From: Pseudomonadota bacterium | Lineage (GTDB): Bacteria > Pseudomonadota > Alphaproteobacteria > Rhizobiales > MH13 | Assembly (NCBI GenBank): GCA_039024915.1 | Contig: JBCCPK010000004.1 | Coordinates: 62,001-126,000 of the forward strand | DNA: 64,000 bases | Direction of reading: 5' to 3' | In this document: piece after piece, positions 1-64,000 of the stretch | Position numbering within the stretch: the first letter of the stretch is position 1 | How the letters are laid out: each line of letters opens with the position of its first letter | Made by a program: the position numbers and the translations under genes | Notes under the pieces: generated by a model | Seen by the model: only the letters and a program-made list of their open reading frames with translations | Told to the model about the DNA's origin: nothing | Databases searched by the model: none

Positions 1-543
1 GGAGCACAGAATGCCTTTGTCTTGCGCCAGGGCATCCGGCGGGAACATGTCCTGGCGGTGGTGCTGATCTGCGCGTTCTCCGACGCCATTCTGATTGCCA
101 TTGGGGTCGGCGGGTTCTCGGCAATTGTCAGGTCCGCGCCCTGGCTTGAACCTGCATTTACCTATGGCGGTGCTGCGTTCCTTGTCTGGTACGGCTTCCG
201 CAGTCTGCGTGATGCATGGAAAGGTGGATCGACGCTGGAGCCCTCGCAGGATAAGCTGACACCTCTGCGCGACGCGGTCCTGACCTGCTTGGCGCTGACC
301 TGGCTGAACCCGCATGTCTACATTGACACGGTTGTGCTTGTCGGCAGCGTGAGTGCCCAATTCCAAAGCCCATTTGCATTTGCGGCGGGTGCAACGCTTG
401 CCAGTTTCCTGTTTTTCTTTGCGCTTGGTTATGGTGCGCGGCTGCTCGCTGGGTTGTTCGCGCGTCCCCGCAGCTGGCAAGTTCTGGACGCCTTGGTGGG
501 CTTCACAATGCTGGCGATCGCCATCAAGCTGCTGATAGCTTGA
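1..543 (+). CDS. LysE/ArgO-family amino-acid exporter, 5'-truncated
   Basis: The reading frame is open from base 1 and begins inside the gene (GAQNAFVLRQG), so the start lies outside the window; 180 residues remain. GxQNxFVxxxG near the N-terminus is typical of LysE/ArgO exporters, which move basic amino acids such as arginine or lysine out across the inner membrane. At least four hydrophobic segments are visible, including VLAVVLICAFSDAILIAIGV near the start and LDALVGFTMLAIAIKLLI at the C-terminus. A WLNPHVYID stretch matches the conserved second-half WLNPHAYLD motif of the family. The family is clear; the substrate is inferred from it. Confidence 0.85.
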   Translation, partial: GAQNAFVLRQGIRREHVLAVVLICAFSDAILIAIGVGGFSAIVRSAPWLEPAFTYGGAAFLVWYGFRSLRDAWKGGSTLEPSQDKLTPLRDAVLTCLALTWLNPHVYIDTVVLVGSVSAQFQSPFAFAAGATLASFLFFFALGYGARLLAGLFARPRSWQVLDALVGFTMLAIAIKLLIA

Positions 544-708
544 CCGCTTGATCCGGACCAAGCGGACTTGAGCGTTCACAGTAAGCGCTCGTTAACGCTT
601 TGCCGTAGTGGGCATAAACACCCTTTTTAGAGGTTGGAGCTACAATCTGCGTCGCTGCAGCTTTCGAAAGCGCTTTTTCCGCAGCAAGTTGCGAAGGAAA
701 ACCACGCC

Positions 709-1014
709 ATGCCGGTCCAACTACCCAACTATTTCGTCGATAATTTGTGGTATATTTCACTGGTCGCCTCGTTCGTGACGTTCCCACTTGCCTGGGTAGC
801 AGACGCGGTTTTCAAGCATCGAGCTTTCGGCGTTATTGGCAACTACATCCTCCTGATGATTGGTTCGCTGTCGGGTATCGCGCTGTTCATGTATTACTCA
901 GGGGGTGCATCGCGCTCGATTTCCGAGCCTGAACTTGCGTTTTTCTCTGCGGCTGCAGGTGCATCAATGATCATCGTCACGGCCGGCGTCGTGAAACGGT
1001 TTTTCGGTAGCTAG
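709..1014 (+). CDS. Small membrane protein of unknown function
   Basis: I do not recognise this 101-residue protein. It has three likely membrane segments (about residues 10-32, 38-65 and 73-97) and ends in a short basic tail (VKRFFGS). I chose the ATG at 709 because GAAGGA lies about 10 bases upstream. A longer frame from a TTG at 634 would add 25 residues with no membrane character and no clear ribosome binding site. It lies alone between the exporter and the mutase gene, with about 160 bases on either side, so it may have its own promoter. Function cannot be inferred. Confidence 0.6.
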   Translation: MPVQLPNYFVDNLWYISLVASFVTFPLAWVADAVFKHRAFGVIGNYILLMIGSLSGIALFMYYSGGASRSISEPELAFFSAAAGASMIIVTAGVVKRFFGS

Positions 1015-1174
1015 CGATAACGCGCCGCTGATGCTGCATTGCGACGCTTGCTTTTTCCGCCAAATGGGCAGGTGACGACAAAGCGCTGACCGCCTATGGT
1101 GCCGTCATTGTGCAGTGCACACATGCGGGGTGCTGTGCTGCGAGCTAAGACAGCTTAACGGCGAGGCGCATGCG

Positions 1175-3190
1175 ATGAGCGAGACCCGGACCTCCGAGAC
1201 ATTCACACCGGAGCAACCCAAGCAGGATCGGCCCTGGATGTTCCGCACCTATGCGGGTCATTCAACGGCTAAAGACTCGAACGCCCTGTACAAGACCAAT
1301 CTCGCCAAGGGCCAGACCGGTCTGTCGGTCGCCTTCGATCTGCCAACCCAGACCGGCTACGATCCCGATCACGTGCTGGCGCGGGGCGAGGTTGGGAAGG
1401 TTGGCGTGCCGGTGGCCCATCTGGGTGACATGCGGACGCTCTTTGACGGTATCCCGCTCGAGACGATGAACACGTCAATGACGATCAATGCCACCGCACC
1501 CTGGCTGCTTGCCCTCTACATCGCGGTGGCTGACGAGCAGGGCGCTGATCGATCCAAGCTATCCGGCACAACGCAGAACGATATCATCAAGGAATATCTG
1601 TCGCGCGGTACGTATGTGTTTCCTCCCGAGCCGAGCTTGCGCCTCACCACCGATATGATTGGCTGGACCTACGCCAACACCCCCAAGTGGAACCCGATGA
1701 ATGTGTGTTCCTACCATTTGCAAGAGGCGGGTGCGACGCCGGTTCAAGAGCTGAGCTTCGCGCTTGCGACAGCGATTGCGGTTCTCGATACGGTCAAGGC
1801 GCGCAAGCTGATCTCGCCGGAAGACTTTCCTAAAGCTGTGGGCCGCATCTCGTTCTTCGTGAACGCCGGCATGCGTTTTGTGACCGAGATGTGCAAAATG
1901 CGGGCGTTCGTCGATCTTTGGGACGAGATCTGCCTTGAACGCTATGGCGTGGAAGACCCAAAATACCGGCGCTTCCGGTACGGCGTTCAGGTCAACTCGC
2001 TCGGCCTGACGGAGCCGCAAGCAGAAAACAACGTCTACCGGATTCTCATCCAGATGCTGGCGGTTGTGCTGTCCAAGAAAGCGCGGGCCCGTGCCGTTCA
2101 GCTGCCGGCCTGGAACGAGGCGCTAGGGCTGCCCCGCCCATGGGATCAGCAATGGTCGCTGCGTATGCAGCAGGTAATGGCCTTCGAAACGGACCTTCTC
2201 GAGTTTGGAGACCTATTCGACGGCTCGGCAGAGGTCGAGGCCAAGGTGGAGGAGCTTAAGGCGGCGGCGCGTGAGGAGCTCGCTCGTATTGACGCCATGG
2301 GCGGGGCCGTGGCGGCGATTGAAACAAGCTACATGAAGCAGCAGCTTGTCGCGGCCAACACGCAGCGCCTTGAAGGGATTGAAAAAGGCGATCAGACGGT
2401 TGTTGGTGTCAACGCCTATAAGGAATCTGAACCTTCCCCGCTTGGCACCGGCGAAGGGGCGATCATGGTCGTCCCCGACGGCGTCGAGGACGATACGATC
2501 AGCACTCTGAACGCTTGGCGGGCTCAGCGAGATGATGACGCGGTTCAAGCTGCTCTTGTCAGCCTGCGAGACGCTGCGCAGGGTAATGGGAATATCATGG
2601 ACGCGTCGGTGCAAGCCGCGAAAGCTGGTGTGACGACGGGCGAATGGGGCGAAGCTCTGCGTTCCGTATACGGCGAATACCGGGCACCGACTGGGGTTGG
2701 AAAGGCCGCGCGTATGGACGCGGAAGAGGATCTGGCTGTCGTCCGGTCCGAAGTCGATGTCGTGTCGAAACTGATGGGTCGCCGTTTAAAGATGCTGGTG
2801 GGCAAACCTGGTCTTGATGGTCATTCAAACGGGGCGGAACAGATTGCGGTGCGCGCCCGAGATTGCGGTATGGAGGTTGTGTATGAAGGGATCCGCCTCA
2901 CGCCAGCCGAAATCGTCAACGCCGCGATCGAGGAGGACGTCCACGTGATCGGGTTGTCCATTCTTTCGGGAAGCCACGTCGCCTTGCTGCGTGATGTCAT
3001 GAACCGCCTGCGCTCGGAGAATGCCGACGACATACCGGTTGTCGTAGGCGGTATCATCCCCCCTGAAGATGAGTTGGCGCTCAAACAGATGGGCGTCGCT
3101 GCGGTCTACACGCCCAAGGATTTCAAGGTTAACACGATTATGGCTGATATCGTGCGCATCGTCTCACAGACTGCTCGCGAAGCAGCTTAG
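1175..3190 (+). CDS. ecm: Ethylmalonyl-CoA mutase (B12-dependent)
   Basis: This enzyme (often annotated MeaA) converts (2R)-ethylmalonyl-CoA to (2S)-methylsuccinyl-CoA with adenosylcobalamin in the ethylmalonyl-CoA pathway, used for acetate and C1/C2 assimilation without isocitrate lyase. The 671-residue protein has the N-terminal TIM-barrel domain (FRTYAGHSTAKDSNALYKTN, GLSVAFDLPTQTGYD, MNTSMTIN, GTTQNDIIKEY). Its C-terminal cobalamin domain has GLDGHSNGAEQI (the DxHxxG motif carrying the cobalt-ligating His), GLSILSGSH and VVVGGIIP. Wording throughout matches ethylmalonyl-CoA mutase better than methylmalonyl-CoA mutase, which is longer. The ATG at 1175 follows GGCGAGGCG; an in-frame GTG at 1115 would add a Cys-rich leader with no family support. 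Its stop overlaps the convergent methyltransferase gene by 4 bp. Confidence 0.93.
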   Translation: MSETRTSETFTPEQPKQDRPWMFRTYAGHSTAKDSNALYKTNLAKGQTGLSVAFDLPTQTGYDPDHVLARGEVGKVGVPVAHLGDMRTLFDGIPLETMNTSMTINATAPWLLALYIAVADEQGADRSKLSGTTQNDIIKEYLSRGTYVFPPEPSLRLTTDMIGWTYANTPKWNPMNVCSYHLQEAGATPVQELSFALATAIAVLDTVKARKLISPEDFPKAVGRISFFVNAGMRFVTEMCKMRAFVDLWDEICLERYGVEDPKYRRFRYGVQVNSLGLTEPQAENNVYRILIQMLAVVLSKKARARAVQLPAWNEALGLPRPWDQQWSLRMQQVMAFETDLLEFGDLFDGSAEVEAKVEELKAAAREELARIDAMGGAVAAIETSYMKQQLVAANTQRLEGIEKGDQTVVGVNAYKESEPSPLGTGEGAIMVVPDGVEDDTISTLNAWRAQRDDDAVQAALVSLRDAAQGNGNIMDASVQAAKAGVTTGEWGEALRSVYGEYRAPTGVGKAARMDAEEDLAVVRSEVDVVSKLMGRRLKMLVGKPGLDGHSNGAEQIAVRARDCGMEVVYEGIRLTPAEIVNAAIEEDVHVIGLSILSGSHVALLRDVMNRLRSENADDIPVVVGGIIPPEDELALKQMGVAAVYTPKDFKVNTIMADIVRIVSQTAREAA

Positions 3191-3843
3191 GCAGCCAGCA
3201 GCGTTTTTCGCACCACGATAACCCTGCAGGTTTGGCCGATGCGTCCGAAATGGATCGCATGCTCATGGCTGACGATTTCGATCGTTCCGTTCTGTACCAG
3301 CCGGTCAAAGGCAAGCTCGAAGTCCAGTTGATCCCATGCAGCGTCGTAAATGTTGAGCCCAAACAGGCCGCCAGGTCGCAAGCAGGCAAGTACCGGTTCG
3401 AGTGCTTCGGGACCCACGTGTCCAAGCGTGTACAGTCCTGACGACACAGCTGCGTCGTAGCTATCGGACGGGAAGGGTAGTTCCGCCGTGGCATCGGCCG
3501 TCTTGGTGGTTCGGTAAAGACCGGTTTTCGCGGCAAGACGAAGCATGTCTTCAGACAGGTCAAAGCCATCAAGAACGACCATTGGCATGCGCTTGCGCAT
3601 CGCTCTGGCCGTCAGGCCCGTCCCGCATCCAGCGTCTAGCAAGGTGGCATCCGCATGAAGATGCGGCGCGATCGCTGCCGCCACAAGATCGGGTGCCCGA
3701 TATCCCAAGGCGGTCACCAGCGTGTTGTAGCTGAACGGCAGCCGGTTGTAGAGCAACGAGAAACCGCGAACCACAAGGTCGAACGGTTTTGCTCTCGATT
3801 GCGAAGCAGGCTTATCAGAGGTGTCGACTGACGAAGGTTGCAT
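3187..3843 (-). CDS. Class I SAM-dependent methyltransferase
   Basis: This 218-residue protein has the Rossmann-fold methyltransferase motif I, LLDAGCGTGLTARAM (about residues 69-83). Motif II follows at GFDLSEDMLRLA. The later motif PGGLFGLNIYD resembles the post-motif III strand of methyltransferases (type 11/25 Pfam group). The substrate is unknown; the LYTLGHVGPEALEPVLACLRPGG stretch is common in generic small-molecule methyltransferases. The ATG at 3843 follows AAAGGGGG on the minus strand, a good ribosome binding site. The gene converges on ecm and the two stop codons overlap within 4 bp. Confidence 0.8.
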   Translation of the reverse strand: MQPSSVDTSDKPASQSRAKPFDLVVRGFSLLYNRLPFSYNTLVTALGYRAPDLVAAAIAPHLHADATLLDAGCGTGLTARAMRKRMPMVVLDGFDLSEDMLRLAAKTGLYRTTKTADATAELPFPSDSYDAAVSSGLYTLGHVGPEALEPVLACLRPGGLFGLNIYDAAWDQLDFELAFDRLVQNGTIEIVSHEHAIHFGRIGQTCRVIVVRKTLLAA

Positions 3844-3932
3844 ACGCCCCCTTTAGCCCAATTCTGCTCTGCGTCAAAAGTTGTAAGTCCTCCGCCTTAT
3901 CCACATGGGTGGCTCGTTTGCTCTGTGATGCC

Positions 3933-4307
3933 TCACTCCATGGAATAAAAGAACTCCTCGCGTACGATCTTCCCGCCATCGACGGTGTAGATGGCAATCT
4001 CATCCATCGGGAAGTCTTCCCCAGTTTCCTTGACCTTCGCCATGCCTTTGAACACGAGTGCGAACTTGTTGGGCTGGTGCGGATAAGGTCCCAAAACCTC
4101 ACTTTCGATCATCTCCATCGCATTATCCCACCAGGCGTGCTTTCCGCGAATGCCTTCCAGCCCTTCAGTCACCTGACTGTCGGTCCCCGGCATCGGCATG
4201 GCTTCGACCGACACAGCATTGTCGGCAAAAAGCGTTTTTAGCCCTTCGCTTTCCGTTCCTGCTCGACAATGGGCTGCTAGAGCGTTCGCGATCTCCATCA
4301 CGGTCAT
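3933..4307 (-). CDS. SnoaL-like (NTF2-fold) protein
   Basis: This 124-residue single-domain protein has the size and pattern of SnoaL-like cone-fold proteins: an N-terminal helix, LKTLFADNAVSVEAMP, GLEGIRGKHAWWD, then the strand-rich half MDEIAIYTVDGGKIVREEFFY. Members include ketosteroid-isomerase-like enzymes and many ligand-binding proteins without known reaction. The terminal phrase IxxxxxxDGKIVREEFFY is typical of the family. The start ATG at 4307 follows AAGGGGAAA on the minus strand. The 88 bases upstream of the methyltransferase gene on the same strand allow co-transcription, but no functional link is visible. Confidence 0.75.
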   Translation of the reverse strand: MTVMEIANALAAHCRAGTESEGLKTLFADNAVSVEAMPMPGTDSQVTEGLEGIRGKHAWWDNAMEMIESEVLGPYPHQPNKFALVFKGMAKVKETGEDFPMDEIAIYTVDGGKIVREEFFYSME

Positions 4308-4464
4308 GATTTTCCCCTTCGATTGTCACTGTGCCACGCGCACATGCGTCGCTTGCAACAGGAGTTTGCATCGCGTTTACGATCCTGTCACCGCTCTGTT
4401 TCGAGACTTTGGGCATGCCTGCTGACATCTTGTGTCAGGAGGCAGCCGATGCAACACCGCGCAT

Positions 4465-5418
4465 ATGTCACTGCTTGCTATCGTCCTGCCTGTTTTCGGC
4501 CTGATCGCTATCGGGTATGCCGCGGCAAGACTGAGCCTATTGGATGACGAAGTCGGCGACGGTCTCTCGGCGTTCGTTTTCACGGTTGCCGTGCCCACTC
4601 TTTTATTCAAGACGATGGCGACCGCCGATATACCGGAAGCCAGTCCGTGGGCCTTCTGGCTGGTCTATTTTATCGCTGTGATCATGGTGTGGACCCTGGC
4701 CCACCTTGTGGTGACCCGCGTCTTCGGTCGTGACAGGCCGACTGGCACCGTCAGCGGCTTCTCCGCTGCACAGGCCAATACTGTTTTAATCGGTATTCCC
4801 CTCATTTTGACCAGCTATGGGGATCCAGGGCGCGTACCGATCTTCTTGCTGATCGCCGTCCATCTGCCGATCATGATGACGGCCGCAACGTTGGCGATTG
4901 AGATTGGTGGCGGGGCGCGATCGGACTGGCGCTCACTTGTTCGGACTTTGGTGCGTTCGATAGCAACACATCCGATCATTTTGTCCATCGTTGCTGGCGT
5001 CGCGTGGCGCTACACTGGCTGGACCATTCCTGCGATCCCGTTCCAAATACTTGAACTTCTTGGAGCAACGGCCGTTCCCTGCGCCCTGTTTTCCGCTGGC
5101 ATGGCTTTGAAGCGTTACGGTCTGGCCGGCGATGTCCGGGTTACGGCGGTAATCAGCTTCTTCAAGCTGATTGTTCAGCCAGCCTTGGTCTTCGCTCTGG
5201 GATCCGTGTTCACATCGCTCCCACCGGTTTGGCTTGGGGCCGCGGTCCTGTTTGCAGCCTGCCCGTCCGGCATCAACGCGTACCTGCTTGCAAATCGCTA
5301 CGGCACCGGTGTGCGAATAGCGTCCTCGTCCATTGCACTGTCGACGGCCCTGGCAATTGTGTCGGTCACATTTTGGTTATGGGTGCTGGAGTTGAGCGGA
5401 ACCGGCTTGCTGGCTTAA
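4465..5418 (+). CDS. AEC-family (auxin efflux carrier-like) transporter
   Basis: This 317-residue inner-membrane protein has about ten hydrophobic segments in the AEC layout: five helices, a short hydrophilic middle (IGGGARSDWRSLV), then five more. Family-typical phrases include PVFGLIAIGYAAARLSLLDD at the N-terminus and PCALFSAGMALKRYG and ACPSGINAYLLANRY in the second half. AEC proteins export small organic acids such as malate or malonate; the substrate here is not predictable. I prefer the ATG at 4465 as the first residue of the first membrane helix. A GTG at 4432 lies within the AGGAGG region and is less likely. Confidence 0.85.
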   Translation: MSLLAIVLPVFGLIAIGYAAARLSLLDDEVGDGLSAFVFTVAVPTLLFKTMATADIPEASPWAFWLVYFIAVIMVWTLAHLVVTRVFGRDRPTGTVSGFSAAQANTVLIGIPLILTSYGDPGRVPIFLLIAVHLPIMMTAATLAIEIGGGARSDWRSLVRTLVRSIATHPIILSIVAGVAWRYTGWTIPAIPFQILELLGATAVPCALFSAGMALKRYGLAGDVRVTAVISFFKLIVQPALVFALGSVFTSLPPVWLGAAVLFAACPSGINAYLLANRYGTGVRIASSSIALSTALAIVSVTFWLWVLELSGTGLLA

Positions 5419-5457
5419 CCGCATGCGCTACTTTACGCAGGGAAAGGGAGGAAAATC

Positions 5458-5895
5458 ATGAACATAATCTCACGCACTGCAATCGTTATCGGCGCACTTG
5501 CGGCGTTTGCATTCGCCGGTACGGCCCACGCTGAGCTGACCGAAGCACCGGAAGACGCCTCGGTTTACCTCATTGCACCTGAGGATGGAGCGACGGTGAC
5601 CAACCCGGTGACGTTTCTATTCGGGGTTGATGGTATGGGCGTCGCACCGGCCGGTGTGCAGCACCCGAACACAGGCCACCATCATTTGCTGATCAATAAG
5701 CCGCTTGCTGAAGTGAATTTGGAAGATGCCATACCCGCTGATGACCAGCATCGGCATTTTGGCGGTGGCCAGACCCAGGTCACACTGGAATTGCCGGCTG
5801 GGACGCACACCTTCCAACTGCTGTTTGGCGATCACGATCACATCCCGCATTCGCCGCCTAAATTCTCCGAGGTGATCACCGTTACGGTTGAGTAG
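5458..5895 (+). CDS. Secreted DUF4399 protein
   Basis: This 145-residue protein has a signal peptide (NIISRTAIVIGALAAFAFAGTAHA, cleavage after AHA near residue 25). A DUF4399 domain follows: VYLIAPEDGATVTNPVTFLF, GMGVAPAG, NTGHHHLLIN, HRHFGGGQT and LLFGDHDHIPH. The several conserved His/Asp clusters suggest metal binding, but the family has no assigned role. The ATG is well placed behind GGGAGGAAAATC. It follows the AEC carrier by 39 bases on the same strand and may share its transcript. Its last 14 bp overlap the 3' end of the convergent gluQ gene. Confidence 0.85.
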   Translation: MNIISRTAIVIGALAAFAFAGTAHAELTEAPEDASVYLIAPEDGATVTNPVTFLFGVDGMGVAPAGVQHPNTGHHHLLINKPLAEVNLEDAIPADDQHRHFGGGQTQVTLELPAGTHTFQLLFGDHDHIPHSPPKFSEVITVTVE

Positions 5896-6805
5896 ACAGT
5901 AGCCGCGCGCGCAGCGAAGCGGGGTCCACGCCCTGTTTTCGCAGCGTGCGCAAGCTCTTGGCACCTTCGGATTTCGATAGCTTTCGGTCGTCAGTCCCCT
6001 TGATCAGCCGGTGGTGGTGATAGACCGGTGCCCGGAGGCCAAGGAGCATTTGCAGCAATCGATGAATGGCGGTGGCGGGTGCCATGTCTTCGCCGCGCAC
6101 CACGTGCGTGATCTGTTGTGCGGCGTCGTCGACGACCACCGCGAGATGGTAAGTCGCCGGCCTGTCGCGGCCCCTTAATAACACGTCGCCCCAAGCGCCT
6201 GGATCAAGGGGTTGTTGGGTGATCGGTCCCTGGGGCTCAGCAAGCGACTGGGCTAGGAGTGTCTGATCATACAGATGCCTGAGTGCGGCCTGCATATCGA
6301 GCCGCAGCGGAACATCGGTGCGCGGGTCGGCATGCGCCGGGAATTTGTTTGGTTTGTTCTGGCGATCGCGCTCGCCGAACGGGTAGTGCGGCGCTCCGTC
6401 TGGATCGTGGGGCCAATCAATACCTTCTGCTTGCAATCGTTGAACCGCTTTCCCGATCTCGGATCGTGAAGCCGGCGCCGGATAGATCAGACCTGCATCC
6501 CACAGGTGGCGGAGCGCAGCCTCATACTCGGTTAGGTGATCTGATTGCTTGCGTACGTGACCCTCAAAGCTCACGCCCAGCCAGAGCAAATCGCTTAGGA
6601 TTGCCTCGACATAGTGCTGACGTGCCCGCCCCAGATCGGTATCTTCTATACGCAGCAGCAACGTGCCATGGAGGCCGCGAGCCCATCGCTCATTCTCAAG
6701 CGCGCTATACGCATGGCCCAAATGCAGATAGCCGTTCGGGGAAGGCGCAAAGCGCAGGCGCGCTGAAAGATAGTCGAATGCTGGGGCGGTCATGCTGCGG
6801 TGCAT
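5882..6805 (-). CDS. gluQ: Glutamyl-Q tRNA(Asp) synthetase without the zinc cysteines
   Basis: GluQ-RS activates glutamate and attaches it to queuosine at the wobble base of tRNA(Asp); it resembles the catalytic half of GluRS. Visible are RFAPSPNGYLHLGHAYSAL (HIGH-type motif), LLLRIEDTD, THVVRGEDM and KLSKSEGA (KMSKS-type loop). The roughly 300-residue length lacks an anticodon-binding domain, as expected. Most members carry a CxC...C zinc site after the YP motif. Here that region reads YPAPASRSEI and later HYPFGERD, with no cysteine. Two starts are possible: ATG 6805 (chosen, longest) or ATG 6793 (MTAPAF, more typical). Either overlaps the start of the divergent glycosylase gene. Confidence 0.9.
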   Translation of the reverse strand: MHRSMTAPAFDYLSARLRFAPSPNGYLHLGHAYSALENERWARGLHGTLLLRIEDTDLGRARQHYVEAILSDLLWLGVSFEGHVRKQSDHLTEYEAALRHLWDAGLIYPAPASRSEIGKAVQRLQAEGIDWPHDPDGAPHYPFGERDRQNKPNKFPAHADPRTDVPLRLDMQAALRHLYDQTLLAQSLAEPQGPITQQPLDPGAWGDVLLRGRDRPATYHLAVVVDDAAQQITHVVRGEDMAPATAIHRLLQMLLGLRAPVYHHHRLIKGTDDRKLSKSEGAKSLRTLRKQGVDPASLRARLLSTQP

Positions 6806-7436
6806 AGAATGCGAGGCTGATGTGGTCGAGGGGCTCGCCCATTTGCGGTCGGTCGACCCTATGCTGCGTTCCGCGCTGGATGCCGTCGACAGCGTCCCGC
6901 TGCGTCGCTCGACGCCCGATTTTGCTGGCCTGGCCCGTATCGTGATCGCTCAACAGGTCTCCGTCGCCAGCGCGCGGGCGATAACAGCTCGAACAGTTGA
7001 CACCTTAGGCGCACTCGATGCCGTTCAGTTTCGGTCTGCAACTGACGAAACCTTGAAAGCCTGCGGCCTGTCGCGCCCGAAGCAACGCACCCTCCGCGCT
7101 CTCGCGGCAGCCCTTCCGGATAACGGCGCGTTCGAAGCTCTGAATGCGCTCCCACATGATGCACAAGAGCAGCGGCTTGTTGCCATCACCGGAATCGGCC
7201 CATGGACGGCCCAGATATACCGTCTTTTTTGCATTGGCGACCGAGATGTTTTGCCGGCCGGCGACCTGGCGCTGCAGAAGGCGGCCGCATGGGCGCTGCG
7301 AGAGCCTGATAAGCTTTCCGCAGAGACCCTGGCAGAGCGAGCGGAGATCTGGGCTCCCTGGAGGGGTGTCGCCGCAAGGCTTTTGTGGTCTTACCATGCG
7401 GTGGTGATGGATGGGCGAGGCGGGATCGCGCTGTAG
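6792..7436 (+). CDS. DNA-3-methyladenine glycosylase II (AlkA-like, HhH-GPD)
   Basis: This base-excision repair enzyme removes alkylated bases such as 3-methyladenine. The 214-residue protein lacks the N-terminal domain of E. coli AlkA and consists of the HhH-GPD core. Visible are GLARIVIAQQVSVASA, the helix-hairpin-helix LVAITGIGPWTAQIY (about residues 130-144) and the catalytic Asp in LPAGDLALQ about 15 residues later. AWxPWRGVAARLLW near the C-terminus is also typical. The ATG at 6792 is the first codon that keeps the conserved N-terminus (EADVVEGLAHLRSVDP), so the overlap with the divergent gluQ start is probably real. Confidence 0.9.
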   Translation: MLRCIECEADVVEGLAHLRSVDPMLRSALDAVDSVPLRRSTPDFAGLARIVIAQQVSVASARAITARTVDTLGALDAVQFRSATDETLKACGLSRPKQRTLRALAAALPDNGAFEALNALPHDAQEQRLVAITGIGPWTAQIYRLFCIGDRDVLPAGDLALQKAAAWALREPDKLSAETLAERAEIWAPWRGVAARLLWSYHAVVMDGRGGIAL

Positions 7437-7479
7437 CGACATTGTTGTGCAGCGATCCCATTCAAAAGCGTCTTCACAC

Positions 7480-7517
7480 AGACGTCATAGTGTCTATAGA
7501 TAGAGATGACGACGTCT
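7480..7517. promoter_or_regulatory. Imperfect inverted repeat across the HNH gene start
   Basis: AGACGTCAT (7480-7488) is mirrored by ATGACGACGTCT (7506-7517) with a 3-base insertion. The centre holds the perfect 8-bp palindrome TCTATAGA (7492-7499). The repeat covers the start codon at 7506. It could be an operator or an mRNA hairpin that masks the start. No regulator is evident nearby. Confidence 0.35.
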
Positions 7518-8141
7518 CCATCGCGAGAATCGGATCGGGAGCTTAGCTTGACCGTTGCCGTTTCCCCCGAGAGCTTCGGGGCTGCTGCCAAGACAATGAA
7601 CCCAGACGCCTGCCCGGCGTTGGTGTTGAACGCCGATTTTCGCCCGTTATCCTATTACCCGCTGTCTTTATGGCCTTGGCAGGATGCGGTGAAGGCGGTG
7701 TTTCTCGACCGGGTCAATATTTTGTCCGAGTACGATACGGCCGTGCGCAGCCCGACCACTGAGTTACGGCTACCGAGTGTGGTAGCCCTGAAGACCTACG
7801 TTAGACCCCAGCGCAACCCAGCATTCACACGGTTCAACGTGTTTTTGCGTGACAAGTTTGAGTGCCAATATTGCGGCGCGACTGACGATCTGACCTTTGA
7901 TCATGTTATTCCGCGCTCGCGCGGTGGTCAGACGACTTGGAACAACATCGTCACGGCCTGTTCGCCTTGTAATCTGCGCAAGGGAGGCAAGTTGCCCAAA
8001 GCAGCCGATATGCATCCGCGGCAGAGCCCCTACCAGCCGACGGTCCATGACCTGCAAGCGAACGGTCGGCAGTTCCCGCCCAACTATCTGCACGAAAGCT
8101 GGTTGGACTTTCTGTATTGGGACACCGAACTCGACCCCTAA
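7506..8141 (+). CDS. HNH endonuclease-family protein
   Basis: This 211-residue protein carries an HNH nuclease motif of the zinc-ribbon type: FLRDKFECQYCGATDDLTFDHVIPRS, then WNNIVTACSPCNLRKGGK. It contains two CxxC pairs, the DH of the first H, the N of the middle and a CxxCNxxK end. The N-terminal half (PALVLNADFRPLSYYPLSLW) is shared by a family widespread in alphaproteobacterial chromosomes, usually as a lone gene. The true role is unknown; it need not be a restriction or homing enzyme. The ATG at 7506 lies inside an inverted repeat; an internal ATG at 7596 is an alternative start just before the conserved part. Confidence 0.8.
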   Translation: MTTSPSRESDRELSLTVAVSPESFGAAAKTMNPDACPALVLNADFRPLSYYPLSLWPWQDAVKAVFLDRVNILSEYDTAVRSPTTELRLPSVVALKTYVRPQRNPAFTRFNVFLRDKFECQYCGATDDLTFDHVIPRSRGGQTTWNNIVTACSPCNLRKGGKLPKAADMHPRQSPYQPTVHDLQANGRQFPPNYLHESWLDFLYWDTELDP

Positions 8142-8149
8142 AGCTTGGT

Positions 8150-8671
8150 TTATGCGCGCTTGGGTGGCCAAAGCGCAGCGACGATGCTGGCGGTCATGAG
8201 CGCGCCGGCCGAAAGCACGTTCCATCCTGCGAAGGACAAGCCGAGAACGCGAAGTGCCGCTTCGTCGCAAAAGATCACGTCGGTCTCCGCTATCTCATCG
8301 AGCAAATTACCCGTAGAGACTTGCGGCAAGGTGCTGCCGCCACAGTCGCTTGGGCCCAACCAGAATCCCCATTCGGCCCCTGCCTGATAGACACCAGTCG
8401 TGAAGGACGTGGCGAGCATGAGGCCAGCGACCAGCATCAGACCCCGGCTGACACAGGAGGGCCAGCGAAGCGCGGTCGCGGTGAACGCAATCGCCAGCAT
8501 GGGTATGGCAGCGTAATATCCCTCGCGCTGCTGCAAACATAAGGCGCACGGCCTAAAGCCGCCAAACAGCTCGAAGGCCCAGGCCGTAGCAAGCACAAAC
8601 GCTGACACAGCAATTATCAGCACACACGCCCGCGCTTGAAGGTTTCCGCTTGGATAAATTTCGCTTGTCAT
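8150..8671 (-). CDS. dsbB: Disulfide bond formation protein DsbB
   Basis: DsbB reoxidises periplasmic DsbA and passes electrons to ubiquinone in the inner membrane. The 173-residue protein has four hydrophobic segments. The first periplasmic loop has the pair CALC in GFRPCALCLQQREGYY, the standard CxxC plus QR/ER motif. The second loop has a Cys in SDCGG and another in VIFCDEA, the pair that contacts DsbA. The ATG at 8671 (MTSEIYPSG) starts just before the first helix; the frame is open much farther upstream, but that extension runs antisense through the ExoD-family gene and has no support. The gene ends 8 bases from the convergent HNH stop. Confidence 0.88.
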   Translation of the reverse strand: MTSEIYPSGNLQARACVLIIAVSAFVLATAWAFELFGGFRPCALCLQQREGYYAAIPMLAIAFTATALRWPSCVSRGLMLVAGLMLATSFTTGVYQAGAEWGFWLGPSDCGGSTLPQVSTGNLLDEIAETDVIFCDEAALRVLGLSFAGWNVLSAGALMTASIVAALWPPKRA

Positions 8672-8727
8672 GCTGTTCTCACCCTCAACACCACAGCACG
8701 CTAGCATGTTGGGGAAGTCAAGTTCGG

Positions 8728-9360
8728 TCAGCTGCCGAACAAGCCTATCAGCCATAGCGCCAGGAGGGGAGCCGACACCAAAAGAAACACGACCCAGGCA
8801 AGGCCGACCAAAAGGCCAGCAATGATAAGAAGCCCATCGCGTTCGATCAGCCCAATGGACGCTATCGCGACGCCTATGCCTGGGACTGTATTGGTTGAGG
8901 GTATCGGCAGCAGTATCGATGCCGATGGCACCAGAAGAAGAGCGCCTATCACTCGGCTTGCTAACGGGCTTGAGAGCGCCAGAAGGCGAGGCCGCGCAAA
9001 GCGTTCCGCCCAGCCAAACCATTTCCTGCCACGTCCCACAACCGATTGCATCGCCGCGATATCGATCTGGCGTGTGCGCAGGGTCGTCGGCAGCCAAGGC
9101 GCTTGGCGGCCCGCTGCCATCTGACCCGTCAAAACCAACATCGGCAGCGCCACGATCTGCGGGATCAGATACACAAATGGCAGGCAGCACGGCAGCGCAA
9201 GAGCAAGCATCAGGAGACCGAAAGCTCGTTCTTCTAACGCTCCGGTAAACGTGCCCAAGGTTACTGAAGAGCTGCCGCTGATCTGCGCGTCGCTTAAGAC
9301 GGCCTCGATTTGATCGAAAGCTGTCCGGTGCTCAGTCGTGTCCATGGTTAAATGGGTCAT
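8728..9360 (-). CDS. ExoD-family exopolysaccharide-associated membrane protein
   Basis: This 210-residue protein matches the ExoD (exopolysaccharide synthesis) family. It has a hydrophilic start, then RAFGLLMLALALPCCLPFVYLIP, a middle section MAAGRQAPWLPTTLRTRQID, and terminal hydrophobic stretches (IGALLLVPSASILLPIP, LLIIAGLLVGLAWVVFLL). Rhizobial ExoD influences exopolysaccharide and alkaline tolerance; the molecular function is unknown. I chose ATG 9360 (MTHLTMDTTEHR); ATG 9345 (MDTTEH) is a near alternative. It is followed by dsbB on the same strand after 56 bases. Confidence 0.82.
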   Translation of the reverse strand: MTHLTMDTTEHRTAFDQIEAVLSDAQISGSSSVTLGTFTGALEERAFGLLMLALALPCCLPFVYLIPQIVALPMLVLTGQMAAGRQAPWLPTTLRTRQIDIAAMQSVVGRGRKWFGWAERFARPRLLALSSPLASRVIGALLLVPSASILLPIPSTNTVPGIGVAIASIGLIERDGLLIIAGLLVGLAWVVFLLVSAPLLALWLIGLFGS

Positions 9361-9494
9361 GCTAAGGGCTTGTAGGCCGCGTCTCCTCAACAGAGTGCAC
9401 CGGTTTGGTGATGGCAGGTTCCATAGCATGGAAAGGCTGACGCTTCGTTACGGCGCGGTGTGAAGCACTCACGCAGGAAAGTCCCCCAGATGCA

Positions 9495-9522
9495 TTGACC
9501 GACAGGGCAATCCGGCTATGGT
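9495..9522 (+). promoter_or_regulatory. Candidate sigma-70 promoter for tRNA-Leu
   Basis: TTGACC (9495-9500) and TATGGT (9517-9522) are separated by 16 bases. The -10 lies about 43 bases before the mature 5' end of the tRNA. Position and spacing fit; this is inferred from motif match only. Confidence 0.4.
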
Positions 9523-9564
9523 CCGCGGCAGCTACCAGCCGATGTTTCGGAAGTTGCTTGCAGT

Positions 9565-9650
9565 GCCTCTGTGGCGGAATTGGTAGACGCGCTCGATTCA
9601 AAATCGAGTTCCCAAAAGGAGTGTCAGTTCGAGTCTGACCAGGGGCACCA
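9565..9650 (+). tRNA. tRNA-Leu, anticodon CAA
   Basis: An 86-base cloverleaf with a long variable arm can be folded by eye. The acceptor pairs GCCTCTG (9565-9571) with CAGGGGC (9640-9646), followed by discriminator A and an encoded CCA (9648-9650). The D arm contains GGCGGAATTGGTAGACGC. The anticodon stem CTCGA/TCGAG holds loop TTCAAAA with anticodon CAA at 9599-9601, which reads UUG. The T arm is GTCAG-TTCGAGT-CTGAC. The class II variable arm and discriminator A are both leucine identity features. Confidence 0.97.
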
Positions 9651-9877
9651 TCCACTCCTTTGAACACTTTGTCTTGCCGCTGATCAGTCAGGCCGCGGCC
9701 TGCTTCACTTGTTCGTGAACTCAAGGCAAAACTAAACAGGCGGTGCTTCTCGCTGCCCACCCTCCGTGACCGTGCCTTGCACCTATCGTTGCTTTTCTCA
9801 TGCCGACCACATTTGGATCGTAGCGGGTGCTGAGCGAATAAGCCGCTCTGTAAAGCTGCGGTTTGGGTTCTCGCACG

Positions 9878-10639
9878 TCAGTGATTTGATCCGCTGGAGA
9901 GCACCAGGGTCGTGCGCTCTGCAGCAAACCAGGTGCGGCCATACTCAATTGGCCGCCCCTTCTCATCTACGTTGATGCCGATCGTACGGAGGACCGGCGA
10001 ACTGACCTGGATTCGCAGTTGTGTTGCCAGCGTTACGGACGCGAGCTTGCCATCAATTCGAGTTTCGCGGCGGATGAAATCCTGAATTCCTTCAGACTTC
10101 AGCGCAGCGGTCACCGAACTGTTCTCGCGCAAATTGCCCAGCAGTTTGGGAAAACGCTGCGCTGGAAAGATGCTTTGAAAGACGGCTAGTGGTTCTCCAT
10201 CGACAAGCGACAAGCCCTCACAAACATGAACTGAAGCGCCTAACTCCAGGTCGAGCGCGCTTGCCTCTTTTGAATCGCTGGCGCGTGTCTGAAGGAGCAG
10301 CACTTTTCGCTGTGGGGTTCGCCCGGCGGCGAGAATGTTCTGGTGAAATCGTACGCGACTGCCGATTGGATAATCGGTTTGCGCGTGGGTGACGAAAACG
10401 CCGGCGCCCCGTCGGCTGGATACAAAGCCACGGTCTGCGAGCGATGCGAGGGCGCGCCTCACCGTGTGCCTGTTCACGCTGAAACGGGCAGCAAGTTGCG
10501 CCTCTGTCGGCAGCTTTACACCCGGGCGGTAGCGCCCCGCGGCGATGTCCGATTCAAGGGCGTCGCTTATGCCAGTCCATAGGGCTTTACGGGCCAAGAC
10601 GTACTCCACTGATCGCGGCATACGCCATAGAAATTTCAT
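9878..10639 (-). CDS. phnF: PhnF-type GntR/HutC-family regulator of phosphonate genes
   Basis: This 253-residue regulator has an N-terminal winged helix (LWTGISDALESDIAAGRYRPG, LPTEAQLAARFSVNRHTVRRALASLADRGFVSSRRGAGVFV). A UTRA ligand-binding domain of the HutC subfamily follows (about residues 95-245, ending RPIEYGRTWFAAERTTLVL). It is divergent from phnG with 75 bases between the starts, the usual PhnF arrangement, so it probably represses the C-P lyase operon until a phosphonate-derived ligand appears. I use ATG 10639; a TTG at 10642 and an ATG at 10618 are other in-frame choices. Identification rests on domain plus position. Confidence 0.85.
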   Translation of the reverse strand: MKFLWRMPRSVEYVLARKALWTGISDALESDIAAGRYRPGVKLPTEAQLAARFSVNRHTVRRALASLADRGFVSSRRGAGVFVTHAQTDYPIGSRVRFHQNILAAGRTPQRKVLLLQTRASDSKEASALDLELGASVHVCEGLSLVDGEPLAVFQSIFPAQRFPKLLGNLRENSSVTAALKSEGIQDFIRRETRIDGKLASVTLATQLRIQVSSPVLRTIGINVDEKGRPIEYGRTWFAAERTTLVLSSGSNH

Positions 10640-10678
10640 CAAAGGCCGGTTGCGTCACGCATCGTATCCTGTAGAATT

Positions 10679-10704
10679 TGTCTAGTTGTATAAATATTTG
10701 GACA
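10679..10704. promoter_or_regulatory. Candidate PhnF operator between phnF and phnG
   Basis: An imperfect palindrome runs from TGTC (10679-10682) to GACA (10701-10704) around the AT-rich centre TTGTATAAATAT. About 8 of 13 symmetric base pairs match. It sits 11 to 36 bases before phnG, where a repressor would block the divergent promoters. HutC-type regulators favour GT-n-TA-n-AC half sites, and GTCTAG and GTATAA are present. Motif assignment is an inference. Confidence 0.4.
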
Positions 10705-10714
10705 GATTCGCAAG

Positions 10715-11173
10715 ATGTCGAAAAACGGACCACTTGATCGCAAAGCTCGGCTGTCCGTCCTTGCTCAGGCGCCGTCTGCTGACCTGAAAGCTCTGTGGCA
10801 GGTCTATACTGAGCGCAACGGCCAGCTAGCACATGAGGTTCTGCGGCCCCCCGAGATTGGTACCGTCATGGTGCGCGGGCGTGCAGGAGCGATTGGTGCA
10901 GCCTTTAATTTGGGCGAAATCACCGTCACGCGTTGCGCCGTAAAGACATCAACTGGGGCCGTTGGGCATGGCTACGTTCAAGGCCGCGACAAGGCAGCCT
11001 CGCTTGCCGCCGCATGTATTGACGCGCTTGCGCAAGGGGCATCACGAGCGGAGCTGGATCGCACGATCACCATACCTCTGTCGCAAGATATGCAGCGGCG
11101 GCAACAGCGCCGCGCGTCTAAAGCTGCGGGCACCAAGGTTGAGTTTTTCACAATGGTGCGGGGTGACGCATGA
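10715..11173 (+). CDS. phnG: C-P lyase core subunit PhnG
   Basis: PhnG is part of the PhnG2H2I2J2 core that forms alpha-D-ribose 1-phosphonate triphosphate and breaks the C-P bond. The 152-residue protein shows the family pattern: RKARLSVLAQAPSADLKALW at the N-terminus, PEIGTVMVRGRAGAIGAAFN, then GEITVTRCAVKT and GHGYVQGRDKAAS. The name is secured by its place directly before phnH-I-J. The start ATG lies close behind the candidate PhnF operator. It overlaps phnH by 4 bp (ATGA) and so opens a chain of translationally coupled genes. Confidence 0.93.
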   Translation: MSKNGPLDRKARLSVLAQAPSADLKALWQVYTERNGQLAHEVLRPPEIGTVMVRGRAGAIGAAFNLGEITVTRCAVKTSTGAVGHGYVQGRDKAASLAAACIDALAQGASRAELDRTITIPLSQDMQRRQQRRASKAAGTKVEFFTMVRGDA

Positions 11174-11748
11174 CGTCCGATCAACAATCCTTTGCCGGTG
11201 GCTTCGCGAGTCCGGCCCATGACAGTGCGCGCGCCTTCCGATCCATCATGAACGCGATGGCGAGACCGGGCTCTATTGAACCACTTTTGGGTGGCCAGCC
11301 TCCCACGCCCGTGTCGGTTGCAGCGGGTACATTGATCCTGACCCTCTGCGATCCCGATACGTCGATTGCCTTAAAGGGCGAGCATGACACCGTGTCGGTT
11401 CGAAACTGGATCACGTTTCACACCAGTGCGCCATTTGCGGCGGAGGGAGAGGCTGACTTTGTTCTCGGAACTTGGGAGGCGATCGTACCTCTGGCGCCTT
11501 ACAAGGTCGGCACCGCGGAGTATCCTGACCGTTCGGCCACTCTCATAGTAGAGCAAGCGGAGCTTGCGGCGGCGGGTGCTGTTCTGCGCGGACCAGGCAT
11601 CAAGACCCAAGCGTCTTTGAATCTGCCCGATGCGGTCGCCTTGGAAGCAAACCATGCGCAATTCCCACTTGGTTTGGACTGCTTCTTCTGCGCTGCCGAC
11701 AAGGTGGCAGCCTTACCGCGTTCGACGCGATGCGAGGAGGCTGCCTGA
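11170..11748 (+). CDS. phnH: C-P lyase core subunit PhnH
   Basis: PhnH is an essential C-P lyase core protein with a PLP-transferase-like fold but no PLP. The 192-residue protein shows typical phrases: FAGGFASPAHDSARAFRSIM and NAMARPGSIEPL near the N-terminus, LILTLCDPDTSIAL, NWITFHTSAPFA, and LRGPGIKTQ in the last third (the LxGPGI motif of the family). Length is as in E. coli (194). It starts within the end of phnG and its stop shares one base with the start of phnI (TGATG). Confidence 0.93.
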   Translation: MTSDQQSFAGGFASPAHDSARAFRSIMNAMARPGSIEPLLGGQPPTPVSVAAGTLILTLCDPDTSIALKGEHDTVSVRNWITFHTSAPFAAEGEADFVLGTWEAIVPLAPYKVGTAEYPDRSATLIVEQAELAAAGAVLRGPGIKTQASLNLPDAVALEANHAQFPLGLDCFFCAADKVAALPRSTRCEEAA

Positions 11749-12890
11749 TGTATGTCGCCGTCAAAGGGGGGGAGCGTGCGATTGAGGCCGCCCACAATTG
11801 GTTGGCAGAGGAGCGACGCGGCGATACCTCCGTTGCTGACCTTTCTGTGGCGCAAATCCGTGAGCAGCTTGCTCTGGCCGTCGCGCGGGTCATGGCGGAG
11901 GGCTCACTGTTCGATCCTGATCTCGCTGCCTTGGCGATCAAGCAGGCTCGTGGCGATCTGATCGAAGCGGTGTTTTTGATCCGCGCGTTTCGCACAACGC
12001 TACCCCGCTTTGGAGCGTCGTTGCCGATTGATACCGGCGTCATGCAATGTGACCGGCGGATTTCAGCAACGTTTAAAGATCTTCCGGGTGGACAGGTGTT
12101 GGGGCCGACGTTCGATTACACCCACAGGCTGATCGATTTCGCCCTTGAGGCCACCGGTGATGCTACCGGTGAAACAGCCGACCAGCCAACGCCTTTCGAC
12201 CCGCCGCCGAGTGTCGATGTGGAGCGCACTCCTGTGCCTCATGTGGCTGACTTTCTCGATCAGGAAGGGTTACTCCAACCGGAGGTGGCGAGCGATGAGA
12301 CACCTAGCGACCTGACGCGCGAGCCGTTGGACTTTCCCGCCGACCGGTCTCTTCGTCTTCAAGCAATCACGCGGGGTGATGAGGGGTTCGTGTTATCCAT
12401 GGCCTACTCAACCCAACGTGGATACGGGCGCAATCACCCCTTTGTCGGGGAGCTGCGCGTTGGGACGGTGCCCGTTGAAATAGACATTCCCGAGCTTGGT
12501 TTTGCGATTGAGGTCGGCGAAATAGAGATCACCGAGTGCGAGACGGTCAATCAGTTTACCGGTTCCAAGGCAGAGCCACCGCAGTTCACGCGCGGCTACG
12601 GTCTTGTCCTTGGGCACTGCGAGCGCAAGGCCATATCCATGGCGCTGGTTGATCGGGCGATGCGCTGGGAGGAGTTGGGGGAAGACAATGTCGGCGCCCC
12701 CGCGCAGGACGTCGAGTTCATGCTTAGCCACGCTGATAATGTGCAAGCGACCGGATTTCTCGAGCACATCAAGTTGCCCCACTATGTGGACTTCCAATCG
12801 GAGCTGGAATTGATCCGCAAACTCCGCGCCGAGGCCCGGCTAGCATGCGCGGAGGAGGGCGCTGCGCCGCTCCAGGAGGCGGCAGAATGA
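11748..12890 (+). CDS. phnI: C-P lyase core subunit PhnI
   Basis: PhnI is the nucleosidase subunit that swaps the adenine of MgATP for the phosphonate, giving the ribose 1-phosphonate triphosphate. The 380-residue protein begins MYVAVKGGERAIEAAHNWLA. It contains AFRTTLPRFG, RRISATFKDLPGGQVLGPTFDYTHRL, AITRGDEGFVLSMAYSTQRGYGRNHPF and GLVLGHCERKAISMALVDRA, all typical of the family. It is slightly longer than the E. coli protein (354). The start at 11748 overlaps the phnH stop; an in-frame ATG upstream at 11730 is less likely. The 3' end overlaps the next gene by ATGA. Confidence 0.94.
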   Translation: MYVAVKGGERAIEAAHNWLAEERRGDTSVADLSVAQIREQLALAVARVMAEGSLFDPDLAALAIKQARGDLIEAVFLIRAFRTTLPRFGASLPIDTGVMQCDRRISATFKDLPGGQVLGPTFDYTHRLIDFALEATGDATGETADQPTPFDPPPSVDVERTPVPHVADFLDQEGLLQPEVASDETPSDLTREPLDFPADRSLRLQAITRGDEGFVLSMAYSTQRGYGRNHPFVGELRVGTVPVEIDIPELGFAIEVGEIEITECETVNQFTGSKAEPPQFTRGYGLVLGHCERKAISMALVDRAMRWEELGEDNVGAPAQDVEFMLSHADNVQATGFLEHIKLPHYVDFQSELELIRKLRAEARLACAEEGAAPLQEAAE

Positions 12891-13489
12891 CCGCTCTTGT
12901 TTTTGATGTCGGCAAGGTCCTGCTTGAATGGGACCTCCACACACTTTTCGAGCCACTTCTCGGGAGCGAGCACAATGTGGATGCGTTTCTCGAGGAGACG
13001 GACTTTCACGCGTTCAACCTCGGGCTGGATGCAGGCAAGACTTTCGCGGACAGCCTCCCGCCTCTTATCGACCGCTTTCCCCATCACAAGAGCTCGTTCG
13101 AGCATTTTCGGGACGCGTGGACCGAATGTACGCCCGGGCCCATAGATGGGACAGCAGCGATTCTTGAGGATCTGAAGACGAAGGGGACGCCGCTGTACGC
13201 CATCACCAATTTCTCTGCGGAGAATTGGCCAAAGGCGTGTGCGAAGTTCCCATTTCTTGCGACCAGCTTTCGCGATGTGATCGTCTCTGGCGCGGTCAAA
13301 ATGCTTAAGCCGGATCCGGCGATTTACGAACTGCTGCTTACCCGAAACGGTCTCGATGCTGCGGACTGCCTTTTCATTGATGACTCACCCAAGAACGTTG
13401 CTGGTGCGCGTGCCGTGGGCATGCAAGCCATTCAATTCACAGGGCCGCATGCGCTGCGCGCGGCTCTTACGCATCGAGGTTTCCTATGA
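12887..13489 (+). CDS. HAD-family phosphatase inserted in the C-P lyase core operon
   Basis: This 200-residue protein is a HAD subfamily IA hydrolase. Motif I is VFDVGKVLLEWD, with Gly rather than Asp two residues after the nucleophile, as in YihX-type (glucose 1-phosphate phosphatase-like) members. Motif II is AITNFSAENW, motif III is VKMLKPDPAIY with the Lys, and motif IV is CLFIDDSPKNVAGARAVG. A helical cap lies between motifs I and II (about residues 15-85). It overlaps phnI and phnJ by 4 bp on both sides, so it is coupled into the core. A plausible job is dephosphorylation of a ribose phosphate intermediate or side product; this is inference. HAD proteins are not standard C-P lyase components. 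Confidence 0.85.
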   Translation: MTALVFDVGKVLLEWDLHTLFEPLLGSEHNVDAFLEETDFHAFNLGLDAGKTFADSLPPLIDRFPHHKSSFEHFRDAWTECTPGPIDGTAAILEDLKTKGTPLYAITNFSAENWPKACAKFPFLATSFRDVIVSGAVKMLKPDPAIYELLLTRNGLDAADCLFIDDSPKNVAGARAVGMQAIQFTGPHALRAALTHRGFL

Positions 13490-14358
13490 GCGACGCCGCT
13501 TACAATTTTGCCTATTTGGATGAACAAACCAAGCGGATGATTCGGCGGGCCATCCTGAAGGCCCTCGCAATTCCGGGCTACCAGGTGCCGTTTGCCAGCC
13601 GCGAAATGCCCATGCCCTATGGTTGGGGTACCGGTGGGGTGCAGGTCTCAGCAGCGGTGATGACGCCCGAGGACACCTTCAAGGTGATCGATCAGGGCGC
13701 CGACGATACGACCAACGCCGTGTCGATCCGCAAGTTCTTAGAGAAGACGGCCGACGTCGAAACAACCGAAAGCACCGCCGATGCGACCATCATCCAGACG
13801 CGCCACCGGATCCCCGAGAAGCATCTGAATGAAAACCAGATTCTTGTCTACCAGGTGCCGATCCCCGAACCGCTGCGCTTCTTGGAGCCGCGCGAAACCG
13901 AAACGCGGAAGATGCACGCGCTTGAAGAGTATGGGCTGATGCATGTGAAGCTTTACGAGGACATCGCAAAGCATGGCGAGATAGCCACAGCCTACGCCTA
14001 TCCGGTGAGGGTCGAGGACCGATATGTAATGGATCCCTCGCCCATACCGAAGTTCGACAACCCCAAGCTCGAAAGCGAAGCGATCCAGCTGTTCGGTGCT
14101 GGGCGTGAGCAGCGCATCTACGCCGTGCCGCCGCACACCAAAGTCGTGAGCCTCGACTTCGATGATTACCCTTTCGAGCTTCTACGCGCCGACCAGAGCT
14201 GTGCGCTTTGTGGGGCCGATCACACCTATCTGGATGAGGTCATAACGGACGATGCCGGTGGTCGCATGTTCGTGTGCTCGGATACCGACTTCTGCGCCGA
14301 GCGCCGCGCCGCTGGGCATACCGGTTCGGCAACCGAAGCCCAGGAGCAAGCAGCTTGA
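13486..14358 (+). CDS. phnJ: C-P lyase catalytic subunit PhnJ
   Basis: PhnJ is the radical-SAM enzyme that cleaves the carbon-phosphorus bond, releasing the alkane and ribose 1,2-cyclic phosphate 5-phosphate. The 290-residue protein begins YNFAYLDEQTKRMIRRAILKA. It contains PFASREMPMPYGWGTGG, QTRHRIPE and QILVYQVPIPEPLR. The iron-sulfur cysteines are visible near the C-terminus as CALC, then 21 residues, C, then 5 residues, C (FVCSDTDFC), the PhnJ-specific spacing. All four ligands are present, so the enzyme should be functional. Start and stop overlap both neighbours by 4 bp. Confidence 0.96.
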   Translation: MSDAAYNFAYLDEQTKRMIRRAILKALAIPGYQVPFASREMPMPYGWGTGGVQVSAAVMTPEDTFKVIDQGADDTTNAVSIRKFLEKTADVETTESTADATIIQTRHRIPEKHLNENQILVYQVPIPEPLRFLEPRETETRKMHALEEYGLMHVKLYEDIAKHGEIATAYAYPVRVEDRYVMDPSPIPKFDNPKLESEAIQLFGAGREQRIYAVPPHTKVVSLDFDDYPFELLRADQSCALCGADHTYLDEVITDDAGGRMFVCSDTDFCAERRAAGHTGSATEAQEQAA

Positions 14359-14927
14359 GTGAGACGGTCATCTTCCTGACCCATGGCGACGTGGAGATTG
14401 ACCCCACCGTTCCGGTCCCCCAATGGGGCCTAAACGCGCAAGGTCGCGCGCGCCATGAAGCCTTTGCGACGGATTCGGTTCTTGAAGATGTAACGTCCAT
14501 TTTCGCCAGCGATGAGCAGAAAGCCAAGGATGCTGCTCAACCGGTTGGCGTTGCGCGCGACCTACCGGTCCATATTCGACCGGCCATGGGCGAAAATGAT
14601 CGCAGCGCGACAGGTTTTCTGCCGCCCGATGCTTTCTGGCCCGTGGTGGAAGAATTCTTCGCCAATCCAGAGACCTCTGTTCGCGGCTGGGAAAGGGCGT
14701 GCGACGCGCAAGCCCGGATTGTTGAGGCTGTCGGCGCGGCATCGAAAGAAGCGCCCTATGGTGATGTTCTTGTCGTGGCCCATGGCGGCGTGGGCACGCT
14801 GCTGCGCTGCAAGCTCGCCGGGATTCCAATCACCCGCGACCAGGACCAAACGCATCCCAAAGGCGGCTGCTACTTCACCTTTGATCGCCGAAGCGGCGGG
14901 AATCTGACAGATTGGATCGCCATATGA
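14355..14927 (+). CDS. Divergent histidine-phosphatase-like protein in the C-P lyase operon
   Basis: This 190-residue protein has the outline of a histidine phosphatase (phosphoglycerate mutase-like): VIFLTHGDVEIDP at the N-terminus, FASDEQKAKDAAQPV (the position of the SxxxRAxQTA helix) and LVVAHGGVGTLL with the second active-site His. The usual RHG motif is THG, so the arginine that grips phosphate is absent while the nucleophilic His remains. The start is probably TTG at 14355 (LSETVIF), overlapping the phnJ stop as TTGA. The end overlaps phnK as ATGA. Related proteins occur in some alphaproteobacterial phn clusters, but I know no assigned reaction. It may bind or hydrolyse a sugar-phosphate intermediate. 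Confidence 0.8.
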   Translation: MSETVIFLTHGDVEIDPTVPVPQWGLNAQGRARHEAFATDSVLEDVTSIFASDEQKAKDAAQPVGVARDLPVHIRPAMGENDRSATGFLPPDAFWPVVEEFFANPETSVRGWERACDAQARIVEAVGAASKEAPYGDVLVVAHGGVGTLLRCKLAGIPITRDQDQTHPKGGCYFTFDRRSGGNLTDWIAI

Positions 14928-15694
14928 CCCCTCTGCTTGAGGTCGACAACCTCTCCAAATCCTATGGTGCCCGGGTTGGTTGCCGCGATGTGTCGTTCAA
15001 GCTCTATCCCGGCGAGGTGATGGGGATTGTCGGCGAGTCGGGCTCGGGGAAGTCCACCTTGCTTAACTGCATGGCCGGGCATCTGGCGCCGGACGTGGGG
15101 CGGATCGTTTTCGATACGCGGGTGGACGGCCCGCGCGATACACTTGCCATGGCTGAGCCTGAGAGACGCATGCTGGGCCGCACGGATTGGGCATTCGTAC
15201 ATCAGAATCCTCGGGATGGTTTGCGCATGCGGGTCTCCGCTGGCGGTAACGTCGGTGAGCGGCTGATGGCAGTGGGCGCACGACACTATGGCGCTATTCG
15301 TCAGACGGCTTCTGATTGGCTGGCCCGAGTCGAGATCGATACTGACCGCATGGACGATCGTCCGGCGCAGTTCTCTGGCGGGATGCAGCAGCGCCTTCAA
15401 ATCGCGCGCAACCTGGTTTCGCAGCCTCGCCTGATTTTCATGGATGAGCCGACGGGCGGCCTCGACGTTTCCGTTCAGGCGCGGTTGCTTGATCTTCTGC
15501 GGGGCCTTGTGAGGACCATGGGTTTGTCGGCCATCATCGTTACCCATGATCTTGCAGTAGTGCGCCTGCTCGCCGATCGGCTGATGGTGATGAAGGACGG
15601 TAACGTCGTCGAAACCGGGCTCACTGATCAGGTGCTCGATGACCCGCAGCACGCCTACACGCAGTTGCTCGTTTCCTCCGTCCTTCAGGTTTAG
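14924..15694 (+). CDS. phnK: C-P lyase ABC-type protein PhnK
   Basis: PhnK is a soluble ABC-ATPase-like protein that docks on the C-P lyase core; it is not part of a transporter. The 256-residue protein has Walker [10 protein letters not shown] (about residues 37-45), a Q-loop at [14 protein letters not shown], signature [15 protein letters not shown], Walker [16 protein letters not shown] and switch His in IIVTHDLAV. The HQNPRDGLR stretch is typical of PhnK. The ATG at 14924 overlaps the previous stop (ATGA). phnL follows after 8 bases. Confidence 0.93.
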
Positions 15695-15702
15695 GGAAAG
15701 CC

Positions 15703-16395
15703 ATGATTACGGTCCGCAATCTCAGCAAGAGCTTCACCCTTCACCATCAGCGCGGTACGACCATTCCCGTTCTGGCCGGTTGCTCCTTCGAGGTGAACCC
15801 CGGTGAATGTGTCGCCCTGACTGGTGTGTCGGGCGCCGGCAAGTCAACCGTTATGCGCATTCTGTATGGAAATTATCTGGCCGAGGCTGGACGTGTGGTC
15901 ATTGGCGGGCTTGATATCACGCGTGCCGAGCCGCGTGAGGTTTTGGCTTTGCGCAGAACGACACTGGGCTATGTCAGCCAATTCTTGCGTGTTGTCCCTA
16001 GGGTTCCAGCGCTTGAGGTCGTGGCCGAGCCGCTCCTAGCGGTCGGCGAGGAGGACGAGCATGCACGGTCGCGAGCGCGCTTGCTGTTGTCCCGTCTCGC
16101 CATCCCCGAACGCTTGTGGGAGCTGTCGCCAACCACCTTCTCCGGCGGCGAGCAGCAGCGCGTAAACATCGCCCGTGGTTTCGCCCACAAATATCCTGCC
16201 TTGCTGCTGGACGAGCCGACCGCCAGTCTCGATGCCAAAAACAGGGATACGGTGCTCTCGTTGATCGAGGAAGCCAAGGCCGATGGTGCGGCCATTGTTG
16301 GGATCTTTCATGATTTGGAGGCCCGCGCGCGCGTCGCAGACCGGGAGGTTGATATATCCGACTTTACACCAAAGGCCGAACACCTTGCTGCATAG
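15703..16395 (+). CDS. phnL: C-P lyase ABC-type protein PhnL
   Basis: PhnL is the second ABC-type protein of C-P lyase; it joins the PhnK-core complex. The 230-residue protein has Walker [30 protein letters not shown] (family-specific Q-loop stretch), signature [15 protein letters not shown] and Walker [16 protein letters not shown]. The switch His is in [10 protein letters not shown]-terminal [17 protein letters not shown] is also PhnL-like. An AAAGCC ribosome site lies just before the ATG. Confidence 0.93.
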
Positions 16396-16407
16396 TGGTT
16401 TGAACCG

Positions 16408-16986
16408 TTGATCTATCCATCTGCGCACACTGGCCGCTTCATCGCGGTGGTTGGACCTTCGGGCGTGGGCAAGGACAGCGTCATGAATGGGTTGCTCGCT
16501 GCCGAGCCCCGCTATGTCAGATGTCGGCGGGTTATAACCCGACCGGAAGACGCTGGTGGCGAGGATTTTGAAGGTGTCAGCGAAGCGGAGTTCAAGGCGC
16601 GGGTCGACCGCGGCTATTTCGCGCTTTGGTGGCGCGCGCACGGCCTCGCCTATGGAATTCCCGCTGCCAGTACAAACGATGCACTCGAAGCCGGGATGGA
16701 CGTGCTTGCGAACCTGTCTCGCGCTATCGTGCACGAGGCCTGGTCTGTATTTCCCACCCTGACGGTTCTATCGATTACCGCACCGGTTGAGGTGCTTGAA
16801 AAGCGGTTGGAACGCCGCGGCCGCGAGGACGAAGACGATATTGCAGCGCGGTTGGCCCGTCCGATACGGGCGTTGCCGCAAGGCGTACCTTTGATCAGTA
16901 TCGATAATTCGGGCGATCTCGACGGAAGCGTTCGGGAGGCAAGAATGGCTTTGGCGCGCCGCTTGTCTCACGCGGCAAGTGTATAG
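16408..16986 (+). CDS. phnN: Ribose 1,5-bisphosphate phosphokinase PhnN
   Basis: PhnN phosphorylates ribose 1,5-bisphosphate to PRPP and so returns the C-P lyase ribose scaffold to nucleotide metabolism. The 192-residue protein has P-loop VVGPSGVGKDSVM near the N-terminus, RRVITRPEDAGGEDFEGVSE, YFALWWRAHGLAYGIP, and RRGREDEDDIAARLAR, as in guanylate-kinase-like PhnN proteins. The start is probably TTG at 16408, 12 bases after phnL; no ATG or GTG is better placed. The last 19 bases overlap the convergent DUF1045 gene. Confidence 0.9.
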   Translation: MIYPSAHTGRFIAVVGPSGVGKDSVMNGLLAAEPRYVRCRRVITRPEDAGGEDFEGVSEAEFKARVDRGYFALWWRAHGLAYGIPAASTNDALEAGMDVLANLSRAIVHEAWSVFPTLTVLSITAPVEVLEKRLERRGREDEDDIAARLARPIRALPQGVPLISIDNSGDLDGSVREARMALARRLSHAASV

Positions 16987-17654
16987 GCCTCAATCTCGTG
17001 GAAATGCCCGTCGACGTCTTCTCCCATCAAGCTGATCGTTCGCAGAATGAAGGGTTCCGGCATATCGGAGCACAGATATCTCTGCAGCCGTTCAGCGAGA
17101 TCGTGCGACGTCTCCTCGTCGAGTTGACCCGACAACGTCATGTGAAAGCGAAACTCGTCCATCACGTATGGATAGCCCCAGCGCAAAAGTTGTTCTTCCT
17201 GCCGATCGGTCAACTTGCTTGCGCGTCGCTTGGCAAGCTCTGCTCCATTCAAGGGCGCGCGGAACGCATCAAAGTCGCGCACCACTCGTTCGCAAAGCTG
17301 ATCGAGCGCGGGGCAAGACCCCTCCGGGACGAGCGCGACGAAGCCGTTCATCGGGCGGACGACCATCCGACTGATGGCGACGCTCTGCATCGTTGGCAGA
17401 CGTTCTTGGCACGCCCTCAGAAGCTGCTGCCTGCTTTGTCCTTCGATAAGTCTGAACGGAGGTTTCAACGTACCATGGAAGCCGTATTTTCGAGGTGTTG
17501 CGGTGGCCTGCGCTATGTCATAGCGCAAACCCTCAAGAACCGGATGATCGACCTTGTGTCCCAACCGGGAATCCCATCCCAACCATTGCGACGCAATTGT
17601 GTGCAGCGGCTCTTCTGCCATCGCGTACAGGGCATAGCGACGGAATACGGTCAT
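16968..17654 (-). CDS. DUF1045 2H phosphoesterase of phosphonate metabolism
   Basis: This 228-residue protein has the two HxT/S motifs of 2H phosphoesterases: YGFHGTLKPPF (about residue 62) and FRFHMTLSG (about residue 178). DUF1045 genes are regularly found in phn loci. 2H enzymes open cyclic phosphates. Because no phnP-type metallo-beta-lactamase gene is present in the locus, this protein is a good candidate to open 5-phosphoribosyl 1,2-cyclic phosphate before PhnN acts. The ATG at 17654 follows GGGGAGAGG on the minus strand; an ATG at 17699 lacks such a site. The end overlaps phnN by 19 bp, and the gene is divergent from phnM. Confidence 0.85.
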   Translation of the reverse strand: MTVFRRYALYAMAEEPLHTIASQWLGWDSRLGHKVDHPVLEGLRYDIAQATATPRKYGFHGTLKPPFRLIEGQSRQQLLRACQERLPTMQSVAISRMVVRPMNGFVALVPEGSCPALDQLCERVVRDFDAFRAPLNGAELAKRRASKLTDRQEEQLLRWGYPYVMDEFRFHMTLSGQLDEETSHDLAERLQRYLCSDMPEPFILRTISLMGEDVDGHFHEIEAYTLAA

Positions 17655-17716
17655 TTGCCTCTCCCCAATCCGACTGGCGTAAGGCCATCGGTCTCTCACA
17701 CCTCAAAGACAGGTCC

Positions 17717-18880
17717 ATGACACAGCTTTCTGACGGATCAACTACCGTTCTGGCCAATGCGCGACTGGTATTGGAAAATGAGGTTGTGCGCGGTTCCTTG
17801 AGCTTTACCGATGGCGTCCTGACAGCGACGGATGCCGGTACCGCTGTCCCTGCTGGCGCGATCGATTGTGAAGGTGACTTTGTGGCGCCGGGTCTCGTTG
17901 AATTGCATACCGATAACTTGGAGCGACACCTCTCACCGCGCCCTGGCGTGGCGTGGCCCCACAACGCGGCCATTGTCGCACACGACGCGGAGTTGGCCTC
18001 AACTGGCATCACCACGGTGTTCGACGCGGTGCGGCTGGGTTTCATTGAGCATTCAGGTACCAACAGTGTGATGGAACCCTATGCACGCCCTATGGTCAGT
18101 GAGATCCTAATGGCGCGATCCCATGGGCTCCTGAAGATCTCCCACCATATTCATCTGCGCGCCGAAATTTGTTCCCACTCGCTTGCTGATGAACTTGAGC
18201 AATTCAGGGAAGATGACCGCATCGGTATCATCTCGTTGATGGATCACACACCCGGCCAAAGGCAGTTTGCCGATATCACCCAGTACGAGAAATACATGCG
18301 TGGCAAGCACGGGCTCAGTCAGGCCGAGTTTGATGCCCATGTGGTGGAGCGGAAGGAGCTGCGAGAGCGCGTGCACGCAAAGCATGAGGCTGCCGCTGTA
18401 ACCGCCGCAGAAGCTTTTGGCGCGGTGCTCGCAAGCCATGATGATACGACCCATGAGCACGTCGAAACCTCAGCTGGGTTTGGGATCAAACTCGCGGAGT
18501 TCCCGACGACGATTGGCGCCGCCCACGCCTGCCACAAGCATGGGATCGCCATCATGATGGGTGCGCCCAATCTGGTGCGTGGGGGCTCGCATTCGGGTAA
18601 CGTCGCCGCTCATACTCTAGCAGAACACGACCTGCTCGATATCGTATCCTCCGACTATGTGCCGTCTGCGCTGCTCTATTCGGCCATCAAGCTTTCGCAG
18701 ATCTGGGATGATTTGCCTCGCGCGATTGCAACGGTAACGGCTGCACCTGCGGCTGCCACCCGGTTGACTGATCGGGGGGCACTGAAAGTTGGCAAGCGTG
18801 CGGATGTTATCCGCTTTGCGTTGGCCGATGACGTGCCCATCCTACGCGGCGTCTGGAGCAATGGCCGTCAGGTCGCCTGA
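17717..18880 (+). CDS. phnM: Alpha-D-ribose 1-methylphosphonate 5-triphosphate diphosphatase PhnM
   Basis: PhnM removes pyrophosphate from the ribose 1-phosphonate 5-triphosphate made by PhnGHI, so that PhnJ can act. The 387-residue amidohydrolase-fold protein has GLVELHTDNLERH (metal motif), IISLMDHTPGQRQF, LASHDDTTHEHV, GAPNLVRGGSHSGNV and SSDYVPSALLYS. These phrases match the phosphonate PhnM family. The ATG at 17717 starts 62 bases from the divergent DUF1045 start. The frame is open farther upstream, but that part is antisense to DUF1045. A second PhnM-like gene lies 0.9 kb downstream on the other strand. Confidence 0.92.
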   Translation: MTQLSDGSTTVLANARLVLENEVVRGSLSFTDGVLTATDAGTAVPAGAIDCEGDFVAPGLVELHTDNLERHLSPRPGVAWPHNAAIVAHDAELASTGITTVFDAVRLGFIEHSGTNSVMEPYARPMVSEILMARSHGLLKISHHIHLRAEICSHSLADELEQFREDDRIGIISLMDHTPGQRQFADITQYEKYMRGKHGLSQAEFDAHVVERKELRERVHAKHEAAAVTAAEAFGAVLASHDDTTHEHVETSAGFGIKLAEFPTTIGAAHACHKHGIAIMMGAPNLVRGGSHSGNVAAHTLAEHDLLDIVSSDYVPSALLYSAIKLSQIWDDLPRAIATVTAAPAAATRLTDRGALKVGKRADVIRFALADDVPILRGVWSNGRQVA

Positions 18881-18915
18881 CTGGGGCGGAGCCCATCGAT
18901 CGCGAAGAGATCGGC

Positions 18916-19764
18916 TTACCGAGCGAGACCTTCGCGTTCCAGGTACCCAATCGCGGCGGGTATGTCGGCCGAGTGGCGCAGCTCCAGCACCAGATGTGGC
19001 GCTTGTTCGGTGCCAATCTGAGGCAGTTTTGCCAAAGCACGGAAGACCGCGTGCCATTGGATTGTTCCTTGACCGGGCGCCCAGTGGCGATCGGCTACGC
19101 CGTCGGCGTCTTGGAGGTGTACATGGGCGAGCTGATCACCGGCATCGGCCACGAAGTAGTCCACTGGAGGCGCGCCAGTAACGCCATGGGCATAATGGGC
19201 ATGCCCGGTATCGATCGATAGGCGAACGTTGGGGCTGTTGAAGCTCTCAACCAACTCGCGTCGATCGCGTGGGTCAACATCTTCAATGTTCTCAATGACC
19301 AATGTCACGCCCTCTGAGTGCGCGCGTTTGACCACATCACCCAGAACGGCATGAACCTTTTCGATGGTCTCGTGCCGGGTGGTTGGTGCATCGCCTCGCG
19401 GCGGATAGTTCCACTTGTTGAAGTGGTCCCAGGTCGTGAAAGGTGAGTGAAGGACCATCTGCGCCGCACCAAGGGCCGCGCAAATGTCGACGCCGGTCAG
19501 CAACCGCTTCGTGATCAGCGGGCGAAACTCGGGATCATCGCAATCAAGTGGCAGGTACCAGAAAGGTCCATGGATACCCAAACGACCGGTGTATCCATCG
19601 AGCGCTTGTTTGATCCTCAGGACATGGCTGTGCCAGTCACCCAGGATCAGTTCGGTGTTGTAGAAGTCTTGAACCTCCAAATCGCGATCACCATCGATCA
19701 GCCAGTCCTTAAAGGTCGGAAGGTCCTTCAAGGTTAGTGCTGCACCGATCGAAAGTGGAAGCAT
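18916..19764 (-). CDS. TIM-barrel sugar isomerase/epimerase-family protein
   Basis: This 282-residue protein belongs to the AP endonuclease 2/xylose isomerase-like TIM-barrel family. Likely metal ligands follow the family order: VIENIEDVD (Glu), LSIDTGHAHY (Asp, His), HVHLQDADG (His, Asp) and LVLELRH (Glu). Also typical are GIHGPFWYLP and VLHSPFTTWD. Such proteins isomerise or epimerise sugars and sugar phosphates. It is 10 bases downstream of the phnM-like gene and probably co-transcribed, suggesting a role in processing the ribosyl product of phosphonate degradation or a sugar-linked phosphonate. The substrate is unknown, and this family is not a standard C-P lyase component. Confidence 0.8.
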   Translation of the reverse strand: MLPLSIGAALTLKDLPTFKDWLIDGDRDLEVQDFYNTELILGDWHSHVLRIKQALDGYTGRLGIHGPFWYLPLDCDDPEFRPLITKRLLTGVDICAALGAAQMVLHSPFTTWDHFNKWNYPPRGDAPTTRHETIEKVHAVLGDVVKRAHSEGVTLVIENIEDVDPRDRRELVESFNSPNVRLSIDTGHAHYAHGVTGAPPVDYFVADAGDQLAHVHLQDADGVADRHWAPGQGTIQWHAVFRALAKLPQIGTEQAPHLVLELRHSADIPAAIGYLEREGLAR

Positions 19765-19774
19765 CCGGTTTCTC

Positions 19775-20971
19775 CTAAAAGACCTTCACGCCAGCGCGCC
19801 AAACGCCGCAGACAATAGGTTGTCTATCATGCAGGCGTACCTGTACCAAGTCAGCTCGCAAGCCCTCTGCCAGCCGTCCCCGGTCGTGAAGACCCGCTAT
19901 GCCCGCCGGCGCCGATGTGACCATCGCAATGGCTTGCGGTAGATCGATGGGCAAATCCTGATCAGCGGCGATAGCGAAGGCGCAGTCGAGTGGGCTGCGC
20001 GGCACATAGTCGGAGGCCAACGCATCCACCACCCCCGCTTCCAGCAGCGTTCGAACTGCCACGTTGCCTGACTGAGACCCACCACGAAGGAAGTTCGGTG
20101 CACCGGCGATCGTTTTCAGACCGAGCGCCTTCGCACGCTTGGCGGCGACAAGCGTCGTTGGAAACTCGGAAACAGTGACGCCTTCCCGGTCAGCTTGATC
20201 GACGTGGACGACGGACCGATCATCATGACTCATGATTGGCACTGCTGCAGCCGTGGCGTGGGCAATGATTGCGGCTCGGTTCTCGGCTCCAGTGCGGGCT
20301 GACCGATCAAACAGTTCGTCGAGCCTCGCACGACCGTCCTCTGGGGTGATTTCCATCTCGTGGATCATGTGATGGAACCAGCGCTCGACATCGGGACTTT
20401 GGCGGTCGCCCGGCGTATGGTCCATAACCGAAACAAGCTTCGCCAGGGGATGCATAAGCGCATCCCGTGCCAAGCCGGGCGTATCTGGGTCGGAGATTTC
20501 GCACCGCAAGTGTACGAAGTGCTCTGCCCGGAAAAGCCCTGCTGCCTGCCCTCGATCAAGAGCATCAATCAGGGGCTTGAGAATCTCGCCCCGCTCAGGT
20601 CGTTTCATGGTGGCGCCGACGCACAGGCTGTCGAACACGGTCGTTGTTCCACCCGAAATGACCACCGCGTCGTGCGTTAGTAGTGCGGGCAGGAAGGGCC
20701 AGAGGACAGCCGCCCGCGGATGGACGTGGGTTTCGACATGGTCGGTGTGCACGTCAACGATGCCGGGTACGAGATAATCGCCCTCCAGATCCATAACAGT
20801 ATCTAGATGGCGGTCGCCACCAAGCCCTGCGATCAAACCGGCTTCGACGCGCAAGCTTCCCCTCTCGATTCCATCGGCGAGCACAAGCCGCGCATTGTCG
20901 AAGCGCACATCCTGTTTTGCTGACAGACCGGCAATGGATGGAGACGTTTGGTTGTTCGGGCGATCAAGCAT
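19775..20971 (-). CDS. Second PhnM-like amidohydrolase
   Basis: This 398-residue protein is a paralogue of the PhnM at 17717. It shares IVDVHTDHVETHVHPR (metal site), KLVSVMDHTPGDRQSP, PIMSHDDRSVVHV, AGAPNFLRGGSQSGNV and ASDYVPRSPLDCA. The ligand motifs are intact, so it should be active. It has an N-terminal extension (about 20 residues) and differs where PhnM has LERH and GKHGLSQ. It may hydrolyse a different ribosyl phosphonate triphosphate or be the isoform used under another condition. It heads a two-gene minus-strand operon with the TIM-barrel gene and is divergent from the hexapeptide transferase gene. A candidate Pho box lies 68 to 85 bases before its start. Confidence 0.88.
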   Translation of the reverse strand: MLDRPNNQTSPSIAGLSAKQDVRFDNARLVLADGIERGSLRVEAGLIAGLGGDRHLDTVMDLEGDYLVPGIVDVHTDHVETHVHPRAAVLWPFLPALLTHDAVVISGGTTTVFDSLCVGATMKRPERGEILKPLIDALDRGQAAGLFRAEHFVHLRCEISDPDTPGLARDALMHPLAKLVSVMDHTPGDRQSPDVERWFHHMIHEMEITPEDGRARLDELFDRSARTGAENRAAIIAHATAAAVPIMSHDDRSVVHVDQADREGVTVSEFPTTLVAAKRAKALGLKTIAGAPNFLRGGSQSGNVAVRTLLEAGVVDALASDYVPRSPLDCAFAIAADQDLPIDLPQAIAMVTSAPAGIAGLHDRGRLAEGLRADLVQVRLHDRQPIVCGVWRAGVKVF

Positions 20972-21038
20972 GGTGGCAACCTGTGTTCGGGTCGGCTGAC
21001 TGCAGACGCCTCATTTGTGACGCTTGCATTGAGGTTGG

Positions 21039-21056
21039 GTGATCGTTTTGTGACAT
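21039..21056 (-). promoter_or_regulatory. Candidate Pho box upstream of the phnM-like gene
   Basis: Read on the minus strand the site is ATGTCAC-AAAA-CGATCAC, in the 7-4-7 layout of the PhoB box (consensus CTGTCAT repeats); 9 of 14 consensus positions match and the TCA cores are intact. TTGTGAC recurs exactly 33 bases away (21015-21021 and 21048-21054), three 11-base PhoB steps. This suggests a tandem array. It could serve both the phnM-like operon and the divergent transferase gene. Assignment is inferred. Confidence 0.4.
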
Positions 21057-21148
21057 TCGCATGCAAGCCGCTTGCAAGCCTTTTCTTCGATCCCACCATT
21101 ATGCTTTGCCATCTGCCGACGGGCGCCTGAAAAGATGGAGGTCAGCTG

Positions 21149-21778
21149 ATGGGCCAGGCCAAACTTAGTGAGTCACCGACGGTTCATCCTGAAGCCGAAG
21201 TGGGACCTGATTGTATCTTGGGACGGTGGACCGAGGTCGGGCGCCGCACCCAGATAGAAGCCTCCACGCTTGGGGACTACTCTTACATCACAGAAGACGG
21301 CCACGTCATGGCGACCAAGATTGGCAAGTTCTGCTCAATCGCCAATGGCGTTCGTCTCAATCCTGGTAATCATCCGACGTGGCGCGCATCACAGCACCAC
21401 GCCTTCTACCGCTCCCACGCCTACGATCTGGGTGAGGATGACGAGGACTTTTTTAAGTGGCGTCGGGCCAATCCGGTGACGATTGGCCACGATGTCTGGA
21501 TCGGGCACGGCGTAACCGTTACCGCAGGTATAACAGTGGGAACAGGTGCTGTAATTGGCGCCGGCGCTGTCGTTACCCGAGATGTCGAACCCTATGCGGT
21601 TGTCGGCGGTGTTCCGGCACGTGTTTTGAAGCGACGTTTCTCACCTGAGCAAGGCGAACGCTTGATGAGAATTGCCTGGTGGGACTGGTCACATCAAAAG
21701 CTGCGCAATGCCTTGCGTGATATCCGGACCATGGATGTCGATACCTTCATCGATATCCACAGCGTCAGATCCGGATAG
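21149..21778 (+). CDS. Hexapeptide-repeat acyltransferase of phosphonate metabolism
   Basis: This 209-residue left-handed beta-helix protein belongs to the acetyltransferase family regularly found in phn loci (phosphonate metabolism hexapeptide transferase). Hexad repeats run through [14 protein letters not shown], then [49 protein letters not shown]. The catalytic-type loop [15 protein letters not shown] precedes the main repeats. It may acetylate aminophosphonates, as PhnO does with a different fold; this is inferred. The ATG follows GGAGGTCAGCTG, a good ribosome site. It precedes phnD by 221 bases. Confidence 0.88.
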
Positions 21779-21999
21779 CTCAAGACATTATAGCTTAAAT
21801 AGCTGAGATATATCGTCTTTTTTCTCCATTTTTCCTTCACAAAAGCGTCGCCGAACCTTCATCGTTCCTTTGCTGAAGCGACATGAACCACCCCTATGAA
21901 CCGCAGTTAGTGCGGGTGGGTCTGTTTCAGGAAAGGCCGCTCGCCTGTCTTCATCGGGACCAACTTTTCCCGCCCTTTGTCGAAAACAGGATGGCTTGA

Positions 22000-22917
22000 A
22001 TGCTGAAGATGACCCTTGGCGCCCTAGTGCTTGGCGCAACTGCACTGACTGGAACGGCAGCGTTCGCCGATTGGCGCGATGATGTCCCGGTTTTCCGGAT
22101 CGGAATTCTTGGTGGCGAGAACGAGGCTGATCGACTGCGCGAACGCCAGTGCCAGGCTGACTTCCTTGAAGAGCGTCTCGGAGTGCCTGTCGAGCTGTTC
22201 CCGGCGTCGGATTATGCGGGCGTCATGCAAGGTCTTCTGGCAGGTCAGCTTGAGTTTGCAGAGCTCGGCTCGTCTGGCTATGCCGGTATTTATCTGCAAG
22301 ACGAGAATGCCGTAGAGCCGCTTTACACCGCTCAACAGATCGATGGCTCCCTTGGATACTACTCGGTCATGTATGTGCGGTCGGACTCGGATATCATGTC
22401 ACTTGAGGACATGCAGGGCCGCTCCCTCGCATTTGCTGATCCCAACTCGACCTCCGGCTACTTGGTCCCAAATGCCGAGCTTAACGAGATGGGCATCAAT
22501 CCCGAAGCCTATTTCTCGCAAACCGGCTTTGGCGGCGGTCATGAGCAGGCTGTGATCTCCGTGTTGCAGGGCCAGTACGATGGCGGCGTGACCTGGACGT
22601 CCGGCGTTGGTGAGTTGTCCGAAGGTTACTCGCGGGGGAATCTGCGATCGATGGTCGACAAGGACCTGCTCGACATGGACGACATCCGGATCATCTGGCA
22701 GTCGAATTTGATCACAAACGGCCCACGGGTCATCCGTTCGGCGGTTCCGACCGAACTGAAAGATCTCGTTATGGGCTCTATGATGCGCTTGCAGTTCGAG
22801 GACCCCGATTGCTTTGAAGCAGTCAACCAGGGTGATGCGTTGGCGTACTATCCGATCGACACCGAGTTTTACATGCCGATCATCAATATGCGCCGCCAGC
22901 TTTCAGCCACGCGGTAG
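22000..22917 (+). CDS. phnD: Phosphonate ABC transporter substrate-binding protein PhnD
   Basis: PhnD is the periplasmic receptor for phosphonates. The 305-residue precursor has a signal peptide (MLKMTLGALVLGATALTGTAAFA, cleavage near residue 23). It carries the PhnD pattern: VFRIGILGGENEADR, GVPVELFPASDYAGVMQGLLAGQLEFAELG, SLAFADPNSTSGYLVP (the ligand loop DPxSTSG) and GGVTWTSG. The ATG at 22000 is the start of the signal peptide. It leads the uptake operon phnD-phnC-phnE-phnE; a terminator-like hairpin follows directly and probably keeps phnD expression above that of the membrane genes. Confidence 0.94.
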   Translation: MLKMTLGALVLGATALTGTAAFADWRDDVPVFRIGILGGENEADRLRERQCQADFLEERLGVPVELFPASDYAGVMQGLLAGQLEFAELGSSGYAGIYLQDENAVEPLYTAQQIDGSLGYYSVMYVRSDSDIMSLEDMQGRSLAFADPNSTSGYLVPNAELNEMGINPEAYFSQTGFGGGHEQAVISVLQGQYDGGVTWTSGVGELSEGYSRGNLRSMVDKDLLDMDDIRIIWQSNLITNGPRVIRSAVPTELKDLVMGSMMRLQFEDPDCFEAVNQGDALAYYPIDTEFYMPIINMRRQLSATR

Positions 22918-22931
22918 CAAACTTGCTGACG

Positions 22932-22964
22932 AAGGGCTGAACCCCGCGATGGTTCGGCCCTTTT
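22932..22964 (+). terminator. Terminator-like hairpin after phnD
   Basis: A 12-bp stem pairs AAGGGCTGAACC (22932-22943) with GGTTCGGCCCTT (22951-22962), one G-T wobble, around a 7-base loop and runs into TTTT (22961-22964). It lies between phnD and phnC. A partial terminator or 3' stabiliser that raises the ratio of binding protein to membrane parts is likely. Confidence 0.7.
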
Positions 22965-23024
22965 CTCATCTGGCCCTCGCCTGAACCCCCACCACTCGTA
23001 GCCAAAGCCAATCGGAGCCATGCC

Positions 23025-23855
23025 ATGCTCAAGATCTCGGGTCTGTCCAAGCACTTCACCGCCACCAAGGCTGTCGACGACGTCTCGCTGACCATCCCCG
23101 ACGGACAGATGGTCGGCATCATTGGCCGCTCAGGTGCGGGCAAATCAACGCTTCTTCGTATGCTCAACAGGCTGGCAGACCCTACTCATGGTGAGATCAG
23201 GTACAAAGGCACGGACGTCGCCAAGATCAAAGGGCAGGCTCTGCTCAAGTGGCGTTCCGAATGCGCGATGATCTTCCAGCAATTCAACCTCGTTGGACGG
23301 CTTGATGTGCTGACCAATGTGCTCACAGGCCGGATGTACCATCACGGGTTCGCGTCTTCCATGCTCAAGCTCTACTCGCCAGCGGAACGGGCGTTTGCAA
23401 TCCACGCGCTGGATCGCCTGACAATGGCACATACCGCGATGCAGCGTGCCGATACGTTGTCTGGCGGCCAGCAGCAGCGCGTGGCGATCGCCCGCGCATT
23501 GCTCCAAGAGCCACGAGTTCTGCTTGCCGATGAACCGATTGCATCCCTTGATCCGATGAATGCCAAGGTTGTCATGGACGCGTTGCGAACAATTAATCGA
23601 GAGGATCAGATCACCGTTATTTGTAACCTCCATACGCTTGATACAGCCCGCCGCTATTGCGACCGCGTGATCGGCATGGCCGATGGAAGGGTTGTCTTCG
23701 ATGGAGACGCGGACGATCTGACAATGGAGGTTGCGCGCGACATTTATGGTGCCGAGCTTGGCGACTTCACCGAAGAGATGACGTCCACCGACCTTGCCGC
23801 CCTCTCAAGACCGCCCGTGGGCACCGCGGTCGATGGCCAGCGTTTGGCGTCGTAG
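23025..23855 (+). CDS. phnC: Phosphonate ABC transporter ATP-binding protein PhnC
   Basis: PhnC powers phosphonate import. The 276-residue ATPase has Walker [15 protein letters not shown] (about residues 36-49), Q-loop [19 protein letters not shown], signature [17 protein letters not shown], Walker [16 protein letters not shown] and switch His in [11 protein letters not shown]. The [17 protein letters not shown] stretch is specific to the PhnC family. It follows phnD after a hairpin and precedes the two PhnE permease genes. Confidence 0.94.
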
Positions 23856-23904
23856 TCCTCGGTAAGCCCGAAGTCATTCGCTCCCCTCCAGCGATCCGTT
23901 CATT

Positions 23905-24837
23905 ATGGCCATTACGCCCGAAAACACGTTGAACAAGATGGGGCACCGTGAAGACCCGGTGTCCATCTATGAACAACACCGCAAAGAGCTTGCCCGTGCG
24001 AAAATGGGCCAGACCATTTTGTTCGGGCTCCTGTTTTTCGGCCTGTTGATTTTCTCAGTCGTCACGTCCCAGTTTTTCCCCGATCGGTTGGCCCAGGCGG
24101 CATCGCGCGTGTTCGAGTATTTCGGCACGATCATGCCAAGCCTTGAGTGGGATAAGCTCTTCATGGGCCGCGACGACCAAGGTCGCGCCGTCGAAGGCTC
24201 TTTGACCTTCTGGTACACCGACCTCAACACGTATCTTGCGCTGATCTGGGAAACGATCCTGATGGCGATTACGGCCACGATCCTCGGCACGGCTGGCGCA
24301 CTGGCGTTATGCTTCGCGGGGTCGCGGAACCTGATGCAGAACTCGTGGATCTACTTTTTTGCCCGAAGATTTATGGAGATATGCCGTGGCGTGCCAGAGA
24401 TTCTGATTGCCCTGGTCTTTGTGTTCGCCTTCGGCATTGGCCCGCTTGCCGGCATTCTGGCTGTGGCTATTCACTCTGCCGGAGCGTTGGGCAAACTGTT
24501 TGCCGAAGTGAATGAGAACGTCTCGCAACGTCCAATCGACGGCATTCGCGGCGTCGGTGGCAACTGGTTCGAACAGATGCGTTACGGCGTGTTGCCGCAA
24601 GTCCTTCCCAACTTTGTCAGCTACGGCCTGTTGCGCTTTGAGATCAATGTGCGGGCATCTTCGATCATCGGCTTCGTGGGTGCCGGTGGTATCGGACAGG
24701 AACTCAACCGCGTGATCTCGTTTTACTCCGATGACCGCGTCCTTGCTGTGCTCATACTCGTCGTCGTCACCGTCACGGTGATCGATCTCATATCTGAGCG
24801 GCTACGGATGTACTTTATCGGTAAGGAGCAGCTCTAA
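23905..24837 (+). CDS. phnE: Phosphonate ABC transporter permease PhnE (first copy)
   Basis: This 310-residue inner-membrane permease has about six helices; the first (TILFGLLFFGLLIFSVVTSQFF) follows a 30-residue hydrophilic start. The EAA loop is seen in NENVSQRPIDGIRGVGGNWFEQMRYGVLPQVLPNF. The EICRGVPEILIALVFV and SSIIGFVGAGGIGQEL phrases are typical of PhnE. It forms a heterodimer with the next gene, whose start shares one base with this stop. Confidence 0.92.
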   Translation: MAITPENTLNKMGHREDPVSIYEQHRKELARAKMGQTILFGLLFFGLLIFSVVTSQFFPDRLAQAASRVFEYFGTIMPSLEWDKLFMGRDDQGRAVEGSLTFWYTDLNTYLALIWETILMAITATILGTAGALALCFAGSRNLMQNSWIYFFARRFMEICRGVPEILIALVFVFAFGIGPLAGILAVAIHSAGALGKLFAEVNENVSQRPIDGIRGVGGNWFEQMRYGVLPQVLPNFVSYGLLRFEINVRASSIIGFVGAGGIGQELNRVISFYSDDRVLAVLILVVVTVTVIDLISERLRMYFIGKEQL

Positions 24838-25733
24838 TGGCCGTCGCTTCCCAGCATGCTGCCGTCCGTAACGCCGCAACCATCCGTTCTCTATCGGATG
24901 TCTCCGCTACCCATATAAAGGCAGCTCGGGTGGAGAACCCCGAGGCTTTTGGCAACGCCAAACGCACCATCATTGTCTTTGCCACCTGGGCATCCGTCTT
25001 TATCTATCTTGGGTTTGCCTTTTGGTACTTCGATTTCGCTCGGATGTTCGCGCCATCGGACAACGCGCAGCGGTTGCTTGCGGTCATGTTCCGGTGGGAA
25101 GACATGGCAAACTGGCAATACGCCAACATTTATCGCGGCATAGCTGAGACCCTCGCGATGGCCTTTCTGGGGACCTTCCTCGCCTCGCTTGTCGCTCTGA
25201 TTGTGGGTTTTCTAGCCGCGCGAAACGTGGTGCGTTTTCCGTTGTTCCGACATACCGTCAGGCGCATTCTTGACGTGTTCCGCGGCGTCGATCAGCTGGT
25301 TTGGGCATTGGTGTTCGTGCGGGCGGTCGGCCTCGGCCCGCTCGCGGGAGTGCTCGCGATTTTTATCTCCGACATTGGCACGCTGTCTAAGCTCTATTCG
25401 GAAGCCATTGAAAATATCGACCGTAAACAGGTCGAGGGGGTCAAAGCCACGGGCGCCGGTCCAGTGCGCACGATCCGTTTTGGCATCCTTCCGCAAGTTT
25501 TGCCGGTGTTCCTGTCACAGTCTTTATATTTTCTGGAATCAAATACCCGATCGGCGACCATTCTCGGTATCGTGGGTGCAGGTGGGATCGGGATGATTAT
25601 CATCGAGCGCTTCCGTGCGACGCTCTACGATCAGGTGGTCTTCGTTGTAATCAATGTCCTCGTTCTGGTCGCTGTGATCGATTGGATATCCAAAAAGATC
25701 CGGATGCAGTTTATTGGCGAGACTGGTCACTGA
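24837..25733 (+). CDS. phnE: Phosphonate ABC transporter permease PhnE (second copy)
   Basis: This second 298-residue PhnE has a longer hydrophilic N-terminus (about 40 residues) and the same core: LDVFRGVDQLVWALVFVRAVGLGPLAGV, EAA loop SEAIENIDRKQVEGVKATGAGPVRTIRFGILPQVLPVF, then RSATILGIVGAGGIGM. Two different PhnE subunits are usual in alphaproteobacterial phosphonate importers. Start and previous stop overlap by one base (TAATG), so the pair is translated together. The 234 bases that follow contain no gene I can support. Confidence 0.92.
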   Translation: MAVASQHAAVRNAATIRSLSDVSATHIKAARVENPEAFGNAKRTIIVFATWASVFIYLGFAFWYFDFARMFAPSDNAQRLLAVMFRWEDMANWQYANIYRGIAETLAMAFLGTFLASLVALIVGFLAARNVVRFPLFRHTVRRILDVFRGVDQLVWALVFVRAVGLGPLAGVLAIFISDIGTLSKLYSEAIENIDRKQVEGVKATGAGPVRTIRFGILPQVLPVFLSQSLYFLESNTRSATILGIVGAGGIGMIIIERFRATLYDQVVFVVINVLVLVAVIDWISKKIRMQFIGETGH

Positions 25734-25967
25734 CCTTGCCCCAAAGCGTTCTCCATCCGGTGCGCCGGACATCGCTTGATGGTTACAGATTTGACGACAG
25801 CTCGGGTCGCTTAGAAGCCGTTACTTCCCAGCGTTTACCGAGGGGGTCGTGGTCGGTGTGCGATCGGCCTTAAACAATCTCTCCCAAGCTACCGGCGCGC
25901 ATGGTCGGGCATCCAAGCCCGGACCTTCAGACTGTCGGCAGATCCGAATACAGGGTAAAACGTTTCA

Positions 25968-26966
25968 TCAGCTGGAATGGCTGATCGAAACGGGTATTTG
26001 CTTGTCTTTCGAGAGCTGGGCTGCATCGGCAAGCATCTGCGCGCGCAGACCATCATGGATTGAAGGGGATGGAGTTGCGCCAGAAGCGACGGCCTGAATG
26101 AAGTGTTCCATCTCCAGTGCATAAGCTCGAGCGTAGCGTTCTAGGAAGAAATACTCCGTGGGTGCGGACTGGAAACCCTCCGAATTGGCCAGTACGACCG
26201 CGTGAGAGAGCTGGTTTTCACCCTTGATAAGGCCTTTTGAGCCGTGAACCTCAATGCGCTGATCATAACCGTACGTCGCGCGCCGTGAGTTTGAAATTTG
26301 GCAAAGTTTCCCCGAAGCTGTCTCAAGACTGACAACGGCTGTGTCGACATCATGAGCGCCACCGATAGCGGGATCAACGACGCTGGAGCCAAAGGCAAAC
26401 ACGCGTGTTGGCTCTTCACCGAGGAGGAAGCGCGCCATATCGAAATCGTGCACCATCATGTCCCGGAACAGGCCACCTGACTGCTCGATGTAGCTAATTG
26501 GAGGCGGTGAGGGGTCTCGCGATAGAATAGTGACCAGCTCAACATCGCCGATGACGTCATCGCGAACCTGCTTTTGCAAGCTTGCAAAGCTTGGATCGAA
26601 GCGGCGATTGAACGCTGTCATGAAAGGAACGCCAGCGCTTTCGACAGCTTCGATGCAGGCCAGCGTCCGCTCCGTTGAAAGATCAATCGGCTTCTCGCAA
26701 AAGATCGCTTTGCCAGCGGCGGCTGCCTGATGGATCAGATCGAAATGGGTTGTCGTTGGTGCACAGATGGCGACGGCATCGACGTCGTCGCTTGTGATGA
26801 GTTCCTCCGAGGGCATAACGCGCGCGTCGTAGGTCTCGGCGACCGCATGAGCTGCCTCCGGAAGGGCGTCACTCACAGCCACGAGACGTGTACCTTGCGC
26901 GGCAGCGATCGTCATGGCGTGTACCCGACCAATTCGGCCGCACCCCAACAATCCAATCCTAAGCAT
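25968..26966 (-). CDS. iolG: Inositol 2-dehydrogenase IolG
   Basis: IolG oxidises myo-inositol to 2-keto-myo-inositol with NAD, the first catabolic step. The 332-residue Gfo/Idh/MocA protein has the Rossmann motif IGLLGCGRIGRVHAM, AVAICAPTTTHFDLI and the catalytic EKP Lys in FCEKPIDLS. It also has FNRRFDPSF and the active-site stretch GGLFRDMMVHDFDMARF. IolG-like wording is strong across the protein. It is the last gene of the minus-strand operon iolD-phyH-iolC-iolB-iolJ-iolG and overlaps iolJ by 8 bp. Confidence 0.9.
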   Translation of the reverse strand: MLRIGLLGCGRIGRVHAMTIAAAQGTRLVAVSDALPEAAHAVAETYDARVMPSEELITSDDVDAVAICAPTTTHFDLIHQAAAAGKAIFCEKPIDLSTERTLACIEAVESAGVPFMTAFNRRFDPSFASLQKQVRDDVIGDVELVTILSRDPSPPPISYIEQSGGLFRDMMVHDFDMARFLLGEEPTRVFAFGSSVVDPAIGGAHDVDTAVVSLETASGKLCQISNSRRATYGYDQRIEVHGSKGLIKGENQLSHAVVLANSEGFQSAPTEYFFLERYARAYALEMEHFIQAVASGATPSPSIHDGLRAQMLADAAQLSKDKQIPVSISHSS

Positions 26967-27810
26967 GCAGACCTCTTGAGGCAGCCGGTTTCAAGGCGTG
27001 AATCACCGTTCGCGCAGCTCGTTCAACGGGATCGTGCGTCTCCTTCAAAATTTGGACGCGATCAAACCTGTCAGGTTGTCCGTTGACAGCTGTTCGTAAG
27101 GCTTGGCCGAACGCCATTCGCAATTCGGTGCCGATGTTGAATTTGCAGATGTTGGAGGTACGCGCGAGCATCGTCCTCTGGTCGACGGGAACGCCGGACC
27201 CCCCATGTATAACGAGCGGAGTGTTGGTGAGCGCCTCGATTGCGCGGATGCGGGGTTCATCCAGTCCGCCCTTTTTGTCCTGCTGCAAATGCACGTTGCC
27301 TACCGATATGGCGACCGCGTCGACGTGGGTTTCGCGTGCAAACTCAGCGGCTTCCTCGGCCTTCGTACCCGCAGACTCTTCGCCTCCATCATAGCCCACA
27401 AAACCGATCTCGCCTTCGCAGGATATGCCAGCCTGATGTGCCAGTTCGGCAATTTGGGCGGTTTGCTCGATGTTTTGTGACAAGGGGCAGCGCGAGCCAT
27501 CAAACATGAGACTTGTGAAGCCGCTGTCTCGCGCTTCAACACACTCTTGCATGGTATAGCCATGGTCGAGATGCACGACCACCGGGACGGATGCTCGCTC
27601 CGCCAGATGACGCATCATTTTTCCCAAGACCGGCAAGGGCGTATGCTCGCGGCAACTCGGACCTGCCTGCAGGATAATTGGCGCTTGCTCGGCCTCGGCA
27701 GCCTCAACATAAGCCTGCATGTCCTCCCAACCGAGGCATACAAGTCCAGCTACGGCATAGCCGCCCTTTAGGGCAGGCTGCAGAACCTCAGAGAGGGTCG
27801 CAACGGTCAT
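26959..27810 (-). CDS. iolJ: IolJ-type class II aldolase
   Basis: IolJ splits 2-deoxy-5-keto-gluconate 6-phosphate into DHAP and malonate semialdehyde, the product step of inositol catabolism. The 283-residue class II aldolase has zinc-site motifs VVVHLDHGYT, SCEGEIGFVGYDGG, ISVGNVHLQQ and LVIHGGSGVP, and FNIGTELRMAF near the C-terminus. The ATG at 27810 (MTVATLSEVL) overlaps the iolB stop as ATGA; the frame upstream is antisense-like filler within iolB. Many alphaproteobacteria lack IolJ because IolC carries a fused DUF2090 domain; here IolC is unfused. Confidence 0.85.
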   Translation of the reverse strand: MTVATLSEVLQPALKGGYAVAGLVCLGWEDMQAYVEAAEAEQAPIILQAGPSCREHTPLPVLGKMMRHLAERASVPVVVHLDHGYTMQECVEARDSGFTSLMFDGSRCPLSQNIEQTAQIAELAHQAGISCEGEIGFVGYDGGEESAGTKAEEAAEFARETHVDAVAISVGNVHLQQDKKGGLDEPRIRAIEALTNTPLVIHGGSGVPVDQRTMLARTSNICKFNIGTELRMAFGQALRTAVNGQPDRFDRVQILKETHDPVERAARTVIHALKPAASRGLHA

Positions 27811-28664
27811 TTGAACTTGGCGACCATGTCCATGATGCCAGGGATCGTGTGCAGCTGCTCGGCATGTGTCGGTTGAAAGAACTGCTTGAGGGATCGCTGC
27901 GAAAGGCCCCCTAGTATCGTGAAGTAGTACATCTCGTAGCCAGGGAGCACCGCGCATGGATGATATCCGCGGTCGAGGCAGATCGTTGACCCATCCATGA
28001 TGTGGTAGGCGTCTCCCGGCTCGTTGTCGGCACGCTGCAGCATCTGGACCCCCGAGCCATAGTTTGGACGGAAGCGGAAATTGTAGGTTTCGTCGTGCCG
28101 CGTCTCGATGATGTCACCATCGTCGCCAGCGCGATCGGTATCGTGCTTGTGGCTGGGAAAGCCTGACCATCCGCCCTGGCCAACGGTATAGAGTTCGCTG
28201 ACGAGCAGGCGGCCGACGCGGTCATGATACTCCGACCCAAGAATGTGTTTAATTTTTCGATGGGTCTTTGTGTCGTCAGAGCCGTATTGAACCAGATCGA
28301 GCTGGTGGCTGCGGACTTCGAACGGCTCGAGTACCTCGCTAAATTTGGCACCGGCAATAAAGACCTCTGCGGAATCTGAAACGCAGGATAGGCGCGCTTC
28401 GCTGCCCGATGGCACATAAACGCCCTCCGGTTCGCCATCCCAAACATCGATCACCCGGTTTCCGATTGCCTTGGCTTCAAAGCCGCCAACTGTAACGTCG
28501 ATCGTACCAGTCGCCGGCACGACGCAGGTTTCGTAACCGGGAACAGCGTAGCCGAAACTCTCGCCTTTTTTGAGCTTTATGATGTTGAAGTAGTTGAGCG
28601 GCACCACTTCGTTGTCTGCGTCCACGATCGGCTTGTTTTGGTTATCATGGGGCGGAATATGCAT
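27807..28664 (-). CDS. iolB: 5-deoxy-glucuronate isomerase IolB
   Basis: IolB converts 5-deoxy-D-glucuronate to 2-deoxy-5-keto-D-gluconate in inositol catabolism. The 285-residue bicupin has the family phrases LKKGESFGYAVPGYETCVV, VPSGSEARLSCVSD, SGFPSHKHDTDR (metal-binding His cluster), ETYNFRFRPNYGSGVQML and RGYHPCAVLPGYEMYYF. The length matches the family. It lies between iolC (30 bases upstream) and iolJ (4-bp overlap). Confidence 0.93.
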   Translation of the reverse strand: MHIPPHDNQNKPIVDADNEVVPLNYFNIIKLKKGESFGYAVPGYETCVVPATGTIDVTVGGFEAKAIGNRVIDVWDGEPEGVYVPSGSEARLSCVSDSAEVFIAGAKFSEVLEPFEVRSHQLDLVQYGSDDTKTHRKIKHILGSEYHDRVGRLLVSELYTVGQGGWSGFPSHKHDTDRAGDDGDIIETRHDETYNFRFRPNYGSGVQMLQRADNEPGDAYHIMDGSTICLDRGYHPCAVLPGYEMYYFTILGGLSQRSLKQFFQPTHAEQLHTIPGIMDMVAKFK

Positions 28665-28694
28665 GGCGCGTCCTTTCGGCGTTTGGGCCGCTTG

Positions 28695-29681
28695 TTATTG
28701 TTGTGTGGGGCCCGAATGCGAGTTGAGGAAACTCTCAAGTTCACCGCTGGTGGGCATTGCGGGAGCGCAGGCGGGCTTTGACACGGTGATCGATGCACAG
28801 GCGGAGCCACGCAGCAGAGCACCCCTAAGTGCTTGGCCATCGGCCAGAGATGCCATCAGGCCAGCCATGAAGCTGTCGCCAGCGCCCTCGGGCTTCAGCG
28901 CGTCGACCGGATAGATGCCGGTTCGGATTTCTTCACCGGCAGCGAGGGTGACCGCGCCCTTTTCGCCCATCTTATAGACAACAAGGCTCGCGCTGCTCGC
29001 GGCAAGCTCCCGGGCCTTGTCGAGGCCCTTGTCATAGCCGCCGGCCATGAAGCCGAACTCAACATCATTGCCCACGATGACGTTCGACATCGCTCCGGCG
29101 CGGGAAAGAACGTCGGCCGCCACATCGGGAGATGGCCACGAATAGGGGCGGTAATCGATATCGAAAATGATCGGCAAGCCTGCCGTCCTGGCCAACTCGA
29201 AAGCCTTGAACGTGGCGGTGCGCGACGGTTCCGCCGCAAAGACTGTTCCCGCCGTGATCAAGGCTGCGTACCCAGCGTAATCGACGGCTTCGACGTCTTC
29301 GGTTGACAGGGCGAAATCCGCCGCCCCGTTGCGGTAGATCACGGTCTGGTGGTTCTCGATCGTGCTCTCGTACACCGCCAAGGATGAGCGCGCTTCCCCA
29401 CCGACTGGCGTGACGTATTGGGTGCCGACGCCATAACGCTTGAGTTGGCCAACGCAGTATCGCCCGATAGAATCGTCGGATACGCGTGTGACGAGATCGG
29501 CAGCGCCTCCGAGTTTGACGATACCTGCTGCGATGTTGGCGGAGGACCCGCCCATCGCAACCACTGCGCGTTGCATGTCTTCGGTCCGCGTACCGGGCGG
29601 GTCGGCAACCACGTCCATCCCAACACGTCCGACGACAATGAAGCGCTTGGCGGCCAATGAGGTCAGCAAAGCCTCGAGCAC
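28695..29681 (-). CDS. iolC: 5-dehydro-2-deoxygluconokinase IolC
   Basis: IolC phosphorylates 2-deoxy-5-keto-gluconate at C6. The 328-residue PfkB kinase has VVGRVGMDVVADPPG, MGGSSANIAAGIVKLGG, FDIDYRPYSW, YKMGEKGAVTL and the anion hole/catalytic motif LKPEGAGDSFMAGLMASL. It lacks the extra C-terminal DUF2090 aldolase-like domain (about 300 residues) fused to IolC in many rhizobia, and the separate IolJ fits this. It starts 2 bases after the dioxygenase stop, implying translational coupling. Confidence 0.92.
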   Translation of the reverse strand: MLEALLTSLAAKRFIVVGRVGMDVVADPPGTRTEDMQRAVVAMGGSSANIAAGIVKLGGAADLVTRVSDDSIGRYCVGQLKRYGVGTQYVTPVGGEARSSLAVYESTIENHQTVIYRNGAADFALSTEDVEAVDYAGYAALITAGTVFAAEPSRTATFKAFELARTAGLPIIFDIDYRPYSWPSPDVAADVLSRAGAMSNVIVGNDVEFGFMAGGYDKGLDKARELAASSASLVVYKMGEKGAVTLAAGEEIRTGIYPVDALKPEGAGDSFMAGLMASLADGQALRGALLRGSACASITVSKPACAPAMPTSGELESFLNSHSGPTQQ

Positions 29682-29683
29682 CT

Positions 29684-30523
29684 TCAGGTCCGCCCTTCGG
29701 TATTGCCCGCTTGCGCCGCGTCGAGCACCTCGGGGTAGGGGTAGTTAAGGCCCAAGAGCTGCCGCAGATCGGCGCTTGCGTTGTCGACGAAAGCAGCCGG
29801 AAGAGCAGCTGGCATGTCTTCCATCGGCTTGACCCACTTGGGAAGGTACTGGATCAAAATCGCACTGCGATCTTGCTTTGATGTGTTGGGCATTGCGCAA
29901 TGCCATGCTGCGCCGAAGAACAGTGCAACATCCCCAGGCTCACCCAGCATGCGCTCGCAACGCTCGAAGAACCGGTCGGACTCTACAGGGTAACGAAGCT
30001 CTTTCTGGCTACCAGGAACAAAAGCGGTCGCCCCGGTTTCTTCAGTGAACGGATCAAGAAGGATCGACGCCTGTGCGTTCATCGGGAAGCTGGCGTTGAG
30101 CCCAACCGGGTGGGTCTGCGGCGTATGGAAATCCCAGTAGGGGTAGTCGACGTGCGGCTCCTGGCCCGGCCCGCCTGGCAAGATGCGGTTGGCGGCAATG
30201 GAACCCATAATGAACTCGCTGCCAAGAAAACGTCGCAGGATTGTCATGAGCACCGGATGGGCAGCCATGCGTGAGAAGACGTCGCCCTTGGCCAATAGGT
30301 TCCATACCCGCCGTTGGAGACTGATCTTTCCCTCGGCTTCTGCCGCCCCTTGAAAGTGGGTGACTTTCGCGGCTGCGCTCTCTGAGTGAGCCATGATGAT
30401 CGCTCGCGCTTCGGCGACCTCGGCAGGTGAAAACAGGCCAGCGAGGAGAACGGCACCATCGCCGTTCATCAGCTCATCAACGATGACGTCGGGGTTTATG
30501 TCCTCAGCCTTGAATCGCTTCAT
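29684..30523 (-). CDS. Phytanoyl-CoA dioxygenase-family protein in the inositol operon
   Basis: This 279-residue protein belongs to the Fe(II)/2-oxoglutarate PhyH family. The iron-binding HxD is in QEPHVDYPYWD (about residue 140) and the distal His in WHCAMPNTSKQDRSAI, where the Arg would bind 2-oxoglutarate. It sits exactly between iolD (stop and start adjoin) and iolC (2-base gap), so it is expressed with inositol catabolism. A dioxygenase has no step in the known pathway. It could demethylate an O-methyl inositol (pinitol, ononitol) or hydroxylate a related cyclitol to feed IolG; this is inference. The family is large and substrates vary. Confidence 0.83.
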   Translation of the reverse strand: MKRFKAEDINPDVIVDELMNGDGAVLLAGLFSPAEVAEARAIIMAHSESAAAKVTHFQGAAEAEGKISLQRRVWNLLAKGDVFSRMAAHPVLMTILRRFLGSEFIMGSIAANRILPGGPGQEPHVDYPYWDFHTPQTHPVGLNASFPMNAQASILLDPFTEETGATAFVPGSQKELRYPVESDRFFERCERMLGEPGDVALFFGAAWHCAMPNTSKQDRSAILIQYLPKWVKPMEDMPAALPAAFVDNASADLRQLLGLNYPYPEVLDAAQAGNTEGRT

Positions 30524-32416
30524 CTAAATGCCCTTGCGCTGTCTTGGCCGTGCGCTTTCGACATCGGCATTTGCGGCACGGACCTTGGCCTTATCCGAAA
30601 CGAACGGTGTGCCGACCTCCCACCAGGTGTGACCCTGCGTTGTCCAGCCTTCATAGGCGTCGACGTTCATCACGATGACGCTCGTCACCGACACCGCCTT
30701 GGCGCGCTCAAAGGCTTTGGCAAGCTCGCTGGGATTGTTTACCCGCTCGGCCAGCGCGCCCATTGATGCCGCGTGTGCAGCGAAATCAACGGCGAACGGT
30801 TCGGGGATCGTCGGGCAGTCGGCGATCAGATTGTTGAAGCTCTCCTGGCCCATATTGTTTTGAAGCTTGTTGATGACGGCGAAGCCCCCATTGTCGAGAA
30901 CGAGGATAATCAGCTTTTTGCCGGTGAGCACTGAGGAGTAGATGTCGGAATTCATCAGGAGGTATGAGCCATCGCCGACAAAAACGATGGTGTCGGCGTC
31001 AGGTTCATTTTCGCTCTGTGCGATCTTCGCGCCCCAGCCGCCGGCGATCTCATAGCCCATGCAGGAGAAGCCGAACTCGACGTCGACCGTTCCGATATCG
31101 AGCGTGCGCCAATTTGCGGTCACCTCCGCAGGAAGGCCACCGGCGGCAGTTACGACCCTGTCGCGCGGCCCGCACAGATCGTTTACAACACCGATTGCCT
31201 GTGCGTAGGAGTTTGGACGGTTTGAGCCGTCTGGCGCCTTGGTATTCACATTGTCGGCGACGTAGCCGTCCCACTTGCGGCGTTCGGCTTGGGCGGTTTC
31301 GACCCATTCACCTGGGGCGGTGTAACCGGTCAACTCAGCGCCGAGAGCCTGCAGACCGAGCCTTGCGTCCCCGACAACAGGGAGCGAACGGTGTTTGCCG
31401 GCATCGTGCCGGGCCGCGTTGAGCCCGATGATCTGAGCGTCCAGAGCAAAGGCCGTCCATGATCCGGTCGTGAAGTCCTGAAGCCGGCATCCAACCGATA
31501 GGATGACGTCTGCTTTCTCCGCAATCGTGTTTGCGCTGTCCGATCCCGTCACGCCTACGGGGCCGATGTTCAGGGGATGGTTGGCAAGCAGGTTCGCCCG
31601 TCCGGCGATGCTCTCTGTAACGGGAATTTGATGCGTTTCGGCAAACCCCGTCAGCTCATCAACGGCCCGCGAGTACTGCACGCCACCACCGGCAATGATG
31701 ACCGGGCGTTTCGCCGCCTTCAATGAGCGCACTGCGTCCTGAATCTCGCGAACATCCGGCGAGGTCCGCCGGATGCGGTGCGTCGTCTCGGCGAAGAACT
31801 CGAGCGGGTAGTCATAGGTCCAGCCCTGCACATCCTGCGGTAGTCCGATGAAAGCCGGACCGCAGTCCGCCGGGTCGAGCATGGTGGATACCGCCGCTGG
31901 CAGCGACTTAATGATCTGCGCCGGATGGGTGATGCGATCCCAATAGCGGCTAACGGCCTTGAAGGCATCGTTCAAGCCGAGGGCCGGATTGCCGAAATGC
32001 TCCAGTTGCTGGAGCACCGGGTCGGGCAGCCGGGTCAGGAAGGTATCCCCGCACAGCATCAATAGCGGCAGACGATTGGCGTGGGCCAAGGCAGATGCCG
32101 TCAGCAGGTTTGCCGTGCCGGGACCAGCAGAGGCTGTGCAAAACATGAACCGCTGACGAAGGTGATACTTCGCATACGCCGCCGCCGCGAAGCCCATCGA
32201 TTGCTCATTTTGCCCACGGTATAGCGGTAGCGTGTTCTGAACGTCGTAAAGTGCCTCGCCGAGGCAAGGCACGTTGCCATGGCCGAAGATACCAAAACCA
32301 CCGCCGCACAAACGCACGCGCTTCAGGCCTTGCGGCGTCTCGATTTCGATGAATTGGGCATCGAGATAACGCACGATCGCCTGCGCGAGCGTGAGCTCGA
32401 TCGTTTGCGTGGCCAT
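30524..32416 (-). CDS. iolD: Trihydroxycyclohexane-1,2-dione hydrolase IolD
   Basis: IolD is the ThDP-dependent hydrolase that opens the ring of 3D-(3,5/4)-trihydroxycyclohexane-1,2-dione to 5-deoxy-glucuronate. The 630-residue protein has the N-terminal PYR domain with catalytic Glu in PLYRGQNEQSMGFAAAAYAK, a central domain (VIIAGGGVQYS) and a PP domain with FVGDGSYLLMNSDIYSSV (GDG-N metal motif). GWTTQGHTWWEVG near the C-terminus is IolD-specific. The ATG at 32416 (MATQTIELT) is preceded by GGGAGAGGC. It is the first gene of the minus-strand operon, divergent from an oxidoreductase across the operator at 32511. Confidence 0.94.
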   Translation of the reverse strand: MATQTIELTLAQAIVRYLDAQFIEIETPQGLKRVRLCGGGFGIFGHGNVPCLGEALYDVQNTLPLYRGQNEQSMGFAAAAYAKYHLRQRFMFCTASAGPGTANLLTASALAHANRLPLLMLCGDTFLTRLPDPVLQQLEHFGNPALGLNDAFKAVSRYWDRITHPAQIIKSLPAAVSTMLDPADCGPAFIGLPQDVQGWTYDYPLEFFAETTHRIRRTSPDVREIQDAVRSLKAAKRPVIIAGGGVQYSRAVDELTGFAETHQIPVTESIAGRANLLANHPLNIGPVGVTGSDSANTIAEKADVILSVGCRLQDFTTGSWTAFALDAQIIGLNAARHDAGKHRSLPVVGDARLGLQALGAELTGYTAPGEWVETAQAERRKWDGYVADNVNTKAPDGSNRPNSYAQAIGVVNDLCGPRDRVVTAAGGLPAEVTANWRTLDIGTVDVEFGFSCMGYEIAGGWGAKIAQSENEPDADTIVFVGDGSYLLMNSDIYSSVLTGKKLIILVLDNGGFAVINKLQNNMGQESFNNLIADCPTIPEPFAVDFAAHAASMGALAERVNNPSELAKAFERAKAVSVTSVIVMNVDAYEGWTTQGHTWWEVGTPFVSDKAKVRAANADVESARPRQRKGI

Positions 32417-32510
32417 GCGCCTCTCCCGGAACTGCACAGTTTCTTATTGGTCCCACGATCAGTGCGGACGCGATTGCCCATTGACCAGGAGACCTGCGAA
32501 CGATACCGAT

Positions 32511-32528
32511 TTTGCAACCGGTTGCAAA
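32511..32528. promoter_or_regulatory. Palindromic operator in the iolD divergent promoter
   Basis: TTTGCAACCGGTTGCAAA is a perfect 18-bp palindrome with CG at its centre, the classic LacI-family operator form. It lies in the 184 bases between the divergent iolD and IolG-like genes. A near copy occurs at 36955. The LacI-type regulator at 35822-36823 is the likely binder. Confidence 0.8.
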
Positions 32529-32600
32529 TTGTTTTTCTTGCCCGCCGGTCTCGCAAACAACAAGAACACGCCGTTCAGGCGGGATGATCGGAGAAACGCC

Positions 32601-33749
32601 ATGGTGCCGGAAAAGGTATCCCGCCCACTTGGGATCGGCATCGTTGGCGGCGGCTATATGGGCAAAGCCCATGCCGTAGCGATGAGCGCTGTTGGCGCCG
32701 CATTTGAGACGACCCTCCGGCCAACCTTGGAGGTTGTTGCCGCTTCGTCACAGAGTTCTGCCGAGCATTACGCGCGAGCTTTTGGCTTCAAACGTGCGGC
32801 GGCTGACTGGAGAGACCTTGTCGAAGACGACGCCGTGGAAGCCGTCATCATCGCGTCTCCGCAGGAATTCCATCGCCGAATAGCCGAGGCCGCATTCGCC
32901 CTTGGAAAACCTGTTTTCTGCGAAAAGCCACTTGGCGCGTCACTTGATGATGCCCGCGCGATGGTGGCAGCAGCCAAGGCGTCAGGTCTGCCGAACATGA
33001 TCGGCTTCAATTATATCCGCACGCCAGCCTCGTCTTACGCACGGCAGCTTATTGAACAAGGCGCGATTGGTGATGTGACGTGGTTCCGCGGCGAACACAC
33101 CGAAGACTTTCTGGCCGACCCCGATTTGCCCGCGAACTGGCGCACCGAGGATGACGCGTCGGGGACGCTGGGCGATCTGGCACCGCACATGGTCAACTGC
33201 GCGATGGCGCTGCTTGGACCGATTTCATCGGTGATGGGCGACTATGAAACGGTGCATCGCGAGCGTGGCGGCGTTGCGGTGAACAATGACGACCATGCTC
33301 AGATGATGTGCCGCTTCGAACGCGGCACCATGGGCCATCTGTACTTCAGCCGCATCGCGACCGGCCGTAAGATGGGCTACGCCTACGAAGTGCACGGTAC
33401 GAAAGGCGCGATCCGCTTCGATCAGGAAGATCAGAACGCGCTGTGGCTGTATCAGACCGATGGGGCCGAGGCGCAACGTGGCTTCACGAAGATCCTGACA
33501 GGTCCCGAACATCCCAATTATGCAGCTTTTTGTCAGGGACCCGGTCATGGCACCGGATACCAGGATCAGATCATCATCGAAGCGCGCGACTTCCTGTTAG
33601 CTATCGAAACTGGCGAGGCCGTTTGGCCGACCTTTGCGGATGGTCTTGCGGTGAGTGAAGTCATCGAAGCGATCCGCCAATCGCACAAAAGCAAGACATG
33701 GGCCCCGGTAAACGGCCGCGCTGCCACGTATCAGGATATCCAACCATGA
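32601..33749 (+). CDS. Gfo/Idh/MocA-family oxidoreductase (IolG-like)
   Basis: This 382-residue NAD(P)-dependent sugar or cyclitol dehydrogenase has the Rossmann motif IGIVGGGYMGKAHAVAM, AVIIASPQEFHRRIAE and the catalytic Lys in VFCEKPLGASLDD. The active-site segment is SGTLGDLAPHMVNCAM. Gene context (divergent from iolD, 4-bp overlap with iolE) assigns it to inositol use; it may handle another stereoisomer such as scyllo-inositol, as IolX/IolW do. The ATG at 32601 follows CGGAGAAACGCC; upstream frame is open but runs across the operator. Confidence 0.85.
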   Translation: MVPEKVSRPLGIGIVGGGYMGKAHAVAMSAVGAAFETTLRPTLEVVAASSQSSAEHYARAFGFKRAAADWRDLVEDDAVEAVIIASPQEFHRRIAEAAFALGKPVFCEKPLGASLDDARAMVAAAKASGLPNMIGFNYIRTPASSYARQLIEQGAIGDVTWFRGEHTEDFLADPDLPANWRTEDDASGTLGDLAPHMVNCAMALLGPISSVMGDYETVHRERGGVAVNNDDHAQMMCRFERGTMGHLYFSRIATGRKMGYAYEVHGTKGAIRFDQEDQNALWLYQTDGAEAQRGFTKILTGPEHPNYAAFCQGPGHGTGYQDQIIIEARDFLLAIETGEAVWPTFADGLAVSEVIEAIRQSHKSKTWAPVNGRAATYQDIQP

Positions 33750-34639
33750 CCATCACGATCGGAAACGCCCCCTGCTCCTGGGGCGTCGAATTTGCAGATG
33801 ATCCACGCAATCCGGATTGGCGCACCGTCCTTCAGGAAAACAGGGAGGCCGGCTACTCGGGCATAGAACTGGGTCCCGTCGGCTTCATGCCAGAAGACCC
33901 GCCATTGGTGGCCGAGGCGCTTGCTGAACATGAGCAGACCTTAATCGGTGGGGTTATCTTTCGCCCCTTCCATGACCCCGGCGCGTGGGACGAAGTTCTC
34001 GACGCGTCAACGCGTACTTGCAAGGCCTTGTCCGCCCACGGCGCGCAGCATCTGGTTATCATTGATAGTATCTCGCCTCGGCGCGCACCGACCGCTGGTC
34101 GTGCCGATGCTGCCGAGCAAATGGATCAAGCGGAGTGGGCCGCTTACCGTGACCGCATTGCGCACGTCGCGAAAATGGGCACTGAGGAATACGGCCTGAC
34201 GGTTGGCATCCATGCGCACGCGGCCGGCTTCATGGATTTTGAACCTGAGCTGGAACGCCTCCTCGACGAGGTCGATGAGAGTATCCTCAAGATCTGCTTC
34301 GATACCGGGCATCATTCCTATGCAGGCTTTGATCCTGTCGCCTTCATGAAGCGGCACATGGCTCGCATCAGCTACATGCATTTCAAGGATATCGATCCGC
34401 AGGTGAAGGCGGACGTGATTGCCAATCGTACCGGATTTTATGACGCCTGCGGCCAGGGGATCTTCTGCAAGTTGGGTGAGGGCGACGTCGATTTCGAAGC
34501 GGTCCGCGAAGTCCTCCTGAGTTCGGGCTTTCGGGGTTGGTGCACCGTGGAACAGGATTGCGATCCAACGCTTGGCAATACCGATCCTCTGGCCGACGCG
34601 ACCTTCAATCGTCGCTACCTTGCCTCCATCGGTTTCTGA
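33746..34639 (+). CDS. iolE: Myo-inosose-2 dehydratase IolE
   Basis: IolE dehydrates 2-keto-myo-inositol to the cyclohexane-dione used by IolD. The 297-residue TIM-barrel protein begins TITIGNAPCSWGVEF, the IolE hallmark. It contains GYSGIELGPVGFMP, LVIIDSISPRR, TVGIHAHAAGFMD, CFDTGHHSYAGFDP, RISYMHFKDIDP and GWCTVEQDCDP; the His, Asp and Glu in these phrases are likely metal ligands. The ATG at 33746 overlaps the previous stop (ATGA). The next oxidoreductase follows after 11 bases. Confidence 0.93.
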   Translation: MTITIGNAPCSWGVEFADDPRNPDWRTVLQENREAGYSGIELGPVGFMPEDPPLVAEALAEHEQTLIGGVIFRPFHDPGAWDEVLDASTRTCKALSAHGAQHLVIIDSISPRRAPTAGRADAAEQMDQAEWAAYRDRIAHVAKMGTEEYGLTVGIHAHAAGFMDFEPELERLLDEVDESILKICFDTGHHSYAGFDPVAFMKRHMARISYMHFKDIDPQVKADVIANRTGFYDACGQGIFCKLGEGDVDFEAVREVLLSSGFRGWCTVEQDCDPTLGNTDPLADATFNRRYLASIGF

Positions 34640-34650
34640 GGGCCTGGACG

Positions 34651-35808
34651 ATGAAAAGACTTTCCTGGGGCATGGTGGGTGGCGGTGAAGGTAGCCAGAT
34701 CGGCCCGGCTCACCGCATGGGTGCGATGGCTGACGGGTACTTCTCCCTTGTCGCCGGTGCGCTCGATCACAACCCGGAGGCCGGTCGGCGCTACGCCCAA
34801 TCGCTTGGGGTTGAAACGGATCGCGCCTATGGCGACTGGCGGGAGATGCTGGAAGGTGAACGAAACCGGCGTGACCGCATCGACCTGGTGACAGTCGCCA
34901 CGCCAAATTCAACGCACTACGAGATTACCAAAGCTTTCCTCGAGGCTGGTTTTCACGTGCTTTGCGAGAAGCCGATGACGATGACGGTGGAAGAGGGCGA
35001 AGACATCGTGCGAACCGCGCGAGCTTCCGGGAAGGTTTGCGCGGTCAACTACGCGTATTCTGCTTATCCTATCGTGCGCCACATGCGCCACATGGTCGAC
35101 AGCGGTGAGCTTGGCGCGATCCGGACGGTGGTCGCCAATTTCAGTCATGGTCACCATGCGGCGGGCGATGATGCCGACAACCCTCGGGTGCGCTGGCGAT
35201 ACGACCCAGCGCAGGCCGGCGTTTCGGGGCAGATGGCCGATTGCGGCATCCATGCCCTGCATTTGGCAAGCTTCATCATGGGTGACGATGTTGCGACGTT
35301 GTCCGCTGATTTTGCATCCACGGTGCCCGGGCGCGTTCTCGAAGACGACGCCATGGTCAACTTTCGAACGGAGAAGGGGACAATCGGTCGATTGTGGACG
35401 TCGACCATTGCTCTGGGCCGCCAGCACGGCCTCGATATACAGGTTTTCGGGGAGAAAGGTGGTTTGCGCTGGGCGTCCGAGCAACCGAACCAGGCCTACT
35501 GGAGTCCGCTTGAGGGACGCACAGAAATCATAGAGAAGGGCGAGGCTGGCATTTCGCAGATGGCAGCGCGCCTATCACGGGTTCCCATAGCACATCCCGA
35601 GGGTTTTCCGCTGGCCGTCGCGAACATCTATGTGGATCTGGCCGCTGCCATCAACGCTACGAAAGCGGGCGGCCCCCTCGACCCCTTGGCCACTCACTTT
35701 CCGCAAGCCGAAGACGGGCTGCGCTCGATGGCAGCTGTCTATGCGGCGGTAGAATCGGCGAAGCAGAACGGTGTGTGGGTCGACGCGCGGCCTCCCATGC
35801 TGCGGTGA
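34651..35808 (+). CDS. Gfo/Idh/MocA-family oxidoreductase
   Basis: This 385-residue protein is the third such oxidoreductase in the inositol locus. It has the variant Rossmann motif LSWGMVGGGEGSQIGPAHR and VTVATPNSTHYEITK. The catalytic Lys is in VLCEKPMTMTVEEG, followed by GQMADCGIHALHLASF in the active site. The GGGEGSQIGPAHR N-terminus marks a subgroup often found in inositol and sugar loci. The stop lies 13 bases from the end of the convergent LacI gene. Probably it oxidises or epimerises an inositol isomer or derivative together with the PhyH enzyme; the exact role is unknown. Confidence 0.83.
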   Translation: MKRLSWGMVGGGEGSQIGPAHRMGAMADGYFSLVAGALDHNPEAGRRYAQSLGVETDRAYGDWREMLEGERNRRDRIDLVTVATPNSTHYEITKAFLEAGFHVLCEKPMTMTVEEGEDIVRTARASGKVCAVNYAYSAYPIVRHMRHMVDSGELGAIRTVVANFSHGHHAAGDDADNPRVRWRYDPAQAGVSGQMADCGIHALHLASFIMGDDVATLSADFASTVPGRVLEDDAMVNFRTEKGTIGRLWTSTIALGRQHGLDIQVFGEKGGLRWASEQPNQAYWSPLEGRTEIIEKGEAGISQMAARLSRVPIAHPEGFPLAVANIYVDLAAAINATKAGGPLDPLATHFPQAEDGLRSMAAVYAAVESAKQNGVWVDARPPMLR

Positions 35809-35821
35809 AGCCTTAGGCAAC

Positions 35822-36823
35822 CTAGCCGATCGGTTTGGGAAGTGTCCTGCGCCTCACGATGCGGCACGGGAAAAGCCGTGCTTCGGGGTAGCGCTCGCCT
35901 TCTTCGAGCATCGATGCCACCAACTCGATTGAGGAGCGCACAATCTCCTGGATCGGCTGGTGGATCGTGGTGAGGGCGATGTTCTGCCACCGTGCCATCT
36001 CCATATCGTTCAGACCGATAAGCCCGACGTCCTCAGGGACGCGCTTGCCGGCGGCTTCAAGAGCAGACAGCACACCAATCGTCAGCACATCATCGCCGCA
36101 GAAATAGGCCTGTGCCAGATTGCCTTTGAGAAGCCGAGCCATTTCATCGCGGCCCGCATCAAACGAATAGGCGCGCGCGAAGCTGTAGCGCAGTTTGACC
36201 TGCCTATGTTTGGCCAGTTCGCTGACAAATCCGGTATAGCGATCCTGGGTTGATGTCGCATTCTCTGGACCGCCGAGGAAGGCGACGTCGGCATAGCCGC
36301 ACGCTACCAGTTCCCGCGCTGCCATCCGCCCACACTCGACATTGTCGATCCCAACAACATGCACCCGCGGACTAGTCGTATGGCGACCGAACGAGTGAAC
36401 GACCGGTATGCCTGCTTCCTTGAAAGCCCGCGCAAAGTCCGGGTTAAGAGTTGATGACGCAACGATGACGCCATCGACTGAGTACTGGCGCACCATCCGG
36501 ACTGATTTTTCGGGGTCCGTTTCGTCGGTTAGATTGACCAACAGCGGTCGCAATCCCCGTTCCTGCAATCCGCGTGTGAAAAGATCGAAGACCTGAAGAA
36601 AAATCGGATTATGGAAGTTGTTGGAAATGAGCCCGATCAATTTTGTCCGGCCCGTGGTCAGACTCGAGGCCAATGCATTGGGATGGTAGCCCAGTTCGCG
36701 CGCAGCGCTTTCGACTTTGCTGCGCATTGTCGCGGAGACTGATGCCCCATCGGTAAATGTGCGCGACACCGCTGAACGGGAGACGCCCGCGCGCTCAGCT
36801 ACATCTTTCAGGGTAACGCTCAT
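35822..36823 (-). CDS. LacI-family regulator of the inositol genes
   Basis: This 333-residue repressor has a LacI HTH (SVTLKDVAERAGVSRSAVSRTFTDG, residues 2-26) with hinge region YHPNALASSLTTGRT, then a periplasmic-binding-like sugar domain (KLIGLISNNFHNPIF, GVIVASSTLNPDF, GLIGLNDMEMARW). It is divergent from the importer genes and surrounded by iol genes, so it probably controls both. Two matching palindromes (32511-32528 and 36955-36970) lie in the promoters it would regulate. The inducer is presumably an inositol or its early catabolite. It is not of the RpiR type of IolR known from rhizobia. Confidence 0.87.
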   Translation of the reverse strand: MSVTLKDVAERAGVSRSAVSRTFTDGASVSATMRSKVESAARELGYHPNALASSLTTGRTKLIGLISNNFHNPIFLQVFDLFTRGLQERGLRPLLVNLTDETDPEKSVRMVRQYSVDGVIVASSTLNPDFARAFKEAGIPVVHSFGRHTTSPRVHVVGIDNVECGRMAARELVACGYADVAFLGGPENATSTQDRYTGFVSELAKHRQVKLRYSFARAYSFDAGRDEMARLLKGNLAQAYFCGDDVLTIGVLSALEAAGKRVPEDVGLIGLNDMEMARWQNIALTTIHQPIQEIVRSSIELVASMLEEGERYPEARLFPCRIVRRRTLPKPIG

Positions 36824-36954
36824 GCTTCGTCGCGCCTATTGAACCAACCGAATGTGGCATCCGAATTGCCAGCAGAAAGTGCCAACGCCTCGATCCAAAA
36901 CGGTTTCGAACCCACGTGGACAACGGACCGAAAAATGCAGGCGATCTATGCGAA

Positions 36955-36970
36955 TTGCAACCGGTTGCAA
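36955..36970. promoter_or_regulatory. Palindromic operator of the inositol importer
   Basis: TTGCAACCGGTTGCAA is a perfect 16-bp palindrome, identical to the core of the site at 32511. It lies in the 234 bases between the divergent LacI-type gene and the binding-protein gene. It can serve both autoregulation and control of the importer. Confidence 0.8.
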
Positions 36971-37057
36971 ATTCAAGGGCGCTGTGCTTTGCTTTGCAGC
37001 GAAGGGCCAACCCCTCGCCAAAAAGAAAAACAACCTGATCGTCTGGGAGGACAATCC

Positions 37058-38008
37058 ATGAAATCGCTTCTCGCGAAACTTACACTTGCGGCTGCCGTCA
37101 TCGCAGCGCCCATGATGAGTGCGACGGTCGCCTACGCTGAAGGTGAGCGTTACGTGCTTGTCAGCCACGCTCCCGATTCTGATAGCTGGTGGAATACGAT
37201 TAAGAATGGCATCGCGCTTGCCGGTGAGCAGGTCGGAGTCGAGGTCGAATATCGTAACCCTCCGACGGGCGACATCGCTGATATGGCCCGTATCATCGAG
37301 CAGGCTGTGGCGTCGGGCCCCAACGGCATCATCACGACACTCGCAGACTTCGACGTTCTGCAAGGTCCGATTTCAGATGCCGTTGACCAGGGCATCAACG
37401 TCATCATCATGAACACCGGCACGCCAGAGCAAGCGCGCGAAGTTGGTGCCCTTATGTATGTTGGCCAGCCAGAGTACGATGCGGGTTTTGCGGCCGGTCT
37501 CCGGGCGAAGAGTGAAGGCGTGACGAATTTTCTTTGCGTCAACCATGCCATCCAGCAGCCGACAGTTGGTGAGCGTTGCCGCGGCTACGCTGATGGCCTC
37601 GGCGTGGAACTCGGCGACTCAATGATGGATTCGGGCACGGATCCCGCAGAGATCAAAAACCGCGTCCTTGCCTACCTTTCGGCAAACCCCGATGTCGATG
37701 GCATTCTGACGCTTGGCCCGGTTTCGGCCAACCCGACCATTCAGGCGCTTGAAGAGAACGGCATGGCCGGTGACATCCACTTCGGTACGTTCGACCTTGG
37801 CGATGAAATCGTGCAGGCCATCAAGGACGGTACAATCTCCTGGGGCATCGACCAGCAGCCCTTCCTGCAGGCATATCTGCCGGTGGTCGTTCTGGCCAAC
37901 TATGATCGGTACGGCGTGCTACCGGGCAACAACATCAACTCAGGTCCCGGTTTCGTGACAGCCGATGGTCTTGAGAAGATCGAAGAGTTCGCTGGCGAGT
38001 ATCGCTAA
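37058..38008 (+). CDS. Inositol/sugar ABC transporter substrate-binding protein
   Basis: This 316-residue precursor has a signal peptide (MKSLLAKLTLAAAVIAAPMMSATVAYA, cleavage near residue 27) and a periplasmic-binding domain of the ribose type (CUT2): VLVSHAPDSDSWWNTIKNG, ANGIITTLADFDV-like segment, VIIMNTG and GTFDLGDEIVQAIKDG. The ATG at 37058 follows GGGAGGACAATCC. The neighbour genes give a FrcB-FrcC-FrcA layout. The operator and the iol context make inositol the likely ligand; the fructose-type FrcB is the alternative. A terminator-like hairpin follows. Confidence 0.85.
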   Translation: MKSLLAKLTLAAAVIAAPMMSATVAYAEGERYVLVSHAPDSDSWWNTIKNGIALAGEQVGVEVEYRNPPTGDIADMARIIEQAVASGPNGIITTLADFDVLQGPISDAVDQGINVIIMNTGTPEQAREVGALMYVGQPEYDAGFAAGLRAKSEGVTNFLCVNHAIQQPTVGERCRGYADGLGVELGDSMMDSGTDPAEIKNRVLAYLSANPDVDGILTLGPVSANPTIQALEENGMAGDIHFGTFDLGDEIVQAIKDGTISWGIDQQPFLQAYLPVVVLANYDRYGVLPGNNINSGPGFVTADGLEKIEEFAGEYR

Positions 38009-38029
38009 GCCAAACGCGTAAAACGATCC

Positions 38030-38055
38030 GGGGGCGCCAAACGGTGCCCCCTTTT
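38030..38055 (+). terminator. Terminator-like hairpin after the binding-protein gene
   Basis: GGGGGCGCC (38030-38038) pairs with GGTGCCCCC (38043-38051) around AAAC, with one G-T pair, and is followed by TTTT (38052-38055). It probably attenuates transcription into the permease gene and so raises expression of the binding protein. Confidence 0.75.
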
Positions 38056-38184
38056 CGTTTCGCGGACAGGGCAAGCCGTGCGCGTTTACGGTCCCTGTCC
38101 CACCAAGCGCCTGACAACCTGCTTTAACCACATCACTGGGTCCATTGCCGGGTCAGGCAGGTTCTTTGCATCGAGGGGAGAATC

Positions 38185-39321
38185 ATGACCGAGGCCACCC
38201 AAGGTTCAGCGCCTACGCCCGACGCAGCCGATGAGCGCGTCAAAGAGATTTCAGGTTTTCGCAAAGCCTTGATCCGCCCCGAATTGGGCGGGATCGTTGG
38301 TACCGTTGCGGTGTTCACGTTCTTCATCTTGTTTGCTTTTGACAGCGGCATGTTCGCCGCTCAAGGCGTGATGAACTGGTCGATCGTTTCGGCTCAGTTT
38401 ATGATAATCGCCGTTGGCGCATGCTTGCTGATGATCGCGGGTGAGTTCGACCTGTCGGTTGGATCGATGATCGGCTTCGCTGGCATGATCACCGCAATTA
38501 TGTCGGTGACGATGGGTATGCCAATGTGGGTGGCAATCCTCCTCACCTTCGCCATCTGCCTTGCGATCGGGGCTCTCAACGGCTTCATCGTCATTCGCAC
38601 GGGACTGCCAAGCTTCATCGTTACACTGGCGTTCCTGTTCATTCTGCGTGGCTTCACAATCTACCTGCCGCAAACGATCGAGAACAAGACGATCATCGGC
38701 GGCATTCGCGAGGCGGCCGAGGGCGACTGGCTCGCCGGGCTGTTTGGCGGCAACGTGGGTGAATGGTTCTTCGTATGGCTCGGTAACAACGGCCTGATTC
38801 AGACCTTCGAGCGTGGCAGTCGAGCCGGCCAGCCGGTCGTCGATGGGATTCCGGCGCTTATCGTCTGGGCCATTATTCTTGTGATCTTTGGTCATATCCT
38901 GCTGACCAGGACACGTTTCGGCAACTGGATCTTCGCCGCTGGGGGCGACGCGGAATCGGCTCGTAACTCAGGTGTGCCGGTGAACCGGGTGAAGATCCTG
39001 ATGTTCATGTTCACCGCGTTCTGCGCGACCGTTTTTGCTATGTGCCAGATCTTCGAGTTCGGCTCAGCCGGCGCCGATCGCGGGCTTCTCAAGGAGTTCG
39101 AGGCGATCATCGCGGTCGTTATCGGGGGTGCGCTCCTGACGGGCGGCTACGGATCCGTTTTGGGTGCAGCGCTTGGCGCGCTGATCTTCGGCGTGGTGCA
39201 ACAGGGGCTGTTTTTCGCTGGTGTGGAGAGCTCGCTCTTCCGCGTCTTCCTTGGCGTAATCTTGCTCGGTGCGGTGATCCTCAACACCTACATCCGCCGC
39301 ATGATCACCGGCGAACGATAG
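38185..39321 (+). CDS. CUT2 ABC transporter permease
   Basis: This 378-residue inner-membrane protein has about nine to ten helices and matches the ribose/fructose-type (BPD_transp_2) permeases. The first helix is IVGTVAVFTFFILFAF. GEFDLSVGSMIGFAGMI is the family-typical motif after helix 3, and GLPSFIVTLAFLFILRG and GAALGALIFGVVQQGL follow. The middle loop (about 65 residues, EAAEGDWLAGLFGGNVGEW onwards) is longer than in RbsC and resembles FrcC. It is followed by the ATPase gene after 11 bases. Confidence 0.88.
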   Translation: MTEATQGSAPTPDAADERVKEISGFRKALIRPELGGIVGTVAVFTFFILFAFDSGMFAAQGVMNWSIVSAQFMIIAVGACLLMIAGEFDLSVGSMIGFAGMITAIMSVTMGMPMWVAILLTFAICLAIGALNGFIVIRTGLPSFIVTLAFLFILRGFTIYLPQTIENKTIIGGIREAAEGDWLAGLFGGNVGEWFFVWLGNNGLIQTFERGSRAGQPVVDGIPALIVWAIILVIFGHILLTRTRFGNWIFAAGGDAESARNSGVPVNRVKILMFMFTAFCATVFAMCQIFEFGSAGADRGLLKEFEAIIAVVIGGALLTGGYGSVLGAALGALIFGVVQQGLFFAGVESSLFRVFLGVILLGAVILNTYIRRMITGER

Positions 39322-39332
39322 GGAGCGGAACG

Positions 39333-40127
39333 ATGAACTCTCCAACAATCCACGCGCCCATCATCCAGATGAAGAACATCGAGAAGCATTTCGGCTCGGT
39401 GATCGCGCTAGCTGGCGTTTCCGTTGATGTCTATCCCGGCGAATGCCACTGCCTTCTTGGCGACAATGGTGCTGGCAAGTCGACATTCATCAAGACCATG
39501 TCCGGCGTGCACAAACCCACCAAGGGGACCATTGAGTTTGAAGGAAAGTCGATGCATTTCGATAATCCGCGAGACGCAATGGATGCTGGCATTGCCACGG
39601 TGCACCAGCATTTGGCGATGATCCCGCTGATGAGCGTCAGCCGCAACTTCTTCATGGGAAATGAGCCTGTGAAGTCACTGTTTGGCGTGCCCTTCTTCGA
39701 CCACGACAAGGCCAATGAGATCACCATGGCAGAGATGCGCAAGATGGGCATCAATCTGCGCGGCCCGGACCAGGCGGTGGGCACACTATCAGGCGGCGAG
39801 CGCCAGACTGTCGCCATATCTCGGGCGGTATTTTTCGGCGCGAAGGTTCTGATCCTTGATGAGCCCACATCGGCTCTTGGCGTCCGCCAGACTGCAAACG
39901 TGCTCGCGACCATCGATAAGGTCCGCAAGCAGGATGTTGCGGTTGTGTTTATCACCCACAACGTCCGTCATGCCATGGCCGTTGGGGACAGGTTCACTGT
40001 GCTGAACCGTGGACGGACCCTCGGGACAGCGCAGCGCGGTCAGATCACACCTGAAGAGCTTCAGGACATGATGGCAGGCGGTCAGGAAATGGTGCAGCTG
40101 GAGGGCTCACTCGGTGGGACGGTTTAG
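39333..40127 (+). CDS. Single-domain FrcA-like ABC transporter ATPase
   Basis: This 264-residue ATPase serves the CUT2 importer. It has Walker A GDNGAGKSTFIKTM, Q-loop TVHQHLAMIPLMSV, signature LSGGERQTVAISRAVFF, Walker B KVLILDEPTSALGVRQ and switch His in VVFITHNVRHAM. Most CUT2 ATPases (RbsA, MglA, IatA) are two-domain proteins of about 500 residues; this single-domain form matches the FrcA type, which would act as a homodimer. The ATG at 39333 follows GGGAGCGGAACG. No importer gene follows; about 107 bases separate it from gtrA. Confidence 0.88.
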   Translation: MNSPTIHAPIIQMKNIEKHFGSVIALAGVSVDVYPGECHCLLGDNGAGKSTFIKTMSGVHKPTKGTIEFEGKSMHFDNPRDAMDAGIATVHQHLAMIPLMSVSRNFFMGNEPVKSLFGVPFFDHDKANEITMAEMRKMGINLRGPDQAVGTLSGGERQTVAISRAVFFGAKVLILDEPTSALGVRQTANVLATIDKVRKQDVAVVFITHNVRHAMAVGDRFTVLNRGRTLGTAQRGQITPEELQDMMAGGQEMVQLEGSLGGTV

Positions 40128-40234
40128 CCAACACTTGAAGTGCCTGCGCTCCCTCTTTTGAGTGGAAGGCAATCACCGTCCGACTTTATCGTCCATGAGC
40201 CGTTTGGGTGCTCAAGGACACGTCCGTTTTGTGT

Positions 40235-40669
40235 TCATGCGTCGAGCTTCTTGAACACGAAACGGGAATAGGCGGCGTAGGAGAACGCGGCGACTGACAC
40301 AACGGCAAGCATGGTTGCGATGAAGGGAGAAAAACCGGGCACCGCAATCAGAATGCCCGCGTAAAGCACGTAGTTCAGACCCGCACCGACCATCCCTACA
40401 GATGAGTAGCGCGTTCCCTCGTCAACAATCGAGCGTCCACTCGCGCCGAATGTGAAGGTGCGGTTGATCAGGAAATTGGTGATCATCGCGCATGCGATCG
40501 ACACAATGCGCGCGGTGAACGGGCCAAGGCCTGTAAAGGTCAGCAAAAGGTACAGAACAACCACATCGATGATGAAGCCACTGCCGCCGGCGATTGCGAA
40601 ACTCGAGACCCGGCCCCAACGGGAGCGCGCAATCCGGTCTCGAACGAGCGCAAACGCTTCGTTCGTCAC
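40235..40669 (-). CDS. GtrA-family membrane protein
   Basis: This 144-residue protein has four hydrophobic segments in GtrA layout: VSSFAIAGGSGFIIDVVVLYLL, GPFTARIVSIACAMITNFLINRTFTF, YSSVGMVGAGLNYVLYAGILI and FIATMLAVVSVAAFSYAAYSRFVF. NFLxNRxxTF and the C-terminal NFxxxRxxVF-like SRFVFKK are typical. GtrA proteins flip lipid-linked sugars or support polysaccharide glycosylation. It is the last gene of a three-gene operon and overlaps the methyltransferase stop by 4 bp. Confidence 0.88.
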   Translation of the reverse strand: MTNEAFALVRDRIARSRWGRVSSFAIAGGSGFIIDVVVLYLLLTFTGLGPFTARIVSIACAMITNFLINRTFTFGASGRSIVDEGTRYSSVGMVGAGLNYVLYAGILIAVPGFSPFIATMLAVVSVAAFSYAAYSRFVFKKLDA

Positions 40670-41385
40670 GCCGCTGCTTTCGACTGAACTGGCTCAGGTG
40701 CCTCGCAATAGTAGATGTCGCGCCCGATATCATCGCAGACGAAGTGTTGCGGGATCGGATGGATCATCCGCAGAAGCGAGTGGCGATAGGGGAAGAAGTT
40801 GAAGTGTGGATTGAACGTGTAGCGGTACTCCCGCTCGCGGGGCACAACGATGATCAACTTGTGCCGGGCGACCCGCCGCAACTCAGCCAGTGAGGCTCGT
40901 AGCTCCAAGACGTGTTCAAGAACGTGCGTGCAGACAACGGTATCGAAGGCGTTATCGTCAAACGGCAGCGCTTCAATGCGCGCAGCGTGGTACTCGACGC
41001 CCGGGAGTTTGCTCGCGTCATCAATGACGAAATCGACGCCGACGACCCGCTGGAGTTCTGGATTGGCAGCGTTGATCCGGGTCAGCAGTGCGCCAGTTCC
41101 GCAACCGACATCTGCAACGCTATCCCCCACCACATCGCTGCAGATGCGCGTTATGCAGGCTTCCGAGTTATCGGTCCCCTCATGCACGCGTGGATGCTCG
41201 CGATAGAGCGCTTCATATTCGTCGTCGGTTAGAAAAGGGGCGCGCTCTCGGAAGCGTGCCAAGTCGTCGATGTGTGTGCCCCAAGCCAGTTTCATCATCG
41301 CCCGAAACATGGCTGAATCGCGCAACGCCGGTGGCACGAGTTCCTCCATGACATAGCGAACTCTGTTTGTTGTTTCCCGGTTCAT
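40666..41385 (-). CDS. Class I methyltransferase in a glycosylation operon
   Basis: This 239-residue protein has methyltransferase motif I SVADVGCGTGALLTRI (about residues 88-103), motif II VVGVDFVIDDAS and VVCTHVLEHVLELRASLAELRRV (the motif of type 11 methyltransferases). PREREYRYTFNPHFNFFPY is close to a family associated with glycosyl-lipid genes. ATG 41385 overlaps the GT2 stop by 4 bp. The likely job is methylation of a sugar, lipid carrier or other intermediate of the same pathway; the acceptor is unknown. Confidence 0.8.
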   Translation of the reverse strand: MNRETTNRVRYVMEELVPPALRDSAMFRAMMKLAWGTHIDDLARFRERAPFLTDDEYEALYREHPRVHEGTDNSEACITRICSDVVGDSVADVGCGTGALLTRINAANPELQRVVGVDFVIDDASKLPGVEYHAARIEALPFDDNAFDTVVCTHVLEHVLELRASLAELRRVARHKLIIVVPREREYRYTFNPHFNFFPYRHSLLRMIHPIPQHFVCDDIGRDIYYCEAPEPVQSKAAA

Positions 41386-42485
41386 GAGGCCAGCCCCTGT
41401 TTGGCCAATCCGCGTTTCGCGGATCGCTCTTCGCCAGGAGTGGTCGGGTGCCACTGTTCCAGCGCGAACTGGCCCGTGCTTATTTCAACTTGGCGCGGTT
41501 TCTGCGCGAGATAGACGAGGCGCTTGGCTTCCGACCGACCCAGTGCGACCGATTGAAGTATCAGCCCGGCCATGAAGGTAAGCACCGCCAACAACAGGAT
41601 TCCAACCGCGCCGATCCACATCGGAACCCGGTTCACAAGGCCTGTGGTCAGATACTCGACGACGGGCGGGGTCATGAATGTCACGCTTGCCAGAAACAGG
41701 ACCGCTGCCGCCCAACTGAACAGCCGTAGGGGTTGGGTTGCTTTCATGAGGCGCAGAAACATCCATGCGATACGAAAGCCGTCCTTGAAGGTCGATAGTT
41801 TGGACTGAGAACCTTCAGGCCTGCGGCCATAGGAAAGCTGCAACTCGCTGATTGGCAATTGAAGTTGACTGGCGTGAACGGAGATTTCGGTCTCTATCTC
41901 AAACCCGCCAGATACCGCTGGAAAGCTCTTCACAAACCGATGGGTGAAGGCACGATATCCGGAAAAAATGTCGGAGAAGTCCTCGCCGAACAAAGCCCGG
42001 TAAAACAGGTTGAAAACCCGATTTCCTAAGGCGTGGCCGCTTCGACCAGCATCCTGGTGAATTCCTGATCGGGCGCCGACCACCATATCGGACTTTTCGG
42101 TCAACAACGTGGTTATGAGGTCTGGCGCAGCGGCCGGATCATAGGTTCCGTCGCCATCAGCCATTACGTAGATGTCGGCATCAATATCAGCAAACATCCG
42201 TCGCACGACATGGCCTTTGCCTTGCCTTGGCTCACGCATAACTGTCGCGCCGGCGAGACGGGCGCGGATGGCTGTGTCGTCATTGGAGTTATTGTCGTAA
42301 ACGTAGATGTCGGCCGTCGGCAATGCCGCGCGGAAGTCAGCAACCACCTCGCCAATCGTCTGGCCTTCATTGTGGCATGGGAGCAAGACAGCAATCCTCA
42401 GGTCGCCATCACCGTCCTGACGGTTTTGATGAGGTGGGCTCGGCGGCTTAAGGGCCGTGGCGGGCTTTGACTGGGACGCGGACAT
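41382..42485 (-). CDS. GT2 glycosyltransferase with C-terminal membrane anchor
   Basis: This 367-residue protein resembles dolichol-phosphate mannosyltransferase/GtrB-type GT2 enzymes. The GT-A domain has IAVLLPCHNEGQTIGEVV, VYDNNSNDDT, and the nucleotide-sugar motif VMADGDGTYDP (DxD). Later come MVVGAR and a GFEIETEISVHASQL acceptor segment. Two membrane helices follow (LFSWAAAVLFLASVTFMTP and VGILLLAVLTFMAGLILQS). It probably loads a sugar on undecaprenyl phosphate, with GtrA as flippase. ATG 42485 is chosen; an ATG at 42551 would add 22 residues with no homology support. Confidence 0.86.
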   Translation of the reverse strand: MSASQSKPATALKPPSPPHQNRQDGDGDLRIAVLLPCHNEGQTIGEVVADFRAALPTADIYVYDNNSNDDTAIRARLAGATVMREPRQGKGHVVRRMFADIDADIYVMADGDGTYDPAAAPDLITTLLTEKSDMVVGARSGIHQDAGRSGHALGNRVFNLFYRALFGEDFSDIFSGYRAFTHRFVKSFPAVSGGFEIETEISVHASQLQLPISELQLSYGRRPEGSQSKLSTFKDGFRIAWMFLRLMKATQPLRLFSWAAAVLFLASVTFMTPPVVEYLTTGLVNRVPMWIGAVGILLLAVLTFMAGLILQSVALGRSEAKRLVYLAQKPRQVEISTGQFALEQWHPTTPGEERSAKRGLAKQGLAS

Positions 42486-42619
42486 ACACTTAACGCCATG
42501 CGGTGAATGGGTCATCGACCGGCGTGGCTGGCTCCGAAAGGTCTGCTCCAACCGGCCGCTTTACTATTTCTTGATCGGGTTAAGGTTAGGTTGCGGACAG
42601 GTTCACTTCAGAGCGATCC

Positions 42620-44455
42620 ATGAGCGATATCTCGGCTGGCCTGCCAACTGCGGGCGCTAACAACCCTGACCAACGCCACGCCAAGCGGACATCGGCAGCG
42701 CTGTTTGCGCTTGTCGCCACTGCGATCGCGGTGATTGTCCAGTTTGCCGGCGGCGTCGCGCAGGTCCAATGGCTGGCAGACGATGGCATGCGTCTTGTCC
42801 AGGTGCGGGACTTGATCGCTGGCCAAAGCTGGTTCGACACCATGCAGTACCGCTTGGGGCCAGACGGCGGAACGCTGATGCACTGGTCGCGCCTGATCGA
42901 TGCTCCGATTGCTCTGCTTGTGATCGGTATCAACGCATTGACGGGCGACCTTGCTCTCGCCGAGCGGGTCGCGGCTTACATTTGGCCCGCCAGCCTGATG
43001 TTCTTGGGCCTCTGGGCGATCGCAAGGGCTGCGCATGTAGCAGGATCGGATGCTGCGACCGGCACGGCTGTTGCAATTGGTGCGCTGACCTTTGTCTTAC
43101 TGCCCGAGTTTCAGCCCGGAGGCTTTGACCATCATGGGGCGCAAATCGTCTTGGGGCTTTGGACGGTTGCGTGCCTGTTGGATCGCGAGGATCTGTACCA
43201 AACATACGCGTTAGCCGGTGTTCTCACGGTCTTAATGCTCGCGATTGGTATGGAAACGCTGCCCTATGTCGCCGCAATTGGCGTTTGGGTTGCGGTTGCA
43301 TTTTGGTTGGGTTTCATCAAGCCGAAGCCGGCGCGCGCCTTTGGTCTGGCATTGCCGGTTGCTGGCCTGCTGATCTTCGTTTTGACCGTTTCACCGGATC
43401 GCTATGCGGCAGGAAGCTGCGACGCTTACTCACTGTTCCATCTAACCATGGCGAGCGTTGGTGGGGTCGGCTTGGCAGTCGCAACACTCATCGGTGCAGC
43501 CTCGATAAACCGGTTAGTGGCGCTAGGCTCAACCGCGGCGGTTCTGCTCGCCCTTGCGTTCACAGTCTTTCAACCTTGCATTGCCACCCCGCTTGCCAGT
43601 CTTCATCCGATGATGGAGCGCTACTGGCTCGATACAATCATCGAAGCGCAATCCATCGTTGAGGTTTGGAAACAGCAAGCGGCGCTTGTCTTGGGCTATC
43701 TTGGCCTGCCGGTTTTCGCTTTGCTTGTCGCAGTTCCAGCGTGGTTGCTGCGCGAGCCCTCAGATGATGCGCGCGTGGCCGCAAGCCTTTACGCACTCCT
43801 CCTGATCACGACTGTGGCTGTTTCCCTCTGGCAGGTCCGCGCGTCCGTCTTCGCGCTCGCGTTTGCCTTGGTGCCAATGGCGTTGCTGGTAGTCGGTGCC
43901 CGCAAACGTTATGAGCGATCGCGCTCCTTTGGCGCCTTGGGTGGTCTAGTTGCGGCTTGGATGGTCTCGTTTTCTGCGCTTTGGTGGGTACCAAGCGCTG
44001 CAACACAATCGACCGCAGGCAGCGACTTGGCAGGTGATATCGGCTTGTCGCAATGTTTCCAGGCAGACGATATAGCGTATCTCGCCACGATACCGTCGTT
44101 TTCCGGAACCCCCGTCATGCTGGCCGCGCGCTTCGATGCAGCGGTGCCGCTTTTGCTCGGCACTGGCCATCGTGTGTTGACCGGCAACTACCATCGCAAC
44201 GCGCCGGGCAATTTGGCATGGATATCCATGATGATGGCTGCTCCCGAGGAGGCTGCGGTCATAGCGCGCCGAAACGAGGTCACCCACATCGTCGATTGCG
44301 CAGGCGCATGGGAAGGCGATGTGTTTGCCGCCGATGCACCAAATGGGCTGCAGGCATCACTTAACGCGGGCAACGTGCCTGACTGGCTCATGCCGCTTCC
44401 AAGTGATCATGAGAGCCAGTTGAAAGTCTACGAAGTGAAGACGGAGGCTCCGTAA
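42620..44455 (+). CDS. GT-C-like multi-pass membrane protein
   Basis: This 611-residue protein has about eleven to twelve hydrophobic segments and a C-terminal soluble part of about 140 residues. The N-terminal loop after the first helix carries DDGMRLVQVRDLIAGQSWFD and, later, DGGTLMHWSRLIDAP. The acidic pair (DD) before the second helix is typical of GT-C enzymes that use lipid-linked sugars. GFDHHGAQIVLGLWTVA is another conserved-looking stretch. It is divergent from the GT2/GtrA operon and probably uses the lipid-linked sugar made there to modify a glycan or protein. The exact reaction is unknown. Confidence 0.7.
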   Translation: MSDISAGLPTAGANNPDQRHAKRTSAALFALVATAIAVIVQFAGGVAQVQWLADDGMRLVQVRDLIAGQSWFDTMQYRLGPDGGTLMHWSRLIDAPIALLVIGINALTGDLALAERVAAYIWPASLMFLGLWAIARAAHVAGSDAATGTAVAIGALTFVLLPEFQPGGFDHHGAQIVLGLWTVACLLDREDLYQTYALAGVLTVLMLAIGMETLPYVAAIGVWVAVAFWLGFIKPKPARAFGLALPVAGLLIFVLTVSPDRYAAGSCDAYSLFHLTMASVGGVGLAVATLIGAASINRLVALGSTAAVLLALAFTVFQPCIATPLASLHPMMERYWLDTIIEAQSIVEVWKQQAALVLGYLGLPVFALLVAVPAWLLREPSDDARVAASLYALLLITTVAVSLWQVRASVFALAFALVPMALLVVGARKRYERSRSFGALGGLVAAWMVSFSALWWVPSAATQSTAGSDLAGDIGLSQCFQADDIAYLATIPSFSGTPVMLAARFDAAVPLLLGTGHRVLTGNYHRNAPGNLAWISMMMAAPEEAAVIARRNEVTHIVDCAGAWEGDVFAADAPNGLQASLNAGNVPDWLMPLPSDHESQLKVYEVKTEAP

Positions 44456-44536
44456 CTGCGAGGGCTTACGTGTAGCTTAGGTTGTCCGCAGGCCGAGAAC
44501 CTTGACCACCCACGTCATGCGATCGTGTGTGGATTG

Positions 44537-46900
44537 CTAAGCTGTTCCAACCAGCAGTCGTTCTATGTTGTCGATGGGTTCAACGAACTCCACCGCAAGG
44601 CCGTCGTCAGTGTGACGTACAACGTGAGCGTCCACCTTCCTATGATCTGAGAGTTCAAGCTTGAGGTGATGGCCGATCGGCAGAGTGGCTATGTCTGTGA
44701 GCCGTGCACCGGTTGCGCTTATGTCGACGAAGCGAACATGGTCACGCCGGCCGCCATCATCGATGGCAACCACCTCGCTCAATGCCATACGGAGCGCTTT
44801 GCGGCGAGATTGTACGTCGGCAGCGACCCGCTCGATGAAGTGTTCGACTTCCTTCGACATGCGCGACGTCGCCGAAGACAAGACGTCAGCCGCCGTGCGT
44901 ACAGAGTTTGCTTCAGTGCTGGTGGCGTCGATAGACCCTGAGACAGCCTGAACACTGCTGAGGACGGTAGCCGTTCCCCCAGAGGCGGCTGCGACCGACT
45001 GGGCAATTTCATGCGTCGCGGCCTGCTGCTGTTCAACCGAGCGTGCAATCGCTGTGGTAAGCTCCTGAATGTCGGCGACCGCTGCGGTTACTTCGCTGAT
45101 TGAAGCGACAGTTTGCTGCGTTGATCCCTGAATATCGGAGATGTGGGTGCCAATTTCCTGGGTTGCCTTGGCGGTCTGGTTGGCAAGCGCCTTTACTTCG
45201 CTCGCCACGACTGCGAAGCCCTTTCCGGCTTCTCCTGCCCGAGCCGCTTCTATGGTCGCGTTAAGCGCAAGCAGGTTGGTCTGCTCGGCGATGTCGCTGA
45301 TTAAACTGACGACTGCGCCAATCCGGTCGGCTGCGGTGTTAAGTTCGTTTACTTGCTGGTTCGACGTCTCCGACCGTTTCGACGCGTCGATCATGCGGCT
45401 TTGCGCTTGGTCCGTTTGGCGGGCGATTTCGGAGATTGACGCTGACAGCTCTTCTGCCGCCGCGGCCACCGTCTGAACATTGCCGTTCGCATCGCCTGTG
45501 GCTGTATTGGCCACAACGGAGTTTTGAGCAGCCTCATCTGCGAGGCTGTTGAGCTTTTCGGCTGTGCTCAGCAAGCACCCGGCTTGCGCACTGACTTCCT
45601 GGGTAGAACCGTCCAACGCAACGGAAAACTCTTTGATCAGCTGCTCCATATAGGCTTGGCGATGCTTTTCACGGTCGCGTTCTTCCAGCGAATTAACTTC
45701 CAGTTCAGCCCGCTCAAGGGCGTTCGACTTGAAGACCTGAACCGCGCGCGCCATGTCGCCGATCTCGTCGCGACGCTGTTGACCAGCGATCGTCAAATGC
45801 GTGTTACCGGAAGCCAGTTGGCGCATCTGCCCAGCGAGAGATGATAGTCGTCCGGATACTTGAACTTGGCTGTAGTAGAGCTGCCCACCACAAATCAGAA
45901 TCACGAGCGCCAGAATGGCAGCAAATGCCAAGAACCGGTCCCATACGGACGCACCATATTGGTCGAGGAAAGCCGTTGTCTGTTCTCCGGCCAAAATGGA
46001 CAGGTTGACGGCCACATCCAGAGCCGCGGTCGATTCCCCAAAGAATTCCTCGAATGTGATGGGATAGGGGCCAGAACTTACATCGTGCGCAAGCAAGCGC
46101 TCGCGGGTTGCGCGGTAAGTTTCGAAGTAGGCTGTGTCCAACTGCTGGATCTGTTGGACCATGGAAGACCCAAGTCCCTCGAACGCGCCAAGTGCACTGA
46201 GGCGCTCCATTGCGGTTTGTGCCCGGTTATGCAGCTGCGCCATTTCCGCTCGGCGTGGCGGCGATATTGGTTCGCCGGTGGCGGTTGCAATGGCCAGATA
46301 GGTCCGCTCCTGTCCCCCATATTCGCGAACTGCCCAAGCCTGCCCCTGTATCTCAAGCAAGGTTTGCAGTCGGCTGGAAACGCGCATTCCGTCACTTCGG
46401 AGGTAGGACGGGACCGTTGTGAAACGGATGATTGCCGCTTTCAATTCCGACGGTAGGGCGTCGACAACGGCAGGGTCGCGTTGGTCTCGAGGTAGCGCCA
46501 GCAACGCATCGGCACGCTGCCGAATTTCCGAAATCGCTTGTTCGGCTGCATCCAACTCGTCGAAGACACGCTGAGCAACAGCCGGGTCGATATCGATCAG
46601 CGATAGTTTGGCCCGTGTGTCTTCAAGGCTTTCGGCAAAGGTGGCGCGCTGCTGGTCGATCAATTCCCGAAAGGGAGCTGCAATCGCTGTCGGCAGGTTC
46701 AATGTGACCTGCATCACCGAGCGTTCAAGCGAAAGCTCGATGGTTCCTCGGTTCAGGACGCTTCCGGTTTCAATGATCTTGCCTGTGTTGAGCTGCTGAA
46801 GCTTTTCTGAGCGCAAAATCATCAGCTCATACGCGACGACCCCAATGAACATCAAAGCGAGGGTGAGGGAGGTCGCAAGGCTGGTCTGGCGAATGTTCAT
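44537..46900 (-). CDS. Methyl-accepting chemotaxis protein with C-terminal PilZ domain
   Basis: This 787-residue receptor has TM1 (about 8-25), a long helical periplasmic domain of about 300 residues, TM2 ([19 protein letters not shown]), HAMP ([18 protein letters not shown]), and the MCP signalling domain. Its hairpin is [20 protein letters not shown]. After the coiled coil a PilZ-like domain (about residues 700-785) has [12 protein letters not shown] and the DxSxxG motif in [13 protein letters not shown], which bind c-di-GMP in active PilZ domains. The combination suggests that the receptor's output or adaptation responds to c-di-GMP. ATG 46900 is the start; a TTG lies 3 codons upstream. 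Confidence 0.88.
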
Positions 46901-47160
46901 TGAAAGCAACCTGATCGTCGATTTTAGGGGTTATTACGTAAGCGGCATGGACTTACGATCGATCAGTTTTGGCTAATTTTATGTAAACTACCGAAGCAAA
47001 CCTCTTTGAAACTGGGCAGTCTCGTTCTGTGTTTTGCTTGCCTACACGCGACCAAAAGGTGTCGTCGTCAGCAGGGGCCTGGTTCCCAAGAATCCTCAAA
47101 CTCGGCCTTCCCGGTGTCGCCCAAGCCGAAGCACCCCAAGTCGGGACGTTCGCGAAGCCG

Positions 47161-48471
47161 CTATGCCCGCCTCAGTCTCAGTCCGCGCGGGTCGCGGGCC
47201 TGTAACCACCGAAGGAACGCATCGGGATCCAAGGGCTTTGCGATATGATGCCCTTGAGCGTATTTCACACCCGCCTCACTGACCAGCATCATGTCATGCT
47301 CAGTCTCAATACCCTCTGCAACGGTCTGCAGGTTGAGTGAGCGTGCCAGAGAAACGATGGCATTGAGGCAGACGGCCTTGGCCCGGTCGGTTGCAACACC
47401 GTCGAGGAAGGCCTTGTCGATCTTCAGTTCGGTCAGCGGGAAGGTGCACAACTGCTGAAGGTTCGAGTTCCCCGTGCCGAAGTCATCGATTGAGATGGCG
47501 AAGCGACGTAGCCGCAGTCTGGTCAAGACCTCCATGGAGCCTGGGCCGTCATCGATGAGGTTGCGCTCCGTCAGTTCGAGCTTGATATCGCTGTTGCGAA
47601 CCCCGGCGCTGGCGGCGATTGCCGATATCCTGTCGGGGAAGTCCAGCTGACTGATTGTGTATGCGTCGGTATTGACTGCGATCTGGAGATCGTAGCCCGC
47701 GGACTTGCAGGCCACTTTTGTTGCAAGAGCATCGGTGAGGATATGCTCCGTCAGCTCTGGAATCAGTCCGGCCTGTTCCAACGGCGGTACAAATGCGTCA
47801 GGCAGTATCGGACCATGAACCGGATGGTTCCAACGCGCCAAGGCTTCCGCTGACACGACCTGCCCGCTCTCACATTCAACGACCGGCTGGAGGTGCGCGC
47901 GGATCTCACCTTTTGTGAGCGCTTCCCGAAACTCCTGCTCGGTTATGGGGGTCTGCCGGCTTGGCTGTTGGCCGATAGTGGGCTCCGCCGACTGTTCGAG
48001 CACGTCTTCAAGTTCGGAATGATTGATAGGCTTGGCAATTTTGCCCAGCATCGCCAAACCCTGCGCCTTGGCCAAAGCGTGTGCAGAGCGAAGGATGGTC
48101 CCGTCTTCGCCACTGATGATGATGATAGGCGTGCTGAAGGCCTGTTCTGCGAGTATGCGCAGGAATTGAAGTCCATCGACATCTGGCATGTTAAGATCGC
48201 ACAGGACAAGGTCGATCTCAGGGTGGTCCTGGATCAGCCCCAGCGCTTCAAGAGCACTCGTCGCCGTCAGGACGTTTTCAGCTTGCCTGCGTTTAAAGAA
48301 GGCCTTGCACACCGCCAACAGTAACGGGTCGTCGTCAACGACCAGGACGGTCTTGTAGCATTGTGCACCAGCCTCTGCGCGTACCGGCCTTGCTTGGGGA
48401 TGCAGCGGGGCTTCGGTCGTCGCAGCTTTCAGGTTGGGCCCGAGGCAAGTGTGGTCAACAGTGTTCAACAT
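47161..48471 (-). CDS. REC-EAL c-di-GMP phosphodiesterase
   Basis: This 436-residue protein starts with about 40 unstructured residues. A receiver domain follows (VLVVDDDPLLLAVC; phospho-Asp in LVLCDLNMPDVDGLQFL; KPI Lys in GKIAKPINHSE), then a short linker and an EAL domain. EAL active-site groups are SAEALARWNHP, LQIAVNTDA, LELTERNL, ISIDDFGTGNSN, LKIDKAFLDG and VAEGIETEH; all metal ligands appear present. It should hydrolyse c-di-GMP to pGpG in response to a histidine kinase; the hybrid kinase at 50203 or another could be the partner. Confidence 0.88.
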   Translation of the reverse strand: MLNTVDHTCLGPNLKAATTEAPLHPQARPVRAEAGAQCYKTVLVVDDDPLLLAVCKAFFKRRQAENVLTATSALEALGLIQDHPEIDLVLCDLNMPDVDGLQFLRILAEQAFSTPIIIISGEDGTILRSAHALAKAQGLAMLGKIAKPINHSELEDVLEQSAEPTIGQQPSRQTPITEQEFREALTKGEIRAHLQPVVECESGQVVSAEALARWNHPVHGPILPDAFVPPLEQAGLIPELTEHILTDALATKVACKSAGYDLQIAVNTDAYTISQLDFPDRISAIAASAGVRNSDIKLELTERNLIDDGPGSMEVLTRLRLRRFAISIDDFGTGNSNLQQLCTFPLTELKIDKAFLDGVATDRAKAVCLNAIVSLARSLNLQTVAEGIETEHDMMLVSEAGVKYAQGHHIAKPLDPDAFLRWLQARDPRGLRLRRA

Positions 48472-48695
48472 TATTCCGCCAGCCTTATTGGTGAGCCGGC
48501 ACGTCGGGTGCCGTCGGGAAGAGGGCGCAGCCGACCTTGGTCGTCAGTTTGAGACATGCATCGCAAGCGGCGCACAAGGCCCGCGAGCCGATCCTCAACA
48601 TCGGGCGGTCGCCGAAGGTTGCACTGGTGGATGCAGGCCCGGCGGTCGTCGCCCAGTAGGTCGCTATTTGTACCATCATCGTCCCAACCAATTGC

Positions 48696-49958
48696 TCACT
48701 CGACGAGACGAGCGGGTTGCCCGGCACCACGGATACCCTCAGGCACTGGCACATCGGTTTCATCGTAGTTGGTGTTCAAAACCAAGTGCGCGCGGCCTGT
48801 AAGCTCCAAGCGATTGGTCACGATTGCCGTGTAGGCGGATCGGTCGCCAACGGTAATATACGATCTCACATGGAGCTCCGCCTTAGGCAGGTAGATTGTG
48901 CCCACCATCTTGTGAACGACGTTACTGGTGATCTCATTTCGCACGGTGCCTGACTGATTGCGGTCGGAAAAGAAAAGAAGGCCGGCCATGTCGCCGTCGA
49001 GCGGAGCTTCAAAAGAAACCCACGCAGCCGCGCCTATAAAGAACCGTGTTTCCGGACCGGCCAAATAGAACCCGGCATGATCGCCGATAACCGATGTCAG
49101 CGAATCAATGCGGAACTCGCCATCCTTGATCACATAGACCCCGGGCGAGAACCGTACCTGAGCAAAATCTGTGATCCGCAGTCCGCCACAGTAAACGCCA
49201 GGGCTGAGGGTGTGCCGCCCGCGGCGTACGACACGATCGGTGTAGTCGCATCCCGAGAAGGTGGGTGCAGCTCGGTGTAACAGGGGATCATCAAAGGTCG
49301 GACAATCGACATAAGGCACTGGGCTGAAGTTCGAATGACCGCCTTGAAATCCGCCTGCTGAACAGGTTGTCGACGCCGCCAAGAGGGCTCTACCTGAGCT
49401 TTCAATGCCCGCTGAACTCGTTGAGTTTGAGAAGACGGCGCAGTTGTTTCCGGTCACCCTTGATCGTGAGTCGAGGTAGATCGTCTCGGCTGAGCTGGGA
49501 TGCAGACCAAGAATACAAAGATTGGGTTGCCCGATCGCCTGAGCTGCCCCCGATGCTCCAATTTCGACGCTTTGCATGCCAAGGATCTGACCGAAGGCGA
49601 GATCAACCTCCTTCGTGGCATCGAGGGAAACACGCATGCCATCCCGGTCAATCGAGGGCGCAAGCGATGGAGAGTTACCGTCATCTCCGAGATGAGCCTG
49701 GACAACCGAGCGCAGTACCGCCTCAACTGCACGGTCATCGGCGTTGGATAGGCTCATTTCGCGTGTTGCTGCCAGAACGGCCGCATCGACTGCGCCTTGC
49801 AGGCGCGATTTCTCTGCGGACAGGGACGAGTATTCGACGGCCGTTGCACCGAGCGCGACAGCCAAAGGCATCGCAACCGCTGCAACCACAACGACAGCGC
49901 CGCTTGACGCATGGCGAAAACGCTCTGCGATCTCCAAGAACGATGCAACCAAACGCAT
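48696..49958 (-). CDS. TadG-like (Flp pilus-assembly) secreted/anchored protein
   Basis: This 420-residue protein has the TadE/G-like N-terminus: 17 cytoplasmic residues, a membrane segment (SSGAVVVVAAVAMPLAVALGATAVEYSSL) and EKSRLQGAVDAAVLAATREM. That is the typical Tad domain (DUF/pPilus start), with Glu after the helix. The remainder, about 300 residues, is beta-rich and cysteine-containing (LCILGLHPSSAETIYLDS, NCAVFSNSTSS, VDCPTF, GVYCGGLRI). It is probably periplasmic or surface-exposed. No other tad genes are near, so it is an orphan TadG-like protein. The ATG at 49958 is chosen from several in-frame ATGs (50039 and 50060 are alternatives). Confidence 0.7.
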   Translation of the reverse strand: MRLVASFLEIAERFRHASSGAVVVVAAVAMPLAVALGATAVEYSSLSAEKSRLQGAVDAAVLAATREMSLSNADDRAVEAVLRSVVQAHLGDDGNSPSLAPSIDRDGMRVSLDATKEVDLAFGQILGMQSVEIGASGAAQAIGQPNLCILGLHPSSAETIYLDSRSRVTGNNCAVFSNSTSSAGIESSGRALLAASTTCSAGGFQGGHSNFSPVPYVDCPTFDDPLLHRAAPTFSGCDYTDRVVRRGRHTLSPGVYCGGLRITDFAQVRFSPGVYVIKDGEFRIDSLTSVIGDHAGFYLAGPETRFFIGAAAWVSFEAPLDGDMAGLLFFSDRNQSGTVRNEITSNVVHKMVGTIYLPKAELHVRSYITVGDRSAYTAIVTNRLELTGRAHLVLNTNYDETDVPVPEGIRGAGQPARLVE

Positions 49959-50202
49959 CGGTGAATGACGCTTCAGTTGATCACAGGAAACCCGCCGTGT
50001 CCGCGCACCGCGATCCTTCGTACCCATCTCGCTGCCCATTGCCCCACTAAGCCTTTCCATCCAACAGGCAGCGTTAGCAGGGCGAAATGATCGAACTGTA
50101 AAACGAGGCCCATCCGAGCAATCCATTTTGGGAGCGGCGTTAACCGCAGGTTGAAGGGATCGATCTACTTTTCGAAGTCCCGTTCGTAGCTCTGGCAGGA
50201 CC

Positions 50203-52956
50203 ATGGTTCGCATCCGAACAATCTGGACGAGGCTTGTCCTTGTTGTGTCCGTCACGATGCTCACCTCGGTTGTGATCGTCGCGGGTTTTTCGGTCGTGCG
50301 AGAGGCAGCGCGGTTCGCTCAAGCCCAGACCGACTATACGATCTCGGTGGCACGGGTCCTGGCCTCCACAACCTCAGAGGCGACGTCCCGCTTAGATGAA
50401 CGGGCAGCTTTCCAAGCTCTTCGTGCCATAGCTGCATTTGACGATATCACCTTTGCCAGGGTTCAGCACCGCGATGGTGCGACGATCGCGCAGACAGGTA
50501 CGGGTATTGTTCTCGCCTCGGACATCGAGGCATCCAATGAAAGGGACGCGTTGTTGGTGCTTGCGGGTCGGCCGATTGTCGTTAGCGTTCCGGTCCGCCA
50601 CGCAGGTGAGACCGTTGGCGCCCTGACGGTGGTGTCACAGACCGACGCACTTTGGTCGCGCATCACTGAGTTCCTTGTCGATCTTGCAATGGCCAGTGCG
50701 TTGGCTGCCATACTCGGGATCGCTGCTGCAAGCACCATGACCCGCCGTGTGACCGCGCCGATCAACGCGTTAAGTGCAACGATGGCGCACGTTCGGCGTG
50801 AAAAAGACTTCTCAGCGCGGATCGAGAGGCAAAGTGACGATGAGACTGGCGAACTGACTGACGCGTTTAACGCGATGCTTGCCGACATCAGAGATCGTGA
50901 CGAGCGGTTGCGCCGGCATCGGGATACCCTTGAGACTGAGGTGCAAGAACGAACCGTTGAACTGCGGCAGGCTAAAGAGGAAGCGGAACACGCCAACGCC
51001 GCCAAGTCGGACTTTCTCGCCACAATGAGCCACGAGATCAGGACACCTATGAACGGCATGCTTGTGATGGCGGAACTGCTTGCCAAGGCGGAGTTGCCTG
51101 CCAAACTCAGCCGCTATGCCGATGTCATCAACAAGTCAGGTCAGGGGCTGCTGACGATCATAAACGACATTTTGGATTTCTCGAAGATCGAAGCGGGTCA
51201 AATGTCCCTTGAAGAGGGTCATTGGGAGCCTCGCGATCTGACGGTCGATGTCCTTGATGTTTTCTACGATCGTGCGCGGTCAAAAGGCATCGATTTGGTT
51301 GCTCATGTCGACCATGCAGTGCCGCAATCTTTGGCTGGCGATCCGACCCGTCTGCGACAGGTGCTATCGAACCTGGTCAACAATGCCATAAAATTCACCG
51401 GCGATGGCGCGGTCGAACTAGAGGTCCGGCTCTCCCCTCAAGAAACGCACCTTTGGCTGATCGTGCGCGATACCGGTATCGGCATTCCTGAGGATAAATG
51501 TGCCACCATTTTTGAAGCCTTCTTGCAGGCTGACCAATCAACCACGCGCCAGTTTGGGGGTACTGGGCTCGGGCTCGCCATCGCGAAGCGTTTGGTTGAG
51601 GCCATGGACGGCCGGATTGCCGTGCGCAGTGTGGTTGGGGAAGGCTCCGATTTCTTCGTTGAACTGCCGATCAAAAACGCTGCGCCGGCACCGCAATGGG
51701 ATTTGCTGGCCGATCTTGCGGGGACAGAAATCGTTCTTGAGCTGGGCGGCGGTGCAACGGAAGACTGCATGCGTGCCCATCTAGGGGACCTGTTGACTGC
51801 CAACGAAGATGCGCACAACCCAAACGCTCCTTCCCTTCTGATAACAACCCCCGATCGGATCGAGGTGCCGCGAGCTGTGGTGAGCGACAAGACCATCGTG
51901 CTGGCGGACGCAGGGGACGAGCAGGCGGATACGCTTATCAAACGCGGAACGTGTGATGCTTTGCTGATCGCCCCGTTTGGGCATCAGCGCCTGGCCGACA
52001 GCTTGAAGGTGGCGTTCGGATTGGCCAAGGTCGAGAGCACGACAAGCCTTCGCTCTGGGCAGACCTTGCCACAATGGAGAAATGTGCGGGTTCTGGTGGC
52101 CGACGATAGCATGGTCAATCTCGAGGTCGCGCGCGAGGCGCTGTCGCAGTTTGGCATTGACCCATATTGCGTGGCGGACGGCGCGTCCGCCCTCGCCGCA
52201 ACCGAAACCCAGCGCTATGACCTTGTGCTGATGGATTGCAGCATGCCGGTTATGGACGGTTATGAGGCGACCCGCCGCATTCGCACGGCGATCGGTGGCA
52301 ACGATCGCGAGCCGAAGCTGCCGATCATCGCGCTGACGGCGAATGCGTCGATCGCGACAGAAACCAAGTGGCAAGAAGCTGGCATGGATGGCTATCTTGC
52401 GAAGCCTTTCACCATTGCCCAGTTGCAGCAGGCTTTGCTGACGTGGCTGCCGAATTCCGCGGACCATGCAAACGATAGTTGGGAGCCGCCTGTTGACCCG
52501 AGCCCTTCGGTGACCGTTGGCGGACAAGCCGCGGAAGAGGCAGAGGGTCGCAGCGAGCTGGTTTGCGAGGAGGCGCTCCGCAGCCTTGAGGAACTGACAG
52601 GTGGGCTGACCGTTGATTTGTTTCAGCGTCTGATTGCCATTTACGAAGACAATGCGCCGGGCATCGCTCAGCGCATCGAAGAGACCGCCAGCGCACAGGA
52701 CTATCCGCAACTTGCCAACGCGGCGCACGCGCTGAAGTCGATGAGCTACAACATCGCGGCAAGGAAGCTGGCAGAAACGTGCCAGACCATTGAGATGCTC
52801 GCGAAGGATGCCGACCCTGCGGCCTTCGAGCATACGGCAAACATTGGTCGTTTGTTGTCAGAGACAGTAAGCGCGCTGCACGCACGGGCTCGCCGATGGA
52901 ATGAACCGGCTGAGGGCGAAGGCGTTATGCACGGCGGCCAGCGCGCTACCGGCTGA
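50203..52956 (+). CDS. Hybrid histidine kinase with HAMP, REC and HPt domains
   Basis: This 917-residue membrane sensor kinase has TM1 (about 8-27), a periplasmic sensor of about 120 residues, TM2 ([18 protein letters not shown]), and HAMP. A coiled coil and HisKA follow ([17 protein letters not shown], phospho-His). The HATPase has the N box (NLVNNAIKF), G1 (DTGIGIPE) and G2 ([10 protein letters not shown]). A divergent receiver-like domain without the acceptor Asp (about residues 510-610) precedes a true REC with [16 protein letters not shown]. HPt at the C-terminus has [12 protein letters not shown]. Its 5' end overlaps unconfirmed frame of the divergent tadG region. The signal is unknown. 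Confidence 0.9.
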
Positions 52957-53087
52957 TCAGCTCTTTGCCGCGTGGTGAACCGAGGTGAGATGCCATTTAC
53001 TTCAATGGTTACAACACGTAAGCCTCACGGTCGAATGCAAGCGACAGGGCCTCTGAAAGACGTGGTCCGAACGGGCAAGCTGAGGCC

Positions 53088-54128
53088 ATGGCGCAAGTAA
53101 AAGTAAAAACGATGGAAGAGTTCGCTGCACTCAGCGGGCTCTCCCGTCCAACGGTCTCGAAATATTTTTACGACCCCAACAGCGTTCGGCCGAAGACCCG
53201 GGCCCGGATCGAAGAAGCTCTGGACCGGTACGATTACCGTCCGAACGTTTATGCGATGAACCAAAACCGGGATTTGACCCGGACTGTCGGCATCGTGGTC
53301 CCGTTCCTTGCTGATCCATTTTTTTCTGAGATTTCGCGCAAAATCGAACTGCTATGCGTGGAAGCCGGGTTTCGGCCCCTGCTGTTCAGTTCGCATGGAG
53401 AGCGTTCGCTTGAAGTGGAAAACCTGAAGAGCTTGTTGGCCCTGAAACCTGCCGGTGCGCTGCTTGCACCACTTGGCCGGCACTCCGACCGCGAGATGAT
53501 CGATGCGTTCTGCGGCGAAGTACCGACGGTTCTGTTTGACAGCAATCTTGAAGGCGTTGCCAATGCGTTCATCGGTACGGACAATCGCCAAAGCGTCGGC
53601 GTGATCGTGCGTTACCTTTGCGACAGCGGTGAGCCGCCATGCCTGTTTGAAAATCGGCGAGCACCCAATCCGAATGTTCGTTCGAAGATGGATGCATATG
53701 TTGCTGCGATGGAGGACTGCGGCCACGCGCCACAAATTGTCTACGCCGATGCTGATGGCTGGGATTTCGAACGCACCGGGTTCGAAGGCGGCCGCAGAGC
53801 GCTGATCGAAAGGGCGTTTAAATCCAATACGGTCCTGTGCGGTAACGATCGTCTCGCTGTCGGTTTCCTTGCTGCTGCCTACGAGCAGGGAATGCGGGTT
53901 GGTAAGGGAGACGGCTGCGCCCTCCGGGTTGCTGGGCACGACGATCATCCCTTCTCGCGGTTCACCTGTCCCCCGCTCACCACGGTCTCTCAGGATACTA
54001 CTCGGATCGCCGAGCACTCCTTGCGGCTTCTGCGCGATCAACTCGCAGAACGGCATGTACGTCGTCCGGCGGACGCGCGCACAACGATCCTTTTTGAAGG
54101 CCAGATCGTCAATCGCGCGTCGGCCTAA
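53088..54128 (+). CDS. LacI-family regulator of the polyol operon
   Basis: This 346-residue repressor has a LacI HTH (VKTMEEFAALSGLSRPTVSKYFYDPNSV, residues 5-32), hinge YRPNVYAMNQNRDLT and a sugar-binding core (VGIVVPFLADPFFSEISR, ALLAPLGRHSD, TVLFDSN, AHDDHPFSRFTCPPLTTV-like C-terminal). It is 152 bases before the smoE-like gene on the same strand, with a palindromic candidate operator between them at 54198. It probably represses the mannitol/sorbitol genes until a polyol binds. The HTH differs clearly from the inositol regulator. Confidence 0.87.
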   Translation: MAQVKVKTMEEFAALSGLSRPTVSKYFYDPNSVRPKTRARIEEALDRYDYRPNVYAMNQNRDLTRTVGIVVPFLADPFFSEISRKIELLCVEAGFRPLLFSSHGERSLEVENLKSLLALKPAGALLAPLGRHSDREMIDAFCGEVPTVLFDSNLEGVANAFIGTDNRQSVGVIVRYLCDSGEPPCLFENRRAPNPNVRSKMDAYVAAMEDCGHAPQIVYADADGWDFERTGFEGGRRALIERAFKSNTVLCGNDRLAVGFLAAAYEQGMRVGKGDGCALRVAGHDDHPFSRFTCPPLTTVSQDTTRIAEHSLRLLRDQLAERHVRRPADARTTILFEGQIVNRASA

Positions 54129-54197
54129 CGCGTTCCGTAGGCAAGGTTTTCTCCGCAAGCGCCGCGCGTTGAAGCACCTCGTAGGCCGGACAAAAAA

Positions 54198-54211
54198 TTG
54201 ACGCGCGTAAA
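54198..54211. promoter_or_regulatory. Candidate LacI-type operator of the polyol operon
   Basis: TTGACGCGCGTAAA contains the perfect palindrome ACGCGCGT flanked symmetrically by TT and AA, a LacI-style centre-CG operator. It overlaps the region just upstream of the -35-like TTGACA (54217-54222) and precedes the binding-protein gene by about 70 bases. Confidence 0.45.
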
Positions 54212-54216
54212 ATATG

Positions 54217-54246
54217 TTGACAGAGCTTTGGTCTCCTACGTACGGT
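54217..54246 (+). promoter_or_regulatory. Candidate sigma-70 promoter of the smo operon
   Basis: TTGACA (54217-54222), a perfect -35, is followed 18 bases later by TACGGT (54241-54246), a weak -10. It lies 35 bases before the GGGAGGG ribosome site of the binding-protein gene. Confidence 0.4.
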
Positions 54247-54280
54247 AAGCGTGCAAAAAAAGAATGTCCGGGAGGGACCA

Positions 54281-55591
54281 ATGAGCATCACCAAGAAGCT
54301 GTGCGCGGCCACAGCCCTAACGCTTGCCATGTCCGGCGGCTATGCCATCGCGCAGGACGCAACGATCACCATCGCCACAGTGAACAATGGCGATATGATC
54401 CGCATGCAAGGATACACAGACCAGTTTACGGCGGAAACCGGTATCAATGTTGAGTGGGTCACGCTCGAAGAGAATGTTCTTCGGCAGCGCGTCACGACGG
54501 ACATCACCACCAATGGTGGTCAATTCGACATCATGACCATCGGCATGTACGAGGCGCCAATCTGGGGCTCCAACGAATGGTTGGTGCCACTGGATAACCT
54601 TTCCGAAGAGTACGATGTCGGCGACATCCTGCCGGCGATGGCTGGCGGCCTGTCCTACGACGGTACCCTCTTCGCAGCGCCGTTTTACGGCGAAAGCTCG
54701 ATGGTCATGTACCGCACGGACCTGATGGAGGCTGCTGGCCTCGAAATGCCAACTGCTCCCACCTGGGATTTCATCCGCGAAGCGGCTGCGGCAATGACCG
54801 ATCGCGATAACGACATCAATGGAATCTGCCTGCGTGGAAAGGCCGGTTGGGGCGAAGGCGGCGCGTTCATCACCGCTATGTCGAACTCGTTCGGCGCTCG
54901 CTGGTTCGACGAGGACTGGAATGCTCAGTTCGACACCGAAGCCTGGTCCAACACGCTCAACTTCTTCAAAGACATGATGGATGCGTCCGGTCCGACCGGG
55001 TATGCAACCAACGGCTTCAACGAAAACCTGTCGCTCTTCAACCAGGGCAAATGCGGCATGTGGATTGACGCCACTGTGGCCGCATCCTTTGTGACCGGCG
55101 ACGACTCCACCGTTGCAGACTCTGTTGGGTTTGCCCTTGCGCCGGACAACGGCCTTGGCAAGCGTTCCAACTGGTTGTGGGCATGGGCTCTTGCGATCCC
55201 CGCTGGCACCCAGCAGGTCGAAGAAGCCACCACCTTCATCGAGTGGGCAACCTCGAAGGAATACATCGAGCTCGTCGCTGAGAATGAAGGTTGGGCCAAT
55301 GTTCCTCCGGGAGCACGGCAGTCGCTGTACGAAAACCCCGAATATCAGGCGGTCCCGTTCGCGCAGATGACGCTCGATTCGATCCTGTCGGCGGACCCCA
55401 ACGATTCCACGGTTGACCCTTCACCTTATGTCGGCATTCAGTTTGCAGCCATTCCCGAGTTTGCGGGCATCGCAACCGAAGTCAGTCAGGAATTCTCGGC
55501 TGCCTACGCGGGCCAGCAAACGGTTGAAGAGGCTCTTGCCAAAGCACAGGCGCTGACCAACGACGCAATGGAAGCAGCAGGCTACCGCTAG
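54281..55591 (+). CDS. smoE: Polyol ABC transporter substrate-binding protein (SmoE-like)
   Basis: This 436-residue precursor has a signal peptide (MSITKKLCAATALTLAMSGGYAIAQ, cleavage near residue 25) and a family 1 extracellular solute-binding domain: ITIATVNNGDMIRMQGYTDQF, ATDITTNGGQFDIMTIG, APFYGESSMVMYRTDLMEAAG and GPTGYATNGFNENLSLFNQGKCGMWIDATV. It matches SmoE-type sorbitol/mannitol binders of alphaproteobacteria. The ATG follows GGGAGGGACCA. It precedes two permeases, an ATPase and two polyol dehydrogenases, so its ligand is probably mannitol, sorbitol or arabitol. Confidence 0.9.
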   Translation: MSITKKLCAATALTLAMSGGYAIAQDATITIATVNNGDMIRMQGYTDQFTAETGINVEWVTLEENVLRQRVTTDITTNGGQFDIMTIGMYEAPIWGSNEWLVPLDNLSEEYDVGDILPAMAGGLSYDGTLFAAPFYGESSMVMYRTDLMEAAGLEMPTAPTWDFIREAAAAMTDRDNDINGICLRGKAGWGEGGAFITAMSNSFGARWFDEDWNAQFDTEAWSNTLNFFKDMMDASGPTGYATNGFNENLSLFNQGKCGMWIDATVAASFVTGDDSTVADSVGFALAPDNGLGKRSNWLWAWALAIPAGTQQVEEATTFIEWATSKEYIELVAENEGWANVPPGARQSLYENPEYQAVPFAQMTLDSILSADPNDSTVDPSPYVGIQFAAIPEFAGIATEVSQEFSAAYAGQQTVEEALAKAQALTNDAMEAAGYR

Positions 55592-55637
55592 TCGTCCTTG
55601 CCAGAGGCTTTCTCGTAAAGCCTACGCGCATTCAAGC

Positions 55638-55667
55638 CGGAGGGCGGCGCCCTTAAGCCGCCCTCCG
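55638..55667 (+). repeat. Strong hairpin between smoE and smoF
   Basis: CGGAGGGCGGC (55638-55648) and GCCGCCCTCCG (55657-55667) form a perfect 11-bp stem with an 8-base loop. No T-run follows, so it is not a typical terminator; it probably protects smoE mRNA from 3' decay, giving more binding protein than permease. Confidence 0.7.
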
Positions 55668-55790
55668 CACAGATTGACCTCCCCCCAGAATACCCACCGT
55701 CACCCTTTTGGACGGGCGCGATCCTTTTTTAGGGACCCGTGCCAGTCAACGCACGAAGTGTATTCAGAGGTATCGCCGAGAGGTTCTGCT

Positions 55791-56669
55791 ATGGCCACCA
55801 AAGCATCTCGCTCCGCCGCTCGCATCATGATGGCGCCAGCCGTTGTCCTCCTATTGGGATGGATGCTCGTGCCGCTGATCATGACGCTATACTTCTCGTT
55901 CAAGCGGTACTTGCCGCTGCGAGGAGACAGCCTCGAACGCGGGCTCGACTGGGTGGGTTTTGAAAACTACGCCCGGTTCATCTCATCGAGTTCGTTCTGG
56001 CCGTCGGTTCAAACCACGCTGGTTATGGTTGGCGGGGTGTTGGTCATCACCGTGGTACTCGGCATCCTATTGGCGTTGTTGCTCAACCAGCCAATTTGGG
56101 GCCAGGGCGTTGTGCGCATACTCGTGATCGCGCCTTTCTTTGTCATGCCGACCGTTTCGGCACTGGTGTGGAAGAACATGTTCATGGACCCCGTAAACGG
56201 GATCCTGTCGCACTTGTGGCGCTTCTTTGGGGCCGAGCCGGTCTCTTGGCTGTCAGATGCGTCGTTGCAGTCGATCATCCTGATCGTGTCTTGGCAGTGG
56301 CTGCCATTCGCCACGCTCATCCTTTTGACCGCGATCCAATCATTGGACAGCGAGCAGCTTGAAGCCGCCGAAATGGATGGCGCGCCGCCGCTTTCGCGTT
56401 TCTGGTTTCTCATCCTGCCACACCTGTCGCGCGCAATCACGATCGTGATCTTGATCCAGACGATTTTCCTTCTGTCGATTTTCGCGGAAATCTTCGTCAC
56501 AACCGGCGGTGCCTTTGGTACCCGGACGCTGACCTACCTGATCTTCCAGCGCGTCATTGACAGCCAGAACATCGGCCTTGGGTCCGCTGGCGGTGTCTAC
56601 GCCATCATCCTTGCCAACATCGTCGCGATCTTCCTCATGCGGATCGTCGGCAAGAATCTGGACCGATAG
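55791..56669 (+). CDS. smoF: Polyol ABC transporter permease (SmoF-like)
   Basis: This 292-residue CUT1 permease has six helices, starting IMMAPAVVLLLGWMLVPLIMT. The EAA loop is EQLEAAEMDGAPPLSRFWFLILPHLSR (EAAEMDGA). Other typical phrases are LLNQPIWGQGVVRILVIAPFFVMP and GGAFGTRTLTYLIFQRV. ATG 55791 (MATKASRSA) follows GAGAGG; the frame is open upstream but runs through the intergenic region. It pairs with the next permease. The substrate is inferred from the dehydrogenases downstream. Confidence 0.9.
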   Translation: MATKASRSAARIMMAPAVVLLLGWMLVPLIMTLYFSFKRYLPLRGDSLERGLDWVGFENYARFISSSSFWPSVQTTLVMVGGVLVITVVLGILLALLLNQPIWGQGVVRILVIAPFFVMPTVSALVWKNMFMDPVNGILSHLWRFFGAEPVSWLSDASLQSIILIVSWQWLPFATLILLTAIQSLDSEQLEAAEMDGAPPLSRFWFLILPHLSRAITIVILIQTIFLLSIFAEIFVTTGGAFGTRTLTYLIFQRVIDSQNIGLGSAGGVYAIILANIVAIFLMRIVGKNLDR

Positions 56670-56681
56670 GGGGATACGCCA

Positions 56682-57512
56682 ATGGCACGTGCAATCACGA
56701 CGCAACGCAAGATCGCGTGGACCGCCCTGGCTTGGACCGTCGGCCTGATCATCTTTTTTCCGATCTACTGGACGATCCTCACCAGCTTCAAAACCGAAGC
56801 CCAGGCGATCAACGATCCACCGCTGTTCTTCTTCTTTGATTGGACCCTGGAAAACTATGCCGTCGTGCAGGAGCGCTCGGACTATATGAGCTTCCTTTGG
56901 AACTCGGTCATCGTCGCCGGTGGTTCCACTTTGCTCGGCATCATCGTGGCTGTCCCGGCGGCTTGGTCAATGGCCTTCGTCCCCTCCAAGCGTACCAAGG
57001 ACATTTTGCTTTGGATGCTGTCCACCAAAATGCTGCCCGCCGTGGGTGTGTTGTACCCGATTTCGCTGCTGTTCATTCAGTTGGGGCTTCTTGATACCCG
57101 CATAGGCCTCGTTCTGGTGCTGATGCTGATCAACCTGCCGATCATCGTGTGGATGCTTTACACCTACTTCAAGGAGATCCCGGGTGAGATCCTCGAAGCT
57201 GCACGCATGGACGGCGCAGGTTTGAAAGAGGAAATCCTGTACGTCCTCACGCCCATGGCCGTGCCGGGGATTGCGTCCACCATCCTGCTGAACTTCATCC
57301 TCGCTTGGAACGAGGCGTTTTGGACGCTCAACCTGACTGCTGCCTCAGCCGCCCCCCTGACGGCCTTCATTGCGAGCTACTCAAGCCCCGAGGGCCTTTT
57401 CTTTGCCAAGCTGTCGGCGGCCTCCACCATGGCCATCGCGCCAATCCTCATCCTTGGCTGGTTCAGCCAGAAGCAGCTCGTGCGTGGCCTCACGTTCGGC
57501 GCCGTCAAATAA
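56682..57512 (+). CDS. smoG: Polyol ABC transporter permease (SmoG-like)
   Basis: This 276-residue CUT1 permease has six helices (first: ALAWTVGLIIFFPIYWTILTSF) and the EAA loop GEILEAARMDGAGLKEEILYVLTPM. ILLNFILAWNEAFWTLNL is a typical CUT1 motif near helix 5, and the C-terminal FSQKQLVRGLTFGAVK is the usual QKxxVxGLTxGAVK tail. It follows smoF by 12 bases and precedes smoK by 12. Confidence 0.92.
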   Translation: MARAITTQRKIAWTALAWTVGLIIFFPIYWTILTSFKTEAQAINDPPLFFFFDWTLENYAVVQERSDYMSFLWNSVIVAGGSTLLGIIVAVPAAWSMAFVPSKRTKDILLWMLSTKMLPAVGVLYPISLLFIQLGLLDTRIGLVLVLMLINLPIIVWMLYTYFKEIPGEILEAARMDGAGLKEEILYVLTPMAVPGIASTILLNFILAWNEAFWTLNLTAASAAPLTAFIASYSSPEGLFFAKLSAASTMAIAPILILGWFSQKQLVRGLTFGAVK

Positions 57513-57524
57513 GGACCTACGATC

Positions 57525-58529
57525 ATGGGAAACATCGTGCTCGACCAAGTGGAAAAGTCCTTCGGCAATGTGAAGGTGATCCATCCGCTTGACCTGGAAA
57601 TCAATGATGGCGAGTTTGTTGTCTTTGTTGGTCCGTCCGGTTGCGGAAAATCCACCCTTTTGCGGCTTATCGCCGGCCTTGAAGACATGACCGGTGGACA
57701 TATCCGCATCGACGGCAAAGACGCCACAAACGTACCGCCGGCAAAGCGCGGCCTCGCGATGGTGTTTCAGTCCTACGCACTTTATCCGCACATGTCGGTC
57801 CGCAAGAATATCGCCTTTCCGTTGCGTATGGCCAAGATGGATCAAGCAGAGCAGACCAGGCGTGTTGAACAGGCTGCCGCCGTGCTCAATCTGACCGACT
57901 ATCTCGACCGCCGACCGGCGGCCCTTTCCGGTGGTCAGCGCCAGCGCGTCGCCATTGGTCGCGCGATTGTTCGCGAACCTTCCGCGTTCCTGTTTGACGA
58001 ACCCTTGTCGAACCTTGACGCAGCTTTGCGTGTGGGCATGCGCTTAGAAATCTCCGAGATGCATGATCGGCTCAAAACCACCATGATATACGTGACCCAC
58101 GATCAGGTGGAGGCCATGACGATGGCCGACAAAATCGTTGTGTTGCAGGGTGGCGTCATTGAACAGGTCGGTAGCCCATTGGAGTTGTACCGTGCGCCGC
58201 GCAACAGGTTTGTTGCGGGATTTATCGGTTCGCCGAAGATGAATTTTCTGGAAGGTGAGGAAGCCGCAAAGCACAGCGCGCACACTATCGGCATCCGCCC
58301 CGAGCACCTCACGCCTTCGGCAACGGAGGGGCCGTGGAAAGGCACAATCGGGGTCTCTGAGCATCTGGGTTCCGACACCTTCTTCCATGTCCATATGGAG
58401 GGCCGGGCGGAGCCGATCACGGTGCGTGCGGGCGGCGAAGTGGACATGCATCATGGTGATACAATATTCCTGACACCGGACGCCGAGCGGGTCCACAAGT
58501 TCAGTGCCGAGGGCCTTCGGATCGAGTGA
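57525..58529 (+). CDS. smoK: Polyol ABC transporter ATP-binding protein (SmoK-like)
   Basis: This 334-residue MalK-type ATPase has Walker [16 protein letters not shown]-loop [14 protein letters not shown], signature [16 protein letters not shown], Walker [16 protein letters not shown] and switch His in [13 protein letters not shown]-terminal regulatory TOBE domain follows (residues about 240-334, IGIRPEHLT). It overlaps the dehydrogenase start by one base (TGATG). Confidence 0.94.
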
Positions 58530-59293
58530 TGCGGCTTGCAGGGAAGAACGCGCTCATAACAGGAGCCGCTCGGGGTATCGGACTTGCCTTTGCGACGAGC
58601 TACGTTGCGCAGGGAGCGAAGGTCTGCATCGCGGATATCGATTTTGATCGAGCGCAGAAGTCCGCTGAAGAAATTGGAGCTTCGGCGGTGCGGATGGATG
58701 TCAGCAACCCCGAGAGCATTGATGCAGGGGTCGGCGAGGCTGTGTCACAACTCGGGTATATCGATATCCTGATCAACAATGCCGCGATCTTCACCGCTGC
58801 TCCGATTACCGAGATCAAACGGGAAGACTACGACCGCACCTTCATGATCAATGTTGCCGGTACACTGTTCACCATGCAGGCCGTTGCCCGCCATATGATT
58901 GATCGCGGAATCAAGGGTAAGATCATCAACATGGCTAGCCAGGCGGGCCGCAGAGGCGAGCCGCTTGTGGCAGTCTACTGTGCCTCAAAGGCAGCGGTGA
59001 TCAGCCTCACGCAGTCCGCAGGCCTCAATCTCATTAAGCACGGCATCAACGTCAACGCGATCGCGCCTGGTGTTGTCGATGGAGAGCATTGGGAAGGGGT
59101 GGACGCGCTGTTTGCGAAGCTGGAGAACAAGCCTGTCGGCCAGAAGAAAAGGGAAGTGGGGGCGAGCGTTCCGTATGGGCGCATGGGTCGTGCCGAAGAT
59201 CTGACAGGGATGGCTGTGTTCCTCGCTTCGAGCGAAGCCGACTACATCGTTGCGCAGACTTACAACGTGGATGGTGGCCAATGGATGAGCTAG
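58529..59293 (+). CDS. smoS: SDR-family sorbitol dehydrogenase (SmoS-like)
   Basis: This 254-residue short-chain dehydrogenase has the NAD motif NALITGAARGIGLAFA, DILINNAAIFTAAP, active-site Ser in NMASQAGRRGEP and the YxxxK in YCASKAAVISL. It matches galactitol/sorbitol dehydrogenase SmoS, which oxidises D-sorbitol to fructose and galactitol to tagatose. The ATG at 58529 shares a base with the smoK stop; a GTG codon precedes it. The last 13 bases overlap the mannitol dehydrogenase start. Confidence 0.9.
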   Translation: MRLAGKNALITGAARGIGLAFATSYVAQGAKVCIADIDFDRAQKSAEEIGASAVRMDVSNPESIDAGVGEAVSQLGYIDILINNAAIFTAAPITEIKREDYDRTFMINVAGTLFTMQAVARHMIDRGIKGKIINMASQAGRRGEPLVAVYCASKAAVISLTQSAGLNLIKHGINVNAIAPGVVDGEHWEGVDALFAKLENKPVGQKKREVGASVPYGRMGRAEDLTGMAVFLASSEADYIVAQTYNVDGGQWMS

Positions 59294-60816
59294 CGTCCAA
59301 GCCTGACGGTCAGCATCTTCAGCTGTGCAACGATATGTTGGACCAGCTGCCCGCGAGCATCGAACGGCCGCGCTACGATCGGGCACAGCTGACCGCCGGT
59401 ATTGTTCATATCGGCGTCGGGAACTTCCATCGCGCGCATCAGGCCTGGTACCTTCACCGGCTCATGCAGATGGGCGAGGCGTATGACTGGGCGATCATAG
59501 GCGCAGGCGTCCGCCCTTATGATACCAAGATGCGTTCAGCGCTGCTGGAGCAGGATTGTCTAACCACCCTCATCGAGCTCGACCCGTCGGCGACATCAGC
59601 GGAAATCGTTGGTTCAATGAGCGATTATGCGCCGGTCGAAGACGGCAATGGCGCCCTTATCGCTCAACTGTCCGATCCTTTCATCCGCATCGTGTCACTC
59701 ACGGTGACCGAGGGCGGCTATTACATCGATCCGGCGACTGGGGCATTCGATTGGCAAGACCCCGACATTCAACACGATGCAGCGAACCCTGCCGCACCAC
59801 GCACAGCTTTCGGTGCGATCATTGCAGCGCTGCGATTGCGCAAGGATGCGGGAGTAGGCCCCTTTTCCGTTCTGAGCTGCGACAACCTCCAGGGCAATGG
59901 TGCAATCGTCCGACAGACCATTGTGTCGCTCGCCCGTTTGAGCGATCCCGCGCTTGCAGATTGGATCGACGCCAGCGCGGCGTTCCCCAATTGCATGGTT
60001 GATTGCATCGTGCCCGCCACCGGGCCCGCCGAACGTGCCATGGTCAACCGTTTCGGTTTGGATGACGCGGCGCCCGTGACCCACGAAAACTTCCGCCAAT
60101 GGGTGATTGAGGATGCCTTCTGCGCCGGGCGCCCGGATTGGGACAAGGTTGGCGCGACTTTCACGGACGATGTTCACGCCTATGAAGCTATGAAGCTGCG
60201 CGTCTTGAACGCTGGTCATCAGGTGCTCGCAAACGCTGGCGAGCTTCTCAGCGTTGAGACGATTTATGGATGCATGGCACATCCGGCTATCGGCCCGTTC
60301 TTTCATGATGTGATGGGGGCCGAGGTTCTTCCACATGTTGACCCGGTGCCCGGTATGACGCCCTCAGCCTATCTCGAGCTGATCTCGACGCGTTTTGCCA
60401 ACCCCGCCATCCGCGATACGACACGTCGCGTGGCTTTTGATGGTTCATCAAGGCACACCGGTTTCCTCTTGCCGACAATCCGCGATGGTTTGGCAGCCGA
60501 TGCACCCGTGGAAGGATTGGCGCTTGTCGAAGCGTTGTGGGCACGCATGTGCGAGGGAACGCGTGAGGATGGATCAACGATCGAGCCGAACGATCCGCAT
60601 TGGTCGTCCCTGCAGAGCGCAGCTGGGGAAGCCCGGAACAATCCGATTGCATGGTTAGAGCAACAGGCGGTTTACGGCGACTTGTCCCGGAACAGGCGGT
60701 TTGCGGACTGTTTTGGTCGCTGGCTGCAAATGGTCTGGTCCGAAGGAACGAGGAGCGCAATTGAGCTCTACAGTACTACCAGTTCATCGGTGATCGGGCG
60801 CCAACAAGCACTCTAG
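59281..60816 (+). CDS. mtlK: Mannitol 2-dehydrogenase (MtlK-like)
   Basis: This 511-residue polyol-specific long-chain dehydrogenase oxidises D-mannitol to fructose. It has HIGVGNFHRAHQAWYLHRL (Rossmann start), GAGVRPYD, the catalytic Lys motif KLRVLNAGHQVLA (K-x4-N-x2-H) and SSRHTGFLLPTIRDG. ATG 59281 (MDELASKPDG) lies within the previous gene. It ends the smo operon; together with SmoS, it directs imported mannitol and sorbitol into fructose. No fructokinase is in the window. Confidence 0.9.
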   Translation: MDELASKPDGQHLQLCNDMLDQLPASIERPRYDRAQLTAGIVHIGVGNFHRAHQAWYLHRLMQMGEAYDWAIIGAGVRPYDTKMRSALLEQDCLTTLIELDPSATSAEIVGSMSDYAPVEDGNGALIAQLSDPFIRIVSLTVTEGGYYIDPATGAFDWQDPDIQHDAANPAAPRTAFGAIIAALRLRKDAGVGPFSVLSCDNLQGNGAIVRQTIVSLARLSDPALADWIDASAAFPNCMVDCIVPATGPAERAMVNRFGLDDAAPVTHENFRQWVIEDAFCAGRPDWDKVGATFTDDVHAYEAMKLRVLNAGHQVLANAGELLSVETIYGCMAHPAIGPFFHDVMGAEVLPHVDPVPGMTPSAYLELISTRFANPAIRDTTRRVAFDGSSRHTGFLLPTIRDGLAADAPVEGLALVEALWARMCEGTREDGSTIEPNDPHWSSLQSAAGEARNNPIAWLEQQAVYGDLSRNRRFADCFGRWLQMVWSEGTRSAIELYSTTSSSVIGRQQAL

Positions 60817-60940
60817 TGGTTAGAGCATTACGCATGCGTACGCCTTGCGGTATCCATCCGCAGATCGAGCTTGGTCTCGTTTGTTTTGAACCGAGAAGGC
60901 AGGCTTGCTCTTGTTTGGTATCACTGCACGCAGCTTCCTA

Positions 60941-61207
60941 TCATTGTTTCGCCAGCGCAGCTGGAGTTTCCGCTTTGCTGCTCGCTCGGCCCGCGATCGC
61001 CGCAACCACAACCGCCATCGCATAGGCTAGTTGTCCGACGATACAGATTGTTGCGGCGTGAGCTATAGCGGGGAGAGGCCCGCCCCCCGAGGCCCAAGAA
61101 AGGGACAAGACCAGTGTACTGAGGCCAATGAGAGCAGCCATAGCGACCGGTGCTTTCAGCGGCAGCATAACCAGTCCAAACCCGATCGCGATTCCGATGA
61201 TATCCAT
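60941..61207 (-). CDS. Small membrane protein next to polysaccharide genes
   Basis: This 88-residue protein has about three hydrophobic segments (IIGIAIGFGLVMLPLKAPVAMAALIG, LSTLVLSLSWASGGG, AAIICIVGQLAYAMAVVVAAIAG-like). I do not recognise it. ATG 61207 follows GGAGG by 5 bases on the minus strand, so it is preferred over ATG 61240. It is divergent from the NusG-like gene across about 390 bases. Function unknown. Confidence 0.5.
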   Translation of the reverse strand: MDIIGIAIGFGLVMLPLKAPVAMAALIGLSTLVLSLSWASGGGPLPAIAHAATICIVGQLAYAMAVVVAAIAGRASSKAETPAALAKQ

Positions 61208-61240
61208 AGCACCCTCCATTGCACTGAGGTTGGTTTTCAC

Positions 61241-61600
61241 CGGTTAAAGCCGGCTTAATTTTTGTGTCAGGCGGGCCGCGCCCCAGCGGCGTCCCTCAAG
61301 TTGTTTTGTCGAGTTTTTGGATCTCGCCTTAAAAAGGTTGCTTAGCTCGTCACGGACGTGGATACGCTAACAACCTGAAAAGCCGCGTGAATCGCGCGAC
61401 TGTCGGCACGGTTCTGGGCGATCTGTGATGGCCCAGCGAGACGCCTCATGCCGTTTACCTTAAGCCAACTAATTTTTCGTCAGCGTTAATCAAGAGTTTG
61501 TTTTTGGATGCGGGTGCTGTTTACGCTATGGACAACTGAAAGCGCGTGATGTTGCGTTGCGGCATAAGTGCGAAATGAGTGGATAGTGCGTCTCGTGAAT
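61241..61600. other. Divergent intergenic leader without a gene
   Basis: About 360 bases lie between the small membrane protein and the NusG-like gene. I see no coding sequence. AT-rich patches (CTAATTTTTCGTCAG near 61470; TTGTTTTTGG near 61498) could be promoter or repressor sites of a polysaccharide regulator; none has a clear consensus. Confidence 0.4.
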
Positions 61601-62149
61601 ATGTCGCCCTCGACCCAATCTGCCTCCGTTGAGCCGCGAGCGTCTAGCCAAGTCGGCCGATGGTTTGCGGTGCATACGCAGCCGCACCGCGAGCTTCCGG
61701 CAGAACAGCGCCTGCAGGCGCAGGGGTTCACCACTTTTGTGCCGAAAATCGACCGGACCATCCGGCATGCCCGCAAGATAAGCCAGGCGCAGCGACCGTT
61801 CTTTCCCGGTTACCTGTTCGTTCAATTCGACCCCGAAGCGACTGCTTGGCGCGCCATCAACGGAACGGTTGGGATTAAGCGATTGGTCATGCGCGGTGAC
61901 CGCCCCGCCCCGATACGTCGAGGTGTGATCGAGACGATGCTGCAGTCGGTAGACGAAGCGGGGCACCTGTTGTTTTCTCAACCCCTAAAGCCGGGCGATA
62001 AGGTCCGGTTGATCAACGGCCCCTTTGCCTATCAGCTTGGGGAACTGCAGCAGTTGCGGGCAAATGATCGCGCCCGCGTGCTTCTGTCGATGCTCGATAG
62101 CACTGTGCCAATCGTGACCCGGCGCCAGGATCTGGTACCGGCAGACTGA
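61601..62149 (+). CDS. NusG/RfaH-like antiterminator of a polysaccharide locus
   Basis: This 182-residue protein has the NGN domain of NusG paralogues (WFAVHTQPHRELPAEQRLQAQGFTTFVPK, PFFPGYLFVQFDPEATAWRAINGT). A KOW motif follows (LKPGDKVRLINGPFAYQLGEL). It is not the housekeeping NusG, which has the secE-rplK context. Placed directly before manC and fcl, it resembles the RfaH/UpxY/LoaP class that lets polymerase read through long polysaccharide operons. The ATG at 61601 is the first Met near the conserved part; a GTG at 61568 is the alternative. Confidence 0.88.
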   Translation: MSPSTQSASVEPRASSQVGRWFAVHTQPHRELPAEQRLQAQGFTTFVPKIDRTIRHARKISQAQRPFFPGYLFVQFDPEATAWRAINGTVGIKRLVMRGDRPAPIRRGVIETMLQSVDEAGHLLFSQPLKPGDKVRLINGPFAYQLGELQQLRANDRARVLLSMLDSTVPIVTRRQDLVPAD

Positions 62150-62270
62150 CGGTTAGCGCCAAGCGTACCCTGCTTGCCGTCAAATACAGTTGAGACGATG
62201 GGTGGAGCCTCTTCACCCAAAGTGCGGCAGCGTGGAAAAACCGTTTGCCGATAAGCGGAGGTAAGAGCCT

Positions 62271-63677
62271 TTGACGCCGATCACGCCCATCATCCTTGCC
62301 GGTGGAACCGGTACGCGGCTTTGGCCGGTCTCGCGCGAAACGTTACCCAAGCAGTTTTTGCCGCTGCATGGCGACCGGTCAACCTATCAATCGACTTTGG
62401 CCAGGGTCGCGGATGTGAGCGGCTTTGCCCGACCCGTCGTTATGACCAACGATGCCTACCGCTTTCATGCCGAGGCTCAGGCTCGCGCCATGGGTATTGA
62501 CGTTGATGTAATTCTGGAACCTGTGATGCGGGACTCGGGCCCAGCCATCGCCGCCGCTTCGGCCTTTGCGGCAAACCGTGATGGGGGTGATGCAAGCATA
62601 CTCGTGCTTGCGGCTGACCATGTTGTGCTTGACGATGATCTCTTCGCCGAGGCGGTCGAACACGCTAAGCCTTCATGTGACGCGGGCCGCATCGTGGTTT
62701 TTGGTATCCAACCCAATGCGCCCAAGCCTGATTTCGGTTACATCAAACCGATTAGGGCCGGAGAGGTGTCTGATGTGGAGGCGTTCATCGAAAAGCCGGA
62801 ACCGGCACGCGCGGCTGAACTCATCGCGGCAGGCGCTTACTGGAACGCGGGCTACTTCATGATGCGTGCCTCTGTCCTGGCGGACGAACTGGGGCACCAT
62901 GCACCCGACCTCGCACAGGCCGCCTCGTCGGCGGCAGCGAAGGCGGAGCCCGACCTCAACTTTTTCCGGCTCGATGCTGAAGCGTTCAAAGCTGCACCTA
63001 AGATCTCGTTCGACTATGCATTGATGGAGAAAACCGACAAGGCATCGGTTGTGCCGGCCCACTTCCGCTGGTCGGATATTGGCAGCTGGGACGCGCTTTG
63101 GCAGATCGGCGACAAGGATGACGCTGGAAACGTGACGACCGGCGATACCGTGGCGCTCGACACGAAAGACTGCATCGTTCACGCGGACGGCTCTGTGGTT
63201 GGCCTGCTGGGAACGCACAACCTTGCGGTCAGTGTCACGCGGGATGCGGTGCTGGTGGCTGATCGATCACGCTCGAAAGACGTCAGGGAATTGGTTGCCG
63301 AGCTAAAGGCCCGCAACTCTGCGCAGGCCACCGAACACCGATTGGTGCACCGTCCTTGGGGTAGCTATGACGCTATCGACGAGGGTGCGCGTTTTAAGGT
63401 CAAACGCATCACCGTTAAACCGGGCGCTGCCTTGTCGCTGCAAAAGCACGTTCACCGCGCTGAGCATTGGGTCGTGGTGCGCGGTGTCGCCGAGGTGACA
63501 ATTGGCGAGACCGTAACGCGCCTTGCAGAAAACCAATCGACCTTCATCCCGCAGGGTGCCGTCCACCGCCTGAAGAACCCGGGCCGTATACCCTTGGAAC
63601 TGATCGAAGTTCAGACCGGCTCGTATCTGGGAGAGGACGATATCGAGCGGCTTGAGGATACCTTCGGTCGGCTTTGA
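62271..63677 (+). CDS. manC: Mannose-1-phosphate guanylyltransferase/mannose-6-phosphate isomerase
   Basis: This 468-residue bifunctional enzyme makes GDP-mannose. The N-terminal GMP domain has ILAGGTGTRLWPVSRETLPKQ, VLAADHVVLDDD and YIKPIRAG with FIEKPEP. The C-terminal cupin isomerase domain has LSLQKHVHRAEHWVVVRG and ENQSTFIPQGAVHRLKNPG. The start is probably TTG at 62271, 8 bases after GGAGGT (62258-62263). The next gene uses the GDP-mannose branch toward GDP-fucose. Confidence 0.94.
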   Translation: MTPITPIILAGGTGTRLWPVSRETLPKQFLPLHGDRSTYQSTLARVADVSGFARPVVMTNDAYRFHAEAQARAMGIDVDVILEPVMRDSGPAIAAASAFAANRDGGDASILVLAADHVVLDDDLFAEAVEHAKPSCDAGRIVVFGIQPNAPKPDFGYIKPIRAGEVSDVEAFIEKPEPARAAELIAAGAYWNAGYFMMRASVLADELGHHAPDLAQAASSAAAKAEPDLNFFRLDAEAFKAAPKISFDYALMEKTDKASVVPAHFRWSDIGSWDALWQIGDKDDAGNVTTGDTVALDTKDCIVHADGSVVGLLGTHNLAVSVTRDAVLVADRSRSKDVRELVAELKARNSAQATEHRLVHRPWGSYDAIDEGARFKVKRITVKPGAALSLQKHVHRAEHWVVVRGVAEVTIGETVTRLAENQSTFIPQGAVHRLKNPGRIPLELIEVQTGSYLGEDDIERLEDTFGRL

Positions 63678-63731
63678 GCCTCTCGTTGCTCGCGCTATGG
63701 CCCGCCCGGTTACTAGATTTAGAGTGCGTTG

Positions 63732-64000
63732 ATGGCTAGCGATCCCTTCTCTCTGGACGGGAAGACGATTTACGTTGCCGGCCATAAAGGGATGGTCGGC
63801 TCTGCGCTGGTGCGCCGTTTGGCAGGTGAGGGGTGCGAGCTTTTGACCCGTGAACGGGCAGAGCTCGATTTGACCGACGGTCCACGCGTACGCGCGTTTA
63901 TGACAACCCACCGCCCTGACGCGGTCGTCTTAGCTGCCGCCAAGGTTGGCGGGATACTCGCAAATGCGTCGGCTCCGGCGACATTTCTTGCGCAAAATCT
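63732..64000 (+). CDS. fcl: GDP-L-fucose synthase, 3'-truncated by the window end
   Basis: The frame from ATG 63732 remains open to the window end (89 residues). IYVAGHKGMVGSALVRRL is the GDP-fucose synthase Rossmann motif; DAVVLAAAKVGGILAN, matching the VIHAAAKVGGIxAN pattern, follows. The enzyme epimerises and reduces GDP-4-keto-6-deoxymannose. With manC upstream, and a dehydratase (gmd) expected beyond the window, this indicates a fucose-containing surface polysaccharide. Confidence 0.9.
   Translation, partial: MASDPFSLDGKTIYVAGHKGMVGSALVRRLAGEGCELLTRERAELDLTDGPRVRAFMTTHRPDAVVLAAAKVGGILANASAPATFLAQN

Follow-up and report, generated by a model that had tools for sequence, protein, structure and literature searches.

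The systems closest to the locus described here are the Escherichia coli genes phnCDEFGHIJKLMNOP and the Rhodobacteraceae cluster B3_TF_MPn_2. From E. coli, the fate of the phosphorus after C-P cleavage is known, with PhnP and PhnN as the enzymes involved. According to part of the report on it (PMC3840354), B3_TF_MPn_2 comprises the phnGHIJKLM core, phnF, phnCDE, a rcsF/DUF1045 gene for a 2H phosphoesterase, a hexapeptide transferase gene and a second phnM-like gene. By comparing it, as described there, with the window (the whole stretch of 64,000 nucleotides that was analyzed), we found that the full core, phnF, phnCDE, the 2H phosphoesterase, the hexapeptide transferase and the second phnM-like gene are common to both. 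However, whereas that part of the report names no HAD or histidine phosphatase for this functional cluster, the window has both of them within the core. A HAD gene between phnI and phnJ is likewise not mentioned in the part of PMC5649143 consulted. More generally, we found no report of this arrangement in the parts of the literature searched, although reviews or supplements may mention it, and none in that literature of C-P lyase, phnJ and a histidine phosphatase together.

Organization of the phn locus

Open reading frames and family matches confirmed the order phnG-phnH-phnI-HAD-phnJ-HisP-phnK between positions 10715 and 15694 of the window, where HisP stands for the histidine-phosphatase-like gene. 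The earlier note had read these seven genes as overlapping end to start by 1 or 4 bp, which is borne out by the coordinates: phnH and phnI share 1 bp, and at each of the five other junctions the neighbours share 4 bp. Further downstream, phnK/phnL and phnL/phnN are separated by gaps of 8 and 12 bp, respectively. With phnGHIJKLM complete, the locus is a C-P lyase operon composed as follows:

9878 to 10642, minus strand: phnF, GntR-family regulator (TIGR02325, 209 bits, above cut-off)
10715 to 11173, plus strand: phnG (TIGR03293, 148 bits, above cut-off)
11170 to 11748, plus strand: phnH (TIGR03292, 147.6 bits, above cut-off)
11748 to 12890, plus strand: phnI (PF05861, 540 bits)
12887 to 13489, plus strand: HAD subfamily IA phosphatase, accessory (PF13419 and TIGR01509; catalytic D7, T107, K141, D165/D166)
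13486 to 14358, plus strand: phnJ, C-P lyase (PF06007, 481 bits)
14355 to 14927, plus strand: HisP, histidine-phosphatase-superfamily protein (PF00300, 54.8 bits against a cut-off of 21.7; TTG start; THG in place of RHG)
14924 to 15694, plus strand: phnK (TIGR02323, 393 bits, above cut-off)
15703 to 16395, plus strand: phnL (TIGR02324, 315 bits, above cut-off)
16408 to 16986, plus strand: phnN, ribose 1,5-bisphosphokinase (TIGR02322, 175 bits, above cut-off)
16968 to 17654, minus strand: DUF1045 protein of 2H-phosphoesterase type, proposed stand-in for PhnP (PF06299, 179 bits; TIGR03223, 239 bits, slightly below the cut-off of 249)
17714 to 18880, plus strand: phnM (TIGR02318, 439 bits, above cut-off)

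The HAD gene between phnI and phnJ

By searching for the phnI-HAD-phnJ order across alphaproteobacterial genomes, we found that it recurs in about a quarter of the sampled operons of one Rhodobacteraceae-like family (f25). There, 256 genomes were searched and 124 carry phnJ, 31 of which have a HAD gene in the slot between phnI and phnJ. The other 93 gave no HAD match at E 1e-20 in the slot, as judged by direct reading for 25 loci and by position for the remainder. Beyond this family the arrangement is rare. It occurs in none of the 65 further phnJ loci in the class sample, and of 161 phnJ-bearing genomes in the order sample only G000, G449 and G641 have it as judged by position. The slot HAD of G641, which belongs to another family, was assigned from match positions alone, with 6 bases on the same strand between the end of the HAD match and the start of the PhnJ match. 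Since this HAD, found by position, scores 192 bits and thus falls within the range of slot HADs, the profile score predicts the place of the gene. HADs of at least 185 bits occur in 33 of the 124 f25 genomes with phnJ versus 3 of the 132 without (Fisher p 8e-9, from hand counts uncorrected for relatedness).

We then read 35 slot operons, of which 31 are from f25 and four from the window, the congener G449 and two MAGs (Neomegalonema and Filomicrobium). The HAD gene overlaps both phnI and phnJ in 28 of them, more than chance would give, and the overlap is 4 bp at phnI/HAD in 28 and at HAD/phnJ in 31, counted with the in-frame start nearest the preceding stop, a choice that favors overlaps. Comparable overlaps of 1 and 4 bp flank a plasmid HAD (WP_240804551.1) within a phn operon of Qingshengfaniella alkalisoli as annotated in RefSeq. 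In the other of the two best plasmid matches, from Paracoccus sp. SCSIO 75233, the HAD gene lies outside any phn operon. Together these data support the view of the HAD gene as part of the C-P lyase operon, probably as a real but optional member of the pathway. The equal stoichiometry with the core complex that had been proposed from the overlaps is not supported, as overlap suggests translational coupling only, 93 of the 124 f25 genomes gave no HAD match in the slot, and the functional Rhodobacteraceae cluster of PMC3840354 is described with no HAD named.

The encoded protein belongs to HAD subfamily IA by PF13419 and TIGR01509 (both above cut-off), by its motifs and by its fold. The catalytic Asp, Thr, Lys and Asp (D7, T107, K141 and D165) are present in 35/35 slot HADs and D166 in 34/35, while the residue at +2 from the nucleophile is Gly rather than Asp in 34/35. 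On these sequence features, the window HAD is probably active as a phosphatase. In its AlphaFold model (pLDDT 98), the nearest folds by Foldseek are 3cnh and 8pno. The best match among solved structures is 3cnh (TM 0.82, E 1.3e-8), a predicted hydrolase of Deinococcus radiodurans whose record title states no function and for which we know of no tie to phosphonates. The alpha-D-glucose 1-phosphate phosphatase YihX/HAD4 (8pno, 2b0c) shares the subfamily IA fold (TM 0.75-0.76) and its Lys and Asp-Asp motifs align, the first motif being outside the part of the alignment shown. With an identity of about 20%, the window HAD is like YihX in fold only, and it scores 52.2 bits with the YihX family NF006991, far below its cut-off of 295. 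As reported in part of PMC4251788, YihX prefers alpha-Glc-1-P to Glc-6-P by 565-fold in kcat/KM. A HAD of halophilic archaea is described, in part of PMC9700705, as specific for ribulose 1,5-bisphosphate, from which it removes the 5-phosphate; with the corresponding family NF053830 the window HAD reaches 19.7 bits against a cut-off of 330. Fold and family thus point to a resemblance of the phn HAD to YihX-like sugar 1-phosphate phosphatases, as judged from sequence and model.

A single clade of slot HADs was rejected (AU p 1.9e-10; 37 rows, including 2 from genes close to the operon but outside the slot), indicating that HAD genes entered or left the slot more than once. The HAD tree (76 rows) requires at least seven changes of place, whichever state is set at the root; when gains are given a higher cost, placing the root inside the operon becomes the cheaper solution. 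Repeated gain and repeated departure from the slot both fit this tree, which does not discriminate between them. Among the pairs compared, slot HADs are 35-67% identical and the PhnJ proteins of the same loci are about 76-85% identical to that of the window. For instance, the window HAD is 41% identical to the HAD of G881, whose PhnJ is sister to the group formed by those of the window, G449 and G484.

The family is also common as an orphan, in 137 of the 297 genomes of the order sample. In Shinella and Ensifer, orphan HADs are surrounded by genes for the uptake and oxidation of sugars, which would fit a sugar-phosphate substrate, and some orphans adjoin unrelated genes such as mutY (Sinorhizobium) or a TRAP transporter (Paracoccus).

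The histidine-phosphatase-like gene

The order phnI-HAD-phnJ-HisP-phnK was found beyond the window in one genome (G779), where HisP again overlaps each of its neighbours by 4 bp. The protein falls into branch 1 of the histidine phosphatase superfamily by PF00300 and lacks the RHG motif: its Arg, which binds phosphate, is replaced by T or S in 31/31 aligned members, and both His and the Glu are kept in all 31. A close homologue, Atu0299 (PDB 2qni, E 3e-39), aligns with TH for RH; it is uncharacterised, and one paper in the literature searched, a methods paper, mentions it. The alpha-ribazole phosphatase CobC is a weak match (TIGR03162, 37.6 bits against a cut-off of 162.9; structure 6nru, E 9e-4), and differs from HisP, from which the RHG Arg is absent.

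As to a single origin, the two phn-linked HisPs grouped together in 40% of bootstrap trees. A relative lies immediately behind phnD-phnC-phnE on a plasmid of Paracoccus liaowanqingii, and no C-P lyase or phnDCE genes were found near the other plasmid HisPs in the stretches viewed (Ruegeria TM1040, two further Paracoccus, Microvirga and Sinorhizobium). One of these stretches contains an annotated “PhnA-like protein” and another contains phoX and pst genes. The earlier note had taken HisP as an operon component; this stands for the layout, while the link to C-P lyase is thin, the window and G779 being the only ones among the phn loci seen to have it. HisP looks like a rarer passenger, for which the case is weaker than for the HAD. 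If it acts at all, its substrate might be a phosphate ester from the same pathway, bound in an altered phosphate pocket.

Candidate roles of the HAD protein

To our estimate, with a probability of about 0.4, the HAD is an active, optional C-P lyase member that hydrolyses the 1-phosphate of alpha-D-ribose 1,5-bisphosphate beside PhnN. Made in translational coupling with phnI and phnJ, it would meet an alpha-configured ribosyl 1-phosphate arising downstream of PhnJ. DUF1045 would open the 1,2-cyclic phosphate to alpha-D-ribose 1,5-bisphosphate, which the HAD would convert to ribose 5-phosphate and Pi. This branch, parallel to PhnN, would free the phosphonate phosphorus directly and spend no ATP.

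We observed that the steps known from other systems are accounted for. PhnP (TIGR03307, cut-off 272) is above cut-off in 0/60 genomes, that of the window included, the weak matches present in all 60 reaching at most 69.5 bits. DUF1045 is encoded somewhere in 54/54 genomes, and phnN is kept in 27 of the 28 HAD-bearing loci with phnM. Together these counts leave no known step for the HAD to fill. The idea that the HAD replaces DUF1045 or PhnP was rejected given the DUF1045 count, and the idea that it replaces PhnN given the phnN count. The ribosyl triphosphate or cyclic phosphate once suggested as substrates also become less likely with phnM in the loci and DUF1045 in every genome. A replacement of DUF1045 or PhnP had come into consideration from the loci themselves, where DUF1045 is found in 15/27 with the HAD versus 21/25 without (p 0.037, post hoc). 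The retention of PhnN also counts against our proposal, since a ribose 1,5-bisphosphatase would compete for its substrate. Further observations against such a role are the low identity to YihX, the slot yielding no HAD match in most operons, the family being common as an orphan, and the junctions accepting unrelated genes.

Another reading, which we consider unlikely, is that the HAD is a repair enzyme clearing ribosyl phosphonate esters or phosphorylated by-products refractory to PhnJ, thereby protecting the core complex. Its accessory and patchy distribution would then resemble that of PhnO, an optional detoxifier acting on aminoalkylphosphonates as described in part of PMC10574752. The HAD gene adjoins phnJ, and VOC-family genes (PF00903), accessory as well, are found inserted at the same places. 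However, the sugar-phosphate relatives are closer to the HAD, and we know of no phosphonate ester hydrolysis by HADs of this subfamily. Rather unlikely, too, is that phnI/phnJ and phnJ/phnK are simply insertion-prone junctions where a common orphan HAD landed repeatedly and plays no part in the pathway. Genes named by eye do occupy such places: three junctions lacking a HAD contain DUF559-like reading frames, while phnJ/phnK and phnK/phnL have taken up genes resembling GNAT, alpha/beta-hydrolase and CorA. The family also abounds as an orphan. Yet a single HAD family fills the slot in all 31 f25 genomes, mostly overlapping each neighbour by 4 bp and with its active site intact, and its high-scoring members are tied to phnJ.

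The neighbourhood of the orphans could also mean that the HAD, and HisP with it, acts on an imported substrate or another organophosphate and broadens the phosphorus sources. In 37 of 75 orphan loci, 32 of them from Stappiaceae, the HAD gene is divergent to a PhnD-like binding protein gene; PF12974 was found in 5/5 of the PhnD-like neighbours tested (2 from the 75-locus set and 3 from whole genomes). We also count this adjacency in favor of the ribose 1,5-bisphosphatase proposal, although it comes mostly from one family. The HisP relative behind phnD-phnC-phnE fits as well. But the LbH gene (22/27 loci with the HAD versus 18/25 without) and the TIM gene (1/27 versus 2/25) show no clear association with the HAD, and we regard this idea as improbable. 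Least probable by far is a role without catalysis, in which the HAD, present in equal amount with the core complex, serves as one of its subunits or in its assembly. It would suit the overlaps with phnI and phnJ, but hardly the invariant catalytic residues, the lack of a HAD match in most operons or the low identity among slot HADs relative to PhnJ. The E. coli C-P lyase complex is, moreover, described without a HAD in part of PMC9947105.

Extending the ribose 1,5-bisphosphatase proposal to many alphaproteobacterial C-P lyase operons is more doubtful: in these, a repeatedly recruited phnI/phnJ HAD might release Pi from ribose 1,5-bisphosphate instead of PRPP being made via PhnN. C-P lyase is a main route of phosphonate use and of aerobic methane release, and the family bearing the HAD is abundant in the sea. 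The phosphatase recurring between phnI and phnJ is a candidate for another phosphorus outlet of this pathway, or for a repair step.

The C-P lyase cluster of the window

The run of seven C-P lyase (phn) and inserted genes that the earlier note had described was confirmed with its coordinates and in the order phnG, phnH, phnI, HAD, phnJ, HisP, phnK, and the proposed end-to-start overlaps measure 4 bp at each of the six junctions except phnH/phnI, where the overlap is 1 bp. The features discussed here are:

10715-15694: phnG to phnK run
12887-13489, + strand: HAD subfamily IA phosphatase gene (HAD), in the slot between phnI and phnJ
14355-14927, + strand: histidine-phosphatase-superfamily gene (HisP), between phnJ and phnK
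18916-20971, - strand: TIM-barrel protein (AP_endonuc_2) gene adjoining a second phnM
25968-36823: inositol-catabolism-like cluster (named by eye), neighbouring the phn cluster

The rest of the phn cluster comprises phnL, phnN, phnM, phnF, DUF1045, a hexapeptide transferase gene, phnD, phnC and two phnE copies; a profile search of the window's genome found no PhnP above the cut-off.

Occurrence and structure of phnI-HAD-phnJ operons

The phnI-HAD-phnJ order, which the earlier note suggested seeking across alphaproteobacterial genomes, does recur: it was found in 31 of the 124 phnJ-bearing genomes of a Rhodobacteraceae-like family (f25), the genome samples being uneven. This family, to which the Gemmobacter and Qingshengfaniella alkalisoli contigs belong, was searched specifically (256 genomes). 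HAD-family matches occurred in 208 genomes, 36 scoring at least 185 bits; 31 of these lie between phnI and phnJ, two elsewhere in the phn locus and three in phnJ-less genomes. High-scoring HADs are thus commoner with phnJ (33 of 124 genomes) than without it (3 of 132; Fisher p 8e-9 from hand-made counts, ignoring kinship). The remaining phnJ-bearing f25 genomes had no HAD in the slot, as judged from 25 loci read and, for the others, from HAD positions compared by eye (20 of 40 chosen HAD-less loci were read). Plasmid NZ_CP042265.1 of Q. alkalisoli provides a finished, annotated example. Fourteen f25 genomes also encode a more distant PhnJ (370-389 bits vs about 465-494 for the ordinary one), accompanied by an ordinary PhnJ in 13; their C-P lyase clusters with the distant form are of a type of their own.

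Among 385 genomes sampled across the class, 65 carried phnJ, the window's included (row count), and none of the 65 other phnJ loci had HAD or HisP at the phnI/phnJ and phnJ/phnK junctions; for 30 of them the reading covered just 1.5 kb on either side. Of 297 genomes sampled from the order, 161 had phnJ. With matches taken to E 1e-15 for HAD and 1e-12 for HisP and positions compared by eye, HAD lay beside phnJ in the window's genome, its congener G449 and G641 (the last from position only), and HisP in the window's genome alone. Within the genus, two of the three phnJ-bearing species (the window's and G449) have HAD in place, while G484 carries its own HAD elsewhere. Finally, the best 80 of 280 loci from a named-genome scan included five with the arrangement: a Devosiaceae MAG (taken as G449), an Oceanobacillus-labelled record (taken as G680, f25), Filomicrobium, Gemmobacter (taken as G706, f25) and Neomegalonema. 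The Oceanobacillus-named record (L163, WNWL01000004.1) carries alphaproteobacterial sequence and is mislabelled; a Nostoc CHAB 5836 record (L214) carries such sequence too, probably as a contaminant contig.

HAD overlaps both neighbours in 28 of 35 distinct operons read; among all 35, a 4-bp overlap occurs at phnI/HAD in 28 and at HAD/phnJ in 31, the start being the in-frame one nearest the preceding stop, a choice biased toward overlaps. In Filomicrobium, a VOC-family gene separates phnI from HAD. Nucleophile Asp7, Thr107, Lys141 and Asp165 are present in all 35 slot HADs and Asp166 in 34. Phe40 (34/35) and Trp114 (35/35) mark the slot proteins; of 95 other HADs, 62 have Thr, Ser or Pro at position 40 and 76 have Phe at position 114.

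Position alone proves little, since internal junctions of phn operons accept other genes too. DUF559-like reading frames (named by eye) occupy phnI/phnJ of HAD-less operons (L358, L361, L365), and a CorA-like transporter gene (by eye) lies at phnK/phnL (L296, L299, L302, L306, L359, L361, L365, L369). VOC/glyoxalase-family genes (PF00903) occur at phnI/HAD (L185, 5766-6203) and phnJ/phnK (L299, 11168-11626), and GNAT-like, PhnO-like genes (by eye) at phnJ/phnK (L034, L037, L040, L058, L060). Of 75 loci with orphan HAD relatives, outside phn loci, 37 have the HAD gene divergently oriented to one for a binding protein of PhnD-like type (PF12974). Most of these are from Stappiaceae, but the pair also occurs in the window's genus (G484, G405); the loci concerned are among L170-L241, L242, L243 and L245.

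Predicted roles of the two inserted genes

The best solved matches to HAD, by sequence and fold, were an uncharacterised Deinococcus hydrolase and YihX, described as an alpha-glucose 1-phosphate phosphatase (PMC4251788). After PhnJ, the 1,2-cyclic phosphate is converted to ribose 1,5-bisphosphate and then PRPP (PMC10574752), and DUF1045, a proposed PhnP stand-in, has been suggested to open the cyclic phosphate (PMC8235418, PMC10574752). Because DUF1045 was present in 54 of 54 genomes and phnN in 27 of 28 HAD-bearing loci that hold phnM, the known steps all appear to be covered without HAD. We infer that HAD may act as an extra phosphatase, predicted to remove the alpha-1-phosphate of ribose 1,5-bisphosphate, which would free Pi directly.

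In the HisP family (31 aligned), both His and the Glu are kept, the RHG Arg is replaced by Thr or Ser, and Lys stands at the expected second-Arg position in every motif string inspected (20 of the 31). The family, present in 59 of 297 order-sample genomes, is mostly found outside phn loci; phnJ-HisP-phnK was seen in the window and G779 only, the latter being the single case among 56 f25 phn loci examined. A relative directly follows phnD-phnC-phnE on a Paracoccus plasmid. A tie of HisP to phosphonates is plausible but weak.

History of the slot

In the PhnJ tree, the window's genome, G449 and G484 adjoin G881 (98/88) amid mostly f25 rows, so the window's operon probably came from a Rhodobacteraceae-like donor. 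G881 and G908 have the TIM-barrel gene and the second phnM in common with the window, and there too the pair flanks phn clusters; the TIM gene additionally lies near phn clusters in G923 and, in G022, near the second one (L320, L375, L373 and L259 for the pair or the TIM gene).

HAD presence is patchy on the PhnJ tree, with 20 changes, at least 10 of them forced by well-supported branches, the HAD-less rows being partly known from 1.5-kb flanks only. A single clade of slot HADs was rejected (AU p 1.9e-10), and the HAD tree requires seven changes of place. The window's HAD shares 41% identity with its G881 counterpart and 66% with the one in G449. These trees call for either repeated recruitment into the slot or repeated departure from it; neither is proven, and each speaks for a functional tie between HAD and the C-P lyase.
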